Assembly (NCBI RefSeq): GCF_020193655.1
Contig: NZ_JADYVE010000001.1
Span: 62,001-126,000 of the forward strand
Source of the DNA: Ensifer sp. IC3342
GTDB lineage: Bacteria; Pseudomonadota; Alphaproteobacteria; Rhizobiales; Rhizobiaceae
Direction: 5' to 3'
Length of the DNA: 64,000 bases
Positions 1 to 64,000 of this stretch are shown piece by piece (the first letter of the stretch is position 1; every line of letters starts with the position of its first letter). The translations under genes were made by a program, and so were the position numbers. Below the pieces are notes generated by a model. The model ran no database searches, was not told where the DNA came from, and saw only the letters and a list, made by a program, of their open reading frames with translations.

Positions 1-81
1 TTCCGGGACGGGGACGGCAATTTGCAATTCACTCAACTTGATTTTGTCTGGTCGCTGTTCCGGGCGCGCTCCAAGCGTTGA
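1..81 (+). CDS. 3' end of an unidentified CDS cut by the window edge
   Basis: The first frame is open from base 1 to a TGA at 79-81 and encodes the last 26 residues of a protein. The tail begins FRDGDGNLQF and ends in basic residues. The D-x-D-x-N spacing with a hydrophobic residue at position 8 vaguely resembles an EF-hand calcium loop, but the match is incomplete. The stop lies 15 bp before the start of the M4 protease gene with a GGGGGAAG ribosome site between, so the two are probably co-transcribed. The function cannot be judged from this piece. Confidence 0.45.
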   Translation, partial: FRDGDGNLQFTQLDFVWSLFRARSKR

Positions 82-96
82 ACAAGGGGGAAGCAG

Positions 97-1767
97 ATGC
101 AAAACGGTTTGAAGAGTATTCGGCTGCATCGTGGAATCGCGGGCGCCGACGACGGCGGCCTTTCAGGCCTCACCGCGGTCGATGCGGCGGAGGCTGAACG
201 AATTGCTGCCTCCGACCCGGAAAGCGCAGCGCGGCGCTATCTGAACATGGTGATGGGGACAGGGTCGCAGCTTGTCGAACTTCGCGACACCATCAACGGT
301 GAGAAGCCGGAGTATAAGTATCTGGGCGTCGACAAGATCCCCTTCACCAATTCGCAGCACGTGAAGTTCCGGCAGTACTACAACAAGATTCCGATCTACG
401 GGTCTCTGGTGACGGTCGAACTCGGCCCAAACAACGGCTTCGTATCGATCAACACGAGTATCGGTGATCCGGCCAACGTCGATCCAACTGCGAAGGTCTC
501 GCCCAGCGAGGCGCTGCAAAAGGTCAAGAAGCTGGCGGGTTACACGAAAGAGCCCTTGAATGAGCCGGCGCGCCTGACCTTTTATTTCGACCAGTCGGTG
601 TCGCGCTGGCGGCTGGTCTACATTATCGAGGACGTGCTGCGATTGAAACCCCGCGGGACGGTGGCCAAGGACCGTGTCGACAACCTCCCAGCTTCGGCTG
701 ATTTCGTGATCGACGCGCACACCGGGGAACTCGTGGACGAGTTACCCCGCATGCAGACCATGGCCGCCGTGGACGCCGTTGACGGGAGTGTCGACGTCCT
801 GGGTACACTGCGACGATTCAACATTGTTCGCGATTCAGCCTCCAACGTAGCCCAGTTGCTAGACCGGTCACGCAACATCCGCACGCACGACTTTGGGTTC
901 CGTGACGCGTTCTTCCAGCAAGCAGCTTTGCCGGGCCGGTTCGTTACCAGCCCCCCCGCGCCGTGGGACCCCAGCGCGGTGAGTGCGCATGCCAACGCCC
1001 AAGAGGTGGTTGATTTCTTGCGTACGGTTCTGCAACGCGACGGGCTCGACAACCAGGGCGGCGCGGTCATCTCCTCCGTCAACTGCGTCTTTCAGAACTT
1101 CTCCGGCGGGCAGGTTTGGCGGAACGCGGCGCGCTTTCGCGGGCAAATGATCTATGGACAGCGTATGGTGAATGGTACGCTGCGCTCCTATGCTGCATCG
1201 CTCGACGTGGTGGCGCACGAGTTGCTCCACGGGCTCACCGACAACACCGCGCGGCTAGAATACCGCTTCCAATCTGGCGCGCTGAATGAATCCTACTCGG
1301 ATATCTTCGGCATCATCGTGTCGAACATCCACGAACCAGATGTTGGACAGTGGAATTGGCAGATCGGCGAGGACTTGACCGACACCGGCCTTCCCCTGCG
1401 TGACATGTCGAACCCAGCCGCCTTTGGGCAACCCGCGCACATGGACGACTACCTGACGTTGGACGCGGACTCCGATGACGGTGGTGTCCATACGAACAGC
1501 GGCATACACAACCGTGCAGCGTTTAATCTTCTGACCGCACGGAACGCCGCTGGCCAGTTCTTGTTCGCTCCTGCCGAAGTGGCCAGGATGTACTACGTAG
1601 CGCTGGTTGCGCATCTTTCGCGGACGTCGGGTTTTTCTGATTGCCGGGCAGGAATGCTGCTCGCCGCACAGAGCATGTTTGCAACCGTACCGGACGCACC
1701 GCAACGAATCGCAGCAGTAGCGGATGCATATGGCGCCGTCGGGATAGTCGAAACAACCATATCCTAG
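97..1767 (+). CDS. M4 (thermolysin-family) zinc metalloprotease with propeptide
   Basis: This 556-residue protein is a thermolysin-like zinc endopeptidase. The catalytic motif HELLH is at residues 374-378, the third zinc ligand lies in GALNESYSD (Glu398), and the transition-state histidine is in GGVHTNSGIH (His465). The N-terminal 220 residues resemble the FTP/PepSY inhibitory propeptide of the family, ending in a DFVIDAHTGELV segment. Family members are normally secreted, yet no hydrophobic signal peptide is visible at the N-terminus (MQNGLKSIRLHRG), so export could use another route or the enzyme could be an intracellularly made toxin or effector. The start is fixed by the GGGGGAAG site just upstream. 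Function is sure at family level; substrate unknown. Confidence 0.9.
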   Translation: MQNGLKSIRLHRGIAGADDGGLSGLTAVDAAEAERIAASDPESAARRYLNMVMGTGSQLVELRDTINGEKPEYKYLGVDKIPFTNSQHVKFRQYYNKIPIYGSLVTVELGPNNGFVSINTSIGDPANVDPTAKVSPSEALQKVKKLAGYTKEPLNEPARLTFYFDQSVSRWRLVYIIEDVLRLKPRGTVAKDRVDNLPASADFVIDAHTGELVDELPRMQTMAAVDAVDGSVDVLGTLRRFNIVRDSASNVAQLLDRSRNIRTHDFGFRDAFFQQAALPGRFVTSPPAPWDPSAVSAHANAQEVVDFLRTVLQRDGLDNQGGAVISSVNCVFQNFSGGQVWRNAARFRGQMIYGQRMVNGTLRSYAASLDVVAHELLHGLTDNTARLEYRFQSGALNESYSDIFGIIVSNIHEPDVGQWNWQIGEDLTDTGLPLRDMSNPAAFGQPAHMDDYLTLDADSDDGGVHTNSGIHNRAAFNLLTARNAAGQFLFAPAEVARMYYVALVAHLSRTSGFSDCRAGMLLAAQSMFATVPDAPQRIAAVADAYGAVGIVETTIS

Positions 1768-1845
1768 TTCGCAGGGCGTTGATTAATATCCGACCGGTCA
1801 GATCCGTCTGGATCTTTCTCGCCTAGCCGCTGAAAGGGGATTTTC

Positions 1846-3093
1846 ATGCTTACAGTTGATCGCCGTCGTCTGCTGAAATTGTCCGGGGCAGCTCTTGCCT
1901 TTCCAACACAAATTCTTGCTCAACAAGTCGTTGAAGAGGACGATGATGGTTTGGCGATTACCCAGGCGCCGCAGGAATTGGGTTTCGCCGATTTTTCAGA
2001 AAGCTGGGAATTTGTCGGAGATCCATCAATACTTGCTCCAGGAGTCTCAAACCCTCTCCCTGACGCGATTATTAGTAAGTACGCTCAAAAACACTTGGGG
2101 ACATACATTGGCGGTTATACCGAATTTTTCTTTGAGGCATTTGGACGCTCCTTCGAAGACATCTATAACGAGGCAGCGGGATCGGGGTCAGGTCGTCGCG
2201 CCAAAATGAAGCCAATCAGTGTTGAAGGGCAGGAACGTCTGCGCCAATTCTGGGCAACCTATGAATCATCTGAAGGAGCATTGCCGCCGGCGATGGGCGA
2301 AGTTCCACCAACCACGCTTCTCGATTTTCTAATTTACACAGCAATATTTATCCACGAGACAGGCGGCTCGATAAGCAAGGCTGCTGAACGATTTAACCCG
2401 GTGGATCCGGCGCTCGAACATCCAGGGATTGCATACCTCTACAACCGATTTCGTCCCAGAGGCAGCTCATATCAGAAGGCTTCTTATAATAAGTCCCCCC
2501 CAAACAAAACTTGCCTAGAGCTATTCAATGATCCAAAATTTATCAACCGATTCAAGGATCTTAAGCTATCAGAGCGAGTTATAAACACCTCTGACGAACG
2601 TTGGGCGGGCAATAAGTTTCCTAAAAACGAATTCCCCACTTCTGGGAAGAGTGACATTAGTGGAATTTTACTAGAAGCGGATTTTTTTAAATTTCGCGGC
2701 CGAGGCCTTATCCAATCAACGTGGCGAGATAACTACCGGAAGCTCGTGCATTTTTTGGTGGATATTGACAGGGATCTTGAAGGTTCGGAGATAATCAGGG
2801 GTTGGAAGGCTTTAGGGGTTACTCATGACGAGATTTGCACCCTCAGCACAAATGAAGAGTGGGATAGGCTTTTTGCGGAAGATAGCCACATACTTTCCGT
2901 AGCCGCCGTAAAGCTTCATGCTGTTTCGAGACGATACACACCCGTCTCATCGGATCCCCACGTGGCTAACTCAGCGGGCAACAACTCTATTTTAAATTTC
3001 GGAAAACGAATAAACGGCTCAGACGAGTACGCTCACGAACTTCGACAGAGGGTATTTGTTCTGTCGCAAGCGATGGGCACAGATTTCGATTAA
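1846..3093 (+). CDS. Tat-exported GH19-chitinase/lysozyme-like hydrolase
   Basis: The 415-residue product begins with a twin-arginine signal (RRRLLKLSGAALAF, likely cut after ILA), so it should be exported folded. The body has two hallmarks of the GH19/lysozyme fold: an acidic residue in FIHETGG (Glu171) in the place of the catalytic glutamate, and FRGRGLIQSTWRDNY (about 283-297), matching the GRG-IQ-T--NY signature. It may cleave peptidoglycan or a chitin-like polymer; the true substrate is not shown. The gene is markedly AT-richer than the core genes and is followed after 4 bp by the ClpP-like gene, suggesting a two-gene unit. The AAAGGGGA ribosome site supports the start. Confidence 0.75.
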   Translation: MLTVDRRRLLKLSGAALAFPTQILAQQVVEEDDDGLAITQAPQELGFADFSESWEFVGDPSILAPGVSNPLPDAIISKYAQKHLGTYIGGYTEFFFEAFGRSFEDIYNEAAGSGSGRRAKMKPISVEGQERLRQFWATYESSEGALPPAMGEVPPTTLLDFLIYTAIFIHETGGSISKAAERFNPVDPALEHPGIAYLYNRFRPRGSSYQKASYNKSPPNKTCLELFNDPKFINRFKDLKLSERVINTSDERWAGNKFPKNEFPTSGKSDISGILLEADFFKFRGRGLIQSTWRDNYRKLVHFLVDIDRDLEGSEIIRGWKALGVTHDEICTLSTNEEWDRLFAEDSHILSVAAVKLHAVSRRYTPVSSDPHVANSAGNNSILNFGKRINGSDEYAHELRQRVFVLSQAMGTDFD

Positions 3094-3097
3094 AGCT

Positions 3098-4243
3098 ATG
3101 CGAACACTTGCTCGAATCGTACTCCTAGCGATCGGAATTCTTAGTTCGAGTCCTGTACATCCAGGTGTGCGAATGGAATCGGATAATGACGGCTACACCG
3201 CAAAGCTGCAGGGCGTCATCGCCGTTGGGGACGTGGATCTACTTGTTTCCGAGTTTTCACCGATCGCGTCATTAGCCCGGTTGGCGGGAAATTTGACACT
3301 TTCATTAGACTCTGGAGAGGGCGGCGATTTTGATGAAGGCCTGCGAATTGCAGAGTTTGCTCGGGAGTATGGGGTCAGCACCCGAGTCGACAATGATGCC
3401 CAATGCATATCTGCCTGCGCATTCGCTTTCCTAGGAGGAACTAGGGAGTTGGGTGGAGAGCGTCCGCGGCCGTCACGGTACCTAGTGCCTGGCGCAAATT
3501 TGTGTTTCCACGCACCGACCCTGAGTCACAGTAAGGGGATTTTCGACGATGGGGTCGCGGCGGTAGCGAGGCTTTTTGATAAACTTGGTCCGATGGTGCC
3601 ACAAGATTTCCTCGTTGAAGTCCTTTCGTATGATCGTGACCACTGCCGTCCAATCGAGACGATAGCAGACATCATACGAATAGGAATCGACTTGGATCAG
3701 TATGCTTTACCAGCCAAGAATGTTCCGGAACTTTTCGTGTTTGCGGTACTCAATACGTTTGGACGGAACAAGAATATTCAGATCGAGGGACTGCCTTTTG
3801 TATGCTCCGGAGAAGACTGTAACCCTGAAGAGGGCCTTTTTGTATCCGAACCGATTATGATAGGCGGAGAGCATCAATCGGCCGAGAAATTGCCGTTCAT
3901 ATACAAGCTGAGTGATTCTTTTAAAGAAGATCTAAGGCTAGAGACGGGTGATCCCGAACTTTTCATCATCAGGACGATGGCTAGCGGCATCGAGAGTATG
4001 AAAGTTGCGGTCGCTTATACAGCCGGGGATACTCCTGGCCACCTCCTTGCTACAGTGTTCTTTGATGAAGCGAACGAGCGGGTGTATGTTGTCGAGGACC
4101 TTGTCGATGAGTTTCGAGAGGAATTCGGAGTGCCTGTATTCAGTAAGCCGCACTACGTAGTGCCAGCGTGGTATATGTATCCAAGCGAAACACACCTCAA
4201 GGCGCTCCGACTCGCGCCGGCGTTGCCATCATTCTCCAAGTAG
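3098..4243 (+). CDS. Periplasmic ClpP/crotonase-fold-like protein
   Basis: The 381-residue protein starts with a signal peptide (MRTLARIVLLAIGILSSS). The segment LSLDSGEGGDFDEG followed by CISACAFAFLGG (Ser105) and LCFHAP (His138) matches the predicted periplasmic ClpP-like proteins, in which a glycine-rich oxyanion strand precedes a serine nucleophile and a histidine. The expected PGG turn is altered to GEGG. The C-terminal half (about 190-381) is unrecognised. It follows the Tat-exported hydrolase gene by 4 bp and may act with it in the envelope, for example in processing or protecting against the muralytic partner; that is inference. The ATG at 3098 was chosen because the upstream in-frame codons lie inside the preceding gene. 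Confidence 0.6.
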   Translation: MRTLARIVLLAIGILSSSPVHPGVRMESDNDGYTAKLQGVIAVGDVDLLVSEFSPIASLARLAGNLTLSLDSGEGGDFDEGLRIAEFAREYGVSTRVDNDAQCISACAFAFLGGTRELGGERPRPSRYLVPGANLCFHAPTLSHSKGIFDDGVAAVARLFDKLGPMVPQDFLVEVLSYDRDHCRPIETIADIIRIGIDLDQYALPAKNVPELFVFAVLNTFGRNKNIQIEGLPFVCSGEDCNPEEGLFVSEPIMIGGEHQSAEKLPFIYKLSDSFKEDLRLETGDPELFIIRTMASGIESMKVAVAYTAGDTPGHLLATVFFDEANERVYVVEDLVDEFREEFGVPVFSKPHYVVPAWYMYPSETHLKALRLAPALPSFSK

Positions 4244-4568
4244 CGTCGGTCCCAACGTCTTCAAGAGCTATCGAGGCGGGTCACCCGGCCATATGGAACA
4301 TTCCCCAGTAGGCATTGTATCACCGGAGGTCCCCCAACTCCGGTTAGGTCGATAGCAGTCTTGGCGGCATTGCGCCGTCATTTCGGTCATTCAGATCATT
4401 TCCGCCGTTTCCTGAAAGCAGACACAGGGCAGTGATCAGGCACAGGTGGTGGTTCCGGGGGCTTGAGTTTCTAACGACTAAACGGCATGTTGACCTGAAT
4501 GTCTAGGTTGTTGCCAAGGATCGGCGAATGAAGGGACGCATCTCGCTCTCTGATAAAAATTTTACAGC
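4244..4568. other. Intergenic, small hairpin, upstream of defence cassette
   Basis: No credible gene is seen. An imperfect hairpin ACCGGAG...CTCCGGT at about 4322-4344 could end transcription of the exported-protein pair, but no T-run follows. The stretch must also hold the promoter of the MORC-Z1-nuclease operon; no clear -35/-10 pair was found. Confidence 0.4.
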
Positions 4569-6593
4569 ATGAAGTTTCTGATTTTGCGGATCCTGACTCA
4601 TAGCGAACTCGGCATGTTCCATGAGTACCGACGTCAGGGCAAAGAAGGCTCGAAGCAGCGTGCAATCAACTTCGATGGCTCGGTTGTAGACCGGGTTTTT
4701 CCCACAGCGCTGGATACAGACCGCATACCGCTGGAACTCCGGTACGACACGGATGACGGTATCGCTGTAAAGCAGCAATGGCTTACACGCCAAGCAAAGA
4801 ACTGGCGGTTCGAGGGCAATTGCCCAAGAGACAAAGTTTACGATTTTGTTGAGCCGGGATGCCTGTTCGCCATGGAGGTCGACGCGGGCGCCAAACCGGC
4901 TACAGGCGCTTGGGCTGTGTTCCCCGCGGACGATGAGGTGACGATCGGCGTTCTGTCGGATGGCGCTACCGCCGAATTAACACGGGCCGGGATGATCGCA
5001 CTGCATGGGGAAGAAGGCGTGCGCGTGCAGGGCCTACTCAATGACGCCAGACCTGAAATGTTCGGGCGAGACAGGGAAACGGTAGAAATCATGAACGACG
5101 GTGGAAGTGTCACGGGTCGGAAGCGGTTGCCGCCCCGCCCTAAGCGTTTGGCAGAGATCATTGGAAAGACAGGGCATAGTCTTCCGAGCGCAGTCGCAGA
5201 TCTCGTCGACAATTCAATCAGTGCCGACGCAACCGGGATTGACATTACTTTCGCCCCTCCGGACAGCGGGAACGGGCGTTGGCTAACGATCCGGGACAAC
5301 GGTGACGGTATGTCAGGGCCAGAACTCGATGAGGCAATGACCCTGGGGAGCGATGTCGAATATGAGTCCAATAGCCTCGGCAAGTTCGGCTTTGGCCTTA
5401 AAGGCGCGTCCTGGTCGCAAGCGCGCGTCTTTACAGTGGTGACTCGTCGACGTGGCGGTTCCCTCAGCCATCTCACCTGGAATATCGACAACCTTGGGGA
5501 CTGGGAGCCGAGCGACGCGCCTCTGGAAGAATGGGAACGCAATGCCACCGCCCTTGGAGAAAAGGGGACGGCCATTCTTTGGAAGGAAATGATGCCGCCC
5601 GCCGCGGCTCCGGTCGTGCCAGGGGTGTCCCCATATTCAGCCGAGGTGATGGAGCTTGAACGGCATCTGGGACTGGTCTTTCACCGATTCCTTGAGGGGG
5701 ATGCAAAGAACCGGAAAAAGGTGACAATCCGGATTAACGGTGTGGAAGTTCGACCGAATAACCCTGTTGGGCACCCACTGGTGGAGCCTTACGAGCTAAA
5801 GCCAATTCGAATGCCCACGAACTTGGGCGACGAAACCATTACGGTGCAGCCGTTTGTTCTTCCTTCGGAAGACCAGATAAAGCAGCACCACAAGGCTGAG
5901 GGACCTCAGGTCGTAAATGACGTGCTGGGGCGCGTAGGGCTTTTTGGCAAGCGCAATGAGTCGCAGGGTCTTTTCATTTATAGGAATGACCGCTTGATCA
6001 AGTGGGGAGGCTGGCACCAGATGTGGTCAACATCTGACGAAAAGACCAAGCTTGCCAGGGTGATCGTTTCGTTCGGCACAAAGCTTGATACCGCGTTCGA
6101 CATTAACATTACCAAGCGTTCAGTGAGCCTTCCGGCATTTGTTCAGGAAGAAATCAAGAAACTGGCCAACCCCGCCCGTAATGCGAGCAAGGCGAAATAT
6201 AAGAAGCCAGCATCGCCTCAGCCGGCAAGGCCTGTCGGAGCATCTGCTATTCCAACTATTGCTCCGGTGCAGAGGCTGCCGGCGAGTGGAATGCCTCTGG
6301 TAACCCAAAGCGGGACCATCTCCGCGCCGCCCACATCTCCTCCTCATCCGGCAGTGCCGGCGGCGCCGGTCGTCAACTACAAGCCCGTGACAACGGAGCG
6401 TTTCGCCTGGAAAGTGGCGCAGAATTTGACTGGCGGACGCGATTTGCAGGTAAGTAATCGTATGCCAGAGCTCGCGGCACTTGCGAAGCGTCTTGCCAAT
6501 GACCCCGATGCCACGGGGGAGCTCGTGGCGTTCCTGGCGGTGCTCGACGAGAAGGGGGTACAGGCACTCCTGCTAGATTCAAGCGAGCGCTGA
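4569..6593 (+). CDS. MORC/MutL-like GHKL ATPase of a restriction-type defence cassette
   Basis: The 674-residue protein has a GHKL (Hsp90/MutL-type) ATPase core at about 190-420: the N-box ADLVDNSIS (Asp214-Asn215), the nucleotide-lid DNGDGM (243-248) and GKFGFGLKGAS near 270. The first 180 residues (KQRAINFDG, KNWRFEG, then a LLNDARPEMF linker) look like a separate DNA-recognition or effector domain, possibly of the EcoRII-N/B3 type; this is tentative. The proline-rich 560-620 stretch is a linker to a small C-terminal domain. Such ATPases are known from bacterial operons with Z1 and nuclease genes and predicted to drive DNA looping or translocation. Its TGA overlaps the next gene's ATG. The ribosome site is weak; ATG 4569 was kept because THSELGMFHEYRRQG looks like the conserved beginning. 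Confidence 0.85.
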   Translation: MKFLILRILTHSELGMFHEYRRQGKEGSKQRAINFDGSVVDRVFPTALDTDRIPLELRYDTDDGIAVKQQWLTRQAKNWRFEGNCPRDKVYDFVEPGCLFAMEVDAGAKPATGAWAVFPADDEVTIGVLSDGATAELTRAGMIALHGEEGVRVQGLLNDARPEMFGRDRETVEIMNDGGSVTGRKRLPPRPKRLAEIIGKTGHSLPSAVADLVDNSISADATGIDITFAPPDSGNGRWLTIRDNGDGMSGPELDEAMTLGSDVEYESNSLGKFGFGLKGASWSQARVFTVVTRRRGGSLSHLTWNIDNLGDWEPSDAPLEEWERNATALGEKGTAILWKEMMPPAAAPVVPGVSPYSAEVMELERHLGLVFHRFLEGDAKNRKKVTIRINGVEVRPNNPVGHPLVEPYELKPIRMPTNLGDETITVQPFVLPSEDQIKQHHKAEGPQVVNDVLGRVGLFGKRNESQGLFIYRNDRLIKWGGWHQMWSTSDEKTKLARVIVSFGTKLDTAFDINITKRSVSLPAFVQEEIKKLANPARNASKAKYKKPASPQPARPVGASAIPTIAPVQRLPASGMPLVTQSGTISAPPTSPPHPAVPAAPVVNYKPVTTERFAWKVAQNLTGGRDLQVSNRMPELAALAKRLANDPDATGELVAFLAVLDEKGVQALLLDSSER

Positions 6594-8944
6594 TGCCTAA
6601 CCTCCGTATACTCGCGACACCTCCATCAGCGCCGAGCTGGGTGGACCGACTCTCAGGAGCCTCTTGGCCAACATGGAGCCGGCTGGAGAATTTATTGCTG
6701 AGCAACGGACGCTGGAAGCCGGATCAGGTCGCGTCGCTTGACGCAGAATCCTTCCGTGTCCTTCGGCATCTGCGGGATCCACTTTCGAATGGACCCTTCA
6801 GTGGGCGTGGCCTTGTTGTGGGATACGTGCAGAGCGGGAAGACCGCAAATTACACCGCTGTGGCGGCGCGGGCTGTAGACGCGGGATATCGCCTTATCAT
6901 CGTGCTATCCGGGATCCACGATTCCCTGCGCAATCAGACCCAGGTGCGCCTTGAGCGGGAACTGGTGGGGCTGTCCGAAGAGAGTTGGGAGGCACCGGGT
7001 TGGACGTTGTTGACCGGTCGCGACGCGGATTTTGCGCCTGCCGATGCCGCTATTCTCCAGCGGGGCGGGGCCTTTCTGGCGGTCATCAAGAAGAACACAC
7101 ACATCCTTGCCAAGCTAATCGAGTTCCTCCAGGCGGCAGGTGCACTCGTCGGGGACCTTCCGGCGCTCATAATCGACGACGAGGCGGATCAAGCATCAAT
7201 CAACACGCGGGGCAACCGTGACCCGGCAATCAGTGATGAGGAGGATGCGAGCGACAAGGCTTCTGCTCCTTCGCCGACGAACAGGTTGATCCGGACTATT
7301 CTGAGGCTTTTGCCCCGGGTCAGCTACGTCGCGTACACGGCGACCCCGTTCGCCAACATATTCATAAATCCTCAAGCGCTTGATAGTGAGGCGGGAGAAG
7401 ACCTATTCCCGCGCGACTTCGCTCTCCAGCTACCGAGACCGGATGGATACACGGGAACCGAAGAGCTCTTTGGCGTCGCGGCACAGGGGCGCGACGTGTT
7501 AAGGCCGGTGCTGGAAGACGACGTTCAACGTTTGCGCACCACCGGCAGGCGCCGGAGCGCGGGTCTCGTTGTTGGCCCTGCCGAAAACTTGATCCCGACC
7601 TCGCTTTCGGATGCCTTTCTCACGTTTTGCCTGGCCGGTGCCGTCCGGGATCTCCGGCCCGGCCTTGTAGGTCAACCGCACACAATGCTGGTGCATGTCA
7701 GCTCGCGGACGGCTGATCAGGCTCGTATCGCAGGCGCTTTGAAGGATCAGCGCGACATCTGGCAGGGTGCGCTTCAGCAGGGGCAGAGCCTGGACGGTCT
7801 GTTTCGCGGAATTATCAGGAGCCATCTCGCAGGCGTCGAGCTTCCGGCCGATGAGTCAGAGATAATCGCGCGCGCCTGTCGGGTGATGGGCGGACTGGAG
7901 ATCCTCGAACTCAACAGCGTCGCCGGAGAAAATCTTGAGTACGACCTCCATCCCGGACGGCATCTCGTTGCGGTTGGGGGTAATAGACTGTCTCGTGGCC
8001 TCACACTTGAAGGGCTGACGGTTTCGTACTTTCTGCGGACCACCAACATGGTGGACACTTTGCTGCAAATGGCGCGCTGGTACGGGTTCCGAACGGGCTA
8101 CGAAGATCTGGTTCGCGTCTGGACTACAGACGGCATAGCTCAGTGGTTTACGGAGCTCGCGCTCGTCGAACAATCATTGAGAGACTCTCTTCGCTCTCTG
8201 GCGCGTGCTGGCCGCCGACCGGATGAAATGGCAATTCGCCTACGCGCACATAGCGGTCTGTTGCTAACCGCCCGCAACAAATCGGGGCTCTCAACGGAAG
8301 TCCGAGACTCCTGGTCCGGCGAGCACCCACAGACAGTCATGCTACCGCTTGGTAACCCTGATCGCTTGGTCGATAACCGGCTGCTGACCGAGCGTCTTAT
8401 AAGCAATATTGGAGGCGGGCGGCAAATTGCTGGCGGCTGGCTGCTTCAGGATGTCCCTCCTGAAATTATCTGCGATTACCTGCGCCTGTATCGCACCCAT
8501 GATGAAGTGATTGCCTTCCGTGGACAAGAATTGGCGGACTGGATCGGCGAGCGGGCCGGGGCGGGGGAGCTGGTGAATTGGTCAGTATTTGTCGCCGGGT
8601 CCCGGGAAGGTGCTGATACAAAGATTGGCGGGCTGTTAACCGGGGTAGTTACCAGATCTCGTACAAGTTCCGAGAGCATCGGGATTTTGATTGACCCACG
8701 GCATGAGGGAGTCGACTTGCCGGGTGGCCCCGATGCCTACCGCCGACGAAATGGCAATTACGACGCGGAGTCCATGCGCGCTGCTCGCCCTCCGACCGAG
8801 GGGTTACTTATCCTGTATCCGCTTGACCCGGGCCCGCTCGGCGTCGGCGAGATAGACGCTGTGATCGCTGTGGCCCTAAGCTTGCCTCGAACGTCTGACG
8901 GAGCAAGAGCCAGTATCGTCAATCGGGGGGTGGCGGATGGCTGA
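6593..8944 (+). CDS. Z1-domain superfamily-2-like NTPase of the defence cassette
   Basis: The 783-residue protein carries a P-loop GYVQSGKT (77-84), a Walker B LIIDDEAD (192-199), the helicase-like motif AYTATPFANIF, and the Z1 core GGNRLSRGLTLEG...DTLLQMARWYGFR around 450-500. It is thus a helicase-like NTPase of the Z1 family, which occurs with MORC-type ATPases and PD-(D/E)XK nucleases in predicted restriction systems. The ATG overlaps the TGA of the MORC gene and its own stop overlaps the nuclease start by 8 bp, so the three are translated as one coupled operon. The likely role is translocation or remodelling of unmodified DNA for the nuclease; this is inferred from the family and context. 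Confidence 0.9.
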   Translation: MPNLRILATPPSAPSWVDRLSGASWPTWSRLENLLLSNGRWKPDQVASLDAESFRVLRHLRDPLSNGPFSGRGLVVGYVQSGKTANYTAVAARAVDAGYRLIIVLSGIHDSLRNQTQVRLERELVGLSEESWEAPGWTLLTGRDADFAPADAAILQRGGAFLAVIKKNTHILAKLIEFLQAAGALVGDLPALIIDDEADQASINTRGNRDPAISDEEDASDKASAPSPTNRLIRTILRLLPRVSYVAYTATPFANIFINPQALDSEAGEDLFPRDFALQLPRPDGYTGTEELFGVAAQGRDVLRPVLEDDVQRLRTTGRRRSAGLVVGPAENLIPTSLSDAFLTFCLAGAVRDLRPGLVGQPHTMLVHVSSRTADQARIAGALKDQRDIWQGALQQGQSLDGLFRGIIRSHLAGVELPADESEIIARACRVMGGLEILELNSVAGENLEYDLHPGRHLVAVGGNRLSRGLTLEGLTVSYFLRTTNMVDTLLQMARWYGFRTGYEDLVRVWTTDGIAQWFTELALVEQSLRDSLRSLARAGRRPDEMAIRLRAHSGLLLTARNKSGLSTEVRDSWSGEHPQTVMLPLGNPDRLVDNRLLTERLISNIGGGRQIAGGWLLQDVPPEIICDYLRLYRTHDEVIAFRGQELADWIGERAGAGELVNWSVFVAGSREGADTKIGGLLTGVVTRSRTSSESIGILIDPRHEGVDLPGGPDAYRRRNGNYDAESMRAARPPTEGLLILYPLDPGPLGVGEIDAVIAVALSLPRTSDGARASIVNRGVADG

Positions 8945-9911
8945 GGAGCCAAATCGGGAGGCCTGGGCGGAGCTGAGGTCCGGACGTCCGATTTCGGATG
9001 ATGGGCTGGTAACGCGTGGCCTTCACTACCGTGACGAAGAGACGGCCATCCTCATGGGCATGGACGCTGAAGGCGATCTCCATCTGCTCGTCCCAGTCTC
9101 CGAGGGACCATCGTTCCAGGAGTTCCCGGACTTGAACGGCCTGATGGTTCGGCATCGTGTCACCAGTGAGGGACAGTTCCTTGGTCTGGTGGCGACAGCC
9201 CCTCATGAGCGTGTCTTCACTCCCGTATGTAGGGAGGTCGTAGAGGCCGTACTTGTTCAGAATCGTGAACCATGGACTGCCGTCGCTTCTATCATCAGGC
9301 AGTGGCAGTCGGCTTGGCGTCCAACACGCCAGTATATGAGTCAGACAACCCAGGTCGGCCTAGTCGGAGAGCTGCTTGTCCTTGCCAAAATTATGATCGA
9401 TGCGCTCGGGTCGCGCGCCGTGTTGATCTGGAGCGGGCCGGAGAGTGAGCGCCACGACTTTGTTTCAGGGAACCTTCATCTTGAGGTGAAAACCACCCGC
9501 GCCAGCCGGCATGAGCACGACATTTCTCGCCTGGATCAATTGTGGGTGCCGGACGGTCGTCGTCTTTTGCTGGCGTCAGTGCAACTTGAGGCGTCTGTCG
9601 GCGGGACGCTCACCCTTGCGTCCCTGATTGATGAGGTCATCGATTTAATCAGGGAAGACCCTGCCGCGGTCGACGACTTCCTGCTCAAACTCTCGCGTCT
9701 CAACTGGTCGGACGAAATGAGGAGGTCTGGGGAGCTCCTCCGCTTTCATCTCCGCGAGGCCGCGCTTTATGACGTTGATGATGAGTTTCCGCGTCTCAAC
9801 GAAGACTTCCGACCACCCTCTGGGGTCCTGGCGGTGCGCTATACGGTCAGCCTTGCAAATCTTCCGACATTGGGTGTGGACGAGGTAATCGAGATGGTTA
9901 GGGCGTCGTAG
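8937..9911 (+). CDS. PD-(D/E)XK nuclease (DUF4420 type) of the defence cassette
   Basis: The 324-residue product has a nuclease core with the metal-binding set RHDF (Asp174) and LHLEVKTT (Glu183, Lys185), preceded by the helix GLVGELLVLAKIM with the usual conserved glutamate. This agrees with the DUF4420 family of restriction-endonuclease-fold proteins that accompany Z1 genes. The N-terminal 120 residues hold a beta-rich region probably used for partner or DNA contact. It overlaps the Z1 gene by 8 bp and ends only 8 bp before the stop of the oppositely directed methyltransferase gene. It is the likely DNA-cutting subunit. Confidence 0.85.
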   Translation: MAEEPNREAWAELRSGRPISDDGLVTRGLHYRDEETAILMGMDAEGDLHLLVPVSEGPSFQEFPDLNGLMVRHRVTSEGQFLGLVATAPHERVFTPVCREVVEAVLVQNREPWTAVASIIRQWQSAWRPTRQYMSQTTQVGLVGELLVLAKIMIDALGSRAVLIWSGPESERHDFVSGNLHLEVKTTRASRHEHDISRLDQLWVPDGRRLLLASVQLEASVGGTLTLASLIDEVIDLIREDPAAVDDFLLKLSRLNWSDEMRRSGELLRFHLREAALYDVDDEFPRLNEDFRPPSGVLAVRYTVSLANLPTLGVDEVIEMVRAS

Positions 9912-9919
9912 GCGCTCGG

Positions 9920-11407
9920 TTAGCCCCGCCGTTGCAGTCGCTGCATTTCTGTTCGTGCGTTGGCCGCCGTCCTGAGGTCTTCATGGATCACCTCAGCCAG
10001 CGCAAATGACATCATGGGCGGCACAGCGTTCCCGATCTGGCGGAAAGCCGGGTTCATGGTTCCGCTGAAGGCGAACCCATCCGGGAAGGACTGGAGACGA
10101 GCCGCTTCACGAACTGAGATCGTCCGCGCCTGCGCAGCATCGTAGTGGATATGTGAGTAGGTATCCTTGCCAATATGAGCCATTAAGGTGCGGACCGGGA
10201 ACTCTGGCCTGAGCTTCCACCAGCGATTGGGGAACTTTGACACGTCATAAGGGGGGACAATGCTATTCCATAGCTCGTTGTATGCTTGCGTTCCCTGCTC
10301 TACGCCACGTTCTGACGCCAGTCGGTCAACGATCTTTGCTGCCGTTGCATGAGCCTCCGGATACTCTGCGCCGGGGCGCATTTCGGCGAAGGTGAGATGG
10401 TCTCGTGGTAGGTACCGGATTACATGGTCCCAGACGCCTTCGTCCGACGTGAAACCAGCCCAATTCCGCATCTTGATCGCGTACGGTGAAGGTTGCCTGT
10501 CGTTGCGGTAGGTGGAGATCTTGTCAAAACGCCGGGCGCCACGGGTTACCGAACGACCACCGATAGGGGCTAGGTCTCCGATCGCCTCCTCTGCAGAGAC
10601 CGGGGCAGCCATTCCATCATGACCAAGGTCCGGAGGAACGTAACCTGACGCTCCCTCGCGATCCACGTAGCGCAGAGCCACCGCGCGTGTGCCGGCGTAG
10701 CCCGTTGGGAGCTTGAGATGATTGGTTGCCTTAGGGAAGCGTATACCTAATCCCAGCTCGTGCCTGTAGGCGATCAGGTAGACACGGTCTCGCATCTGCG
10801 GCACGCCGTGAAACGCCGAGTTAATTAGCGAATATCGTGCGGTGTAGCCGAGGTCGTCGAGCGCCTCAACAATCTCCTCTGCCACATTGTGATGGCCGTA
10901 GTGAAGGATGTCGGGCACGTTCTCGATCAAAACGGCGAGAGGGCAGAATGCTCGGACGTAAGCCAGATAGCGTAGATAAAGGTTGCCTCGGGGGTCAACG
11001 CGGAACGCCTCGGGGTGATCTGCTACTTCGCGCAGCTTGGCGCGACCGACTCTGGCATAAGCTTGGCAGGGAGGGCCGCCGACAAGTACGTCGATAGCAC
11101 GTTCAACGTCACCCAGCTCGAGTTCCTCCGCCAGTGCTGCCGGGTCCATTCTCATATCCCGAGGCAGAGCGTGCGCCCTAAACTTGTCTGCTTCTAAATG
11201 CCCGTGAAAGTTCTTCGCGTGGGTGAGAGCCGCCAGGGGATCGATCTCAACGGCCCCCCTTATCTCGAAGCTCGCTCGATGAAATCCAAGACTGATGCCA
11301 CCGGCGCCTGCAAATAGATCGAGAACGCGTGCTGGCTCGCCCCGATGAAGTCTGTCCAGCTTATAGAGAAGGGGAGAAGCCTCGATGCCGGCTGCGGCCT
11401 TGTTCAT
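9920..11407 (-). CDS. dcm: DNA (cytosine-5) methyltransferase
   Basis: The 495-residue enzyme shows the C5-methyltransferase motifs in order: SAM-binding LDLFAGAGGISLGF (29-42), catalytic GGPPCQAYARVGR (Cys114), ENVPDI (162-167), and near the C-terminus RQIGNAVPP. The region between, about 250-400, should hold the target-recognition domain; the recognised site cannot be read from sequence. It should protect host DNA from the MORC-Z1-nuclease complex. It lies 57 bp downstream of vsr on the same strand and is convergent with the nuclease operon, an arrangement that allows modification and restriction to be expressed separately. The symbol is used in the general sense. Confidence 0.93.
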   Translation of the reverse strand: MNKAAAGIEASPLLYKLDRLHRGEPARVLDLFAGAGGISLGFHRASFEIRGAVEIDPLAALTHAKNFHGHLEADKFRAHALPRDMRMDPAALAEELELGDVERAIDVLVGGPPCQAYARVGRAKLREVADHPEAFRVDPRGNLYLRYLAYVRAFCPLAVLIENVPDILHYGHHNVAEEIVEALDDLGYTARYSLINSAFHGVPQMRDRVYLIAYRHELGLGIRFPKATNHLKLPTGYAGTRAVALRYVDREGASGYVPPDLGHDGMAAPVSAEEAIGDLAPIGGRSVTRGARRFDKISTYRNDRQPSPYAIKMRNWAGFTSDEGVWDHVIRYLPRDHLTFAEMRPGAEYPEAHATAAKIVDRLASERGVEQGTQAYNELWNSIVPPYDVSKFPNRWWKLRPEFPVRTLMAHIGKDTYSHIHYDAAQARTISVREAARLQSFPDGFAFSGTMNPAFRQIGNAVPPMMSFALAEVIHEDLRTAANARTEMQRLQRRG

Positions 11408-11464
11408 CTTGTCGTGTTATCCTCTTGCCTCGTGCACCGTGCGACTCGGCGAGCCATTCATATT

Positions 11465-11947
11465 TCAGTAGCACATCTGGGCCGTATGGGAGCCCGGCGG
11501 GCCCAAATGCTTGTGCAACACCTCAGCCAAAGCTTCCCTGTCCCCAACTTCGCATTCCCATACAACCAATGGCGACCATCCCAATTCTTTGAGCCTTGCC
11601 AGGGCTGCTAGATCTCTTTCCATGTTACGATCCAGCTTGGCTTCCCACCATTCCCTCCGGGTGCGGGGCAGTACGGAATTCCGGCAGCCATGGCGATGCC
11701 AAAAGCAGCCATGCACAAAAATTACCTTTCGACGGCCGGGAAAAACGATATCCGGGTGCCCGGGCAGGTCCTTGCGATGAAGTCGGAACCGATAGCCGAG
11801 CTGGTATAGTAGTTGGCGCACGATGTGTTCGGGTTTGGTGTCCCGCGATCGGATGGCGGACATGTTCCGGCGTCGGGATTCCGGCACATCCGCGAAATCC
11901 GGCGGCTTAAGTCTTTGCGATTTTTGCGATGGGGCTTGTGGGGACAT
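11465..11947 (-). CDS. vsr: Very-short-patch repair endonuclease Vsr
   Basis: The 160-residue protein nicks beside T:G mismatches that arise when 5-methylcytosine deaminates. The family signature is plain: NMSAIRSRDTKPE (29-40), LPGHPDIVF with the metal-binding Asp66, VHGCFWHRHGC (79-88) with the catalytic histidines, and the cysteine pair that builds the zinc site. It precedes the cytosine methyltransferase on the same strand, the usual pairing. The 28-residue N-terminal extension before the motif block is proline-rich and probably disordered. Confidence 0.95.
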   Translation of the reverse strand: MSPQAPSQKSQRLKPPDFADVPESRRRNMSAIRSRDTKPEHIVRQLLYQLGYRFRLHRKDLPGHPDIVFPGRRKVIFVHGCFWHRHGCRNSVLPRTRREWWEAKLDRNMERDLAALARLKELGWSPLVVWECEVGDREALAEVLHKHLGPPGSHTAQMCY

Positions 11948-12059
11948 CGGATGACCGTTAACTGAAAATACTTGAGAGACAAGCTTGATGTTTGGTGCTG
12001 AACTTTCCCGGCTTTTTTCCGGTCACTATGTTGTTTGCCACTGAGAACTGACCCGCTTA

Positions 12060-12290
12060 TTAGGTATTTTTCGGGTCTGCGGCCGCGGTCAAGTTCCTAT
12101 TTTTCTCCTTTGTGGTTTTAGGCTCGTGCTCTGAGCTGTTCTTGAAGCAAAAGCTATCGTTTCCGGTCTCAAGGATTTGGCAATCATGGGTGAGCCGGTC
12201 GAGCAGCGTGGTCGTCATCTTGGCATCGCCGATTACGCTGGCCCATTCGCTGAAGCTGAGGTTGGTGTTGATGATGGCTGTATCAACCAA
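12060..12290 (-). pseudogene. IS21-family istB remnant (C-terminus)
   Basis: The fragment encodes INTNLSFSEWASVIGDAKMT followed by LLDRLTHDCQILETGNDSF, which is the C-terminal end of IstB, the ATP-binding helper of IS21-type transposases. The Walker motifs, the rest of istB and all of istA are missing, so it is a dead piece. It marks a former insertion between the methyltransferase/vsr unit and the two-gene unit starting at 12379. No clear terminal inverted repeat was found nearby. Confidence 0.8.
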
Positions 12291-12378
12291 AAGGTGACAT
12301 AGAAACCAACGATCAACCTTTTCAGGATAGCTCAGTTTTAGTCGCCAAAGTGGCGTTGCATGGCAAGGATCTAGCCCC

Positions 12379-13608
12379 GTGGAACTGCAATTGCTCGACA
12401 GGATTTCCGAGGGTGAGGCCGTATGTTTCCTCTGTAAGACATCGCTCGCTCAATACGTCGAAACTTTGCCAGCTAATTTTCGCGAATTTTATATTCAAAG
12501 AGGCATTGTAACGAACCGTTTCCTCGACAACCTTTGGGACACGCTTTCGAAGAAAAGACACATCCCTCCAATCGTGCTGGTGGCCGGGCCGACCTCCCCT
12601 GCGTACGACGTAGGCTCCGTCTTCAATCTCGGTTCGGACTTCAAGGTTCTTGACGGACTTCAACGAAGCCATCGTCTCAAGGAAATCTGGGACACGCTGA
12701 CCTACATCAACGATGAGTTCGTTGACCAGCCTGACGTTTCCGTCGCGCGATTGACGCGCCAACTCGCGCTGAAATTACGCGAAATCAATCTCAGCCCTCA
12801 GATATTTCAAAAGGTGTTGGAGGCGAAACGTAAAGGCATCGAGGCAGTGGAGCTCTTCGAGGGTAACACCATCTGGCTTGAGATTTGGTTCGGCTTGTCG
12901 GAAGCGCAGCAGATACAGAAAATGCTTGTACTAAACGCCGGGCATAAGTCGGTGAACATCAAGCACCAAATCGAGCTGATCTTCTGGAGTAATTTCGAAG
13001 TTCTTGCCAAGGAGCTGGCGCCGAGCACGATGGTTCGTGAGAAGGACAAGGCTTCCACCACCTACAGCAAGGGAAGAAAACCCGGAGAATTTCACTTCGC
13101 ACATCTCATTTCCGCTTTCGTTTCGCTCACCGAAGGCGAAACTGTAACAACAAACGCGGAATTCTCAGCGTCTCAATCGTTTAGCGGCGACAATGGCTCC
13201 GACGAGTCACTGCTCGATATCGACGACCGTTTGCTTTCGGCGTTCGCTGAGACACTTAGGCTCCTTGATGGCGCGCTGCGCAGCGAGTCGGGGATTCGAT
13301 GGCTTGGTCGCGAAGTGGTGCTGGTTGGAATCTTTGGCGCGATCGGCGCGATGGCCAAGAACCACCCTGGCACAAAAATCGAAACTCTATCGAATTTCAA
13401 CGCCCGCATCGAGCAGTACGCCGAGATCTTGAACCTCGAAGGTTTCGAGGAGTGGCGGAATACGCTTGACCTCTCGAAGGTGAACATCGGCAACGTGAAC
13501 AAGCGAGCTGTCTTCAATGCCACTTCGGCATTCCTGGAAGGCAAGATTTCTGGTCCGATCAAGTGGCGCAACGTGAACGTCAAGGATGAGCTCCATGACG
13601 CTTCGTGA
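12379..13608 (+). CDS. ParB/DGQHR-like protein, first gene of a two-gene unit
   Basis: The 409-residue protein has the motif FKVLDGLQRSHRLKEIW (Asp92 to Arg99 in DGLQRSHR), a variant of the DGQHR/DUF262-type motif of the ParB-like fold found in DndB, DUF262 and related nucleotide-handling or DNA-linked proteins. A second match is MLVLNAGHKSVNIKHQIEL (about 185-203), where DndB-type proteins carry an N-rich motif. The C-terminal 170 residues are helical and unrecognised. The start is a GTG; the frame is open back to a stop at 12328 without an ATG. The gene overlaps the HEPN-like gene by 14 bp, implying coupled translation. Role unknown; the context suggests sensing or regulation in a defence unit. 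Confidence 0.65.
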   Translation: MELQLLDRISEGEAVCFLCKTSLAQYVETLPANFREFYIQRGIVTNRFLDNLWDTLSKKRHIPPIVLVAGPTSPAYDVGSVFNLGSDFKVLDGLQRSHRLKEIWDTLTYINDEFVDQPDVSVARLTRQLALKLREINLSPQIFQKVLEAKRKGIEAVELFEGNTIWLEIWFGLSEAQQIQKMLVLNAGHKSVNIKHQIELIFWSNFEVLAKELAPSTMVREKDKASTTYSKGRKPGEFHFAHLISAFVSLTEGETVTTNAEFSASQSFSGDNGSDESLLDIDDRLLSAFAETLRLLDGALRSESGIRWLGREVVLVGIFGAIGAMAKNHPGTKIETLSNFNARIEQYAEILNLEGFEEWRNTLDLSKVNIGNVNKRAVFNATSAFLEGKISGPIKWRNVNVKDELHDAS

Positions 13609-14920
13609 GAAGATTCTTGAAATCGTTACGCAGGCCCTGACGGCCGACGAAACGATTCTTCCTCAGGACGAACTCGATAATATCACAGACATCATTCTTA
13701 GAGCTGATGAACTCTCTGCTATGGCCTCCGAGATTTTCGGGGACACGGGTCGCACCTTCATATCCGAGATTGTTTCACTCTTCGCGCGGCTACCTATCGC
13801 GGCGCCACTGAAGGACGTTTTCCCAAGGGCCACCAACGTCGTCGCGTTTCTTAATCTCGCTAACCAGCTCGATCCCGACGAGCTGGCCGAGGAAGTGCCC
13901 GCCGAACTGGGGACTTTGTTTGTTCGCGAGGCCGCTCTTGAGGCGTTCAGCAAGAGTGGCGATAGATTGAAGCTGTTTGTTTACGAGCACCCAACAAACT
14001 TCAACGAGTCGGTCGCTCTCTTGGATTTCAGTAGCGGCCTTGAAATCGCACCTAACTCGGCGAATTTTCCACACACAATGGCAGCATGTGTCGCCATCCA
14101 AGTAGGACTCGAAACAGTTGATCTCACAGGCAAGAGGTGGATTGTATCCTCGGTGGAAGACGAGCAGCGCCGCCTGTATTACTGCAAGTACCACGTCCTT
14201 CTCGCGGGGCACCTTCTGACGAACCCAGTGTTTGCTCCCTATACACTAGCGCTTCAAGGGATCGCGGAGACACTCCGAACCGCCGAGGAATACAACCAGT
14301 TTAGCGAGCCGTTTGAGATATTGGGAGAGATCAACAGCCGGACGACGGTTCTCGACACGCTACTCAGTTGCTACCACGTGCTCGAAAATTACATGATCCG
14401 CGCACAAATCGTTAAGGTTGTTGGGCGCAACAACGCATCCACGCTGTTTGGCATTCGAAATTTTAAGCAGATGGAAATTGCTGTTGAGAAGAAGGAGATG
14501 GCCCATCTGAGCCAACTAATCTCCGAATCCTGGCAGAAGCAGATTGGCATCCAAACGTTTCGCGATTATGTCCGCGATCGCTTCGACGCGCTGTTCCATG
14601 ATCCGGCCTTTGTGGCCGACGATTTTCACGATTTCATGGAAAAGCTGACTGTGAAACCGAGCGGCCAACGGCTCAACCTTGGCAATCTCAGCGAAGCCTG
14701 CGACCTCCTCCCAAAGTTGCTGTACCAAATTCGATGCTCAATCGTTCACAACAAAGAAACGGAGTTCCATCTCTCGAATCGAGAGTTGAACGTTGCCACG
14801 GTCCTGATGACCCTGGTCGATCTGTGTTTGCCAACCATGCAACGATTGGCGTTTGGTCTTCCGTCCGTACCGGCTCCGAACCCTTTGTTGTACGCGAGAC
14901 CGGCGCTGAGACTCTATTGA
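13595..14920 (+). CDS. HEPN-like protein with RX4H motif, second gene of the unit
   Basis: The 441-residue protein is unrecognised over most of its length. Near the C-terminus LLYQIRCSIVHNKETEFH contains an arginine and a histidine four residues apart (Arg380 and His385, RX4H) in a helical context, as in HEPN ribonucleases, where IRNxxVHN is usual; here asparagine after Arg is replaced by Cys. The rest is mainly helical. ATG 13595 was preferred over 13586 because AAGGA sits at the right distance. It overlaps the DGQHR-like gene by 14 bp. RNA cleavage upon infection is a reasonable guess by analogy with HEPN toxins, but the fold is proposed from one motif only. Confidence 0.6.
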   Translation: MTLREKILEIVTQALTADETILPQDELDNITDIILRADELSAMASEIFGDTGRTFISEIVSLFARLPIAAPLKDVFPRATNVVAFLNLANQLDPDELAEEVPAELGTLFVREAALEAFSKSGDRLKLFVYEHPTNFNESVALLDFSSGLEIAPNSANFPHTMAACVAIQVGLETVDLTGKRWIVSSVEDEQRRLYYCKYHVLLAGHLLTNPVFAPYTLALQGIAETLRTAEEYNQFSEPFEILGEINSRTTVLDTLLSCYHVLENYMIRAQIVKVVGRNNASTLFGIRNFKQMEIAVEKKEMAHLSQLISESWQKQIGIQTFRDYVRDRFDALFHDPAFVADDFHDFMEKLTVKPSGQRLNLGNLSEACDLLPKLLYQIRCSIVHNKETEFHLSNRELNVATVLMTLVDLCLPTMQRLAFGLPSVPAPNPLLYARPALRLY

Positions 14921-15278
14921 GGAAGGCAAATGGGAAACGTTGCATGCCCCCGCTACACCCTGAACGCCGCCCGATACCCTCGCATTAGAACCGATTGTTC
15001 ACAGCGCGTTTGGGAGCTTTAAACGTTCGCGCGCACCGTCTGCCGTCGGCCCCCGATCCGACCGGAAAAGATTTCCGCAGTGCGCCCCAAGTAGACGTCG
15101 CTCGCGCGGTCATCTGGTGAGATCAAGCACCGGATGCCACTATCGCCGTTCCGTCGGGGTGTGTCAGATGAAGTCGGTTGCGATGATAGTGGCGGAGTAG
15201 TTCTGGCGGGGGATGCTGAAGTCTCCGTCGGTAGTCGGCTTGGTCGTTGCCGTCGCTCAGGTTGACAAGTCACGCGGT
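14921..15278. other. Intergenic between convergent accessory genes
   Basis: This 358-bp gap separates the HEPN-like gene from the end of the giant gene on the other strand. I see no gene, tRNA or insertion-sequence remnant and no strong terminator hairpin. Open frames here are short and continue antisense into the giant gene. Confidence 0.5.
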
Positions 15279-18200
15279 TCAGCCGGTCGGGTCGAACCGC
15301 ATCCTGGTGGCACCCGCGCCGACCGTTCGGAAAAGTGCGCGGCCGGCTTCGGACATAGGATTCGGGAGCTCCATCACCCGCCAGCGGGTGGGATCGTCGA
15401 CGAAAGGGACGTAAAGTATCCTGTAGCGGCGGGAGCCGTCTGCGGCGCACTCGGCTGCGACCCGCATCTCGTTCTGCGTGAATTCGAATTCGAATGTCTC
15501 CTCGAGGCTAGCCTTGACTTCGTATCGCCACTCCACCTCCTTCGTGCGGACGCGGAAGTCGAAACCGAGGCCGTCGTCTCCGAACTCCCCGTCCCGAAGG
15601 GCGAGTTCCCTATTCCGCGAAACCCAGCAGGCGTCGTCAAAGCGAACGCCATGCTTGGCGGCAAGGAACCGGCCCGCGAGAAACTCACCGGCGAACCCCA
15701 TGGCTGCCTTGACGTCATCCGACATGCGCACCGCGCGCTTCCGGTGCCCACCACTCCCGCCGGGAGGTCCCGACGAGTTGGAGCCAGAAGGCATTTCCGC
15801 AAGCTTGAAACGCCGTCGCGACCTGCGTAGCCACTCCTCGTCCTCCATCGCCGCCTCCGCGATTTGGACCAACCGATCTGCGAAATCGCCAGCCGCAGTG
15901 TCCAGATCTTCGCCGGCGAAGGTGAAGGACCGGCGCTGCCTGGCAGTCGTCTCCTTTTGCTCCTCCTCCCTCTTCTTTTCTGCCTCCAGATCGTCGGACG
16001 TGAGCCCTAGCTCTGCCAGATCAAGCGAGGCGGGCATGCCTTGAGGCCAGAGGCCCGCGGCGGCCAAGAGCGGAAGCTCGCCGTCAGCTTTGATCTGTTC
16101 AAAATCGAGCACGCCTTTCTGCTCCAGCGCTTTGAGGACGGCCTGCACGCCGCTCGCCCAGACTTCGTCGACCGCCCCTTCCCCAACGAGCCAGGCGGCG
16201 ACGATTGGAGCCGCTCCGTCCAGGAAAGCACGCAGCGTCTTCACGTTCTTCGAGCGCACCGTTCCGAGCGGCTCTAAATCGATGTTTAGATCATCGCCGA
16301 CCACCTGATCAAACCGTTCATCGACGAGCCGCGCCACATCTTCGGGACTGACCTCCTCCTTCTCCAGGATCCACTCGGCTGGAAATTCCGCAAACTCGAG
16401 TGAGCGGAGGGCGACGTATCGATCGATCGGAAGTCCCTTTCTGTAGTCCCCGAGGAAACGGCGACGGAGCCGATCGATGGCGGCAGGGCGAAGATCGTCC
16501 TTCCACGTGTCGAACAAGCGCCTGAGTTCGGACTCGTTGCTCAACGGCTGCTGACCGAACGAAAGCAGGATACGGTTGAACCGGCCGAACTCCAAGTTCA
16601 GCCTCCGGCGCAGTTCGGCGAGATCTCGCACACCTACAACGAGGTCGACCAATTCGCCTGCGGACATTGGCAGAAGTTCGCCCATTCGCTCGAGCTCCGC
16701 GAGCGCACGGTGCCGAGTGACGCTTTCGCCCAACGCGGTCTCCAGAACCCGGCCGGTCTCCTCGTCCGCCAAGCACGCGACGATCGGCGGCAGTCTCCGA
16801 AGAAGCAGCTCGTGGTCAGCACTCTTTGACTCGAGCAACTCGCGGACGAGTTCCGGTCGGCAATCGAGAGCGCGCGCGAACGCCTCGTCTTCGGGCCGGA
16901 TGCGAGGATGACCACCGGCGGAGCGGACGGCGAGCAGCGGCAGAAGCCGCTGAAGCGAGCGCATGCGCCTGTCGAGGAGCGAAGCGAGATGCGGAGCCGC
17001 CTCCGCCAACGAGCTCCAATCCAATTCCGTCGTGCCGGCGACGACCAGGGTCGGCATACGTTCATCGGGATAGGCATAGAATCGAAGCGGCTCGGCGCCG
17101 TCCGCAGCCCCGACTCTGAGGGACAGGGTTTCGCAAAGCTTGAGGCGGATGCGCCGGAGCCGATCCTCGACGGCGGCCATGGAGATGGCACGCTCCAACT
17201 CCCTTCCGAGCACCTCGTTCGCAAGCAGAGTGGCGTCTGACAGCCACTCCAGTCCATCCGCCGCCAGGAGCGGGTCGCCGAGATTGGGAACGAAGGGCGC
17301 ACCGTCTACGTAGACGACAACCTCGCCGCCTTCGACCCGCGCTGCGTCGAACCCGCCCGAGGCGTTCAGCATCGCGAGCGCAGGATCGACGTCTTGGTCC
17401 CGCCCAAGCTCCAGCAAGGGAAAACTGGCCGCTATTACCGCACGGGCTTCCGGGCGCTGCGCGTCCGAGGCGACGAAGAGACGCGGAGGCGCCGCCCGGT
17501 TACCCACCATCACCTCCATGCCCGCACCCAGCCAGACCGCGAGGGGCAACGTCGGAGGAAGCACGGCGTTCGCCTCCACTGCGAGAGACCAGGCCCTCTC
17601 GTAGGTCTTGCGGAATGAAGCTCGGTCGCGAGACTCGACCATGCGGGATCCTTCGGCTAAGTCCGCCAACCGGCGCGCAGCCTCGGTGTCCGGCGCCCAA
17701 TCACGAAATCCGGTGTCGCCGCCGATCAGCAATTTGGTCAGGCGCTGATCGCCTTGGATCACGTCGGCGAGCCTATCGCGGGGCCGCCGGACGTACCTGG
17801 GGACGCGGGCGCCGGCGTTGCTCGTTGCCCAGAGCTTGTCTAGCGTTCCAAAGTCTTCGTCGCTGCCGTCCACCGGCACCCACCCGGCGGTGAGAACGAA
17901 CGAACCGGCAGGAGTGTGCGGCCGAACCTCGTTCCATTCGCCCTCCCAGCGATCATATCGGCCTAGTCGCCAGCGCAGCCAGTCTTGGCCCTCCTGCCTC
18001 AGCATGACGAGGATCAGGTCGGCCAGGCGCTCGCGCGCCTCCGGTGGCATCCGCTCGTGCTCCAACTGGCCGGGGAGGCGCCAAAGCTCGCCGCGTCGCT
18101 GGTACAGAGTCATCGGGTTCTTCAGTTTAACGGAGCGGTTCAGCTTCAACCAGCCGGCATCGCGCCCGACCTGCGGCACGGGCGTGTTGAGGAAGCTGGA

Positions 18201-20576
18201 CCACAGGTTCCAAGGCGTTCCTGACGCCGGCGCAGCGTCGTCGGCAATGAGAGGCAGGCCATCGCGAACGCCGACGGCCCTCAGGAAGGCGCTCCAATCC
18301 CGGCGTCCGGTGTCGGAACGCGGCGCCCATTCGGGTTCGTCGACCAGCAACGCGTCGGCTGCTCGGCGGCAGTCAGCCGACAAGGCAGCCACTTCGGCGA
18401 GGTAAGTCGTCAGCTTGCGACCGTCGGACGTCCAAGCACCCGAGAAGAAGGACGAGCTTGCCGCCCGCCAACCACCCCGCGTTTCGACATGAAGGTCGAT
18501 GCGCGACAGGACCTTTTCCGCCTTCACGCCCTCGGCACGCCACACGTTGAAGGCCCACTGGAGGGCGTCGGCGCGGCGACCGGGGGCCGGGTGATCGCCG
18601 AAGAGCTGCGGAAGGCCTTCAAGCAACTCAAGCGCGTCGTACCTTCGAACCAGACCCGCCTTGACAAAGTCAGCGACGACCTCCGGCTTGAGGGGTACGT
18701 TCTCGTCGAAGATCGCCAGCTTGCGCGCGAGGCTGGCGGGCGGCAACGGAGCGCGATTCCGATCCCGCCGGCGCGAAACACCATCCTGCCGGATGTAGAC
18801 TGCACGATCTGCGCCACCAGCCGTGGGCGGCGCATGCAGCTTGCCGTCTCGACCTTTCAGAAAAGGTTTTCCCTTCAGCTTCTGCAGGGTGTGCAAGCCG
18901 CCGAACGCACGGCGAATCTCCTCGTAGAAGGTGCCCCACGTCTTCGGAGACGCTTTCTCTTCGAGCAGTGCGGCCGCGATCAACTGCGTCCAATTCGCCA
19001 GCGTGTCTCCGCCCGGCTCGGCCACGGTTCCCGTAGCGCGAATGAGACTCGTCAGACGATCCAGGCGCGCTGGGCCCAAATCCGGATCAGCGAGGTTCTT
19101 AGCGCCCGCCTTGACGAGCCGCCTAGCGCGGAACAGACGATAACCGGACTCTTTCCAGAACCATGCCGCGGCAAGCGAGGTCCACCTCTCATCGTCCGCC
19201 GCCGGAATGCACGCGCATTTGGTCCAGTCTACGCCCAAGCTTCTCCACGCCGACGCCAGCCGCTTGGCGTCCGCCGCATCCCAAGCGGCAAGATCGAAGA
19301 GAGGCCCGCTCCCAAGCTTCGCTGAGAACGGCTTGAGTTCCGACGCCGCGACAACGGCAGTCTCGGCCAGCGCGTCGAGCAGGAACGCGTTGAGCGGCAA
19401 CTCGAAATTCGCGCGCCTCCGATCGATGCTGGCGTAGAACGGAGCGTCGACGTGCCCAGCGATTGGGGCGGGCATCTCCGCCGCCATGGGCAGGAAATTG
19501 TAGATGCGCCCAGGGCGGGCGTCCGGCCTGTCGAGGGCGACCGCCACTGCGACCTTCGGCTCGCCACGCCAGTCCCGCCATCGTGCCAGTTGGGGCTCCT
19601 GCGGGAGGCTGCGCTCCACTGCGGCGAGCAGCCTCTCCCGGTCAACGGTCTTCCTGGCCACGAGGTAGCGCTCGCCCGCCGGCTGGATATCGACGATCTC
19701 GTACTCGCTGCCGCTCTCCTCGTTCGGCTGAAGCCGCTCCTTGACCTCGCGGGACAAAACCTTGCGGTGAACCGCGCCCCCTTCCGCGATCTCGACCGTC
19801 ACCTCGCGGAGGCGGTCGAGGAAGAGCAGCAACGGAGCCTCGGCGCTGAGAAGTCCCAAGACCTGCTTTCGCGCAGTCGCCAGCGCCGCTTGGGTCGAGA
19901 TCGGAACATGGACCACGGTAGCGAAGCCTTCCTGAGCGAAGGCGGCGATGTCGGCCGGCTGATCTATAATGGGAACGGACAGGAGATAGCGGGGCAGCGT
20001 TCGGGCGACCTCCCGAGCTACGTCGGCACGGGCGATAGCCGAAACTTCGGAGAGGATTTCTTCCGGGCCGGCGAAACGGAAGCAGAAGCCGTCGAAAGCT
20101 TTGTTGAGCCGTGCTCGAGCCTGCGAATAGATCCGAGGGTCGTGCGTGAGCGTCTCTACGCTGCGGAAGCCGAGACCCTTGTTGCCGATCCCCTCGCCAA
20201 CCGTCTTGCTCGACACGCCGACGTTACGGATCGCCTTCACGTTATCCCAGTCAAAGCCCCTGCCGCCGTTGGCTACGTAGAGGTCACCGTCGGCTCCGCT
20301 TCTGATCACCAGCCGCAGGAGGATGCGCCCGTCATGGCCCTCCCGGTGCGCGTCGTGGGCGTTCTGGATCAACTCGAAGATGACGCGGTCGCCATACTCC
20401 CCGCCGATCACCTCGCTGAGGTTCCGAAGGCTCTCGTAAGTTCCCAGCCCCTTGGTCACCGCGTCGACGGCATTCTCGAGCTGATCCCGGACCGTTCGAC
20501 GCAATGCCGCTGCTGGCTCGTGGAGTTCGGTGGGGCCGTCCCGATCCGACGCGAGGTGACTTAGGTTGGGCGCCAA
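15279..20576 (-). CDS. Sacsin-like GHKL ATPase with C-terminal DUF3883/NO VEIN-type domain
   Basis: This giant protein has 1765 residues. The N-terminus is an Hsp90-type ATP-binding domain of the sacsin group: FELIQNAHDAH (Asn72), ANGGRGFDWDNVKAI (102-116) and GIGNKGLGFRSV (129-140). The C-terminus has GFAGEFLAGRF, then GFDFRV (Asp1673) and YEVKAS (Glu1686, Lys1688), matching the NO VEIN C-terminal/DUF3883 domain with its PD-(D/E)XK-like set. About 1400 residues between are unrecognised. No ATG is available; TTG 20576 is supported by an excellent AAGGAGG site 7 bp upstream. It is a single gene flanked by IS remnants. An ATP-switched nuclease for defence is inferred from the architecture. Confidence 0.8.
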   Translation of the reverse strand: MAPNLSHLASDRDGPTELHEPAAALRRTVRDQLENAVDAVTKGLGTYESLRNLSEVIGGEYGDRVIFELIQNAHDAHREGHDGRILLRLVIRSGADGDLYVANGGRGFDWDNVKAIRNVGVSSKTVGEGIGNKGLGFRSVETLTHDPRIYSQARARLNKAFDGFCFRFAGPEEILSEVSAIARADVAREVARTLPRYLLSVPIIDQPADIAAFAQEGFATVVHVPISTQAALATARKQVLGLLSAEAPLLLFLDRLREVTVEIAEGGAVHRKVLSREVKERLQPNEESGSEYEIVDIQPAGERYLVARKTVDRERLLAAVERSLPQEPQLARWRDWRGEPKVAVAVALDRPDARPGRIYNFLPMAAEMPAPIAGHVDAPFYASIDRRRANFELPLNAFLLDALAETAVVAASELKPFSAKLGSGPLFDLAAWDAADAKRLASAWRSLGVDWTKCACIPAADDERWTSLAAAWFWKESGYRLFRARRLVKAGAKNLADPDLGPARLDRLTSLIRATGTVAEPGGDTLANWTQLIAAALLEEKASPKTWGTFYEEIRRAFGGLHTLQKLKGKPFLKGRDGKLHAPPTAGGADRAVYIRQDGVSRRRDRNRAPLPPASLARKLAIFDENVPLKPEVVADFVKAGLVRRYDALELLEGLPQLFGDHPAPGRRADALQWAFNVWRAEGVKAEKVLSRIDLHVETRGGWRAASSSFFSGAWTSDGRKLTTYLAEVAALSADCRRAADALLVDEPEWAPRSDTGRRDWSAFLRAVGVRDGLPLIADDAAPASGTPWNLWSSFLNTPVPQVGRDAGWLKLNRSVKLKNPMTLYQRRGELWRLPGQLEHERMPPEARERLADLILVMLRQEGQDWLRWRLGRYDRWEGEWNEVRPHTPAGSFVLTAGWVPVDGSDEDFGTLDKLWATSNAGARVPRYVRRPRDRLADVIQGDQRLTKLLIGGDTGFRDWAPDTEAARRLADLAEGSRMVESRDRASFRKTYERAWSLAVEANAVLPPTLPLAVWLGAGMEVMVGNRAAPPRLFVASDAQRPEARAVIAASFPLLELGRDQDVDPALAMLNASGGFDAARVEGGEVVVYVDGAPFVPNLGDPLLAADGLEWLSDATLLANEVLGRELERAISMAAVEDRLRRIRLKLCETLSLRVGAADGAEPLRFYAYPDERMPTLVVAGTTELDWSSLAEAAPHLASLLDRRMRSLQRLLPLLAVRSAGGHPRIRPEDEAFARALDCRPELVRELLESKSADHELLLRRLPPIVACLADEETGRVLETALGESVTRHRALAELERMGELLPMSAGELVDLVVGVRDLAELRRRLNLEFGRFNRILLSFGQQPLSNESELRRLFDTWKDDLRPAAIDRLRRRFLGDYRKGLPIDRYVALRSLEFAEFPAEWILEKEEVSPEDVARLVDERFDQVVGDDLNIDLEPLGTVRSKNVKTLRAFLDGAAPIVAAWLVGEGAVDEVWASGVQAVLKALEQKGVLDFEQIKADGELPLLAAAGLWPQGMPASLDLAELGLTSDDLEAEKKREEEQKETTARQRRSFTFAGEDLDTAAGDFADRLVQIAEAAMEDEEWLRRSRRRFKLAEMPSGSNSSGPPGGSGGHRKRAVRMSDDVKAAMGFAGEFLAGRFLAAKHGVRFDDACWVSRNRELALRDGEFGDDGLGFDFRVRTKEVEWRYEVKASLEETFEFEFTQNEMRVAAECAADGSRRYRILYVPFVDDPTRWRVMELPNPMSEAGRALFRTVGAGATRMRFDPTG

Positions 20577-20739
20577 TGGCTCTCCTCCTTGGTTCGCGCA
20601 AAGGTCTCAAGCCCGGCTGAGGCGCAGAACGACAAGATAAACTGTTAAACGCGGCTGGCAATCCAGTAAACGAGCCGCATTGAACCGCACCGGTTTCCCG
20701 GAGACCGATTTGCCGGAGGCCTACGCCGTGATCGGCACG

Positions 20740-20835
20740 GCATAAGCTGAGTATAGTAGTCTTCGGCCTCGGCGGGTGGAGTGTTGCCGATCGGCTCGAG
20801 CAGCGTCTGTTGTTGAACCAATCCGCCACGGCTTG
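20740..20835 (-). mobile_element. IS3-family transposase (orfB) 3' remnant
   Basis: Read on the minus strand, AVADWFNNRR is followed after a one-base loss by LLEPIGNTPPAEAEDYYTQL, the typical C-terminus of IS3-family OrfB. Only this tail, with one frameshift, remains. It lies about 160 bp upstream of the TTG start of the giant gene and so marks the other flank of the cargo bounded by the IS21 remnant at 12.1 kb. Nothing else is seen between 20577 and 21283 except the possible terminal region of the IS91 relic. Confidence 0.7.
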
Positions 20836-21283
20836 CGCAGGTGGATCACCACGGCCTTGAGACCTCCATGCTAACGAAATTGAGCGCATCCCGAGATAGG
20901 CATTTTGGATGTTGTAAGCGCTCGTTGTTGCGAACGGCAGCTTGTCACAAACCACGCTCAAAAGCTGCCGGTCGAGTTCCGTGAAGGGTTTCGGGCGCCG
21001 GGAGGCGTACGAAAGTCACCGAGGAAGGAACCCGCGGGCGGCAGGCGATGCGATAGCTATGGGGATTTCGGACTTCGGGCTGTTTCGTCGATGGCGCGAC
21101 CGTCGTCAGCAGGCGCCGGGATGAATCCGGCTAGGCGATTTTGTTGTGCCTTCGCGCGGTGTTGTTGGTTCGTCAGGCGGCCGGACGCGCAGCTTTTACT
21201 TTCGATCATCGGCGTGGACGCGTGGGTGCCGCTCGCCGGAGGCTGAGTGCCTGCGGCGGAAGGTCGGATCATGCCATGCCGGG

Positions 21284-22081
21284 TCATGAGGCAGTCTCCC
21301 GGTCCGGTGGGGTTTTGTTTGGCGGTCCACGCGGCTGCCTCCACCGTTCGAAGATCTCGACGATAATCATGCGTCCGCCGCAGCATGGGCATGGCGGACG
21401 GAAGGCGTCCGGTTCGTCCGGGGTATCGTCATCAGGTGGCGCGGCGACGTTCAGCAGTTCGCGAGCGAGCGCGAGGCTGGCCTTGCGGGCGGAGCCGGCG
21501 AGCAGCCCGTAGTGCCGAATGCGGTGGAAGCCATGCGGCAGAACATGGATGAGGAAGCGGCGGATGAACTCATCGGTTGCGAGCCTCATCACCTGCTGAC
21601 GGTCGGCGCTGCGGCGGCGGTAGTCCTTGTAGCGGAAGGTGATGCTGTCCTTGTCGAAGCGGATGAGGCGGCTGTTGGAGATCGCGACCCGATGGGTGTA
21701 GCGCGACAGGTAGGCAAGCACGGCCTGGGGCCCGGCGAAGGGCGCCTTGGCATAAACCACCCAGCGCTTCTTCCGGACGGGTGCCAAGTGCCGCTGGAAT
21801 GCCCGCCGGTCGATGAAGTGCGCCATCGATCCGAAAAAGGTAAGCCGACCGGTATCGTGCAGCGCGAGCAGCCGGGTAAGGAACAGCCGGCGGAACAGCT
21901 TGCCTAGTACCCGCACCGGGAGCAGGAAGGCCGGGCGCGACGATACCCATCGGCTTCCGTCTGGCGCGATGCCGCCACCCGGCACGATCATATGGACATG
22001 CGGATGGTGCGTCATCGCTGATCCCCATGTGTGGAGCACGGCGGTGATACCGATGCGCGCGCCGAGATGCTTTGGATCCGC
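21284..22081 (-). pseudogene. IS91-family (Y2) transposase, N-terminally truncated
   Basis: The readable part starts at ADPKHLGARIG and continues through THHPHVHMIVPGGGI (histidine-rich HUH-type motif), YLSRYTHRVAISNSRLI and a C-terminal zinc-finger-like CPCCGG. These are features of the IS91/IS801 rolling-circle transposases, which move by one-ended transposition. About the first third, with the usual zinc-binding N-terminus, is missing; the open frame running further upstream is chance continuation into an SRAP fragment on the other strand. The junction is near 22080. The element is dead. Confidence 0.85.
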
Positions 22082-22366
22082 CTTGCCGGAATATGGGAGA
22101 CGTGGCGTAATCCCGAGACTGACGAGGACATCCGCACCTTCTGCGTCATCACCTGCCCTCCGAACGAGATGATGGCCGCGATCCACGACCGCATGCCGGT
22201 CCTCCTGCACCCGCAAGACTATGAACGCTGGCTGTCGCCGGAGCCAGATCCCCACGACCTGATGACGCCGTTCAGGGCAGAGCTGATGACGATGTGGCCC
22301 ATTGACAGGAAGGTCAGTTCACCGAAGAACGATACGGCAGACATTCTCGATCCGGTCGAGCAATAA
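22082..22366 (+). pseudogene. SRAP/YedK-like protein, C-terminal fragment
   Basis: The frame reads LAGIWETWRNPETDEDIRTF, then CPPNEMMAAIHDRMPVLLHP and a natural-looking end ...SPKNDTADILDPVEQ. It is the second half of an SOS-response-associated peptidase (SRAP/HMCES/YedK), the enzyme that crosslinks to abasic sites in single-stranded DNA; IHDRMP holds the conserved histidine. The catalytic Cys2 end is missing, removed at the IS91 junction about 22080. A second, different SRAP remnant lies 0.7 kb downstream. Confidence 0.8.
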
Positions 22367-22381
22367 AAGGCGGAAGCAGCA

Positions 22382-22558
22382 ATGACAGAAGAACAGCGCG
22401 AAGCGGCCGAATACCTGCGTGAAGCGATGCGGGTGTTCAACGAGACGGTTCGCCAGGCGGCCCACCGAGGTCTCCATGTCGAAGTGCAGGTAGTCGAGAT
22501 GCGGATGAGCGAGGGGCCTACGCCAATTCCGCTGATCAGTGCCTCGGCGCGTCTCTAA
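22382..22558 (+). CDS. Small hypothetical protein (58 aa)
   Basis: A compact ORF starts at ATG 22382, 15 bp after the SRAP fragment stop; GGCGGAAG just upstream could be its ribosome site. It encodes an acidic-helical N-terminus (MTEEQREAAEYLREAMRVF) and a beta-like C-terminal half with HVEVQVVEMRM. Codon use resembles that of rhizobial genes. I do not recognise a family. It may be a real small gene that followed the SRAP gene before the IS91 event. Confidence 0.45.
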   Translation: MTEEQREAAEYLREAMRVFNETVRQAAHRGLHVEVQVVEMRMSEGPTPIPLISASARL

Positions 22559-22639
22559 GCGGATCCCTCACTAATAGTTTTGCTAGTCGCCAGCTCGGAC
22601 CGCGACGCTCTACGCTCTCCGGGGGAACGGAGATCTCGC

Positions 22640-22849
22640 ATGAGCGACCTTTCACGAATCGAGGAATGGACAGACGAGTATCTGCGGGACATGTGCGTGA
22701 TGGCGGTAGCAGCGTGCGCCGCGATGGAGGAACGAACTCCGAACCTCTCGCCTTTTTGGCTGGTTATTTTCAGGGAGGTCCGTAGACGCGACTGGGGCGA
22801 TCTTGAGAGAATGGAGGCCGTTGGAATAGCTGCAGGGTCGCCGCATTAG
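22640..22849 (+). CDS. Small hypothetical protein (69 aa)
   Basis: The ORF from ATG 22640 encodes 69 residues beginning MSDLSRIEEWTDEYLRDMC, with tryptophan- and arginine-rich stretches (FWLVIFREVRRRDW). GGGGGAACGGAGA upstream offers a ribosome site. It looks like a genuine small alpha-helical protein, but no family is recognised. It lies between two SRAP remnants in a decayed zone. The 190 bp that follow hold no gene that I can support. Confidence 0.4.
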   Translation: MSDLSRIEEWTDEYLRDMCVMAVAACAAMEERTPNLSPFWLVIFREVRRRDWGDLERMEAVGIAAGSPH

Positions 22850-23045
22850 TCGCGGCAAGGTCGGGAACCCATCTTCCCCCCGCAGACCACCGAGTCGACC
22901 TACCAAGGCAGCGCCCTTCTCCCCTCCCCTGGAGAGACGCTCCCATTTCAAGCGCCCGAACACCGCAAGAGCTTCGATGGTTTGTGATCCGAGCGCGCCG
23001 CTGACTTGCTGATTCGATTGACCTGTAGGTAGGTCGACCTCAGCC

Positions 23046-23437
23046 GGTGTAAAGAACCGCTGCATCGTGCCTTGGACGGCCTTCTGCGAATATGAGGACA
23101 CCAAGCCGAAGAAGACTGCCGTTGGTTCGCGATCGACGACAAGCAGCCCCTCGCCTTCTTCGCCGGCATCTGGACACCATGGAAGGGCGCACGCGGCTCG
23201 ATGAAGAACCCGCGTGTCGGCGAGCACGAGCTGTTCGCCTTCCTCACCTGCGAGGCAAACGCGTTGGTCAAGCCGATCCATCCGAAGGTGATGCCGGTGA
23301 TCCTCACGGACCCGGCAGAGATCGAACTGTGGCTGACGGCGGACTGGAAGGACGCGAGGGCACTACAGCGGCCGTTGCCGGTCGATGCAATGACGCTGTT
23401 GCCGGTGGAAAGTGCCCAGCAGGAACTTCTGCTCTAG
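23046..23437 (+). pseudogene. Second SRAP/YedK-like remnant, truncated and frameshifted
   Basis: The frame opens with KNRCIVPWTAFCEYEDTKPK, shifts near 23120, then continues WFAIDDKQPLAFFAGIWTPW and HPKVMPVILTDPAEIELWL to a normal stop. These are middle and C-terminal parts of an SRAP-family protein, with the conserved His in HPKVMP. The N-terminus with catalytic Cys2 is absent and there is at least one frameshift, so it is a pseudogene. Its sequence differs clearly from the fragment at 22082, so it is a paralogue and not a local duplicate. Confidence 0.8.
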
Positions 23438-23632
23438 GCTTACGGTCGGTAGCGCCGGAGGAGAAAAGAGAGGCAATGCCTTGGGATCTTCCTTATCGAC
23501 ACCCATCTCCGTCATCACTCGCAGCAAGGATTCCAGCGTTGGCGCCTGATTGTCGGGAAGACGGATATGATCTCGCGGAGGGAGAGCGCGACCGTGGCTG
23601 GAGACGAGATAGCCGTACTCTTCGTCAGTCAT
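23363..23632 (-). CDS. Hypothetical protein, C-terminus probably replaced
   Basis: The ATG at 23632 overlaps the TGA of the upstream gene (ATGACTGA), and GGAGG sits 4 bp before it, strong signs of coupled translation. The product would have 89 residues: MTDEEYGYLVSSHGRALPPR, then LPDNQAPTLESLLRVMTEMG. From about residue 65 the frame runs antisense through the end of the SRAP remnant, so the natural C-terminus may have been lost in a rearrangement. Function unknown. Confidence 0.45.
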   Translation of the reverse strand: MTDEEYGYLVSSHGRALPPRDHIRLPDNQAPTLESLLRVMTEMGVDKEDPKALPLFSPPALPTVSLEQKFLLGTFHRQQRHCIDRQRPL

Positions 23633-24329
23633 GGAACCTCCATGATTCGTAGCACTCCATGCAGAGGAGACGATCACCGAATTCGACGTCGGGATCTGCC
23701 AGGCGTGATTCCAGGCCAGCTTTCGCGATGATCGCGCCGCCGCGACCGCAATGCTCGCAGGACTCCGAGAGCCGCTCCTGCGTTTTTTCGAACTCGAAAT
23801 CGAGCGAGATACGATCGTCTTCGTAGATGCCGGGCTTGTAGCGAGCGTCGATGACGACGAAGGCCGCCGAGCGTGTCACGATGCCGAGGATACCGACCGC
23901 GTCGAGCAAGCCGTGAAAGAAGAGGAATTCGTACATCTCGGCGACGATAGTCTGCAGGCCGCGCCGAAAGCCCAGTCGATTCAGCGACGGAACTGCATGG
24001 CCGTAGCGCGCGACCATGGCTTCGTGCCAGTCGCTGTCGGGGTGCAGCGGAAAGCGCGCGGCCTCCAGGATCTTGTGGGCTGCGTCTTCTGCGTCGTGGA
24101 TCACGTCATCAAGTCCGGCAAGACCGCCGTCGACGGCGATACGGAGCTTGCTGTCGATCCAGATGCGGAGAACGCGCAGCGTGGCATTGGGATCGAGGAC
24201 AGACAGCCGTTCAAAAAAGTCGGCAACAACCTGCTCAAGGTTTGCAGGGATGTCGATGAATTCGGCGGAGCAGGGAACGCGGACACCGAACTGCTTTCGG
24301 AGCTGTGCGTGGAACTCATCCTGCGTCAT
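23625..24329 (-). CDS. Hypothetical protein with C-terminal zinc-knuckle-like cysteines
   Basis: The 234-residue protein begins MTQDEFHAQLRKQFGVRVPC and is acidic and mostly helical. The C-terminus has SCEHCGRGG and about 27 residues later LLCMECYESW, two CxxC pairs that should bind zinc. The frame extends 30 codons further upstream, but ATG 24329 was chosen because it overlaps the upstream small ORF and AAGGAGA precedes it. It is coupled to the next gene by an 8-bp overlap. I do not recognise a family; the layout suggests a plasmid- or island-type gene of unknown role. Confidence 0.6.
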   Translation of the reverse strand: MTQDEFHAQLRKQFGVRVPCSAEFIDIPANLEQVVADFFERLSVLDPNATLRVLRIWIDSKLRIAVDGGLAGLDDVIHDAEDAAHKILEAARFPLHPDSDWHEAMVARYGHAVPSLNRLGFRRGLQTIVAEMYEFLFFHGLLDAVGILGIVTRSAAFVVIDARYKPGIYEDDRISLDFEFEKTQERLSESCEHCGRGGAIIAKAGLESRLADPDVEFGDRLLCMECYESWRFHD

Positions 24330-24447
24330 CGAGGGTCTCCTTGATTTCGGCAAAGATTGCGGGTGCGAACGCGACGTCGGATACCGATTTGAATGCCAGC
24401 GCCCGCAGCACGCTCTCATCGAGGGTGTCAGGATCGATCACCGACAT
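24316..24447 (-). CDS. Small ORF upstream of the zinc-knuckle gene
   Basis: ATG 24447 opens a 43-residue frame, MSVIDPDTLDESVLRALAFK to TLDDAG, whose stop overlaps the start of the next gene by 14 bp. The composition is protein-like and the overlap suggests translational coupling. The frame is open upstream without a good start, so it could be the tail of a decayed longer gene. No function can be given. Confidence 0.35.
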   Translation of the reverse strand: MSVIDPDTLDESVLRALAFKSVSDVAFAPAIFAEIKETLDDAG

Positions 24448-24762
24448 CGGGAGCAAAAGAGCTGCGGCTCGCGGTTCGACTCTCCATAGCGGACCACGAA
24501 AACCGTGGCTCCAGCCTCGATAAATGCCTCCCCAGGCCGCAGGCGCTTTCGCCTACGTCAACGACAAGTACGATGAACCCCTCAACGAGCGTTTGTGACT
24601 CGGCCATTGACCCTTGTCTTGAATCCTTTCCGGTCCGGCCTCTGGGTTACGGCGAAATCGTCCACGCTACTGCGGCGCACTTCGTCGCTTGCGGGAGCTT
24701 GAATCCTTCCGTTTGAGCCGAACCGTACCGATGAACGCTCGATCCTTGAGAGACTGCGATTT
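24448..24762. other. Gap between accessory genes
   Basis: No intact gene is seen in these 315 bp. On the minus strand a short protein-like stretch (GEAFIEAGATVFVVRYGES, ending in FCSRCR) lies in front of 24447 without a start codon and may be a decayed relic. No terminator is evident after the AAA+ gene. Confidence 0.35.
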
Positions 24763-26625
24763 CTATGCGGCCTCATCTCTTTTCCCGCGATCAATCCTTA
24801 CAGATCGATGAACCACTGCGTGCTCAGCGAGAGCGATTACGCGATCCCGTCCGGCGCCAAGCATGTCGAGCACCCGCTCGTATTCAGTGTCAACAATCTC
24901 AAGGACTTCTTGCTCGAATCTCTCAGGCATCGACATTTCGCTCACGCGCTCGACCGTGTCCAGAAATATGGGAGTCTTGCCGAGACCGTAGGTGCCGACC
25001 ATCCGCCGCGCGAGAGCGGTGGCTCGTTCAACATCGCTTCCCATGACGCCCCCGGATCCGATCGACCGATCTCCGAACACCACGAACTCGGCGGCCATTC
25101 CGGCCAGCGCAACTGCGATGCGCGCACGGAGACTCGTTTCCGTGGGAAACCAGTCCTCGACAACTTCATATTCAGTCAGTCCCCCAGGGAAGGAGGATGC
25201 AGAAGCATTGAAGCTAACTTTAATCGAGATTGTTGCGCTCGACGCATATCCGACTGCAAGCGAGGCCAGCGCATGACCGGCTTCATGCACGGCTAGCCGA
25301 AGCATTTGCTCCGGCGTAAAGGGTCGCTTCTCCGGAAGCTGGTCTCGCAGATCGTGCAGCTCAAGATCCCGATCCTCGTCTCGTGCATTCTTGCGCGCGT
25401 CACGAACCAGCATTTCCAAGTCAGCGCCGGACGACCCGTCCAGATCCTCGGCGATCTCAAGCAAGGATTCGAAATCCAAGGTTCCTCCCGCGTGATAAGA
25501 CAGGATTTCCGCTCGAGTGATTTTATCGGGTAGCGCGAGAGAAAATCGGCGTTCCAACCTGCCGGCGCACAGGATGGCAGGATCGATCCAATCGGGGAGA
25601 TTGGTCGCTCCGATCACGATAACCCCTTCACCCAGACTCGTGAGAAGGCTGAGGAATTCATCGAGAACCACCTGCCAATCGCGGTCATTGTGGCGGCCCG
25701 TCGGCGAAGCCGGCCGTGTGCCTATGCTGTCCAATTCGTCGATGAACAGGACCGTTCCTCGCCCATCGTTGGCATCGTCGAAACTGCTTCTCATCGCTCT
25801 CAATGTATCGTCGAGACGCCCGGCCGATTGCCATTTGCCAACGGTGGTCTTTATCAGCCGCATTCGCAACGCATTGGCGAGCGCAGTTGCGAAAAGGGTC
25901 TTCTCGGTGCCGGGAGGGCAGACGATAACGGCTCCTCCGCCGACTTCCTTCCAGGGAAGTTTTCGGGCTCGCCATCGGGCCACATCGGCACGAATCCCTT
26001 TCGCCCAGGGCTTCACTTCCGCGTATCCTGGAAGTTCGAAGAGGTTGGGCTCGCCTGCGGCGGAGTGTTCGATATCGGCAAGCGCGGCTATATGGTGAAG
26101 GTCGAGAGACGGTTTGGTGATAGCCGCGATCATGAGGTTTTGCGGTCTGAGAGCGAGCGTTGCGGCCATTTCGTCCGAAATAGGAGACCGTCCGGAAAGA
26201 CGTCGAGCAGCCTGTATCTGTCTGGCGGACGGAGGCTCTACCGACAGCACATCCAGAGCCGCAAGACGTACGTCCGGCGGGACCTCGTTGATGTTCGTTG
26301 CGATCAGGACAGCCAAGCCGGCGAGATCAAAGACCGTAACTGAAGCTCCGGCCTTTTTGTCTTTTGCCGGAGGGCGGGCGAACCGCACTCTTATATGTTC
26401 GTCAAACCAGTCGTCGGGATTTGTGCCTGCGACGTGGCGGGCAGCAGCAAGATAGTCCTCCGCCCGGTAGCCGATCGGAGTCACGAAAACGACGAAACCG
26501 TCTTTCCCTAGCTTCAAAGGTCGTGAGGCCTTCTTCAAGGCCCTTCGCAACCCGCAAAACGCCAGAAAAACATTCGGCATTCGGAGCATCTTGGAGGCCC
26601 GCCGATCATGCGCTGTGACTTTCAT
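24763..26625 (-). CDS. Soluble FtsH-like AAA+ ATPase with M41 zinc-protease domain, altered P-loop
   Basis: The 620-residue protein joins an AAA+ module (about 195-390) to an M41 peptidase domain with HEAGH at 447-451 and a downstream SDVERAT segment carrying the expected third metal ligand. Walker B is clear (TVLFIDELDSIG). The P-loop reads CPPGTEKT at 236-243, where FtsH-type proteins have GPPGTGKT: both glycines are changed. There are no N-terminal membrane helices, unlike FtsH, so it should be cytosolic. It is preceded at one base by the DUF6634-like gene and divergent from an XRE regulator. It may be a specialised protease of the island; ATP use is doubtful without testing. Confidence 0.8.
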   Translation of the reverse strand: MKVTAHDRRASKMLRMPNVFLAFCGLRRALKKASRPLKLGKDGFVVFVTPIGYRAEDYLAAARHVAGTNPDDWFDEHIRVRFARPPAKDKKAGASVTVFDLAGLAVLIATNINEVPPDVRLAALDVLSVEPPSARQIQAARRLSGRSPISDEMAATLALRPQNLMIAAITKPSLDLHHIAALADIEHSAAGEPNLFELPGYAEVKPWAKGIRADVARWRARKLPWKEVGGGAVIVCPPGTEKTLFATALANALRMRLIKTTVGKWQSAGRLDDTLRAMRSSFDDANDGRGTVLFIDELDSIGTRPASPTGRHNDRDWQVVLDEFLSLLTSLGEGVIVIGATNLPDWIDPAILCAGRLERRFSLALPDKITRAEILSYHAGGTLDFESLLEIAEDLDGSSGADLEMLVRDARKNARDEDRDLELHDLRDQLPEKRPFTPEQMLRLAVHEAGHALASLAVGYASSATISIKVSFNASASSFPGGLTEYEVVEDWFPTETSLRARIAVALAGMAAEFVVFGDRSIGSGGVMGSDVERATALARRMVGTYGLGKTPIFLDTVERVSEMSMPERFEQEVLEIVDTEYERVLDMLGAGRDRVIALAEHAVVHRSVRIDRGKRDEAA

Positions 26626-26626
26626 C

Positions 26627-26974
26627 TCAGTTCCCCTCGTACCCGTGGGGCCGGCCAAGGCGGTACCAGCGGTTCATGGTCCGGGCGAGTCCGTGCTCTG
26701 GATCAAGGTAAAAGAGCTGGCTCGTGACGATCTCGCGCCCATCCTGCAGACGGGGGTGACCGTGCACTATCCCGCTAAGGGCGTGAGACCATCCGAGGAC
26801 AAGTTTGTAGGCGCTCAGAGTCGGCGCATCGGCAAGGATGGAGGACGTATCAAGTGTGCCGTCTTCAACTCGCTGGAGATCGTCGAATATTCGTCGTGCG
26901 ACGCCCGGATCATTGAATCGAAAAGTCAAAGGTCGAATCCTTTTGTGGTTGTCGTGCGGAGAGCTCTGTAGCAC
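26627..26974 (-). CDS. DUF6634-like small protein, coupled to the AAA+/M41 gene
   Basis: The 115-residue protein ends one base before the ATG of the AAA+/M41 gene, so the two form a coupled operon. Residues 55-110 (SAYKLVLGWSHALSGIVHGH, then REIVTSQLFYLDPE and MNRWYRLG) resemble small rhizobial proteins that I associate with DUF6634; the assignment is from memory of the motif. The start is a GTG with GGA seven bases upstream; no ATG is available in frame. It may be an adaptor or substrate-delivery partner for the protease, by position only. Confidence 0.6.
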   Translation of the reverse strand: MLQSSPHDNHKRIRPLTFRFNDPGVARRIFDDLQRVEDGTLDTSSILADAPTLSAYKLVLGWSHALSGIVHGHPRLQDGREIVTSQLFYLDPEHGLARTMNRWYRLGRPHGYEGN

Positions 26975-26985
26975 GCGATCCGTCA

Positions 26986-27012
26986 GGCGTCACCTGCGAC
27001 GCCTCCGGCGTC
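26986..27012. promoter_or_regulatory. Probable operator between the AAA+/M41 operon and XRE gene
   Basis: The divergent promoter region holds GGCGTC-N6-GACGCC immediately followed by TCC and another GGCGTC, giving two overlapping inverted repeats of the same hexamer. Such a block is a typical binding site for a small XRE-type repressor controlling both directions. Proposed from symmetry and position alone. Confidence 0.45.
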
Positions 27013-27107
27013 ATAAACTTTTTTGAATCCTTGAAATTTCGTTGATTAACAGCGATGGCCGACGAACGTAGATTGCTACTCGTCTCGGCACGTGCAATCT
27101 CGAACGG

Positions 27108-27362
27108 ATGATCGCTCCACCCAACATACTTCGAGCCGCGCGAGAAATGCTCGGTTTGAAGCAGGTGTCTGCCGCAGAAGCGGCGGGCATCTCAAGGCGT
27201 ACCATTCAGCGTCTTGAATCCGGAGAACTCGACCGGACGCATGCATCGATCCTCCTTCAGACCTATTATGAGAATCAGGGTGTCGTGTTCGTTCGACCGA
27301 AAGACGGACAAGGCTGGGGTCTGATCGACAACTCGCGGGCAAGCAAAGCTGGTCAGAGCTAG
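27108..27362 (+). CDS. XRE-family HTH regulator
   Basis: The 84-residue protein is almost only a Cro/CI-type helix-turn-helix: ARELLGLKQ-like helix ILRAAREMLGLKQ, then SAAEAAGISRRTIQRLESGE, the recognition helix pair. The C-terminal 25 residues (VVFVRPKDGQGWGLIDN) match the short tail seen in small rhizobial XRE proteins. It is divergent from the DUF6634-like/AAA+ operon, with an inverted-repeat block between them, and probably represses that operon and itself. Confidence 0.85.
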   Translation: MIAPPNILRAAREMLGLKQVSAAEAAGISRRTIQRLESGELDRTHASILLQTYYENQGVVFVRPKDGQGWGLIDNSRASKAGQS

Positions 27363-27722
27363 AATCCATCTGTGGTCGCAGCGCCAAAGCCAAGGGCGCG
27401 GCACACCATAGGTCTCATGTCTTCCAGCGCGTATTGTCAACTTTCCTCACCGACCTTCGAACGCATCGGTGCGCCTTTCCCGAGGGGGCGGATCGAAACC
27501 CATCCCAAAGGACTCGGCCTGGAACCATTTTCCACGCCACCCGCATAATTGTTGACAATTAAACGCGTTGGCGGCGCCTCATTAGAACCTAAATCCTCAT
27601 ATGCTGGACTTCGTGGCATTTTCGTGCTAGAAACGCCTCAAGCTTAAGGGCATCAGCAGGAATGAGGGGTTCGCCGCAGACGCAGATCCGAACGGTATTG
27701 CGCGTGTTTGGAGCCGACTTCG
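27363..27722. other. Intergenic with small palindrome near alpA
   Basis: No gene is seen in these 360 bp. A perfect palindrome AATTGT-tg-ACAATT lies at 27547-27560 and overlaps a consensus-like TTGACA (27552-27557); no convincing -10 follows at normal spacing. It could be the control region of alpA or an excisionase-binding site. Confidence 0.4.
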
Positions 27723-28046
27723 ATGTTCTGGGACGACATGACAGGCCTATTGACGCGACGGCAGGTGAGCGAACTCACCACACTCTCGCGTACCACGCTC
27801 TGGCGCTACGTCGACGGGGAGCTCTTTCCGGAGCCGCGGCGCACTCCCGGCGGAAGGCTGGTGTGGTGGGTGGCCGACGTGCACCGGTGGATGCACGAGC
27901 TGCCGCCTGGCGGACAGGGAGCACGCGGGAGATGGGAGAAGCTGGCGGAGGGACGCGCCCGCCGCGCGCCTGCACAACAGCCGGCGGTGCCGCCCGTCGG
28001 GCCGGGGTCCGCGCCCTCGGGGCCGGCGCGGGAGGGACACCGATGA
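27723..28046 (+). CDS. alpA: AlpA-family excisionase/regulator
   Basis: The 107-residue protein begins with a winged-helix DNA-binding domain of the AlpA type: LLTRRQVSELTTLSRTTLWR (about 9-28), then FPEPRRTPGGRLVWWVADV. The C-terminal 40 residues are proline/alanine-rich and probably disordered. AlpA proteins serve as excisionases or regulators of integrative elements. Its stop is 97 bp from the tRNA-Trp 3' end, the place expected for the recombination-directionality gene of an island integrated there. No integrase gene is adjacent, so excision would need one from elsewhere. ATG 27738 is an alternative start. Confidence 0.8.
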   Translation: MFWDDMTGLLTRRQVSELTTLSRTTLWRYVDGELFPEPRRTPGGRLVWWVADVHRWMHELPPGGQGARGRWEKLAEGRARRAPAQQPAVPPVGPGSAPSGPAREGHR

Positions 28047-28142
28047 TCCGCTTGGAACAGCCTCTGCTGCCCGTTTCTGCCGCCCGTTTGGAGGAAGTGC
28101 ATCGCCCGTGCGGGGATTCCGGTGCCAAGCGCTTGAAAGAAC

Positions 28143-28218
<76 letters not shown>

Positions 28219-28350
28219 AGACCGAGATGCCGACCGACCGAAAGGCCCGCACGCGTCTCAAGTCAGCGGCTTCATATTCAGTTTGCCCGACGCTTTCAAG
28301 CGCATTTGCACCAAAAGGGAAAAAAGTTCCACGAAATTTTCACAGACCGC

Positions 28351-28454
28351 CTCCAGCGCCGCGCGTCTCAGCTGACGCGCAAAGGACGCTGTAGCATTTT
28401 GAATTGCTGCATGTCTTTGTCCTTAAATCGAGGTCGATTTAAGGAGACACGCAG
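28351..28454 (+). repeat. Dispersed palindromic intergenic repeat, copy A
   Basis: This 104-bp element matches 47241-47344 in inverted orientation at roughly three bases in four. Its core is a perfect 12-bp palindrome, TCCTTAAATCGA-gg-TCGATTTAAGGA (28420-28445), framed by CTGCATGT and ACACGCAG. It lies between tRNA-Trp and the epimerase gene. The look is that of a rhizobial intergenic mosaic repeat; the rest of the 28219-28490 gap holds nothing else that I can name. Confidence 0.75.
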
Positions 28455-28490
28455 TAGAACGCTGTCGATGCCGCAGGCGGTCGCGGCGCC

Positions 28491-29384
28491 TCAGTTCTCC
28501 AACTTAACGTATTTCCGCCAGTCATGTTCCTCCTTGAACCCGAGGACCTCGCGAATCTTCCTGTTCGAGAGAAGGCCTTCGAACTCGCCGATCTCTCTTT
28601 TGAAGGGAACATTCGGATAGAACCGACTAGCGAGCTCACCCGAAGGCGTGTTGGCTGAAACCGTGTCGTTCGCGGCGTTGAATATCGCGAAGCCGAGGCC
28701 GTCCTTCTCTATGCAGAGCTTGACGATCTGCCCGAGGTCGCGTGCGTCGATATAGCTCCAGGCAATCCTTTTGCGGATTTCGGGATTGGCGAAATAATGC
28801 GGGAAATTCGCATATTCATGCGGCTCGATCACGTTGCCGATGCGCAATGCGTAGATGTCGAACCCCGAGCGCTCCGCAAAGGCGCGCGCCGTCTTCTCAT
28901 TCACGACCTTTGAAAGACCGTAGGAGTCCATCGGGTTGACGTCGTAGTCCTCCTCGAGCGGGAAATGATGGAAATCGCGATGGCCCTCTGCAAAGCAGAC
29001 GCCGTAGGTCGTCTCGCTCGAGGCAACGATGATCTTGCGGATGCCGAGTTTCACCGCCGCTTCGATCACATTGTAGGTGCCCATGACATTGACCTGGAAG
29101 GTCTCGTTATCCGGCTTGATGAGAATGCGCGGAATGGCGGCAAAGTGTACGACCGCATCGAAGGCGCGCGGCCCCTGATCGAGATCGGGAAAGTCCCGAT
29201 GCATCGAGAGCGCATTGAACATCTGGCCGCTGTCGGTGATGTCGGCGATCAGGTTGGTGACGCCGGGGCTGTCGAGCGGAACAAGGTCGACATTGTGTAC
29301 CTCATAACCCGCTTCGACGAGATAAGGCACAGCATGCCGTCCGGCCTTGCCTGCGCCGCCGGTAAAGAGAATCCGCTTCTTCAT
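28491..29384 (-). CDS. NAD(P)-dependent epimerase/dehydratase (extended SDR)
   Basis: The 297-residue enzyme has the extended short-chain dehydrogenase pattern: nucleotide-binding TGGAGKAGRHAV near the N-terminus, the ASSETTYG serine strand and the catalytic YGLSK (Tyr and Lys). It probably acts on a nucleotide sugar or uronic acid; the exact substrate is not evident. ATG 29384 follows GGGGAGGC closely. It stands between tuf and tRNA-Trp, a place where relatives often have no such gene. Confidence 0.85.
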   Translation of the reverse strand: MKKRILFTGGAGKAGRHAVPYLVEAGYEVHNVDLVPLDSPGVTNLIADITDSGQMFNALSMHRDFPDLDQGPRAFDAVVHFAAIPRILIKPDNETFQVNVMGTYNVIEAAVKLGIRKIIVASSETTYGVCFAEGHRDFHHFPLEEDYDVNPMDSYGLSKVVNEKTARAFAERSGFDIYALRIGNVIEPHEYANFPHYFANPEIRKRIAWSYIDARDLGQIVKLCIEKDGLGFAIFNAANDTVSANTPSGELASRFYPNVPFKREIGEFEGLLSNRKIREVLGFKEEHDWRKYVKLEN

Positions 29385-29498
29385 GATGCCTCCCCACGAA
29401 AACAGAATAGAATAGTTAGGCGCTTTGTGCTTTTGCACAAGGTGTACCCGTATTGCGCATCGCTCCGGACACTGAACGCCATACCTGATGAGGGCGTT

Positions 29499-30161
29499 TC
29501 ACCATTTCAGGCTGTAGCGAATATCAAACACGCTACGGGGCGCCAACAGTGGGTCGACGACACCGGCACCGAGTTGCAAGTTGCCAAACTTCTGTTCCAA
29601 GCCAATGCGGCTCAAGCCGCTGATACCGTCGCCGGAAAGCTCGCCCTGCGCGACAAGTGACGTCCGGGTCGCCGGAGACGCAAGCCTGGCTGTTTGCGTC
29701 AATCTCGGCTTGGTGCAACTGTTCTCATAGGCATTGCACTGAAGAGCTATGCTGCGCTGGATCTCCGCATCGACTGTCGGCGTAACCATCCATGTGCGCG
29801 CCGTAGCTGCGCCCACATTGCCGGTGCCACTCAAGGCGTTGAAGTCCATGCTGACCTGCGAGGAACGCGTAGCCGCCCGCCCGCTCTTGCTCGAAAGCGT
29901 CCCCCAGAGACGCATTGGTGCTGCGACCGGCTTGATCTTGCCCGACGGCGCCGCCCCCATCGAAAACTCTGCCCCCGCGGTGGTGTCCCAGCGCCAGGGG
30001 AAACGCACACCGAGCCGCAGCCTGTAGGCATTGGTTCCGGTCTTTGCGGGCACCCAGATAAGCGGGTCGTCGTCGGCGGCCGATGCTGCTTGCGGAGCAG
30101 GCCCGGCACAGACAAAGGCGATGCCGACCGCGGCGAGGCGCGTAGCAATGCGTCTTTTCAT
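29499..30161 (-). CDS. Exported hypothetical protein
   Basis: The 220-residue protein has a signal peptide (RIATRLAAVGIAFVCAGPAP, cut near ASA-ADDD). The mature part is rich in alternating polar/hydrophobic strands (YRLRLGVRFPWRW, VFDIRYSLKW at the end) with a final aromatic residue, which suggests a beta-rich periplasmic or outer-membrane-associated protein. Two cysteines (QCNAYENSC) could pair. No family recognised. It lies between the tuf terminator and the epimerase gene and probably has its own promoter. Confidence 0.75.
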   Translation of the reverse strand: MKRRIATRLAAVGIAFVCAGPAPQAASAADDDPLIWVPAKTGTNAYRLRLGVRFPWRWDTTAGAEFSMGAAPSGKIKPVAAPMRLWGTLSSKSGRAATRSSQVSMDFNALSGTGNVGAATARTWMVTPTVDAEIQRSIALQCNAYENSCTKPRLTQTARLASPATRTSLVAQGELSGDGISGLSRIGLEQKFGNLQLGAGVVDPLLAPRSVFDIRYSLKW

Positions 30162-30332
30162 TTGGGATTCCGATCCTCGGTCACAACCGTTGCCATTCCG
30201 GCAAAATCGTCAGGGTCGGAAGATAGTGCAGATCTGTGACGACCTTATGCTCATGGGCGACCGCACACCGGATTCCAAGCGCTCTCGCGTACATCGGAAC
30301 AAAGCGCAGGATGGGCATTCATCGGTCAAGAC

Positions 30333-30362
30333 AAAAGGCCCCGCAGTTGTCTGCGAGGCCTT
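30333..30362 (-). terminator. Rho-independent terminator of tuf
   Basis: A 12-bp stem with one mismatch and loop TTGT/ACAA (AAGGCCTCGCAG against CTGCGGGGCCTT on the minus strand) ends in four T residues. It lies 22 bp after the TAA of the tuf tail remnant and 130 bp after the stop of the intact tuf gene, which shows that it belonged to the original tuf end. Confidence 0.8.
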
Positions 30363-30383
30363 CGAAGTCCGGGCTAACCGGAA

Positions 30384-30416
30384 TTACTTGATGATGGAAG
30401 CGACGATGCCGGCGCC
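30384..30416 (-). pseudogene. Displaced copy of the tuf 3' end
   Basis: These 33 bp encode [10 protein letters not shown] and a TAA stop on the minus strand, the same ten residues that end the intact tuf gene 110 bp away (30494-30526). Three bases differ, all synonymous or in the stop codon (TAG in the intact gene). The normal tuf terminator follows this copy and not the intact one. It looks like the original tuf end, separated from the gene by 77 bp of foreign sequence. Confidence 0.8.
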
Positions 30417-30493
30417 GCGTGCAAATCGCGCTTGCACGCCATTTGCACCTTTCTTGCTGCCGTCGGCAGCTGACGGCATCGTCTTCGCGATCA

Positions 30494-31669
<1,176 letters not shown>

Positions 31670-31728
31670 GGGTACGTTTCCTGTGGTCAAATAAGATGGA
31701 TCAGCCGGCTCGGCCGGTTTGTCGAGCC

Positions 31729-31757
31729 GTTTAAGGGTTTCCCGGGATTTGCGCAAG
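31729..31757 (-). promoter_or_regulatory. Possible tuf promoter
   Basis: On the minus strand CTTGCG, 17 bp and TTAAAC lie 60-90 bp before the tuf start. The -35 is close to the CTTGAC preference of rhizobial housekeeping sigma; the -10 is weak. Transcription may also enter from the tRNA genes upstream. Confidence 0.3.
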
Positions 31758-31932
31758 ACTTAATTGCGTGCGCCGGGACGGTGCTGCACAGCCGCTCAGC
31801 GCAGCGGGATCGAACGACGGGCCGGATATCTGGGCGGCTGCTCATTGAACGCGCGAACACAAGCACAATCATCGACATACGTCTTTTACTTGAAGCGCAG
31901 CCTGAGCTGTCTTTCGCAATGCTGGAATAAAC

Positions 31933-32006
31933 TGGAGCGGGTAGCGGGAATCGAACCCGCGTATTCAGCTTGGAAGGCTGCTGCTCTACCATTGAGCTAT
32001 ACCCGC
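31933..32006 (-). tRNA. tRNA-Gly (TCC anticodon)
   Basis: Acceptor GCGGGTA/TACCCGC, D-arm AGCTCAATGGTAGAGC, anticodon stem-loop CAGCCTTCCAAGCTG with TCC, T-loop GGTTCGATTCC and an encoded CCA end (31933-31935). It lies between tRNA-Tyr and tuf. Confidence 0.97.
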
Positions 32007-32029
32007 GGGCCTTCGATCCTGAAGCAGAA

Positions 32030-32114
32030 TGGTGGAGGGAGTTGGATTTGAACCAACGTAGGCTGAGCCAACGGATTTACAGTCCGTCCCCTTTAACCAC
32101 TCGGGCATCCCTCC
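32030..32114 (-). tRNA. tRNA-Tyr (GTA anticodon)
   Basis: A class II tRNA of 85 nt with a long variable arm: acceptor GGAGGGA/TCCCTCC, anticodon loop ACTGTAAAT with GTA, T-arm TTGGTTCAAATCCAA and encoded CCA (32030-32032). It heads the tRNA-tuf cluster. Confidence 0.97.
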
Positions 32115-32328
32115 ATTATTCTGTCGGGATCAATCGACCAAGCATTTGAGATCGTGAAGGAAGCGGCTGCGTTTGCTGCCGCCTCGCGATCTGCGCCGGG
32201 TATATGACCGCCCTCCTTCGTCCTGTCAACACGGCGAAACGCAAAATTTCAGAAATTCTCCACAGCAGCGCCGACGAAGATTGCCGAAAGCGTTTCCAAC
32301 GGCGATCGAACCTCACTATAAGACCCAC

Positions 32329-33204
32329 ATGAGCAAGAGCAAGAGCGGCGACACGAGCGCCAGGGACACCCATTATGCCAATCTCCGGCGCGCCCACCGC
32401 GACGCCCGGCGCGAGCGTGGCGAGATCCCCACGCCCAGGCAGGACAAGCGCAATAAGATGCCGGCCGACTGGAAGCCTCCGGCGCTGGCGCCCGAGCAGG
32501 TGCTTCTCTACGGTCTACACACCGTTCGCGCCGCCCTCAACAATCCGGAGCGGAAAATCGTTCGCCTCTCTGTAACCCAGAACGCGGCTGCCCGGCTGGA
32601 GCTCGGCGACCTCTCTGCGCTTCCCTTTCCGACCGAAGTCGTGACACCACAGGATCTGGACAGGATTCTCGGACCGGACGCCATCCACCAGGGCGTGATG
32701 CTGGAGACGCGGCCGTTGCCGCACCGAAGACTTGAGGCGCTGCGCGACTGCCCGCTGATTTTGGTCCTCGACCAGGTGACCGATCCCCACAATGTCGGCG
32801 CAATCATGCGCTCCGCGGTCGCCTTCGATGCCGGCGCACTTATTACCACGATGCGGCACAGCCCGACCGAGTCGGGTGTCCTGGCGAAATCCGCTTCCGG
32901 CGCGCTGGAACTGATCCCTTACATCCAGATCACCAACCTCGCCGATGCGATAGACGAACTGCACAAGCTCGGTTTTCTGACAATCGGGCTCGATTCGGAA
33001 GGTCCGGAACCGCTCGAAGGCACTTTCGCCGGCGACAGGATCGCCCTCGTATTGGGGTCGGAAGGAAAGGGGTTGCGGCAAAAGACGCGGCAAACGGTAA
33101 GGGCGCTTGCCCGGCTCGACATGCCGGGAGCGATCAAGTCGCTAAACGTCTCGAACGCTGCGGCGATCGCCATGTATGCGGCCCGAAAGTTCTTGAAGAT
33201 TTAG
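32329..33204 (+). CDS. rlmB: 23S rRNA 2'-O-methyltransferase RlmB (SpoU family)
   Basis: The 291-residue enzyme methylates the ribose of a conserved guanosine (G2251 in E. coli numbering) of 23S rRNA. The SpoU motifs are complete: LDQVTDPHNVGAIMRSA (motif 1), LVLGSEGKGL (motif 2) and LNVSNAAAIAMY (motif 3), which form the knotted SAM site. An N-terminal L30e-like substrate-binding domain starts at LYGLHTVRAAL, after a lysine/arginine-rich 50-residue extension. ATG 32329 was chosen; the open frame upstream runs into the tRNA promoter region. It is divergent from tRNA-Tyr. Confidence 0.95.
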   Translation: MSKSKSGDTSARDTHYANLRRAHRDARRERGEIPTPRQDKRNKMPADWKPPALAPEQVLLYGLHTVRAALNNPERKIVRLSVTQNAAARLELGDLSALPFPTEVVTPQDLDRILGPDAIHQGVMLETRPLPHRRLEALRDCPLILVLDQVTDPHNVGAIMRSAVAFDAGALITTMRHSPTESGVLAKSASGALELIPYIQITNLADAIDELHKLGFLTIGLDSEGPEPLEGTFAGDRIALVLGSEGKGLRQKTRQTVRALARLDMPGAIKSLNVSNAAAIAMYAARKFLKI

Positions 33205-33214
33205 ACGCACGGCA

Positions 33215-33487
33215 TCAATCAAGGAGCATAGCCGCCGTTCCGATTTGAGCGGTCGGGCATCCGTCGCGCAATTTCTTCCAGGTGCTCACGTTGAGATTCA
33301 TTTCGCAGCGCGCCAGATAGGAGATGCCGCCTACCCTGATGCAGGCGGTCTGGCCAAGCTCGTATATCGATCCGTCGCGATTGCGACAGGTGCACCGCCT
33401 ATCGGGGGGCGCCGCAAGAACGCTTCCGGCGGCCATGATCGCCGCCAGCGACAGGATTGCAATCGGCATCGCGCGCAGACGTTTCAT
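33215..33487 (-). CDS. Small exported cysteine-containing protein
   Basis: The 90-residue product has a signal peptide (MPIAILSLAAIMAAGSVLAA) and a mature part of about 65 residues with five cysteines (RRCTCRNRDGS, QTACIRVGG, LARCEMN, RDGCPTA), likely disulfide-bonded in the periplasm. It is convergent with rlmB. No family function recognised. Confidence 0.7.
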   Translation of the reverse strand: MKRLRAMPIAILSLAAIMAAGSVLAAPPDRRCTCRNRDGSIYELGQTACIRVGGISYLARCEMNLNVSTWKKLRDGCPTAQIGTAAMLLD

Positions 33488-33518
33488 GAGCGGATATTAA
33501 CGCGAAATGACGGCCAGC

Positions 33519-33560
33519 AAAAACGGAGAATGCCGGCTGCTTTCACAGCCGGCATTCTCC
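33519..33560 (-). terminator. Terminator of azoR
   Basis: A perfect 15-bp stem, GGAGAATGCCGGCTG with its complement around a 6-nt loop (33525-33560), followed on the minus strand by five T residues. It starts 36 bp after the azoR stop. The symmetrical stem could also weaken transcription from the other side. Confidence 0.85.
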
Positions 33561-33596
33561 GCAACGAACCGATATTTCACGGTCCAGATGAACGTA

Positions 33597-34217
33597 TTAG
33601 CTCGCCAGACGAAGAACGTTGCCGGCAGTGATCGCCTTTTCGGCCTCGGCAATCGCGAACTGCTTCGAATCGTCTCCGAGATTGAGTCCCTCGGCCCGCA
33701 CGAACTCGACATCGGTGATGCCGAAGAAACCGAAGACCGTCCTCAGGTAGCTCTCTTGATGGTCCATGGCTGCGGCCGGGCCAGCGGAATAATGTCCGCC
33801 GCGGGTCGAAGCAATGATGACCTTTTTGCCCTTAGCAAGCCCTTCCGGGCCAGCTTCGGTGTAGCGGAAGGTCTTGCCGGCAACGGCGAGGCGGTCAATC
33901 CAAGCCTTCAGCTGGCTCGGAATGGAGAAGTTATACATGGGCGCACCGACCACGACCGTATCAGCGGCCAGGAATTCGTCCAGCATCCGGCGGCCGCTCT
34001 GAACGTCGGCGGCGAGAGCCGGCTCGACGCCACCGAGATCGGCGGGCGCCATGATCTGCGAGCCGGTAAGGTGCTGCACACCGTTGGCCACGAGGTCGCG
34101 ATAGGTGATCTCGGCATCCGGCCGATCGGCCTTGATCTGCGAAACGATCGCCGCGGTCAGGCGACGGGAAACCGAATGTTCTCCGAGAATGCCGGAGTCG
34201 ATATGAAGGACTTTCAT
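33597..34217 (-). CDS. azoR: FMN-dependent NADH:quinone oxidoreductase/azoreductase
   Basis: The 206-residue flavodoxin-fold enzyme reduces quinones and azo compounds with NADH. Family features are MKVLHIDSGILGEHSVSRRL (phosphate-binding serine strand), the MYNFSIPSQLKAWIDR segment at the flavin, and STRGGHYS. ATG 34217 was chosen over the GTG 9 bp upstream because AGGTG stands at the correct distance. It is divergent from a LysR-type regulator, which probably controls it. Confidence 0.93.
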   Translation of the reverse strand: MKVLHIDSGILGEHSVSRRLTAAIVSQIKADRPDAEITYRDLVANGVQHLTGSQIMAPADLGGVEPALAADVQSGRRMLDEFLAADTVVVGAPMYNFSIPSQLKAWIDRLAVAGKTFRYTEAGPEGLAKGKKVIIASTRGGHYSAGPAAAMDHQESYLRTVFGFFGITDVEFVRAEGLNLGDDSKQFAIAEAEKAITAGNVLRLAS

Positions 34218-34292
34218 GGGAGGCACCTTTATGTTGCGTTGCGGTGCCCCTCATATGATCGGAAAACAATCGCGGGATAAGTGCCCAGATAT

Positions 34293-34321
34293 TTGACATT
34301 CTGTTTCCTGATAGAAACAAT
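34293..34321 (+). promoter_or_regulatory. Promoter and operator of the lysR/azoR pair
   Basis: A TTGACA (34293-34298), 17 bp and AACAAT form a plausible promoter toward the LysR gene. An inverted repeat TGTTTC-N6-GAAACA (34302-34319) overlaps the spacer and -10, so a bound regulator would repress its own gene, as LysR-type proteins usually do, and could activate azoR on the other side. Confidence 0.55.
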
Positions 34322-34350
34322 TAAGCGTAAGGACGGCCTTGGAGGCAGGA

Positions 34351-35292
34351 ATGCAGGACCTTAACGACATCGCTCTCTTCGCGGCCGTCGTAAGAAACAA
34401 TGGCTTCAGCGCGGCAGCACGAGACCTGAACATCCCAAAATCGAAGCTCAGCAAGCATGTTGCCCGCCTGGAAGAGCAACTTGGCGTCCGCCTGCTCGAG
34501 CGTTCGACGCGCAAGTTGCGCATGACCGAGATCGGGACCGTCTTCTACGAGCATTGTCAGGGATTGCTGGAAGGCGTCGAGGCGGCTGAAGCCGAAATCG
34601 CGGCGGTGCGCGCCGAGCCGACGGGGATCGTCCGCCTCGGTTGCCCATTTGGCTTCACGCCGATGCTGGCTGATATCCTGCCAGGCTTTCACCGCCGATA
34701 TCCCGGCGTTCGTTTGCTGATCACGACGACCAACAGGCGCCTTGATCTCGTCGAAGAGCGAATCGATGTCGCTCTACGCGCTCGCGAACAGCTTGATACC
34801 GACAGTCAATTGATCGTGCGCCAGTTCGGCACAGTGCGCCAGCGGCTTGCGGCAAGCCCGACGCTTCTCGCCCGTCTGGATGGCATCACCGTCGACAATC
34901 TTGCCCAGATGCCGACGCTTTCGACAAACGAGCAACATAGCAACGACATCTGGCGACTGCGCCATACTGACGGAACCGCCATCGAAATTGGACACCGGCC
35001 GATTATCGGCTGCAGCGACTTCCTCATTCTTGAACGCGCCGCGATCGAGGGTATGGGAATTGCGCTATTGCCGGACCACATCTGCGAACGCGCCTTCCGC
35101 ACCGGAGTCCTCGTTCCGGTCCTGCCGGAATGGACATCGGGCGATGTAATGGTCCACCTCGTCTTCCCCTCTCGCCGCGGGCTGCTGCCGGCAACGCGGG
35201 CCCTGATCGATTATCTTGCCGACAATCTGCTCAGTGCCATGTCGCGCTGCGTCGAGATCGACCCGAGACCACCGGTATCGTTCGACATCTGA
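34351..35292 (+). CDS. LysR-type transcriptional regulator next to azoR
   Basis: The 313-residue protein has the N-terminal winged helix (LFAAVVRNNGFSAAARDLNI, then LSKHVARLEEQLGVRLLERS) and a periplasmic-binding-like effector domain from about 90. ATG 34351 follows GGAGGCAGG. Divergent placement from azoR and the shared operator suggest control of the reductase in answer to quinone-like or electrophilic compounds; the effector is inferred from known LysR-azoR pairs. Confidence 0.92.
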   Translation: MQDLNDIALFAAVVRNNGFSAAARDLNIPKSKLSKHVARLEEQLGVRLLERSTRKLRMTEIGTVFYEHCQGLLEGVEAAEAEIAAVRAEPTGIVRLGCPFGFTPMLADILPGFHRRYPGVRLLITTTNRRLDLVEERIDVALRAREQLDTDSQLIVRQFGTVRQRLAASPTLLARLDGITVDNLAQMPTLSTNEQHSNDIWRLRHTDGTAIEIGHRPIIGCSDFLILERAAIEGMGIALLPDHICERAFRTGVLVPVLPEWTSGDVMVHLVFPSRRGLLPATRALIDYLADNLLSAMSRCVEIDPRPPVSFDI

Positions 35293-35334
35293 TCGGAGCT
35301 GAATGAATGGGAAGCAGCTAAGCCGTTGAAAAGA

Positions 35335-35410
35335 TGGTGCCCCCAGAGAGACTCGAACTCCCGACCTACTGATTACAAATCAGCCGCTCTACCAACTGAG
35401 CTATAAGGGC
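35335..35410 (-). tRNA. tRNA-Thr (TGT anticodon)
   Basis: Acceptor GCCCTTA against TGGGGGC (with G-T pairs), D-arm AGCTCAGTTGGTAGAGC, anticodon loop ATTTGTAAT with TGT, T-arm GGGAGTTCGAGTCTC and encoded CCA at 35335-35337. It stands alone between lysR and nadK. Confidence 0.95.
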
Positions 35411-35564
35411 ACTTTCCGCGCTGGGAGTTATCATATTCTGATTCCGTGTAAAGCAAAAATGCGACTTCTCCCAATTTTTCGGATGCGTTCGCGGCAACGC
35501 CGTGCCAGAAAATGGGGTTAGCAAGCCAACCGCCCTGCCCTCTCACGACGACGGACTGAGTTTC

Positions 35565-36338
35565 ATGGCCCGCAAGTTCAACACACTCGCCTTCCTCGCC
35601 TCTCCGGCAGAAGAGGCGCAAAAGGCGGCCAAGGATCTCAAGGCCATTTATGGCAATCACGAAGCGGACGAGGCGGACGTGATCGTCGCACTCGGCGGTG
35701 ACGGCTTCATGTTGCATACGCTGCACAAGACGATGAACTCCGGCAAGCTCGTCTATGGCATGAACCGTGGTTCGGTGGGCTTTCTGATGAACCGCTACAG
35801 CACGGAAAACCTGCATCGCCGCATCGAAAAAGCTGTCGAGAATGCCTTTCACCCCCTGGAGATGCAGACGACCGACGTCAACGGCAACATATTCACGGCA
35901 TTGGCGATCAACGAAGTCTATCTGTTCCGCCAATCCTATCAGGCGGCCAAACTGAAGGTCATCATCGATGGTAAGACGAGGCTCGAGGAACTGACCTGCG
36001 ATGGGCTTCTCCTGGCGACGCCGGCCGGCTCGACGGCCTACAACCTCTCTGCGCACGGTCCGATCCTACCGCTGGAAGCGCCGCTGCTGGCGCTCACTCC
36101 CGTCAGCCCGTTCCGCCCGCGGCGCTGGCGCGGCGCGCTGCTGCCCAATCACGTCACCGTCGAGATCGAGATCCTCGAAGCGGACAAGCGGCCGGTCAAC
36201 GCGGTCGCCGATCACCAGGAGGTAAAGTCGGTCGTCAAGGTTCGCATCGCCGAATCCGAAAAGCTGACCGCCCGCATCCTCTCCGATCCGGACCATTCCT
36301 GGTCCGACCGCATTCTTGCCGAGCAATTCTCCAATTGA
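35565..36338 (+). CDS. nadK: NAD kinase
   Basis: The 257-residue enzyme phosphorylates NAD to NADP. The family motifs are complete: VALGGDGFMLHT (GGDG), ALAINEVYLFR (NE motif) and TPAGSTAYNLSAHGPIL. MARKFNTLAFLASP at ATG 35565 is the conserved start in rhizobia; the 21 codons upstream are ignored. The conserved aspartate after DGLLLATP is as in other alphaproteobacteria. Confidence 0.95.
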   Translation: MARKFNTLAFLASPAEEAQKAAKDLKAIYGNHEADEADVIVALGGDGFMLHTLHKTMNSGKLVYGMNRGSVGFLMNRYSTENLHRRIEKAVENAFHPLEMQTTDVNGNIFTALAINEVYLFRQSYQAAKLKVIIDGKTRLEELTCDGLLLATPAGSTAYNLSAHGPILPLEAPLLALTPVSPFRPRRWRGALLPNHVTVEIEILEADKRPVNAVADHQEVKSVVKVRIAESEKLTARILSDPDHSWSDRILAEQFSN

Positions 36339-36428
36339 AATCACACGTTGCAAGACGGATGTGATATGGTTCAAAACGGTAGCCGCCGGCCCCCGCCGAA
36401 TAGGCAATTCAGGAGGATGCGTCGACCG

Positions 36429-36941
36429 ATGTTTAAAGCTCTGTTTCTCGCGCTGTGCCTCGCCCTGCCCGCAAGCAACTTGTGGGCGCAAGAATCCGCC
36501 ATCCTTCCTTCAAACATTACCTTCGTGACCAGCACCGGTTATTGGGAGGAAAGCGGCGCCGCGCTTTCGCAAGATAGCGCGGAGAAAAATGCCGGCGGCG
36601 CTACATCCGGCTTGCAGGAACGCTCGCCGAGCGGGAAGCGTGGCTATTACAAGCTCATTGCGGTTCGCCAGAACGACGGGACCGCTCAAGTGCACCTTCA
36701 GCAGATTGCCTCGGCACCCGCCGGCCCTGAGGTGGTTTCGTCGGCAGAGCTGGAAGAATTCACCGCTTTGAAGCCCTATGTCACGGACATCCGGCCGGAA
36801 ACATCGACGGGGATCACCCCACAACCCGGGATGTTCGCAACCGTCTATCTGAAGACGGACCCCTCGGCTAGGGAACCGGAATCCTGGACCGTGGTGATCG
36901 ACGATCTCGGCGACATCAAGATCGAGCGCGCAACAAACTGA
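36429..36941 (+). CDS. Exported hypothetical protein
   Basis: The 170-residue protein starts with a signal peptide (MFKALFLALCLALPASNLWA). The mature part is a small soluble protein with YYKLIAVRQNDGTAQVHLQQ and TVVIDDLGDIKIERATN, probably a beta-sandwich of periplasmic type. AGGAGG at 36411-36416 serves ATG 36429 better than ATG 36417, which touches it. It is convergent with prfB. No family recognised. Confidence 0.75.
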   Translation: MFKALFLALCLALPASNLWAQESAILPSNITFVTSTGYWEESGAALSQDSAEKNAGGATSGLQERSPSGKRGYYKLIAVRQNDGTAQVHLQQIASAPAGPEVVSSAELEEFTALKPYVTDIRPETSTGITPQPGMFATVYLKTDPSAREPESWTVVIDDLGDIKIERATN

Positions 36942-36955
36942 CACCGCCACAATGC

Positions 36956-36981
36956 AAAAGGCCGGGCGCAAGCGCCCGGCC
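36956..36981 (-). terminator. Terminator of prfB (convergent gap)
   Basis: A perfect 10-bp stem GGCCGGGCGC/GCGCCCGGCC (36960-36981) is followed on the minus strand by four T residues. It lies 28 bp after the prfB stop and can also stop the convergent exported-protein gene, though the T-run only favours the minus strand. Confidence 0.75.
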
Positions 36982-37008
36982 TCCCACAATCCAGTAATGC
37001 GAGACCTG

Positions 37009-38140
37009 TTAGCTCAGGTCTTCGACAACGGCATCCGCGCCACCCTGTACGCGGTGGGCCAGAGCCGCCTCCATGAAGTCGTTCAATTCGCCGTCGAGCA
37101 CATCGCCGGGGCTCGTGCTCTCGACGCCCGTCCGCAAGTCCTTCACCAGTTGGTAGGGCTGCAGAACATAGGAACGGATCTGGTGACCCCAACCGATATC
37201 GGTCTTGGAGGCCGCCTCGGCGTTCGCCGCTTCCTCTCGCTTCTTGAGCTCGGCCTCGTAAAGCCGCGCGCGCAGCATGTCCCACGCCTTGGCCCGGTTC
37301 TTGTGCTGTGAGCGCTCCTGCTGGCACTGCACCACAATGCCGCTCGGCATGTGGGTGATGCGCACGGCGGAATCGGTCGTATTTACGTGCTGGCCACCGG
37401 CGCCCGAAGAACGGTAGGTATCGATCCGGCAGTCGCCTTCGTTGATATCGATCTGAATCGAATCGTCCACGACCGGGTAGACCCAGATCGACGAGAACGA
37501 GGTGTGCCGCCGGGCATTGCTGTCGTAAGGCGAGATACGGACAAGCCGGTGCACGCCCGACTCCGTCTTCAGCCAGCCATAGGCATTGTGACCCTTGACG
37601 AGGAGTGTGGCGGACTTGATGCCCGCTTCTTCGCCGTCCTGGATTTCCATGAGCTCCACCTTATAGCCCTGGCGCTCGGCCCAGCGGGTATACATGCGCA
37701 GCAGCATGTTCGCCCAGTCCTGGCTTTCCGTGCCGCCGGCACCCGAATGGACTTCGAGATAGGTGTCGTTCTGATCCGCCTCGCCGGAAAGCATGGCCTC
37801 AACCTGCTTCTTCGCGGCCTCGTTGCGCAGCTGTTTCAGGGCTTCCTCGGCGTCCGCGACGATCGCTGCGTCGCCCTCTTCCTCGCCGAGTTCGATCAGC
37901 TCGATATTGTCATTGAGCTGCTGCTCGAACCGACGCAGACCGTTTATGCCGTCGTCGAGCTGTTGGCGCTCGCGCATCAGCTTCTGCGCCTCGGCGGCAT
38001 CATTCCAGAGCGACGGATCCTCCGCCTTGTTGTTCAACCAGTCCAGTCTTCTTATCGCCTGGTCCCAGTCAAAGATGCCTCCTCAGCAGGCTTATGGCCT
38101 GCTTGATTTCGTCGACAATGTTCTCGATTTCGCTTCGCAT
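37009..38140 (-). CDS. prfB: Peptide chain release factor 2 with programmed +1 frameshift
   Basis: Two frames join into a 376-residue RF2, which recognises UGA and UAA. The first 23 codons (38140-38072) encode [20 protein letters not shown] and RHL, then an in-frame TGA; reading continues one base later as [20 protein letters not shown]. The GGQ loop (GAGGQHVN) that triggers hydrolysis is present. The codon-recognition tripeptide is SPY ([15 protein letters not shown]) where E. coli has SPF. It is preceded on the same strand by mrcA. Annotating only the long downstream frame would miss the N-terminus. Confidence 0.97.
38068..38083 (-). promoter_or_regulatory. Programmed +1 frameshift signal in prfB
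   Basis: On the minus strand the signal is AGGAGG (38083-38078), three bases, then CTT-TGA-C (38074-38068). The internal Shine-Dalgarno and the slippery CTT before a poorly terminating TGAC are the classical RF2 autoregulation device: low RF2 slows termination and favours the +1 shift. Confidence 0.95.
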
Positions 38141-38290
38141 GATCCTGCTTCTTGTGAACCCGTAAAAACGTGAGGCTCAAATAGCGACGCCCGCCGCCGA
38201 TGTAAAGGCGACGGGCATCATCTTGTTTTTTGCATGTCGTTATCCCAAAACCGCTGTACACTTTGGGCGACATGCATTGGATGGAAAGCG

Positions 38291-40744
38291 TCAGAACAGG
38301 CCGTTCGAGCCGGAGGTCACCGCCTGGTTGGCCTGCGGCGAGTTCCTCAGGATCTCCTCTGGCGGGACATATTGATCGAGCCCGCCGATAACGGAGAAGG
38401 AATCGGCGGGGCCGGTGCCCGGCTTGAAGGCTTCGATGATCGTATCCGGCTCGCCCTCGACAGCCGCCATACCTGTCTTTCGGTTGACGGGAATGAGGCT
38501 CATGCCTTCCGGCACCACGAACTTGCTCGGACGCGTGCCCTTGACCGCCTCTTGGATAAAGGCGTTGAAGATCGGCGCCGAAAGACTGCCGCCGGTGGCC
38601 CCGCGACCAAGCGGCGCCGGATCATCGAAGCCGAGATAGAGGCCGGCCACGAGATCCGGCGTATAGCCCACGAACCAGGCATCCTTCTCGTCGTTGGTCG
38701 TCCCGGTCTTACCGGCAATCGGCCGATCGAGCTTGATCTTGCCAGCTGCGGTGCCACGGGTGATGACGCCTTCCATCATCGACGTGATCTGGTAGGACGT
38801 CATCGGATCGAGGACCTGCTCACGGTTATCCGTCAGCACCGGCTCTTCCTGACTGGCCCAGTCATCGGCGTTGCAGTTGTCGCAAGTGCGATCCTCGTGG
38901 CGGAAGATGGTCTTGCCATATCGGTCCTGGATCCGGTCGATCAGCGACGGCTTAATCTGCTTGCCGCCATTGGCGATGACGGCATAGGCCGAAACCATGC
39001 GCAGCACCGTCGTCTCGCCCGAGCCGAGCGACATCGAAAGCAGCGGCGCCATCTTGTCATAGATTCCGAAACGCTCGGCATATTCGGCAACGATGTTCAT
39101 GCCCATGTCGTTGGCAAGCCGCACGGTCATCAGGTTGCGCGACTTCTCGATGCCCAGGCGCAGGGTGGAAGGACCGGCAGAGCCGCCGCCGTAGTTCTCG
39201 GGGCGCCAGACCTGGCCACCGGCGACGATCTCGATCGGCGCATCGAGGATGACCGACGCCGGCGTATAGCCGTTGTCGAGCGCGGCCGCGTAGACGAAGG
39301 GCTTGAACGACGAGCCTGGCTGGCGCATCGCTTGCGTGGCGCGGTTGAACTCCGACTGGGCGTAAGAGAAGCCGCCGACCATCGCCAGCACGCGGCCGGT
39401 ATGCGGATCCATCGCAACCAGCCCACCCTGCACCTTCGGCGCCTGGCGCAGTCGATATTCGCCCTCTTCGCCAGTCGGCTCCACATAGACGACATCACCC
39501 GGACCAAGCACACCTTCCGGCGACTTGGCGGTCTTGCGTTGGCCACCGGCAGAACGGTAGGCCCACTGCATGTTCTTTGCCGAGATGTGCCCGGTCACGC
39601 GCTCGGGAACGATCTTGCCGGACGCTTCCTTCTCCGGCTGGATACCGATCTCTGCCCCTTCGGTATCGACCGAAAGGACAACCGCCAGCTTCCATTCCGG
39701 AACATCGCTCAGGCCAGCGATCTTGCCGAGCGGTTCGCCCCAGTCGCCGCCGATCTCGATCGTCTTGATCGGGCCGTGAAACCCACGGCGCTCGTCGTAG
39801 TTCAAAAGCCCGTCCTGCAGCGCCTTGCGCGCCACGATCTGCAGGTGCGGATCAAGTGACGTGCGCACCGAAAGGCCGCCCTCGTAAAGAGCGTTGTCTC
39901 CATACTTCTGGATGATCTGACGGCGCACTTCCTCGGCGAAGAAGTCGGACGCGAAAAGGTGAGCGCCACCGCGACGCGGGGTGACGCCAAGCGGTTGCTT
40001 CTTCGCATCTTCGCCATCCGCCTTGGTCACGTAGCCGTTTTCCATCATCCGGTCGATCACCCAGTTGCGGCGTTCGATCGCCGCTTCCGTCTTGCGGAAG
40101 GGATGATAGTTGGCCGGCCCTTTCGGCAATGCAGCGAGATAGGCGGATTCAGCAACGGTCAGTTCGGTCGCCGACTTGTCGAAATAGGTCAGCGCGGCAC
40201 CGGCGATTCCGTAGGAGTTCAGGCCAAAGAAGATCTCGTTGAGGTAGAGTTCAAGGATGCGATCCTTGCTGTAGGCCTGCTCGATGCGGAAGGAGAGGAT
40301 TGCTTCCTTGATCTTGCGATCGATCGTCTGGTCGGAGGTCAGCAGGAAGTTTTTCGCGACCTGCTGGGTGATCGTCGAAGCGCCGACCGGGCGCCGGCCG
40401 GAGCCGAAATTCTGTACGTTGACGGCGATGGCGCGGACGAGACCGGTGATGTCAACACCGGGATGCTGGTAGAAATTCTTGTCTTCGGCGGAAATGAAGG
40501 CCGCCTTGACGCGATCCGGGATCGCCTGGATCGGCAGATAGAGGCGCCGCTCGCGGGCATATTCCGCCATCAGGGCGCCATTGCCGGCGTGGAAGCGCGT
40601 GGTTACCGGTGGCGCGTAATTCGCCAACACCTCGTAGTCCGGCAGATCCTTGGTGATGGCGCCAAGGTAGATCGCGACGGCCGCGGCGACGCCAAGCAGC
40701 AGAAACGCACCAATGCCGAAAAAATATCCAATCAGTCTGATCAT
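38291..40744 (-). CDS. mrcA: Penicillin-binding protein 1A (bifunctional)
   Basis: The 817-residue membrane enzyme polymerises and crosslinks peptidoglycan. One N-terminal membrane helix (FFGIGAFLLLGVAAAVAIYL) is followed by the GT51 domain with SAEDKNFYQHPGVD and GASTITQQVAKNF, an OB-like insert (about 300-420), and the transpeptidase with PGSSFKPF (active serine), KSRNLM and GKTGTTNDEKDAWFVG. It is downstream of amiC and upstream of prfB on the same strand. The ribosome site is weak; the start is set by the membrane anchor. Confidence 0.96.
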   Translation of the reverse strand: MIRLIGYFFGIGAFLLLGVAAAVAIYLGAITKDLPDYEVLANYAPPVTTRFHAGNGALMAEYARERRLYLPIQAIPDRVKAAFISAEDKNFYQHPGVDITGLVRAIAVNVQNFGSGRRPVGASTITQQVAKNFLLTSDQTIDRKIKEAILSFRIEQAYSKDRILELYLNEIFFGLNSYGIAGAALTYFDKSATELTVAESAYLAALPKGPANYHPFRKTEAAIERRNWVIDRMMENGYVTKADGEDAKKQPLGVTPRRGGAHLFASDFFAEEVRRQIIQKYGDNALYEGGLSVRTSLDPHLQIVARKALQDGLLNYDERRGFHGPIKTIEIGGDWGEPLGKIAGLSDVPEWKLAVVLSVDTEGAEIGIQPEKEASGKIVPERVTGHISAKNMQWAYRSAGGQRKTAKSPEGVLGPGDVVYVEPTGEEGEYRLRQAPKVQGGLVAMDPHTGRVLAMVGGFSYAQSEFNRATQAMRQPGSSFKPFVYAAALDNGYTPASVILDAPIEIVAGGQVWRPENYGGGSAGPSTLRLGIEKSRNLMTVRLANDMGMNIVAEYAERFGIYDKMAPLLSMSLGSGETTVLRMVSAYAVIANGGKQIKPSLIDRIQDRYGKTIFRHEDRTCDNCNADDWASQEEPVLTDNREQVLDPMTSYQITSMMEGVITRGTAAGKIKLDRPIAGKTGTTNDEKDAWFVGYTPDLVAGLYLGFDDPAPLGRGATGGSLSAPIFNAFIQEAVKGTRPSKFVVPEGMSLIPVNRKTGMAAVEGEPDTIIEAFKPGTGPADSFSVIGGLDQYVPPEEILRNSPQANQAVTSGSNGLF

Positions 40745-41148
40745 CAGTCAGATACCGGTACCTAATTATCGTCCCATTGCCAGGTCGTCGTCGCACCATG
40801 CGAAGGCCCGAAGGCTTCGTGTTCTCGCAAACGAAATCGACCCCGCCAAACTTTTCGTCAGAAATCGTCTGGTATTGCGGCTACGCGCTTCCGTCGCTCC
40901 CTCATATGGCGAGGAAGGTCAAGCATCAACACTGTTCCCCAACAAATCTGGGCACCTTTGTCCTAAGTGCCCGGATTGTGAGTAAAATAGGGCTGGTTTC
41001 CGATTATCCCGTGCGCATCTTGTTGAAAAGCATATCGCTGTTACCCGGGCGACACAAATCACTTCCCGCACGCCACGGTGCCCCGACCCGGTGTAGCCTA
41101 CCGATGAGGCGCGCAGGCGCTCTGCTGTAATGTGCCGAACTTGGATGA
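40745..41148. other. Intergenic between amiC and mrcA
   Basis: This 404-bp stretch holds no gene that I can support. It must carry the mrcA promoter. Nothing beyond a short GAAGGCCC-type hairpin near 40800 was noticed. Confidence 0.4.
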
Positions 41149-42396
41149 CTAGCCGCCGTTTGCGACAGCCGTCTCGCGATAGCGTCGAACGGCAACCGCA
41201 AGCAGACCCGACACCTTCTTGCGCCATTCGGGATCGAGCAACTGCTTCTCATCGTCCTTGTTCGATAGGAAGCCGAGTTCGAGCAGGATGGAAGGCACGT
41301 CCGGCGCCTGCAGCACGCGGAAACCTGCGTGGCGATGGGGATTGTTGATCAGCTTGATCTGCCCTTCGAAGGACGAAACGACGGTGCGCGCGAGATTGAC
41401 CGAGAAGGCCTGGGTTTCGCGGCGCGTGAGATCGATCAGGATGTCCGCCACTTCCGCCGGCTCGCTTTGCAGCGGCACTCCGGCGATCTCGTCGGACAGG
41501 TTTTCGCGCTCGGCCAAACTGGCTGCGAGATGGTCGGATGCCTTGTCGGAGATAGTGTAGACCGTGGCCCCGCGAATTTCCTTTTGTTTCAGCGTGTCGG
41601 CGTGAAGGGAGATGAAGAGGTTGGCGCCCTTCTGCCGCGCGATCTGCACACGCTGCGGCAGCGACAGGAACTCGTCCCGGTCGCGAGTGAGGAACGCCTC
41701 GACACCGGCTTCGCGTTTGAGCGTCGCGACCAGTTCCTCCGCGAAGGCGAGCGTCACATGCTTTTCCTCGGTCTTTGTGACGGTTCCGATCGCGCCCGTA
41801 TCGATGCCGCCATGACCGGCGTCGACAGCAATCACGAAGGCGCTGGGGTTCTTCACGGGGGCAGCGACCGGCCGATCGGTCTTGACCGCACGCACCGTTC
41901 CCGTCCACTGCTGGTCTCCGAGAAGTTCATCGAATCGGGCTTGGTCAATCCTTTCGGCATCGAGGACAAGCCGAAAGCTCTTACCGTCCTCTTCTGCCTT
42001 CACTTCCGCATGGCTGACTTCCACCGGCCCTTTGGCGGAAAGGACGAGCCGCGACGTGCCTACCCCCATTCCTCCGTAGCGAATGGCGTCGAAAAGCCCG
42101 CGTGGCTCCAGGCTCTCCGGCTTCAGTCCGAACGACGTCTCCGGCAAGTCGACGATGACGCGGACCGGATTTGCAACATAGTGGATGGAGAATTCCGGCT
42201 TGCGGTCGAATTCGACGACAATGCGCGTTCGGGCGTCGTCGCCGGCGATCCGGGCACCGAAAGCCAGCAGTGGTTCGGCCGCCCGCACGCAGGCCGCGCT
42301 TGCGGTCACGGCAGCAAAGGCAAAGGCGATTGCGCGCAGGGAGCGACGCCACAACTTCACAGATCGCATAGAACACAGACGTTTCGCCGAAGGCAT
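41149..42396 (-). CDS. amiC: N-acetylmuramoyl-L-alanine amidase (AMIN plus Amidase_3)
   Basis: The 415-residue enzyme cuts the bond between muramic acid and the stem peptide for daughter-cell separation. A signal peptide (LRAIAFAFAAVTASAACVRA) leads to an AMIN domain (about 45-140) that targets the septum. The zinc amidase has VDAGHGGIDTGAIG, TEEKHVTLAFA and LFISLHAD, with the C-terminal ILLELGFLSNKDDEK holding the catalytic glutamate. ATG 42396 was chosen for its GGGGAG site; ATG 42369 is possible. It is divergent from rne. Confidence 0.94.
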   Translation of the reverse strand: MPSAKRLCSMRSVKLWRRSLRAIAFAFAAVTASAACVRAAEPLLAFGARIAGDDARTRIVVEFDRKPEFSIHYVANPVRVIVDLPETSFGLKPESLEPRGLFDAIRYGGMGVGTSRLVLSAKGPVEVSHAEVKAEEDGKSFRLVLDAERIDQARFDELLGDQQWTGTVRAVKTDRPVAAPVKNPSAFVIAVDAGHGGIDTGAIGTVTKTEEKHVTLAFAEELVATLKREAGVEAFLTRDRDEFLSLPQRVQIARQKGANLFISLHADTLKQKEIRGATVYTISDKASDHLAASLAERENLSDEIAGVPLQSEPAEVADILIDLTRRETQAFSVNLARTVVSSFEGQIKLINNPHRHAGFRVLQAPDVPSILLELGFLSNKDDEKQLLDPEWRKKVSGLLAVAVRRYRETAVANGG

Positions 42397-43139
42397 CACC
42401 CCGGGCTCCCCACTATTTTCTTCAGATACCAGCGGTCTGCCTTCAGGCAAACCATCAACCCCTCAACCAATGAACCCTCATGGTTAACCAAATCTTGACA
42501 AAATCCTCATGATAGCCGCGTCGCAACGCGACTCGCTGGCGCGAATGCGTCCCTTATCGATCAATTTCACCGGGGCAAGCGAATCGATCAATATTGTGGC
42601 GGCAAAGGCTTTTCCCTTGCCAATGTGACATAGAAACCATAAAAGCGTCACAAGGAGAAAGTGTTGACGGGATAGAATCGTCGGCCGGGCAGCCGGAGCT
42701 TTTAGAGAGGCTTGGCGCCAGGAATGATCGGGCCGGAACTGCCGGTTGCAAACCGTATCATGCCTTACGCGGCCGCAGGTGTTCATCCGCCGTCGCTGCA
42801 TTTCCTCCCCGTATACTGGATCGCAAATTTCCGGCGGTGGCCGGAGTTCTTGACGGTGATTTTCACCAGATGCCCGCAAGCGGGCGCATTCATCGGGCCT
42901 CCCCTTCGAGGTCCAGGACATTGGCATTCTTGTTTGGTCTTTGATGTGACTCAGCAGTATCGGTCAGAAGTAAAGAGGCCCCGGGACGTGAACGTTCCGG
43001 CTGCCGTCTGGCTGCTGCACCATCGCCTGCACCAAACAGGACCTTTCACATCCGGCGCATCTTTCGACGTGTTTGACAGCCTTCCCAAGGAAGCAGGCCT
43101 GTCTGCCGTTTCACTGTTGCGCCGAGGAGCACAGCTTAG
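42397..43139 (+). promoter_or_regulatory. amiC-rne divergent region with long rne leader
   Basis: No gene is seen in 743 bp. A good promoter toward rne, CTTGCC-N17-ATAAAA, is at 42616-42644, which predicts a leader of nearly 490 nt. Long leaders of rne mRNA are the known target of RNase E autoregulation in enterobacteria, and the same is likely here. No separate amiC promoter could be fixed. Confidence 0.5.
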
Positions 43140-45905
43140 ATGGCAGAGAAAATGCTTATCGATGCGTCTCACGCAGAGGAGACGCGCGTCGTTGTCGTTC
43201 GCGGGAACCGCATAGAAGAATTCGACTTCGAATCGGAACATAAGAAGCAGATCCGCGGCAATATTTACCTGGCCAAGGTGACCAGGGTGGAGCCTTCGCT
43301 CCAGGCCGCTTTCGTTGACTACGGCGGCAACCGCCACGGGTTCCTGGCTTTCGCCGAAATCCATCCGGACTATTACCAGATCCCCCTCGCCGATCGTCAG
43401 GCACTTTTGAAGGCTGAGGCCGAAGAAGCCCGCCGCGACGACGACGTCGAGCCGGTCGAGACGGCGAGCGAGCAGAAGCCGTCACCGGTCGAAGCCGAGC
43501 CGGAAATCGTAGAGGTTCCCGAGATCGTCGAGGTCGTCGGAGCAAGCGCCGAGGCGCCTGCGGAAGTCGAGGCCGTGGCCGAGAAGCCGAAGGCAAAGCC
43601 GAAGCGCACCCGTCGCACCAAGGCGAAGGCAGCCGAAGAAGCTCCCGAGGCTGTAGAGAGACAGGACGCCGGCGAAGAGGGCGGCAGCGGCGAGATGGCC
43701 GCCATGGTCGAGACCGATTCGATTTCCGAAGAAATCGACACGCGCCGTCGCCGCGACGACGACGATGACGACGACGGTGAAAAGGAAATCATCGAATCCG
43801 TCGGCGCCGAAGACGCCATGGAAGAGGTGCCGGACCGTCAGATTCGCAAGCCCCGCAAGCAGTATCGCATTCAGGAAGTGATCAAGCGCCGTCAGATCCT
43901 ACTGGTCCAGGTTGCCAAGGAAGAACGCGGCAACAAGGGTGCTGCGCTCACGACCTATCTCTCGCTTGCCGGTCGCTATTCCGTTCTGATGCCGAACACT
44001 GCCCGCGGCGGCGGCATTTCCCGCAAGATCACCAACCTCCAGGACCGCAAGCGACTCAAGGAAATCGCCCGCGGCCTCGAAGTACCGCAGGGCATGGGCG
44101 TGATCCTGCGCACGGCCGGTGCGAACCGCACCAAGGTCGAGATCAAGCGCGACTTCGAATATCTGATGCGCCTGTGGGAAAACGTCCGCACGCTGACGTT
44201 GAATTCGACCGCGCCTTGCCTCGTCTACGAGGAAGGCAGCCTGATCAAGCGCTCGATCCGCGATCTCTACAACAAAGACATCAGCGAGATCATCGTTTCC
44301 GGCGAAGAGGGCTACAAGGAAGCCAAGAGCTTCATGAAGATGCTGATGCCGAGCCATGCGAAGGTCGTGCAGCCCTATCGCGACGTGCATCCGATCTTCT
44401 CGCGTTCCGGTATCGAGGCGCAGCTCGATCGCATGCTGCAGCCGCAGGTCACGCTGAAGTCGGGCGGCTACATCATCATCAACCAGACCGAAGCGCTCGT
44501 TTCGATCGACGTCAACTCCGGCCGCTCGACCCGCGAGCACTCGATTGAGGATACCGCCCTCCAGACCAACCTGGAGGCTGCCGAAGAAGTGGCGCGGCAG
44601 TTGCGTCTGCGCGACCTTGCCGGGCTTGTCGTCATCGACTTCATCGATATGGAGGAAAAGCGCAACAACCGCGCGGTCGAGAAAAAGCTCAAGGACTGCC
44701 TGAAGAACGACAGGGCACGCATTCAGGTCGGCCGGATCTCGCATTTCGGTCTGCTCGAAATGTCGCGCCAGCGCATCCGCGCCTCGGTTCTAGAGAGCAC
44801 GATGCAGACCTGCCCGCACTGCAACGGCACCGGTCACATCCGCTCGCAGTCGTCCGTCGCACTACATGTGTTGCGCGGCATCGAGGAGTATCTGCTCAAG
44901 AACACGACGCACGACATCGCCGTGCGCACGATCCCCGAAATCGCGCTGTACCTGCTCAACCAGAAGCGCGGCACGATCATGGATTACGAACAGCGCTTCG
45001 GCGTCTCGATCATCATCGAGGCTGACGCCCATGTCGGCGCGCAGCATTTCGCCATCGACCGGGGCGAACCGGTAGAGAATCCGGTCAAGATCGAACAGCT
45101 CCTGCATTTCGAACCGGAACCGGAAGAAGAAGACGTCGTGATCGAGGAAGATCTGGACGAAGAGGAAGCGGAAGAGACCGCGGCCGAGCGTCCAGAGCAG
45201 GCAAAGGCGCAACAGGCCGATGAACAGGGCGGCCGCAAGCGCAAGCGCCGTCGCCGCCGCCGCGGCAAGGGCGGCGTCCAGGCGCCGGAAGCGGTCGCAG
45301 CCGAAGCTGGCGAGACGCTGGAGAGCGTCGCCGCTGAAGCCGAGGAAGCCGAGGACGACGAACACATTTCGGAGACTGCCGAAGCGGCGGAAGACGGCGA
45401 CCAGAAGCGCAAGCGTCGGCGCCGCGGCAAGCGTGGCGGCCGCCGCAACAAGCTGGAGACGACCGAAGGCGAAGCCGCCGGCGATCTCGCCGCTGAGGCT
45501 GCCGGCGAAGACGCCGCCGTGGAAGGAGCTGTAGAAGCTGAACCCGTAGCCGCGGATGCGGTCTCGGCCGAGGCTGCATCCGTGGAGACGGTGTCGAAAG
45601 AAGCGAAGCCGGCCAAGCCGAAGCGCACTCGCAAGAAGGCTGCCAAGGCTGACGCCGACGCTGATGAGGCGGCGCAGACGGCAGTCGAGGAACAGCCGGA
45701 GACGATAGATCCCGCAACGGAGGCTGTCGAGGAAGCCGAAGCCGATCTCGAAGAGGCAAAGCCCGCGAGGGCCAATCGTGACCTGGCGACTATCGCGTCC
45801 GAACCGGTCATTACCTCGAATGTTTCGAACAAGAAGGAGAACAATGACGAGGAGCCTCCGAAGCCGAAAAAGGGCGGCTGGTGGCAACGTCGCGGGTTCT
45901 TCTGA
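43140..45905 (+). CDS. rne: Ribonuclease E
   Basis: The 921-residue endoribonuclease starts mRNA decay and rRNA/tRNA maturation and scaffolds the degradosome. The S1 domain begins YLAKVTRVEPSLQAAFVDYG, is interrupted by an acidic Ala/Glu/Pro and Arg/Lys insert (about 95-235), then resumes at AALTTYLSLAGRYSVLMPN. The DNase I-like catalytic part has IDVNSGRST and DFIDMEEKRN, and the zinc-link is CPHCNGTGH. The C-terminal 250 residues are low-complexity with basic clusters (RKRKRRRRRRGK), the usual RNA-binding scaffold tail, ending GGWWQRRGFF. The S1 insert is typical of alphaproteobacteria. Confidence 0.97.
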   Translation: MAEKMLIDASHAEETRVVVVRGNRIEEFDFESEHKKQIRGNIYLAKVTRVEPSLQAAFVDYGGNRHGFLAFAEIHPDYYQIPLADRQALLKAEAEEARRDDDVEPVETASEQKPSPVEAEPEIVEVPEIVEVVGASAEAPAEVEAVAEKPKAKPKRTRRTKAKAAEEAPEAVERQDAGEEGGSGEMAAMVETDSISEEIDTRRRRDDDDDDDGEKEIIESVGAEDAMEEVPDRQIRKPRKQYRIQEVIKRRQILLVQVAKEERGNKGAALTTYLSLAGRYSVLMPNTARGGGISRKITNLQDRKRLKEIARGLEVPQGMGVILRTAGANRTKVEIKRDFEYLMRLWENVRTLTLNSTAPCLVYEEGSLIKRSIRDLYNKDISEIIVSGEEGYKEAKSFMKMLMPSHAKVVQPYRDVHPIFSRSGIEAQLDRMLQPQVTLKSGGYIIINQTEALVSIDVNSGRSTREHSIEDTALQTNLEAAEEVARQLRLRDLAGLVVIDFIDMEEKRNNRAVEKKLKDCLKNDRARIQVGRISHFGLLEMSRQRIRASVLESTMQTCPHCNGTGHIRSQSSVALHVLRGIEEYLLKNTTHDIAVRTIPEIALYLLNQKRGTIMDYEQRFGVSIIIEADAHVGAQHFAIDRGEPVENPVKIEQLLHFEPEPEEEDVVIEEDLDEEEAEETAAERPEQAKAQQADEQGGRKRKRRRRRRGKGGVQAPEAVAAEAGETLESVAAEAEEAEDDEHISETAEAAEDGDQKRKRRRRGKRGGRRNKLETTEGEAAGDLAAEAAGEDAAVEGAVEAEPVAADAVSAEAASVETVSKEAKPAKPKRTRKKAAKADADADEAAQTAVEEQPETIDPATEAVEEAEADLEEAKPARANRDLATIASEPVITSNVSNKKENNDEEPPKPKKGGWWQRRGFF

Positions 45906-45931
45906 GCTAGTGCATCTCTCCTAATGAAAAG

Positions 45932-45955
45932 GCCCGGATTCGTTCCGGGCTTTTT
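45932..45955 (+). terminator. Terminator of rne
   Basis: GCCCGGA, a five-base loop and TCCGGGC form a compact stem followed by five T residues. It starts 26 bp after the rne stop. Confidence 0.9.
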
Positions 45956-46070
45956 CTTGGCTATAGCGGCCACTGTCGTTCGTTCAACGGAACAATCACG
46001 GCCGACGGTGCATCAAGCGCTTGCCGCGAGGATTCCAAAGATGGCCATAACCAATCGAACCGGCATTCGT

Positions 46071-47219
46071 TCAGGCCAGCCAGCGGGCGACGCGATCCAT
46101 TGCCTCCGACATCTCGGCTGCGGATCCGGCATAGGAGAAGCGCATTGTTCGGTGGCCTTCCACAGGATCGAAGTCGAAACCGGGCGTCGCCGCAACATTG
46201 ATCTCGGCCAGCATCCGCCGCGCAAAGGCCATGCTGTCATTGGTGAATCGGCTGACGTCGACATAGGCATAGAAGGCGCCGTCCATAGGCGAAGCGATCG
46301 CAAGGCCGATCTGCGCCAGGCGCTTCATCAGTAGTTCGCGGTTTCCGGCATAGGCCGCCTTGTAACCGTCCAGCTCTTCATGCGCGTCGAGCGCCGCCTC
46401 TGCGGCGATCTGGGAAAGCTCCGGCGGCGAAATATAGAGGCTCTGCGCCAGGCGCTCGAAGCCACGCACCTGCGCCTCGGGCAACACCATCCAGCCGATC
46501 CGCCAACCGGTCATGCAATAGTATTTCGAGAAGGAATTGATCACGACCACGTCGTCGGTCACCTCGAGCGCAGTGGCCTCTTCGCCGACGAATGTCAGCC
46601 CGTGGTAGATCTCGTCGGAAATGAAGGCGATCCGCTCCGCGCGGCAATAGTCCGCGAGCGCCTTGAGGCCAGCTCGCCCTGTCACCGTTCCCGTGGGGTT
46701 GGCCGGGCTTGCAAGCAGCACGCCCTTGAGCGGCTTCCCGATGCGCTCGGCTGCGCGCGCAAGGCTTTCCGGCGTCAAGGTGAAGCCGGTCTCCCTGCCC
46801 GCCTCGACCTCGACGACGGTCAGACCCAACGCCTGCAAGATGTTGCGGTAGGCTGGATATCCCGGGCGGGCGATGGCGACGCAATCACCCGGGTCGAAGA
46901 GCGCGAGGAAAGAGAGATTGAAGCCCGCCGACGAGCCTGTCGTGACTGCAATCCGCTGCGGATCGAGGGTGATGCCATGGCGGTTGTGATAGTGGCGGGC
47001 GATTGCTGTCTTCAGGGACAGCGTGCCGAGTGCGTCCGTATAACCTAGACGGCCATGCTCGAGGGCACGCCTTGCCGCTTCAAGGGCCGCCCTCGGGGCC
47101 GGATGAACCGGTTGCCCCACCGCCATCGAGATAACCGGATGGCCGGCATCGCGGCGCCGTGTGGCTTCCGCCAGCACATCCATGGCATGAAAGGGCTCGA
47201 CGGCACTGCGTTTCGACAT
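46071..47219 (-). CDS. PLP-dependent aminotransferase (class I/II)
   Basis: The 382-residue fold-type I enzyme has GSSAGFNLSFLALFDPGD, the substrate/cofactor segment LLASPANPTGTV, the DEIYHGL aspartate-tyrosine pair and the PLP lysine in NSFSKYYCMTGWRIGW. It resembles aspartate/aromatic or MalY/AspC-like transaminases; the amino donor is not identifiable. ATG 47219 gives MSKRSAVEPFHAMDV. GAGGA lies 15 bp upstream, a little far, and a TTG at 47228 would fit it better. A dispersed repeat starts 21 bp upstream of the start and may hold its promoter or leader. Confidence 0.88.
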   Translation of the reverse strand: MSKRSAVEPFHAMDVLAEATRRRDAGHPVISMAVGQPVHPAPRAALEAARRALEHGRLGYTDALGTLSLKTAIARHYHNRHGITLDPQRIAVTTGSSAGFNLSFLALFDPGDCVAIARPGYPAYRNILQALGLTVVEVEAGRETGFTLTPESLARAAERIGKPLKGVLLASPANPTGTVTGRAGLKALADYCRAERIAFISDEIYHGLTFVGEEATALEVTDDVVVINSFSKYYCMTGWRIGWMVLPEAQVRGFERLAQSLYISPPELSQIAAEAALDAHEELDGYKAAYAGNRELLMKRLAQIGLAIASPMDGAFYAYVDVSRFTNDSMAFARRMLAEINVAATPGFDFDPVEGHRTMRFSYAGSAAEMSEAMDRVARWLA

Positions 47220-47240
47220 CTGTGTCAATGGAAATCCTCT

Positions 47241-47344
47241 GCTGCATGTTTCCTTAAATCGTAGCCGACCTAAGGATAAGAACATGCAGCCATTCAAAGT
47301 GCTACTGCGTCCTCTGCGCTTCCGATAAGACACGAGGCGCCGTA
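47241..47344 (-). repeat. Dispersed palindromic intergenic repeat, copy B
   Basis: The complement aligns over about 104 bp with 28351-28454, from CTACGGCGCC to CATGCAG. Its palindrome (TCCTTAAATCG / CGACCTAAGGA) is degenerate compared with copy A. It lies directly upstream of the aminotransferase gene. The remaining 47345-47570 holds no gene. Confidence 0.75.
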
Positions 47345-47570
47345 GAAGGGGGACCGTGTCCGCGCTCCTTTGCCTGATCATTTCCCCCTTCACAAGTGCG
47401 AGAGTGCCGCATTTCCGCCGATTTTGCCGTTTCGTTTCGCCGCGGCGCACCCTATGCTCGCATTAAGAGAGTGCGAGAATCTTGGAAAATTGTTGTCTTT
47501 CAAACACGCACATTGACGCAGCCGTGCGAAATGAACGACAGACAGAGTACGGAAAGACAACGAGGAAAGA

Positions 47571-48335
47571 ATGACCTTCAAGAAGATGATCGCCGCCGGA
47601 ACGCTGCTTGCCGTTGCTGCTAGCGCAGCCTTGCCGCAGACGGCCGCCGCGCTCGATGCAAAGCAGAAGGAAGAGTTCGGCGCCTTCATCAAGGAGTATC
47701 TGCTCGCCAATCCGGAGGTGATGCTCGAAGTGCAGGAGGCGCTTGCAGCCAAGCAACGCGCCAAGCAGCAGGAAGCCGCTCAGGCAGCGATCGCCAGCAA
47801 CGAGAAGGCGATCTTCCATTCCGCGTACGATATGACACTCGGCAACCCCACGGGCGACGTGACGATTGTCGAGTTCTTCGACTACAATTGCGGCTACTGC
47901 AAGCGGGCGCTCTCCGACATGGACGAAATCATCGCCAAAGACAAGAACGTCCGTTTTGTGCTGAAGGAGTTCCCCATCCTCGGCCCCGATTCGGTCGCTG
48001 CCCATAAGGTGAGCGCCGCATTCCGTGCAATCGCACCGGAAAAATACGGCGATTTCCACCGCGCCCTACTCGGCGGTGAGGAGCGCGCAACGGAGGAGAC
48101 AGCGATTGCTGTCGCGGCCAAGCTCGGCGTCACGGAAGAACAATTGCGGGAGAAGATGGTAGACGCACCCTATGACTCTGCCGTGCGCGAGGCCTATTCG
48201 CTCGCAAACGAACTCGGCATCACTGGCACACCGTCCTATGTGATCGGCAACGAAGCCGTCTTCGGGGCCGTCGGCGCTGATGAGATCTCCACGAAGGTGG
48301 AGAACATGCGCAGTTGCGGCAAAACCATCTGCTGA
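47571..48335 (+). CDS. DsbA/DsbG-like periplasmic thiol-disulfide oxidoreductase
   Basis: The 254-residue protein has a signal peptide (MIAAGTLLAVAASAALPQTA), an N-terminal helical region (about 30-80, Gln/Ala-rich, possibly for oligomerisation as in ScsC), and a thioredoxin-fold domain with active site NCGYC (Cys107, Cys110) and cis-proline loop GTPSYVIG. It likely forms or shuffles disulfides in the periplasm. Two more cysteines are at the C-terminus (RSCGKTIC). It is followed by aroQ but with 157 bp between, so a separate promoter is likely. Confidence 0.9.
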   Translation: MTFKKMIAAGTLLAVAASAALPQTAAALDAKQKEEFGAFIKEYLLANPEVMLEVQEALAAKQRAKQQEAAQAAIASNEKAIFHSAYDMTLGNPTGDVTIVEFFDYNCGYCKRALSDMDEIIAKDKNVRFVLKEFPILGPDSVAAHKVSAAFRAIAPEKYGDFHRALLGGEERATEETAIAVAAKLGVTEEQLREKMVDAPYDSAVREAYSLANELGITGTPSYVIGNEAVFGAVGADEISTKVENMRSCGKTIC

Positions 48336-48492
48336 ACCCACGAGACGCCGCAAAATGTGGAGCGGCTTTCCTCAGGTCGCGCTCCCCTCAAACGCCACCA
48401 CTTGTGGACAAATTCCCCGGGGACCCAAGGGGCTTTCCCTCGCGGGACCATCAGTCTATAGGTAACCCTCCATCATCGGACCGGAATCCCTT

Positions 48493-48939
48493 ATGCCCTC
48501 GACGATTTTTGTGCTGAATGGCCCCAACCTGAACGCTCTCGGCAAGCGCGAACCGGGCATTTATGGCGCCCAAACGCTCTCCGATATCGAGGCCATGTGC
48601 AGGTCGGAGGGAAAGTTGCTGGGCTTCGACGTCGAGTTTCGACAGACGAACCACGAAGGTACCCTCGTCGACTGGCTGCATGAAGCCGGCGACAAGGCCG
48701 CGGGCATCGCCGTCAACCCTGGCGCCTATGGCCACACGTCGATTGCGATGCATGACGCCATTCGTGCGATAACGGTTCCCGTGGTGGAACTGCATCTTTC
48801 CAACATCCACGCGCGCGAGGAATTCCGCCACAAGTCGATGATCGCACCAGCCGTCAAGGGCGTGATCTGCGGCTTCGGCGCACAGAGTTACATTCTGGCG
48901 CTGCATGCGCTAAAGAACCTGACGGACAAGTCGAAATAA
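48493..48939 (+). CDS. aroQ: Type II 3-dehydroquinate dehydratase
   Basis: The 148-residue enzyme carries out the third step of the shikimate pathway. Type II features are FVLNGPNLNALGKREPGIYG (catalytic Tyr), VNPGAYGHTSIAMHDAI and ELHLSNIHAREEFRH with the active histidine. It is 24 bp upstream of accB, forming an aroQ-accB-accC operon as in other rhizobia. Confidence 0.97.
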   Translation: MPSTIFVLNGPNLNALGKREPGIYGAQTLSDIEAMCRSEGKLLGFDVEFRQTNHEGTLVDWLHEAGDKAAGIAVNPGAYGHTSIAMHDAIRAITVPVVELHLSNIHAREEFRHKSMIAPAVKGVICGFGAQSYILALHALKNLTDKSK

Positions 48940-48963
48940 GAAGAAGACGAGGCTCATATTCCC

Positions 48964-49440
48964 ATGGCTGACAAGAAACCGGGTATCGACCAGGCGCTGA
49001 TCCGCGATCTCGCCAATATCCTCAAGGATACCGACCTGACCGAGATCGAGGTAGAGCAGGAAGACTTGCGCATCCGCGTTTCGCGCAACGGCACGCCTGT
49101 CGCGATGCCGATGCCGGCAATGCCCACTTACCAAGCGCCGCCCCCGGTCGCCGTCGCACAGCCCGCTGCGGCACCTCAACCGGCTGTCGAGACCGGCCGC
49201 AACTCCAAGAACGCCGTAACCGCGCCGATGGTCGGTACGGCCTATCTGGCTCCTGCGCCTGGCGCCCGTCCCTTCATCGAGGTCGGCGCGATGGTCAAGG
49301 AAGGCCAGACGATCCTGATTATCGAGGCGATGAAGACGATGAACCAGATTCCGGCACCACGCGCCGGCAAGGTCACCGAAATTCTCGTTCAGGATGCGGC
49401 CCCGGTCGAATATGGCGAACCCTTGATCGTGATCGAATAA
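48964..49440 (+). CDS. accB: Acetyl-CoA carboxylase biotin carboxyl carrier protein
   Basis: The 158-residue subunit carries biotin on Lys124 in [11 protein letters not shown] helical N-terminus (1-45) is joined by a Pro/Ala-rich hinge (48-75) to the C-terminal barrel. The gene lies directly upstream of accC with 10 bp to its start, so carrier and carboxylase are made together. Confidence 0.97.
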
Positions 49441-49450
49441 GGCAGTGGCG

Positions 49451-50794
49451 ATGATCTCGAAAATCCTCATTGCCAATCGCGGCGAAATCGCCCTGCGGGT
49501 GCTGCGCGCGTGCAAGGAGCTCGGCATCGCAACCGTTGCGGTACATTCGACGGCCGACAGCGACGCGATGCATGTTCGTCTCGCGGACGAAAGCGTCTGC
49601 ATCGGACCGCCCCCTTCACGCGAGAGCTATCTGAACATCCATCAGATCGTCGCTGCCTGTGAAATCACTGGTGCGGATGCAGTGCATCCGGGCTACGGCT
49701 TCCTTTCGGAAAATGCCAAGTTCGCGGACATCCTCGACGCGCACGACATCACCTTCATTGGTCCGACGGCCGAACATATACGCCTCATGGGCGACAAGAT
49801 CACCGCCAAGAAGACGGCGGAAGCACTTGGCATTCCGGTCGTTCCCGGATCCGATGGCGAGGTGAGGCCCGAGAATGCGCTTGAGGTTGCCCGCAAGATC
49901 GGCTTCCCGGTGCTGATCAAGGCGACAGCCGGCGGCGGCGGGCGCGGCATGAAGGTCGCAAGAACCGAAGCCGATCTCGAGCATGCCGTCGCGACGGCGC
50001 GCTCCGAAGCGGCAGCAGCGTTCGGCAACGACGCCGTCTATATGGAGAAGTTTCTCGGCAAGCCGCGCCATATCGAAGTCCAGGTTGTCGGAGACGGCGA
50101 AGGTAACGCCATCCATCTCGGCGAACGCGATTGCTCGCTGCAGCGCCGTCATCAGAAGGTTTGGGAAGAGGCAAACTCCCCTGCCCTCAACGTCGACCAG
50201 CGCATGAAGATCGGCCAGATCTGTGCCGACGCGATGAAGAAGATGAAATATCGCGGCGCCGGCACGATCGAGTTCCTGTACGAGGACGGCGAGTTCTATT
50301 TCATCGAAATGAACACGCGCCTGCAGGTGGAGCATCCGATTACCGAGGCAATCACGGGCATCGATCTCGTGCACGAGCAGATTCGAGTCGCATCCGGTGC
50401 CGGTCTCTCTGTCAAGCAGGAAGATATCGTTTTCTCGGGCCACGCCATCGAATGCCGCATCAATGCGGAAGACCCGCGCACCTTCGTCCCCTCCCCCGGC
50501 ACGATCACGCATTTCCATGCGCCGGGCGGCCTCGGTGTGCGCGTCGACAGCGGCGCCTATCAGGGCTACCGCATTCCGCCCTATTACGACAGCCTGATCG
50601 GCAAGCTGATCGTTCACGGCCGGACGCGCGTCGAGTGCATGATGCGGCTCCGCCGTGTGCTCGATGAGTTCGTCATCGACGGCATCAAGACGACGCTGCC
50701 GCTGTTCCAGGACTTGATCAACAATCAGGATATCGCTAACGGCGACTATGACATCCACTGGCTGGAGCATCATCTGGCCGCAACATCCGCATAG
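49451..50794 (+). CDS. accC: Biotin carboxylase subunit of acetyl-CoA carboxylase
   Basis: The 447-residue ATP-grasp enzyme charges biotin with CO2 for malonyl-CoA synthesis. The glycine-rich loop [24 protein letters not shown] and [20 protein letters not shown] are all present. ATG 49451 gives [21 protein letters not shown] 49445 is an alternative. The length is normal for the family. Confidence 0.97.
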
Positions 50795-50803
50795 GACAAA
50801 GAA

Positions 50804-51418
50804 TTGAAAGGGACGCGCAGCAAACAACCGGACATAACGCCGGACATGTTGCTGCGCGCCTATTCGATCGGCCTCTTCCCAATGGCCGACTCGGCCGACG
50901 ATCCGGAACTCTTCTGGGTCGAGCCGGAAATCCGCGGCATCATACCGCTCGACGCCTTCCACATTTCACGCAGCCTGGCGAAGACGATCCGTCGCCGCCC
51001 ATTCGAGATCCGCTACAACACGGCTTTCGAAGCGGTGATCGATGGATGCGCGAGGCCCGCGCCGGACCGTCCGACGACCTGGATCAACGACAAGATCCGT
51101 TCGCTCTATGCGGCCCTTCACCGAATGGGTTACGCCCACAGCGTCGAAGCCTGGCAGGATAACGCCCTCGTCGGCGGTCTCTATGGTGTCTCGCTCGGTG
51201 CTGCCTTCTTCGGCGAGAGCATGTTCTCGCTGCGCAGCGATGCCTCGAAGATCTGCCTCGTCCATCTCGTCGAACGGCTGCGGGCGAAGGGATTTCAGCT
51301 CCTCGATACGCAGTTCACGACCGAGCACCTGAAATCCTTCGGTGCGATCGATGTGCCCAAAGCCGAATACGAGGTTTTGCTGGCGAAAGCGATGGCCTCG
51401 CCGGACCTGACGTTTTAA
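50804..51418 (+). CDS. aat: Leucyl/phenylalanyl-tRNA-protein transferase
   Basis: The 204-residue enzyme adds Leu or Phe to proteins with N-terminal Arg or Lys, feeding them to ClpS/ClpAP. Family signatures are [47 protein letters not shown] and [15 protein letters not shown]. The start is read as TTG 50804, 9 bp after the accC stop with AGGA before it; ATG 50846 would shorten the N-terminus. It is the last gene of the aroQ-accBC-aat run. Confidence 0.93.
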
Positions 51419-51487
51419 CCGCCCCTGCAGTGGCTAACGTCCTTGCGCGTCTGAAGGGACGCGGCGCTTGGCGGTTGCCGCCAAGGA

Positions 51488-51940
51488 TTACTGTTTGGCC
51501 GCCGTGTCCGGCGGCGGCAGGTCAGAGGTCGCCTTGCAGGATTGCAGCCAGACGTCATAGACGGGGTGTTCAACCGCATTCAGGCCCGGGCTGTCGGCGA
51601 ACATCCAGCCAGTGAAGATGCGACGGATCTTGCGATCAAGCGTGATCTCGTCAACCTCAACGAAAGTCGTCGTCTTCGGCGCCTCGGTGTCGTCGCGGCT
51701 GTAGCACACGCGTGGCGTAACCTGCAGCGCGCCGAACTGGACGGTCTCGCCGATATAGACGTCGAACGTGGTGATGCGGCCGGTGATCTTGTCGATGCCG
51801 GAAAAAACTGCGACGGAATTGGAAAGACGCGTTGCACGCGCGATATCGGTGGAGGACATCAAAGGCAGCGCCATCAGAAGCGCAAAGCCCGCTCGACGGG
51901 CCGCCGGGCCGATCCAATTCTGCAGACAGAAACCTGCCAT
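51488..51940 (-). CDS. DUF2155 exported protein
   Basis: The 150-residue protein has a signal peptide (FALLMALPLMSSTDIARA) and a beta-rich domain with FGALQVTPRVCYSRDD and IFTGWMFADSPGLNAVEHP, the DUF2155 signature of alphaproteobacteria. Two cysteines (RVCYS, LQSCK) probably form a disulfide. Its function is not known. It is convergent with aat. Confidence 0.9.
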   Translation of the reverse strand: MAGFCLQNWIGPAARRAGFALLMALPLMSSTDIARATRLSNSVAVFSGIDKITGRITTFDVYIGETVQFGALQVTPRVCYSRDDTEAPKTTTFVEVDEITLDRKIRRIFTGWMFADSPGLNAVEHPVYDVWLQSCKATSDLPPPDTAAKQ

Positions 51941-52152
51941 TCCGCCAGTCTCCCGCGCTTCCTATTCGCCCTTGGAGCGGTTCGTTTCCGATGAAACATG
52001 CACCAACTCGAACTCTTTGTTTTCCACTTTTCCGGATGGCGAACCGATTCCCACGCGCCCGGAAACTGCACCAAGCTCAGGCGCTAAACCCGAAATGTGG
52101 CTGCGCCGTGATCGACGGGGTTCGTCCACATCCTGCGGGATAAAGCCGCAGT

Positions 52153-52548
52153 TCAGGAGCGCGGCGTCCAGGCGTCGTAGTCGCCCGTCACACGTGGGCG
52201 TTCGCCCGCGCCAGCGATCGATCCTTTCGGGCGATAGGCCTGCGCCGTGCCGGTAGCGTTCGCACGGTGCGGCTTCTGCCACGCCCTCGGGACATATTTC
52301 TCGTCGGCAGGGGAAATGTCCGTGCGGTGATGCATCCAGCCGTGCCAGCCCGGCGGGATGGCGGAAGCCTCGGCCGGCCCGTTATAGATCACCCAGCGCC
52401 GCGTACGACCTTCGGAATCCGTGCCGCCCTGATAGTAGACGTTGCCGAACTCGTCCTCACCCACGCGCTTGCCAAAGCGCCAGGTATGAAAACGCGTACC
52501 GATCGTCTGTTCGTTCCACCAGGTAAAAATCTGCAGCAGAAGCTTCAT
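52153..52548 (-). CDS. NDUFA12-type accessory subunit of complex I
   Basis: The 131-residue protein matches the B17.2/NDUFA12 family: TWWNEQTIGTRFHTWRFGKR, EFGNVYYQGG, RRWVIYNGPAEASAIPPGWH and HHRTDISPADEK. In alphaproteobacteria it is an accessory subunit of the respiratory NADH:ubiquinone oxidoreductase, and its presence far from the nuo cluster is usual. The 212 bp between it and the DUF2155 gene hold no gene. Confidence 0.93.
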   Translation of the reverse strand: MKLLLQIFTWWNEQTIGTRFHTWRFGKRVGEDEFGNVYYQGGTDSEGRTRRWVIYNGPAEASAIPPGWHGWMHHRTDISPADEKYVPRAWQKPHRANATGTAQAYRPKGSIAGAGERPRVTGDYDAWTPRS

Positions 52549-52656
52549 GGGTGTCTTCCTTCACCGGCTTTTGGGAAGGTAGCCGGACATCAATTTCATG
52601 CTCCCGCTTATGCCCCGCCGCTCCTGCCTTGTCCAGTGATTCCGCTTTGCAGCCAG

Positions 52657-53121
52657 TCATTTCACCCGCATCTTGAAGCCGAAATGGCTACGCTCGAAAC
52701 CAAGGCGCTCGTAGAAGCGGTGCGCATCGACGCGCACGACATTTGAGGTCAGTTGGACCTTCGCCGCTCCCCGCTCTCGCGCCACCGCAATCGCGTGACG
52801 AACCATGCGTTCGCCGATGCCGCGGCCACGCATGTCTTCGCGCGTTTGTACGGCCTCGATAACCAAGCTTGAACTGCCACGCCCGGGGAGCGATGTCAGA
52901 AGCGCAGTCTGAAACGTGCCGACGACCTCGCCGCCGAGGTGGGCCACATATAGCGTCTGATGAGGCGATCGACTGATCTCTTCGAATGCCGCAAGATAGT
53001 CACCGAAGGCTTCCGGCGCGGTCGTGTCGCCGTGCCCGCCCAGCCGGTCGTTCGCAAAAAGGGCAATGATCGCAGGCAAGTCGCCGCGCTCGGCTTGTCG
53101 GATTTCGAGGTCGGTCGTCAT
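52657..53121 (-). CDS. GNAT-family N-acetyltransferase
   Basis: The 154-residue enzyme has the GNAT acetyl-CoA motif VQTREDMRGRGIGERMVRHA and the C-terminal FYERLGFERSHFGFKMRVK. ATG 53121 gives MTTDLEIRQAERGDLPAI. The substrate is unknown. It is separate from, and not similar in detail to, the second GNAT gene beside gatB. Confidence 0.85.
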   Translation of the reverse strand: MTTDLEIRQAERGDLPAIIALFANDRLGGHGDTTAPEAFGDYLAAFEEISRSPHQTLYVAHLGGEVVGTFQTALLTSLPGRGSSSLVIEAVQTREDMRGRGIGERMVRHAIAVARERGAAKVQLTSNVVRVDAHRFYERLGFERSHFGFKMRVK

Positions 53122-53223
53122 TTCCGGTTTTCCTGTGCACTTCATCCTGCCGCGCAACAATCAGCAGGAGGCAACAGTTTCATGACAATCGGCGTGCACG
53201 CACCTCTCGATTGATCACGACGG

Positions 53224-53721
53224 CTAGGAAAGCCTCTTTTCCAGGATCAGCGCCGGCACGCCCGATTGCTCGTCTCCGCAGTTAGCCGTCTTTCCCACCT
53301 CGACGAAACCGTGCGCCCGATAGAACGCCAATGCGAGAAGGTTTTGCGGCTCGACTTCCAGCCGCATGCGCTCCGCATCGGGAAAACAGGTTTCGAGTTC
53401 GGCGAACATGTCGCGGCCGATGCCCTGCCTTTGATATTTCGGGAGGACGTAGAGCTGGTGGAGGACGACGGTCTTCGCCAGCGTGTCTGACATCGCCGCA
53501 TAACCCATGCCGGCTAGATCGCTGCCGTTGTCGGCAACGACAAATTCGGCATTCTTTCGCCGCAGCCGCTCTCTCAGGGCATCAACCGAATGCCATCTGG
53601 CAGTGAGTTCATTGACCTTGTCGGCGCCGTAAAACGTGTCGTAGGTCGCGTGCCACGTCTCGGCCAGCAAGGCACGGACCTTCTCCAGGTCACGCTCACT
53701 GGCCGTGCGGACGAAGAACAT
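53224..53721 (-). CDS. GNAT-family N-acetyltransferase coupled to gatB
   Basis: The 165-residue enzyme shows LYVLPKYQRQGIGRDMFAEL (acetyl-CoA loop) and LAFYRAHGFVEVGKT. Its ATG lies 2 bp after the gatB stop (TGACGATG), with GAGGAG inside the gatB end as ribosome site, so it is coupled to gatB. A GTG at 53727 would overlap the stop. The substrate is unknown. Confidence 0.85.
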   Translation of the reverse strand: MFFVRTASERDLEKVRALLAETWHATYDTFYGADKVNELTARWHSVDALRERLRRKNAEFVVADNGSDLAGMGYAAMSDTLAKTVVLHQLYVLPKYQRQGIGRDMFAELETCFPDAERMRLEVEPQNLLALAFYRAHGFVEVGKTANCGDEQSGVPALILEKRLS

Positions 53722-53723
53722 CG

Positions 53724-55226
53724 TCACTCCTCGATGCCGAGCTTGGTCTTGACGAGGGCTTGGACGGCCTGCGGATTGGCCTTGCCGCCGGTCGCCTTCA
53801 TCACCTGGCCAACGAACCAGCCGGCGAGAGAAGGCTTTGCCTTGGCCTTTTCCACCTGATCGGGATTGGCGGCGATGATTTCATCGACCGCCTTCTCAAT
53901 GGCACCGGTGTCGGTGACCTGCTTCATGCCGCGCGTTTCGACGATTTCGGCCGGATCGCCACCCTCGTTCCAAATGATTTCGAAGAGGTCCTTGGCGATC
54001 TTGCCGGAGATGGTTTCGGCCTTGATGAGGTCGATGATGCCGCCGAGTTGAGCGGGAGAAACCGGAGTCTCTTCAATGGTTTTGCCGGCCTTGTTCAAGG
54101 CGCCCAACAGGTCGTTGATGACCCAGTTCGCAGCCGTCTTGCCATCGCGATCTTCGGCGACGGCCTCGAAATAGTCGGCGATCGCCTTTTCCGAAACGAG
54201 AACCGAGGCATCGTAGATCGAAAGGCCCATGTCGCGGACGAAGCGTTCCTTCTTGTCGTCCGGCAACTCCGGAAGATCGGCTTTCAGCGCCTCGACGAAG
54301 GCGTCGTCAAACTCGAGCGGCAGCAGGTCCGGATCTGGGAAATAGCGATAGTCATGCGCCTCTTCCTTCGAGCGCATGGAACGCGTCTCGCCCCTGTTTG
54401 CGTCGAAAAGTCGGGTTTCCTGATCGACGACGCCGCCATCTTCCAGAATGGCGATCTGGCGGCGCGCCTCGTATTCGATCGCCTGGCCGACGAAGCGGAT
54501 CGAGTTGACGTTCTTGATCTCGCAGCGCGTTCCGAACGGCTCGCCGGGGCGGCGAACCGAAACGTTGACGTCTGCCCGCATCGAGCCTTCGTCCATGTTG
54601 CCGTCGCAGGTACCGAGGTAACGTACGATCGAACGCAGCTTGGTGAGATACGCCTTCGCCTCATCCGACGAGCGCATGTCGGGCTTCGAAACGATTTCCA
54701 TCAGCGCGACGCCCGAACGATTGAGGTCGACATAAGACATGGACGGATGCTGGTCGTGCATCGATTTTCCGGCATCCTGCTCCAGATGCAGGCGTTCGAT
54801 GCCGATCTCGACGTCCTCGAACTGCCCTTGGCGGTCCGGTCCGATGGAAATAATGATCTTGCCTTCGCCGACGATCGGATCCTTGTACTGCGAGATCTGG
54901 TAGCCCTGCGGCAGGTCCGGATAGAAGTAGTTCTTGCGGTCGAAGATCGAGCGCTTGTTGATCTTTGCCTTGAGGCCGAGACCGGTGCGAACCGCCTGCT
55001 TGACGCACTCCTCGTTGATTACCGGCAGCATGCCCGGCATCGCCGCATCGACCAGCGAGACATTGGCATTGGGCGCATTGCCGAATTCCGTCGACGCGCC
55101 CGAGAACAGCTTCGAATTGCTGAGCACCTGGGCATGGACCTCCATGCCGATGATGACTTCCCAGTCGCCGGTGGCGCCAGGGATGAAGCGTTTCGGATCG
55201 GGAGTGCGGACGTCGACAATGCTCAT
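53724..55226 (-). CDS. gatB: Aspartyl/glutamyl-tRNA amidotransferase subunit B
   Basis: The 500-residue subunit binds the mischarged tRNA and activates it with ATP in the GatCAB complex. [17 protein letters not shown], the [12 protein letters not shown] and [20 protein letters not shown] segments and the C-terminal YqeY-like domain are complete. ATG 55226 was chosen; the frame runs 44 codons further without signals. gatC and gatA lie 3-5 kb away on the same strand with the DUF3857 and YjhX genes between. Confidence 0.97.
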
Positions 55227-55359
55227 GTCATGCTCTTCTTTGAAGCCTGAATTTCGAGCTTTCTCGGTAGAGCAATTGGAACTCCGGTGCAAGGCTTGTG
55301 AGGCGCCTCGCACCCCGGCGGCACGCTCGCGATGATACGGTATCTCCAGTCTACGCAAC

Positions 55360-55388
55360 CTTGACGTTCGTACGGCTGTCTTTTAGAA
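55360..55388 (+). promoter_or_regulatory. Promoter of the DUF3857 gene
   Basis: CTTGAC, 17 bp and TTAGAA form a rhizobial housekeeping promoter 106 bp before the chosen start. The same block, CAACCTTGACGTTCG followed by a TAGAAA -10, recurs at 57702-57734 upstream of the YjhX gene. Confidence 0.6.
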
Positions 55389-55493
55389 AATTCTGCCGCT
55401 GCCTATACTGAAATGATAATCAGCCTGAACCAATTGATTGGTGGCCGTTCCATGACCGAACGATCGCAGCGGCGCAACATAAGGGTTCGGTTA

Positions 55494-57539
55494 ATGGAGC
55501 GTCGCAGATCGTTCGTTTTTCTTCTTGCTCTTGTCTTGACGCTGCTGAGCCCGGGCTTGACGGCCAGGGCGGACGAGCAAGTCCGCAAGGCCCCAGCCGA
55601 GAACTGGGTGGAGTATGTCGGCATTCCTGAGCTTGACCCGTCGCGCAGCGCCGAGATCAGGAACGGCATCGCCTTCCTCCTGACAGACGCCCAGATCCGG
55701 CATAGAAACGGCGGGTACTCGATATTCGGGCGCTTGGTTTATAAAGTGACTGACCGGGCCGGCCTGGAAAGCGGAGCAAGGCTGGACATCGAATTCGATC
55801 CTTCGCGCGACAGGCTCTCCTTCAACCGACTGATGATCATCAGAGACGGAGTTGTCATTGACAAGCTAGCAGAGGCGAAGTTCGAGATATTCCGCCGGGA
55901 GACGGATTCCGAAAGAGGCATCTTTGACGGCCGCCTCACGGCGCATGTCGATCTCAGCGATGTGCGCGTCGGCGATATCGTAGACTATTCCACGACCTAT
56001 GAAGTCACGCCGACGGTAGCGAAGAATCTGCTATACGCTCGCTTCCAGGCTGAATGGAGTGAGCCCGTCGCCCTGACAAGGGAACGGATCATCTGGCCGA
56101 CAGAAAAGCCGCTCAACATACGCGCGGTCAGGACAGGACTGAAGCCGAGAGTGACAAGGGCCGGGGGCGAAACGACCTATCTGTGGGAAACGGCCGATCC
56201 TGCACCAGTGAAACTCCAGGACGATCTGCCGGTCGACTATCCTAATTTCGGCTTCGTGGAGATATCTTCAGAGTTCAACTGGCAGCCCGTCGTCGATGCC
56301 GTCCTTCCTTTTTATCAACCGACGGAGAGCTTTCCGGCTGATTTCGAGGCCAAGCTCGCTGAAATCGAAGTCCGTAACCGTGCACTTAAGGATCGCCTTA
56401 TTGCCGCGTTGCGACTGGTCCAGGACGAGATCCGCTATGTCAGCCTGTCGATCGGAGCGGGCTCCTATGTGCCACGCCGTCCAGAAACGGTGCTGGCCAG
56501 CGGCTTCGGCGACTGCAAGGACAAAGCGCTGCTCCTCGTTTCAGCCTTGCGGCGGCTGGGTATCGAAGCCGAGGTGGCTCTCACCGATATCGATGAAGGC
56601 AGAGCGCTTGAGCATGCCGTTCCTGCGCTTCAGGCTTTCGACCATGCGATCGTCAAAGCCAAGATAGGCGAACGGGTCTGGTGGCTCGACGCGACCGACT
56701 ACCTGCAGGGCGGACGCGCGGCAAACATTGTTCCGCCCGATTACGGCTTTGCATTGCCGCTGGTTGCTTCCGGAGCAGCGCTCGAGAAACTTCCGGTAAA
56801 GGAACTGTTGGAGCCGACCCAGTCGGTCGCGGAACGGTTTGCGTTCCCAAGTCGCGATGGCGACCCCCTGGTGCTCACCGTAAACACGACCTACCGCAAC
56901 GCCGATGCCGACAGGATGCGCCGCAGGCTTGCACACGCATCGAAAGCCAAGCTCGCTGACGACTACATCCAATATTACAGCCGGCAGTATCCGGGCCTCA
57001 AAAGCACGGCGATGCTCGAAGCCGCAGATGACCGTGATCTCAATGTTCTGACGACAAAGGAGGCTTACGAACTTTCGTCCGAGGCACTATTTGCCAACGA
57101 CCTTGCCAAGAATTTCCCCTTGCGGGCAGATATCGGTATCGGCGGCATGCCAGCACCAACCGCAGTTGGGCGTACCGGACCGATCGCGCTCGGATCTCCG
57201 GTCTACAGGAGCCACAAGGTCACCGTGACCAACCTCAAGGCCCGCTTCTCCCCACCGGAGAGGCCAGACGTCTACAATCCGCACTTCGTACTCAAACTGA
57301 GCTGGTCGACCCTTCCGACCGAGCTCGAACTGGAATGGAGCTTTCGAACCCTGGCAGAACGCGTGCCCGCCGAAGCGATCAGCACCTATCTCCAAGCCGT
57401 CGCTGACAGCAGCCGCAAGTCGGAATGGTACTATGACTTCACCCATGTCGACACCGCCGCCGCAAGCAGCGACGATGTGTCGGCCCTCAGTATCGACTTT
57501 CTTCGGGCCATCCGAACCGCTCTTCTTCTTTTGCCATAG
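55494..57539 (+). CDS. DUF3857/transglutaminase-like exported protein
   Basis: The 681-residue protein has a signal peptide (FVFLLALVLTLLSPGLTARA), a DUF3857 beta-rich domain (about 40-240), and a transglutaminase-like domain with IRYVSLSIGAGSYVPRRP followed by ASGFGDCKDKALLLVSALR, where the Cys is the expected nucleophile, and AIVKAKIGERVWWLDATD for the His-Asp part. The role in rhizobia is unknown; crosslinking or peptidase-like activity in the envelope is possible. ATG 55494 was preferred because it starts the signal peptide and has AAGG at good spacing; ATG 55452 is an alternative. It is the only large gene between gatB and gatA and has its own promoter. Confidence 0.82.
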   Translation: MERRRSFVFLLALVLTLLSPGLTARADEQVRKAPAENWVEYVGIPELDPSRSAEIRNGIAFLLTDAQIRHRNGGYSIFGRLVYKVTDRAGLESGARLDIEFDPSRDRLSFNRLMIIRDGVVIDKLAEAKFEIFRRETDSERGIFDGRLTAHVDLSDVRVGDIVDYSTTYEVTPTVAKNLLYARFQAEWSEPVALTRERIIWPTEKPLNIRAVRTGLKPRVTRAGGETTYLWETADPAPVKLQDDLPVDYPNFGFVEISSEFNWQPVVDAVLPFYQPTESFPADFEAKLAEIEVRNRALKDRLIAALRLVQDEIRYVSLSIGAGSYVPRRPETVLASGFGDCKDKALLLVSALRRLGIEAEVALTDIDEGRALEHAVPALQAFDHAIVKAKIGERVWWLDATDYLQGGRAANIVPPDYGFALPLVASGAALEKLPVKELLEPTQSVAERFAFPSRDGDPLVLTVNTTYRNADADRMRRRLAHASKAKLADDYIQYYSRQYPGLKSTAMLEAADDRDLNVLTTKEAYELSSEALFANDLAKNFPLRADIGIGGMPAPTAVGRTGPIALGSPVYRSHKVTVTNLKARFSPPERPDVYNPHFVLKLSWSTLPTELELEWSFRTLAERVPAEAISTYLQAVADSSRKSEWYYDFTHVDTAAASSDDVSALSIDFLRAIRTALLLLP

Positions 57540-57704
57540 TCGCGGCGTTCGTGTCCTGTGCTGCTGCGGTGAGGGATGACGGCGCCGGGCGTGGTTCGCG
57601 ACAGGCCTATCTGGAGCCGACACCTGGATTGCCCTGCTGTCCTATGTGCCAAAGCGACCGCGCCAGATCGCATGGAACCGTTCCCACGCCTCCGACCTTG
57701 CAAC

Positions 57705-57733
57705 CTTGACGTTCGCACTTTCGTCTTCTAGAA
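57705..57733 (+). promoter_or_regulatory. Promoter of the YjhX gene
   Basis: CTTGAC-N17-CTAGAA fits the rhizobial housekeeping consensus and lies 174 bp before the yjhX-like start, giving a leader of about 165 nt. The rest of 57540-57906 holds no gene; short frames there are non-coding in character. Confidence 0.55.
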
Positions 57734-57906
57734 ATCCGGCATCCGAATGGAGTCTTGATGTTCTTTCAGTCTGAGTCCCGGTAAGGGCCTTGCCCGCAGT
57801 CACTACGACTTGCGCGCACGGGCCGGAAACGTGAACCCCGCTCATCCTAGGATTTGCGGAACGTTTTCCTGCGTTCTCATGAACGCCATTCCGGAACACT
57901 CAAACC

Positions 57907-58161
57907 ATGGATATTTCACGCGCGGAACAGCGCATTCTTCACCATCTGGCCCAAGGCGGCCGCATCGAGATCAAACGCGAAGGCAAGGCAATCGCCGAAA
58001 TTCGCTGCTTCACCCGCGACGGCTGGGTCTATCCCGGCGTCGATGTTGAGCTCTTCCGAAAGCTCAGACGCAAAAGGGCGATCAAATCGTCAGGCGGCAA
58101 GCCCTACCGCATCACGGAGCGAGGGCTCTATCTCGTCAGATCCGAACTCAACAATCGCTAG
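57907..58161 (+). CDS. YjhX-family (UPF0386) toxin-like protein
   Basis: The 84-residue protein MDISRAEQRILHHLAQGGRI ... ELFRKLRRKRAIKS ... GLYLVRSELNNR fits the YjhX/UPF0386 family, a winged-helix-like protein described as the toxin of the YjhX-YjhQ pair in E. coli. The YjhQ antitoxin is a GNAT acetyltransferase; none is adjacent here, though a GNAT gene lies 4 kb away beside gatB. As an orphan it may serve as a regulator. Confidence 0.85.
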   Translation: MDISRAEQRILHHLAQGGRIEIKREGKAIAEIRCFTRDGWVYPGVDVELFRKLRRKRAIKSSGGKPYRITERGLYLVRSELNNR

Positions 58162-58165
58162 CCGT

Positions 58166-58203
58166 TCCAGCTCCCCGGAGATCACGATCTCCGGGGAGCT
58201 GGA
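58166..58203. terminator. Perfect 17-bp inverted repeat between convergent genes
   Basis: TCCAGCTCCCCGGAGAT, loop CACG and its exact complement form a very stable hairpin 4 bp after the YjhX stop. There is no T-run on either side (CCCGCGG follows), so it may be a transcript-end stabiliser or a bidirectional terminator of uncommon type. Confidence 0.6.
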
Positions 58204-58319
58204 CCCGCGGAAGCGGAACCCTGGACCGCGCTCGAAATTAATCCTGATGATGTTCTTCGATCGAGCCTGACACGAGCCGCTTGCTCAGGCCGAGGCCAGC
58301 GGCCGGCAGGCCGCTCGCG

Positions 58320-59801
58320 CTACCACCACTTGGACGGTGTGAAGCGACCAGCGGCCCGTTCGATGACATGCGCCGTCTTGAACAGCGTTTCCTCCTCGAA
58401 CGGCTTGCCGATGAGCTGCAGACCGAGCGGAAGGCCCTTGCGATCAAGCCCGCCCGGCACTGCAATACCCGGGAGCCCCGCCATGTTGACCGTGACGGTG
58501 AAGATGTCGTTCAGGTACATCTTGACCGGATCGGCCGCGAGATCCTCGTCCGCAATGCCGAAGGCCGAGGACGGCGTCGCCGGTGTCAGGATCGCGTCGA
58601 CACCTGCATCGAATACGAGTTCGAAATCGCGCTTGATCAGCGTGCGGACTTTCTGCGCGCGCAGATAATAGGCGTCGTAGTAGCCGGCGGAGAGCACATA
58701 GGTGCCGATCATGATGCGGCGCTTGACTTCCTGGCCGAAGCCGGCAGCCCGCGTCTTCTCATACATGTCGATGATATCCTTGCCGTCGACGCGCAGGCCG
58801 TAGCGGACACCATCATAGCGCGCCAGATTCGACGACGCCTCGGCGGGCGCGACGATATAATAGGCCGGCAGTGCATATTTCGTATGCGGCAGCGATATGT
58901 CGACGATCTCGGCACCGGCGTCCTTCAGCCAGGCAACGCCCTGCTGCCAGAGTGCCTCGATTTCGTCCGGCATGCCGTCTACGCGGTATTCCTTCGGGAT
59001 ACCGATCTTCATGCCCTTGATCGACTTGCCGATCGACGCCTCATAATCCGGCACGGGCAAGTCGACGGAGGTCGTATCCTTCGGATCGATGCTGGCCATC
59101 GACTTCAAGAGGATCGCCGCATCGCGCACGTCGCGCGCGATCGGACCGGCCTGGTCGAGCGAGGAGGCAAAAGCGACGACGCCCCAGCGCGAGCAACGGC
59201 CATAGGTCGGCTTGATGCCGACAGTGCCGGTGAAAGCGGCGGGCTGGCGAATGGAACCGCCCGTGTCGGTCGCCGTGGCGCCAGCGCAGAGATGGGCCGC
59301 GACCGCAGCCGCCGAACCGCCGGAAGAGCCGCCCGGCACGAGGTCGAGGTTCGATCCCTTTGCACGCCAGGGATTCTTCACGGGACCATAATAGGATGTC
59401 TCGTTGGAAGAGCCCATTGCGAACTCGTCCATGTTGAGCTTGCCGAGCATGACGGCACCGTCGTTCCAGAGATTCTGGGTGACCGTCGATTCGTAAGGCG
59501 GCTCGAAGCCATCGAGAATGTGGCTGCAGGCCTGCGTGTGGACGCCCTCGGTGCCGAAGAGATCCTTGATGCCGAGCGGAATGCCTTCCAAAGCACCAGC
59601 CTTGCCGGCTGCGATACGGGCGTCGGAAGCCTTGGCCATCTCGCGCGCCTTTTCCGGCGTCACGGCGACATAGGCGTTGATCGTGTCATTGGCCGCCTCG
59701 ATCGCGGCGATGTAGGCATCCGTCAATTCGACCGCAGTGATTTCCTTGGCGGAAAGCTTCTCGCGGGCTTCGGCGATCGTGAGGCTGGTAAGTTCGGTCA
59801 T
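58320..59801 (-). CDS. gatA: Aspartyl/glutamyl-tRNA amidotransferase subunit A
   Basis: The 493-residue amidase releases ammonia from glutamine for Asn-tRNA or Gln-tRNA formation. The Ser-cisSer-Lys triad is readable: Lys79 in [11 protein letters not shown], Ser159 in [12 protein letters not shown] and Ser183 in [11 protein letters not shown]. It follows gatC after 51 bp, and no glnS-independent route is needed in bacteria with GatCAB. ATG 59801 gives [20 protein letters not shown]. Confidence 0.97.
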
Positions 59802-59852
59802 GGTGCAATCGGGCTTTCGCAATCGGAAACGTCAGGGCGGGAATCGGTTTCT

Positions 59853-60140
59853 TTACTCGACCACCTTCGGGACGAGGAAGAAGTTGCGGTCCGAATTCGG
59901 CGCATTGGCGACAATGTCGGCAGCCTTGTCGCCGTCAGCGACCGTGTCGGTGCGCTTCTTCATGTTCATCGGCGTTACCGAGGTCATCGGCTCGACGCCG
60001 TCGACGTTCACCTCGGAAAGCTGCTCGACGAAGCCGAGAATGCCGTTGAGCTCGCCCATCATCCGTTCGGCCTCCTCTTCGCTGACGGCGATGCGGGCGA
60101 GGCGCGCGACGCGCTTTACGGTGGCAAGGTCTACGGACAT
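59853..60140 (-). CDS. gatC: Aspartyl/glutamyl-tRNA amidotransferase subunit C
   Basis: The 95-residue subunit stabilises GatA on Gat[21 protein letters not shown] and [20 protein letters not shown], then ends with [14 protein letters not shown], as is usual. It is the first gene of the gatC-gatA pair. Confidence 0.96.
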
Positions 60141-60244
60141 GATCGTCTCCGGTATCTCAAAGTTTCCCCCGCTATAAAGACGAGTTACACAACGTGCAAC
60201 GGGCGAATGTCACCGACTGCACCCACGCCAGCCGCCTTTGCTTA

Positions 60245-60949
60245 TCAGAGAGTGACGACGCCACCGACTTCAGGCGTCGCAACCAGCGTCGAGGCACCGT
60301 CCATGCCGGCGACGAAGGTCTGCGGCGTCTGGTCGATGATCGGGAACGAGCCATAATGGCAGGGGATGGCTGTGTTGAACTTGAAATAGCGTTGGCAGGC
60401 AAGCGCGGCCACGGCGCCGCCCATGGTGAAGCGGTCGCCGATCGGCACGATGCCAATGTCGGGCTCATGCAGTTCCTGCACCAGCGCCATGTCCGAGAAG
60501 ATATCCGTGTCGCCCATGTGGTAGAGCGTGGGCTCGTCGTCGAAGTGAAGCACCAGGCCGCCGGCGCTTCCGAGCGAATGGGAAACACCGTCTTCCGTGA
60601 TCTGCGCCGAGGAATGAAGCGCAGTGACGAAGGTCACCGAGAAAGCGCCAAGCTGGATCGTCCCGCCGGTGTTGCCCGGATCCATGTTCGAGACGCCCTG
60701 CCGTCCGAGCCACATGCAAAGGTCGAAATTGCCCACCACCATGGCTCCGGTTTCCTTGGCGATCGCGACGGTGTCGCCGACATGATCGCCATGGCCATGT
60801 GTGAGCAGGATATGCGTCAGCCCCGCGGTCGCCGCCTTGCGCTCGCTTTCGCGAAATGCCGGATTCCCGGTGAAGAAGGGATCGATCAGGATTTTGGCCT
60901 TCGCCGCCTCGATATGGAAGGCGGAATGGCCGAGCCATTTGATCTTCAT
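60245..60949 (-). CDS. UPF0173-type metallo-beta-lactamase-fold hydrolase
   Basis: The 234-residue metal-dependent hydrolase has [20 protein letters not shown], the HxHxDH metal site [12 protein letters not shown], a YHMGDTDIF aspartate ligand and the late PCHYGSFP histidine. It belongs to UPF0173; the substrate is unknown. It stands in front of gatC, in the same direction with 104 bp between. Confidence 0.9.
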
Positions 60950-61104
60950 GACGTTCTCCTTGGATCACGGTAAGTTTGAGCGAAGCAACCGAACATGACG
61001 ACGTGACCGTATTTAAAGGTTAGGTGGAGCGCTCTGATGATTTATGTGTCGGACAAGCATATGGATCAAACGACACAAGTGGAAAGATCGAATCGGGAAA
61101 TCCC

Positions 61105-61587
61105 ATGGCAATTCTTACAATCGAAGAACTGGCAGCGTCCTTGCCGCCCAACCGGGCGATTGCCGGCCTTGATCTTGGCACCAAGACGATCGGGCTGTCG
61201 GTCTCCGATCTTGGGCGGCGCTTCGCGACGCCGCGCGACGTGATACGGCGCGTCAAGTTCGGCGTCGATGCGGAAGCGCTCCTGGCCGTGGCAGCAAAGG
61301 AAAAGATCGCGGCCTTTGTCATCGGCCTGCCCGTCAATATGGACGGAACCGAGGGAGCGCGCTGCCAGGCCACCCGTGCCTTTGTGAGGAACATGGGAGA
61401 GAAAACAGATATTCCCTTCGTGCTCTGGGACGAACGACTCTCGACGGTCGCGGCGGAGCGCGTGCTGATCGAGATGGACGTATCCCGGAAGAAGCGGGCA
61501 GAGCGGATCGACTCCGCCGCCGCTTCCTTCATTCTTCAGGGAGCGCTTGACAGGTTGGCATCGCTCGCAAACGCCTCCCGCGATTGA
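61105..61587 (+). CDS. ruvX: YqgF/RuvX pre-16S rRNA nuclease
   Basis: The 160-residue RNase H-fold protein has [43 protein letters not shown] and [12 protein letters not shown], the acidic catalytic set. It trims the 5' end of 16S rRNA. ATG 61105 starts the conserved part. Its end overlaps by 52 bp with the convergent membrane-protein gene. Confidence 0.95.
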
Positions 61588-61874
61588 GCGCATGGCGCGC
61601 CGAAGCGGCTCCGGTACCAGGCGACGATCTGGCGGCGTTTCCTCAGCGCGACGAGCGCAAATACGATGGCGCTATCGACGACCATCGCCCGCGCGACGAG
61701 CGGCGGGATGGTTTCGGGCGGAATTCCGAGCACTTGGCCATAGATCGCGAAAACCAGGTCATGCGCCTGACGCGTCAACATGAAGACGCCGAAGCTCATG
61801 TCGTAATACGAAAGACCATACCAGCCGGTCAGCAGCGTGACCGGGGCGGCCCAAAAGATCAGGAGCCACTTCAT
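61536..61874 (-). CDS. DUF6105-like membrane protein
   Basis: The 112-residue protein begins with a membrane helix ([20 protein letters not shown]), has [20 protein letters not shown], a second helix [20 protein letters not shown], and a basic tail. It resembles small rhizobial inner-membrane proteins I associate with DUF6105, by memory of the pattern. The ATG overlaps the stop of the small upstream gene (ATGA), so they are coupled. The last 17 codons overlap ruvX on the other strand. Confidence 0.7.
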
Positions 61875-62026
61875 GCGATCCCCCTTTCCACGATCTGCCG
61901 GCGGAACACCGGATAGAGCGCTCGCTCGGCCAGCACGAACACCAAAAGAGCGACCGCGAGCCTCCCGATGTCGAGCGGCAGCCCCGCGAAAAACATCATC
62001 ATGATGATCGGCAAGCCAGTTCTCAC
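61871..62026 (-). CDS. Small membrane protein coupled to the DUF6105-like gene
   Basis: The 51-residue protein is read from a GTG at 62026 with GGAG six bases upstream: RTGLPIIMMMFFAGLPLDIG, then LAVALLVFVLAERALYPVF and a basic end. One or two membrane helices are likely. The frame runs further up to 62104 without a better start. Its stop overlaps the next start by 4 bp. Confidence 0.6.
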   Translation of the reverse strand: MRTGLPIIMMMFFAGLPLDIGRLAVALLVFVLAERALYPVFRRQIVERGIA

Positions 62027-62195
62027 CGAACCGCTCCGTTCCAGATTTCCTCGAATTGCCCAGCCAATCTCCACCCTTGAGGGCGCATCCGCAACGTAAA
62101 CCATTTGTTAAGGTTAATATTCACAGGCGAGGTTCGGCTTGCGAGCGGCCATGCTGCGAACTATGCGTAGGCCCTTCCCTGTGCATGGACCCGTT

Positions 62196-63127
62196 ATGAT
62201 CGTCATCTTCGAGAGCGTTCTGCCCATCTTCCTCCTGGTGCTTCTTGGAGTGGCTTCGACGGTCGAAGCTCATTGATCAAAGGCTTTGGATCGGGCTTGA
62301 GCAGTTCGGCTACTATCTTCTTTTTCCGGCGCTGCTCTTCTCGACCTTGGCCGAGGCGGACTTCACCGGCATGAAGGCCGATGCAACGGCGATTGCGACT
62401 ATCGGCAGCGTTGCGGCGATGTCGGCCGCACTCCTTCTGAGTTGGCCGCTCTTGCGCAGCCGCCAGACCTCCGGCGCCACCTTCACCTCGATCTTTCAGA
62501 CGGCGACGCGCTGGAAGGCCTTCATTGCGCTCGCCGTTGCGCAAAAGCTCTACGGCGAGCTCGGCCTCAGCCTGACCGCGCTGGTGATGACGCTGATCAT
62601 CATCCCGATCATTTCTACAATGTCGCCGTGCTCGTGTGGTTCGGCAGCGGCAGCCGCGGCCCCGGGCTCTTCTTCTTGAAGATCATCACCAATCCTTTGA
62701 TCATTCGTCGGCGCTTGGCATATCGTTCAACATCAGCGGGATCGAGCTCTACACACCGGTGATGACGGCGATCGACATGCTGGGGACGGCCTCGCTCAGC
62801 CTCGGCCTCGTCATGGTCGGCGCCGGGCTCAAGATCGCCGATGCATTGAGGCCGAGCGGCGCGGCGCTGCTAGCGGTCGCGCTCAAGCTAATCGTCATGC
62901 CGGCCCTTATGGTCGGAGCAAGTGCGCTGCTCGGCATTCGCGGGGACGCATTACTCGTCATCGCGCTCGGCGCGGCAGTGCCGACAGCCATGAACGGCTA
63001 CCTTCTTGCCAAGCAGATGGGGGGAGATGCAGAACTCTATGCCGCAGTCGCGACGATTCAGACCGCAGTATCCTTCTTCACGATACCCCTCGTCCTTATC
63101 GCCACCCGCTACGTCGCCGCTGGATAG
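62196..63127 (+). pseudogene. AEC-family (auxin efflux carrier-like) transporter, three frameshifts
   Basis: Joined over three frames the region encodes an intact-length AEC permease: MIVIFESVLPIFLLVLLGVA (first frame), LRRSKLIDQRLWIGLEQFGY ... LGLSLTALVMTLIIIPI (second), YNVAVLVWFGSGSRGPGLFF (third), then ALGISFNISGIELYTPVMTA to a normal stop (fourth reading). The breaks lie near 62255, 62615 and 62703 and are small losses of 1-5 bases. Since neighbouring genes are clean, decay is more likely than sequencing error. The function when intact would be export of an organic anion. Confidence 0.85.
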
Positions 63128-64000
63128 AGCAGATCGAGGACGTAGGCAGAATCGAAGCGCGAATCGAGCATGCCGTAAGTCGACCGCCAGCCCGCCGCCA
63201 GGCGCGACTCCAGAAATGCGTCGGCGATGCGTCCCGCGCCGAGCCTGTAGAGTTCGGCGGCCGCGGCCGCGAGCGCGAGCTGTTCGACCAGCACGCGCGC
63301 CGCGCCTTCGTCGCGCTCGCAAAGCGACATCGCCGCACGCAAAACGTCGATCGTCTTGCGACCGGAGGGGCCAAGATCGCGGCTGAAGATTCCGAAAAGC
63401 TGTTCGAACAGCTCCTTGCGGCGCCCAAGCACGCGCAGCACGTCGAGAGCCATGACGTTGCCGGATCCCTCCCAGATGGCGTTGACCGGCGCCTCGCGAT
63501 AGTGCCGGGCGAGCGCGCGCTCCTCGACATAGCCGTTGCCGCCGAGGCATTCCATTGCCTCGTAGATCAAGCCGGGAGCGATCTTGCAGCACCAGTATTT
63601 CGCGACCGGCGTCATGATGCGGGCATAGGCGGCATCCTCGGCACTGCCATGCGCTTTGTCGAAGGCATCGGCAAGACGGAACGACAGCGCGCTCGCCGCC
63701 GCGACGTCGAGCGCCATGTCGGCCAGAACTCGCGTCATCATCGGCTGGCTGATCAGCACCTTGCCAAAGACCTTGCGGCCGCGCGTGTGGTGAACAGCTT
63801 CGGCGAGCGAGGCACGCATCATGCCAGCGGAAGCGAGCGCGCAGTCGAGCCGCGTCAATGTCACCATGTCGAGAATTGTGCGGATGCCTGCGTCGGGCGT
63901 TCCGAGGACGAAGCCGAACGTATCGGAAAACTCCACCTCCGACGAAGCATTGGAGCGATTGCCGAGCTTGTCCTTCAGACGCTGGAAGCGCAGTCCGTTG
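63109..64000 (-). CDS. aidB: AidB-like acyl-CoA dehydrogenase family protein (partial)
   Basis: The C-terminal 297 residues are in the window; the gene continues past the right edge. RLKDKLGNRSNASSEVEF, MECLGGNGYVEE and YREAPVNAIWEGSGNVMALD match the AidB branch, a DNA-binding flavoprotein of the alkylation response in E. coli, better than catabolic acyl-CoA dehydrogenases. The stop TAG at 63109-63111 overlaps the end of the AEC pseudogene on the other strand by 19 bp. The AidB assignment rests on these motifs. Confidence 0.85.
   Translation of the reverse strand, partial: NGLRFQRLKDKLGNRSNASSEVEFSDTFGFVLGTPDAGIRTILDMVTLTRLDCALASAGMMRASLAEAVHHTRGRKVFGKVLISQPMMTRVLADMALDVAAASALSFRLADAFDKAHGSAEDAAYARIMTPVAKYWCCKIAPGLIYEAMECLGGNGYVEERALARHYREAPVNAIWEGSGNVMALDVLRVLGRRKELFEQLFGIFSRDLGPSGRKTIDVLRAAMSLCERDEGAARVLVEQLALAAAAAELYRLGAGRIADAFLESRLAAGWRSTYGMLDSRFDSAYVLDLLYPAAT

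Follow-up and report, generated by a model that had tools for sequence, protein, structure and literature searches.

The tmtA-like gene at 15279..20576, on the minus strand of the window (the whole 64,000-nucleotide stretch of Ensifer sp. IC3342 DNA that was analysed), encodes a 1765-residue protein that is, by its sequence, a putative member of the known Tiamat (TmtA) family of single-gene antiphage proteins, not a new kind of protein. We take TmtA to be the protein of the single-gene antiphage system Tiamat, first reported, it is said, by Millman et al. in 2022. Tiamat is not known to need an obligate partner gene. Sequence and predicted structure together establish an ATP switch at one end of the chain and a nuclease-type domain at the other, with the motif residues of both fully conserved. 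We consider it reasonably probable that this Tiamat-family protein is a clamp gated by ATP, which on sensing infection releases its DNA-cutting domain.

The gene and its family

The single open frame of the original prediction is confirmed. The stop-to-stop frame is 1775 residues long with no internal stops, and the TTG start at 20576 is preceded by a strong Shine-Dalgarno-like sequence, AAGGAGGAG, read from the sequence at 20582..20590 on the minus strand. An overlapping-frame artefact or a chance frame is excluded because 79 full-length homologues exist. The 7.42 Mb genome itself holds one match to the protein at E ≤ 0.001.

The comparison with PADLOC for which the original prediction had called gave a full-length match. 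That is, residues 16–1762 align end-to-end with positions 11–1779 of the 1782 in the TmtA model PDLC03971, with a score of 1522.9 bits. Five homologues that were scanned match this model along their length at 811–1841 bits. Seven further PADLOC TmtA models match the window's protein, their best stretch lying within residues 26–629 and one of them reaching only E 0.031; nine TmtA models were met in the scans. The family resemblance thus consists of the PDLC03971 match, the single-gene arrangement, and the sacsin-type ATPase, whereas no homologue in the tree shares more than 52% identity with the protein and the other TmtA models match only its first ~630 residues.

The N-terminal domain scores 70.1 bits with the NCBIfam model P_loop_sacsin, for which the cut-off is 50. 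In the Pfam scan, SACS (24.5 bits, E 2.8e-5, cut-off 32.8), HATPase_c, and NOV_C all matched under their own cut-offs, NOV_C falling short by 0.1 bit. Across the Pfam, NCBIfam, and PADLOC scans, the sole whole-length match is the phage-defence model TmtA, and matches to characterised proteins (sacsin, TRAP1) are confined to the ATP-binding part, so that no strong likeness to a characterised housekeeping protein emerged. A housekeeping Hsp90 was considered and rejected: the same scans gave no HtpG family match, and the C-terminus carries a nuclease-type domain. The defence-type reading of the original prediction is therefore supported, but the protein is less novel than was supposed, since it belongs to an existing defence family.

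The ATPase, the nuclease-type domain and the region between them

The Bergerat/GHKL ATP-binding domain, of sacsin type, occupies residues ~40–225 (19902..20459, minus strand, as for every feature of the protein below; boundaries approximate) according to Pfam, NCBIfam, a PDB sequence match, and the predicted structure. Conservation was counted in a set of 80 sequences, the window's protein plus 79 homologues, in which overall identity goes down to 22%; all 80/80 counts refer to this set. In the N-box, E68-L-I-Q-N72-A-H-D75 (20352..20375), the residues E68, Q71, N72, and D75 are identical in 80/80, an invariance that is partly selected, as the scan for relatives was seeded with [IF]EL[IV]QN[AG][HYN]D and F[DE]G[YF][CR]F[TR]F[AS]. 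The G1 box, N103-G-G-R-G-F108 (20253..20270), has N103 and G105 in 80/80 and F108 in 75/80. In the G2 box, G131-N-K-G-L-G-F137 (20166..20186), G131, K133, G134, G136, and F137 are all invariant (80/80). In the S-x-K lid, K124 is found in 80/80 and S122 in 71/80. The transducer domain follows at residues ~226–420 (19317..19901, boundaries approximate, from the predicted structure). It contains R386 (19419..19421), again identical in 80/80, a candidate γ-phosphate sensor that may correspond to R380 of Hsp90 and R474 of sacsin.

In the available text of PMC9880540, the signature of the sacsin ATP site is Asn for Hsp90 Asp79, Phe for Met84, and an S-x-K lid. By its sequence, the site described here carries this signature, with Asn replacing the Hsp90 Asp in the G1 box as it does in sacsin, F108 in place of Met84, and the S-x-K. 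The closest PDB relative by sequence is sacsin SR1 (E 4.8e-9 to 2.9e-8). The AlphaFold model of residues 1–1200 (42 sequences, mean pLDDT 87.6, pTM 0.55) has a GHKL-plus-transducer module at residues ~40–420. In VIA-align, where rows no more than 1 Z unit apart count as tied, this model matches TRAP1 (4z1i, Z 15.5, 5.4 Å, 292 residues), Topo VI-B (9o0g, Z 15.2), MutL (1nhh, Z 14.2), and sacsin SR1 (5v44, Z 14.2, 3.2 Å, 186 residues); the top PDB match in Foldseek is human MORC2 (E 2.9e-5). The N-terminus is thus a GHKL ATPase with a transducer, for which ATP binding and hydrolysis are predicted from sequence and model. The sacsin/Hsp90-type ATPase that was originally proposed is upheld; the P-loop-like ATP site proposed with it is not, the site being of the Bergerat/GHKL type.

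The C-terminal NOV_C/DUF3883 domain was placed at residues 1619–1765 (15282..15722) by Pfam and the predicted structure. In Pfam, where the cut-off is 22.1 bits, the window copy scores 22.0 (E 1.8e-4); among five homologues scanned, three are above the cut-off and two have no match at E 0.01. Ten residues are identical in 80/80: E1631 (15684..15686), W1651, S1653, G1671, D1673 (15558..15560), E1686, V1687, and K1688 (E1686-V-K1688, 15513..15521), N1739, and P1740. None of these invariant C-terminal residues served as a search seed. The AlphaFold model of residues 1181–1765 (41 sequences, mean pLDDT 90.9, pTM 0.64) ends, at residues 1619–1765, in an α-β-β-β-α-β core, i.e., in model numbering, helix 440–465, strands 494–497, 502–509, and 516–518, helix 521–532, and strand 536–543. 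VIA-align aligns it with the SPARDA nuclease (9qcc, Z 8.8, 4.1 Å, 113 residues) and with Hjc (2wcw and 1gef, Z 8.1), and lower down with RecU, SwaI, HincII, and EcoRV. Models without a clear match typically peak at Z 7 to 8 with this tool, so that Z 8.1–8.8 is only slightly higher and modest; the assignment gains support because nearly all of the listed rows are, we assume, PD-(D/E)XK nucleases. Foldseek matches also belong to the PD-(D/E)XK class, although they are weak, the best having E 0.096 and none falling under 0.001. Profile A3 searched against PDB sequences gave only weak, unrelated-looking matches in the C-terminal third (best E 0.071), and the nuclease fold therefore rests on structure comparison plus the motif. 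DUF3883 is named as a novel REase domain in the accessible part of PMC3710099. Sequence and predicted structure thus assign residues 1619–1765 to a PD-(D/E)XK-type domain that has kept its motif residues, and nuclease activity is predicted. The originally proposed NO VEIN/DUF3883 domain with Asp-Glu-x-Lys residues is borne out by both the invariant residues and the predicted fold, the model having PD-(D/E)XK topology and its structural neighbours being Hjc, RecU, HincII, EcoRV, and SPARDA nucleases, at modest scores.

Between these ends, residues ~420–1600 are predicted by the AlphaFold models to be folded, as alpha/beta plus helical structure. The middle region contains one internal duplication, seen by profile comparison: unit A at residues 450–604 (18765..19229) and unit B at residues 893–1044 (17445..17900). 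Aligned with hhalign, the two units gave E 2.2e-4 with long segments, 2.2e-5 once these were shortened (145 columns in both cases), and E 9e-6 over 143 columns with the shortest, these E-values being for single comparisons of segments picked after a first scan. Two reversed controls gave E 0.41 and 0.16; among four other pairs of segments, the best reached E 0.079. A full-profile self-alignment of the protein returned the trivial match only. The VIA-align rows cover residues 40–514 of the N-terminal model and 400–585 of the C-terminal model. A new fold is not claimed for the middle because structure comparison barely probes residues ~515–1200 and the helical 1181–1580. The original prediction counted about 1400 unrecognised residues here. 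This figure shrinks, as the PADLOC model spans the whole protein and residues ~220–420 are the GHKL transducer.

Distribution, neighbours and the wider family

Relatives were found in 17 records of the plasmid collection, 3 of which cover at least 80% of the protein, and in 1 of the phage collection. Among 297 genomes from the same order, 4 had hits to PDLC03971, as did 3 among 398 from the phylum; the two draws overlap, and each count includes the window's own genome; the hits in G156, G591, and G355 involve the N-terminal part only. A query of genome contigs with the single protein found no relative. The same kind of scan with alignment A1 yielded 145 relatives, of which 80 loci were kept, and a scan of viral contigs yielded 5. 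Relatives of tmtA lie on viral-classed contigs at L016, L097, L098, L099, L100, and L101 (MT835712 and five from IMG/VR).

A matching frame is present in 98 of 101 loci, two of the 98 being the window gene itself; L005–L007 gave no phmmer match. The window's protein and 81 homologues reach 1700 residues, and removal of the near-identical L037 and L070 left 80 sequences. Fifteen short or split frames were dropped (L014, L024, L034, L043, L044, L045, L076, L080, L082, L084, L086, L090, L091, L096, and L101). Contig ends truncate some of these, and others have the look of split, possibly decayed, genes. In the tree (FastTree, midpoint root, several long branches flagged), Acidobacteriota and Chloroflexota rows stand among Pseudomonadota, Actinomycetota rows are scattered over several positions, and two copies come from Rhizobium anhuiense. 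The window's protein falls in a fully supported clade of 8 rows, the other members of which are alphaproteobacteria by title; its closest homologue, L017, is 52% identical. The patchy distribution in these sequences is as expected for a mobile defence gene.

About 400 bp upstream of tmtA lies an IS91-family stretch (20980..22082, minus strand, start approximate) that holds most of the Y2_Tnp ORF at 21284–22255 and shares 97.0% identity with a copy on a plasmid of Sinorhizobium meliloti. Other genes lie beyond it. The 354 bases downstream of tmtA (14925–15278) have no match in the plasmid collection and occur once in the gene's own genome, and a DzbB-like gene adjoins them directly. The gene had been described as bracketed by IS remnants; that holds for the upstream side, but the plasmid collection and the gene's own genome gave none for the downstream segment.

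Directly downstream of tmtA, and convergent with it, is a DzbA-/DzbB-like pair (12379–14920, plus strand; PADLOC 113.6 and 41.6 bits), presumably Dazbog. MzaB-, MzaC-, and MzaD-like genes occupy 4569–9911 on the plus strand (PADLOC 125.7, 302.5, and 41.6 bits, below the NCBIfam equivalog cut-offs), which makes this segment, by sequence comparison, a divergent MZA-type cassette. Genes for a C5 methyltransferase and a Vsr endonuclease (9920–11947) are convergent with the Mza-like genes. Farther out, an FtsH-like AAA plus M41 peptidase gene (631 aa, TTG start) lies at 24763–26658 on the minus strand, and two ORFs (415 and 395 aa), neither of which matches Pfam at E 0.01, lie at 1846–4243 on the plus strand, in the window's lowest G+C stretch (0.489 at 2001–4000).

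Around the homologues, the commonest neighbour family (BLASTP clusters, E 1e-8, 50% coverage) occurs at 12 of 95 loci, two of the 12 being near-identical. It is an SF1 helicase with an RNase_H_2 domain, as seen in three members scanned. The helicase gene sits close upstream of tmtA at L008, L025, L026, L033, L037, L047, L089, and others; at L008 the helicase is named a TM0106 family RecB-like nuclease, and a small DUF4357 gene lies between it and tmtA. The helicase protein is possibly an optional partner. Since only 12 of 95 loci have it, a fixed pairing of tmtA with this TM0106-like helicase-nuclease as a two-gene system is rejected. Ten chosen adjacent ORFs were scanned: one is BrxL and one PglX (BREX), three match MkoA/MkoC models (Mokosh, we presume) in part, and five have no PADLOC match at E 1e-10. 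Thus, with BREX- and Mokosh-type neighbours and no family above 12 of 95, tmtA is often found among defence genes with no obligate partner seen.

A survey for sacsin-like domains in 289 genomes of the class gave matches in 17, above the cut-off in 9. The weaker matches are mostly frames of 620–790 aa and are probably HtpG; three control genomes likewise match below the cut-off. We examined 13 stretches, 10 from the survey and 3 weak TmtA hits, and scanned 8 proteins; outside these 8 are L124 (cut by a contig end), L129 (split), L130 (lacking the ATPase motif), and L127 and L128, which were only read. All 8 match TmtA models in part. NOV_C is present in four of them, L122, L123, L131, and L132, the last being below the cut-off as a whole protein and above it as a tail; L128 also has NOV_C, by its tail. 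In L121, L126, and L133 (~1030 aa, with sacsin-type ATPases), the last block is instead a cysteine-rich C-x2-C ... LALCP segment. This pattern, in three sequences, looks weakly HNH-like, the label being weak because L126 lacks the HH and last His that are present in L121 and L133. L125 has no recognised tail, and a Pfam search of the C-terminal tails of L121, L126, L133, and L125 gave nothing up to E 5. Within this small sample, the sequences suggest that the last block of the protein may be exchangeable between members.

Proposed mechanism and its biological meaning

In the mechanism that we favor, the ATPase would dimerise on ATP and shut as a clamp, as do MutL, MORC, and Hsp90, and the middle region would bind an infection signal or phage DNA. 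Clamp closure or ATP hydrolysis would then bring the paired C-terminal nuclease domains onto DNA for cleavage. Phage DNA would be degraded or, if cutting is unselective, the infected cell killed. A close functional parallel is VcSduA of Shedu, described in the available text of PMC12137116 as a phage-defence GHKL ATPase fused, in one protein, to a C-terminal PD-(D/E)XK nuclease, with a clamp-like middle domain; its authors propose that the ATPase controls the nuclease. The VcSduA nuclease is DUF4263 there, whereas the protein described here has NOV_C, and DUF4263 was not found in it by the Pfam and PADLOC scans.

A possible, though less probable, reading that overlaps the clamp as a special case is abortive infection: the clamp would sense a phage protein or protein-folding stress, in the manner of client binding by sacsin and Hsp90, and an unselective DNase would kill the cell. 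The SPARDA nuclease, an unselective DNase, is the best structural match of the nuclease domain, and the ATP site is of the sacsin type in its Asn for Asp and its S-x-K. However, the DNA-acting MORC2, MutL, and Topo VI-B are about as good matches to the N-terminal model as Hsp90 is. We regard as rather unlikely a type IV-like restriction enzyme whose middle region directly recognises modified or branched phage DNA. The nuclease does align with the Hjc and RecU junction resolvases and with HincII, SwaI, and EcoRV, and DUF3883 occurs in restriction operons according to the accessible part of PMC3710099, but the Pfam scan at E 1 gave no modification-reader domain and no neighbour family, methyltransferase or other, exceeds 12 of 95 loci. 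That the C-terminal fold serves as a binding module without catalysis, as the 0.1-bit Pfam shortfall and the two unmatched homologues could suggest, is most improbable given E, D, E, and K motif residues identical in 80/80 while overall identity drops to 22%.

The original prediction likened the protein to the MORC-plus-nuclease cassette at 4.6–9.9 kb of the window, and this is apt: the cassette scores as MzaB (GHKL), MzaC (Z1), and MzaD (PD-(D/E)XK), and MORC2 is the top Foldseek match of the N-terminal model. Both pair a GHKL ATPase with a PD-(D/E)XK nuclease, but MZA uses separate proteins plus the Z1 protein, and its GHKL is of the HATPase_c_3 (MutL/MORC-like) type. With the Hsp90-like SR1 of human sacsin, which is associated with a brain disease, the protein shares the Asn for Asp79, the Phe for Met84, the S-x-K lid, and the candidate catalytic Arg. 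Sacsin has three Hsp90-like modules and DnaJ and HEPN domains, as given in the available sections of PMC3710099. In contrast, the protein described here has a single SACS/HATPase stretch and a nuclease-type C-terminus, with DnaJ and HEPN absent in the Pfam scan at E 1.

The NOV_C C-terminus is held in common with plant NO VEIN, a eukaryotic developmental protein that gave Pfam NOV_C its name. In a tentative and rather doubtful wider picture, sacsin-type ATPases would serve bacteria as an immune switch whose C-terminal nucleases are exchangeable (NOV_C in the TmtA branch of the window and in other branches, an HNH-like zinc module elsewhere), plant NO VEIN and animal sacsin would descend from these immune proteins, and Tiamat would work as a clamp nuclease gated by ATP.

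The residue anatomy suggests an explanation for a published observation. In the part of PMC12409356 that is available, 'Tiamat' hits in plant metagenomes are 100% on plant sequences, and plant sequences score as Tiamat in PADLOC. Such plant-genome hits are perhaps NO VEIN genes of the plants themselves, in which case they would be a false call by the defence-finding tool. The accessible portions of PMC10482375 and a table in PMC12926258 count Tiamat itself among the systems of unknown mechanism, and no mechanistic study of it appeared among the papers listed in the literature searched, which lacked most subscription papers and bioRxiv. The anatomy described here makes the Tiamat mechanism testable at named residues, namely the two sets that are identical in 80/80, one in the ATP switch and one in the nuclease.
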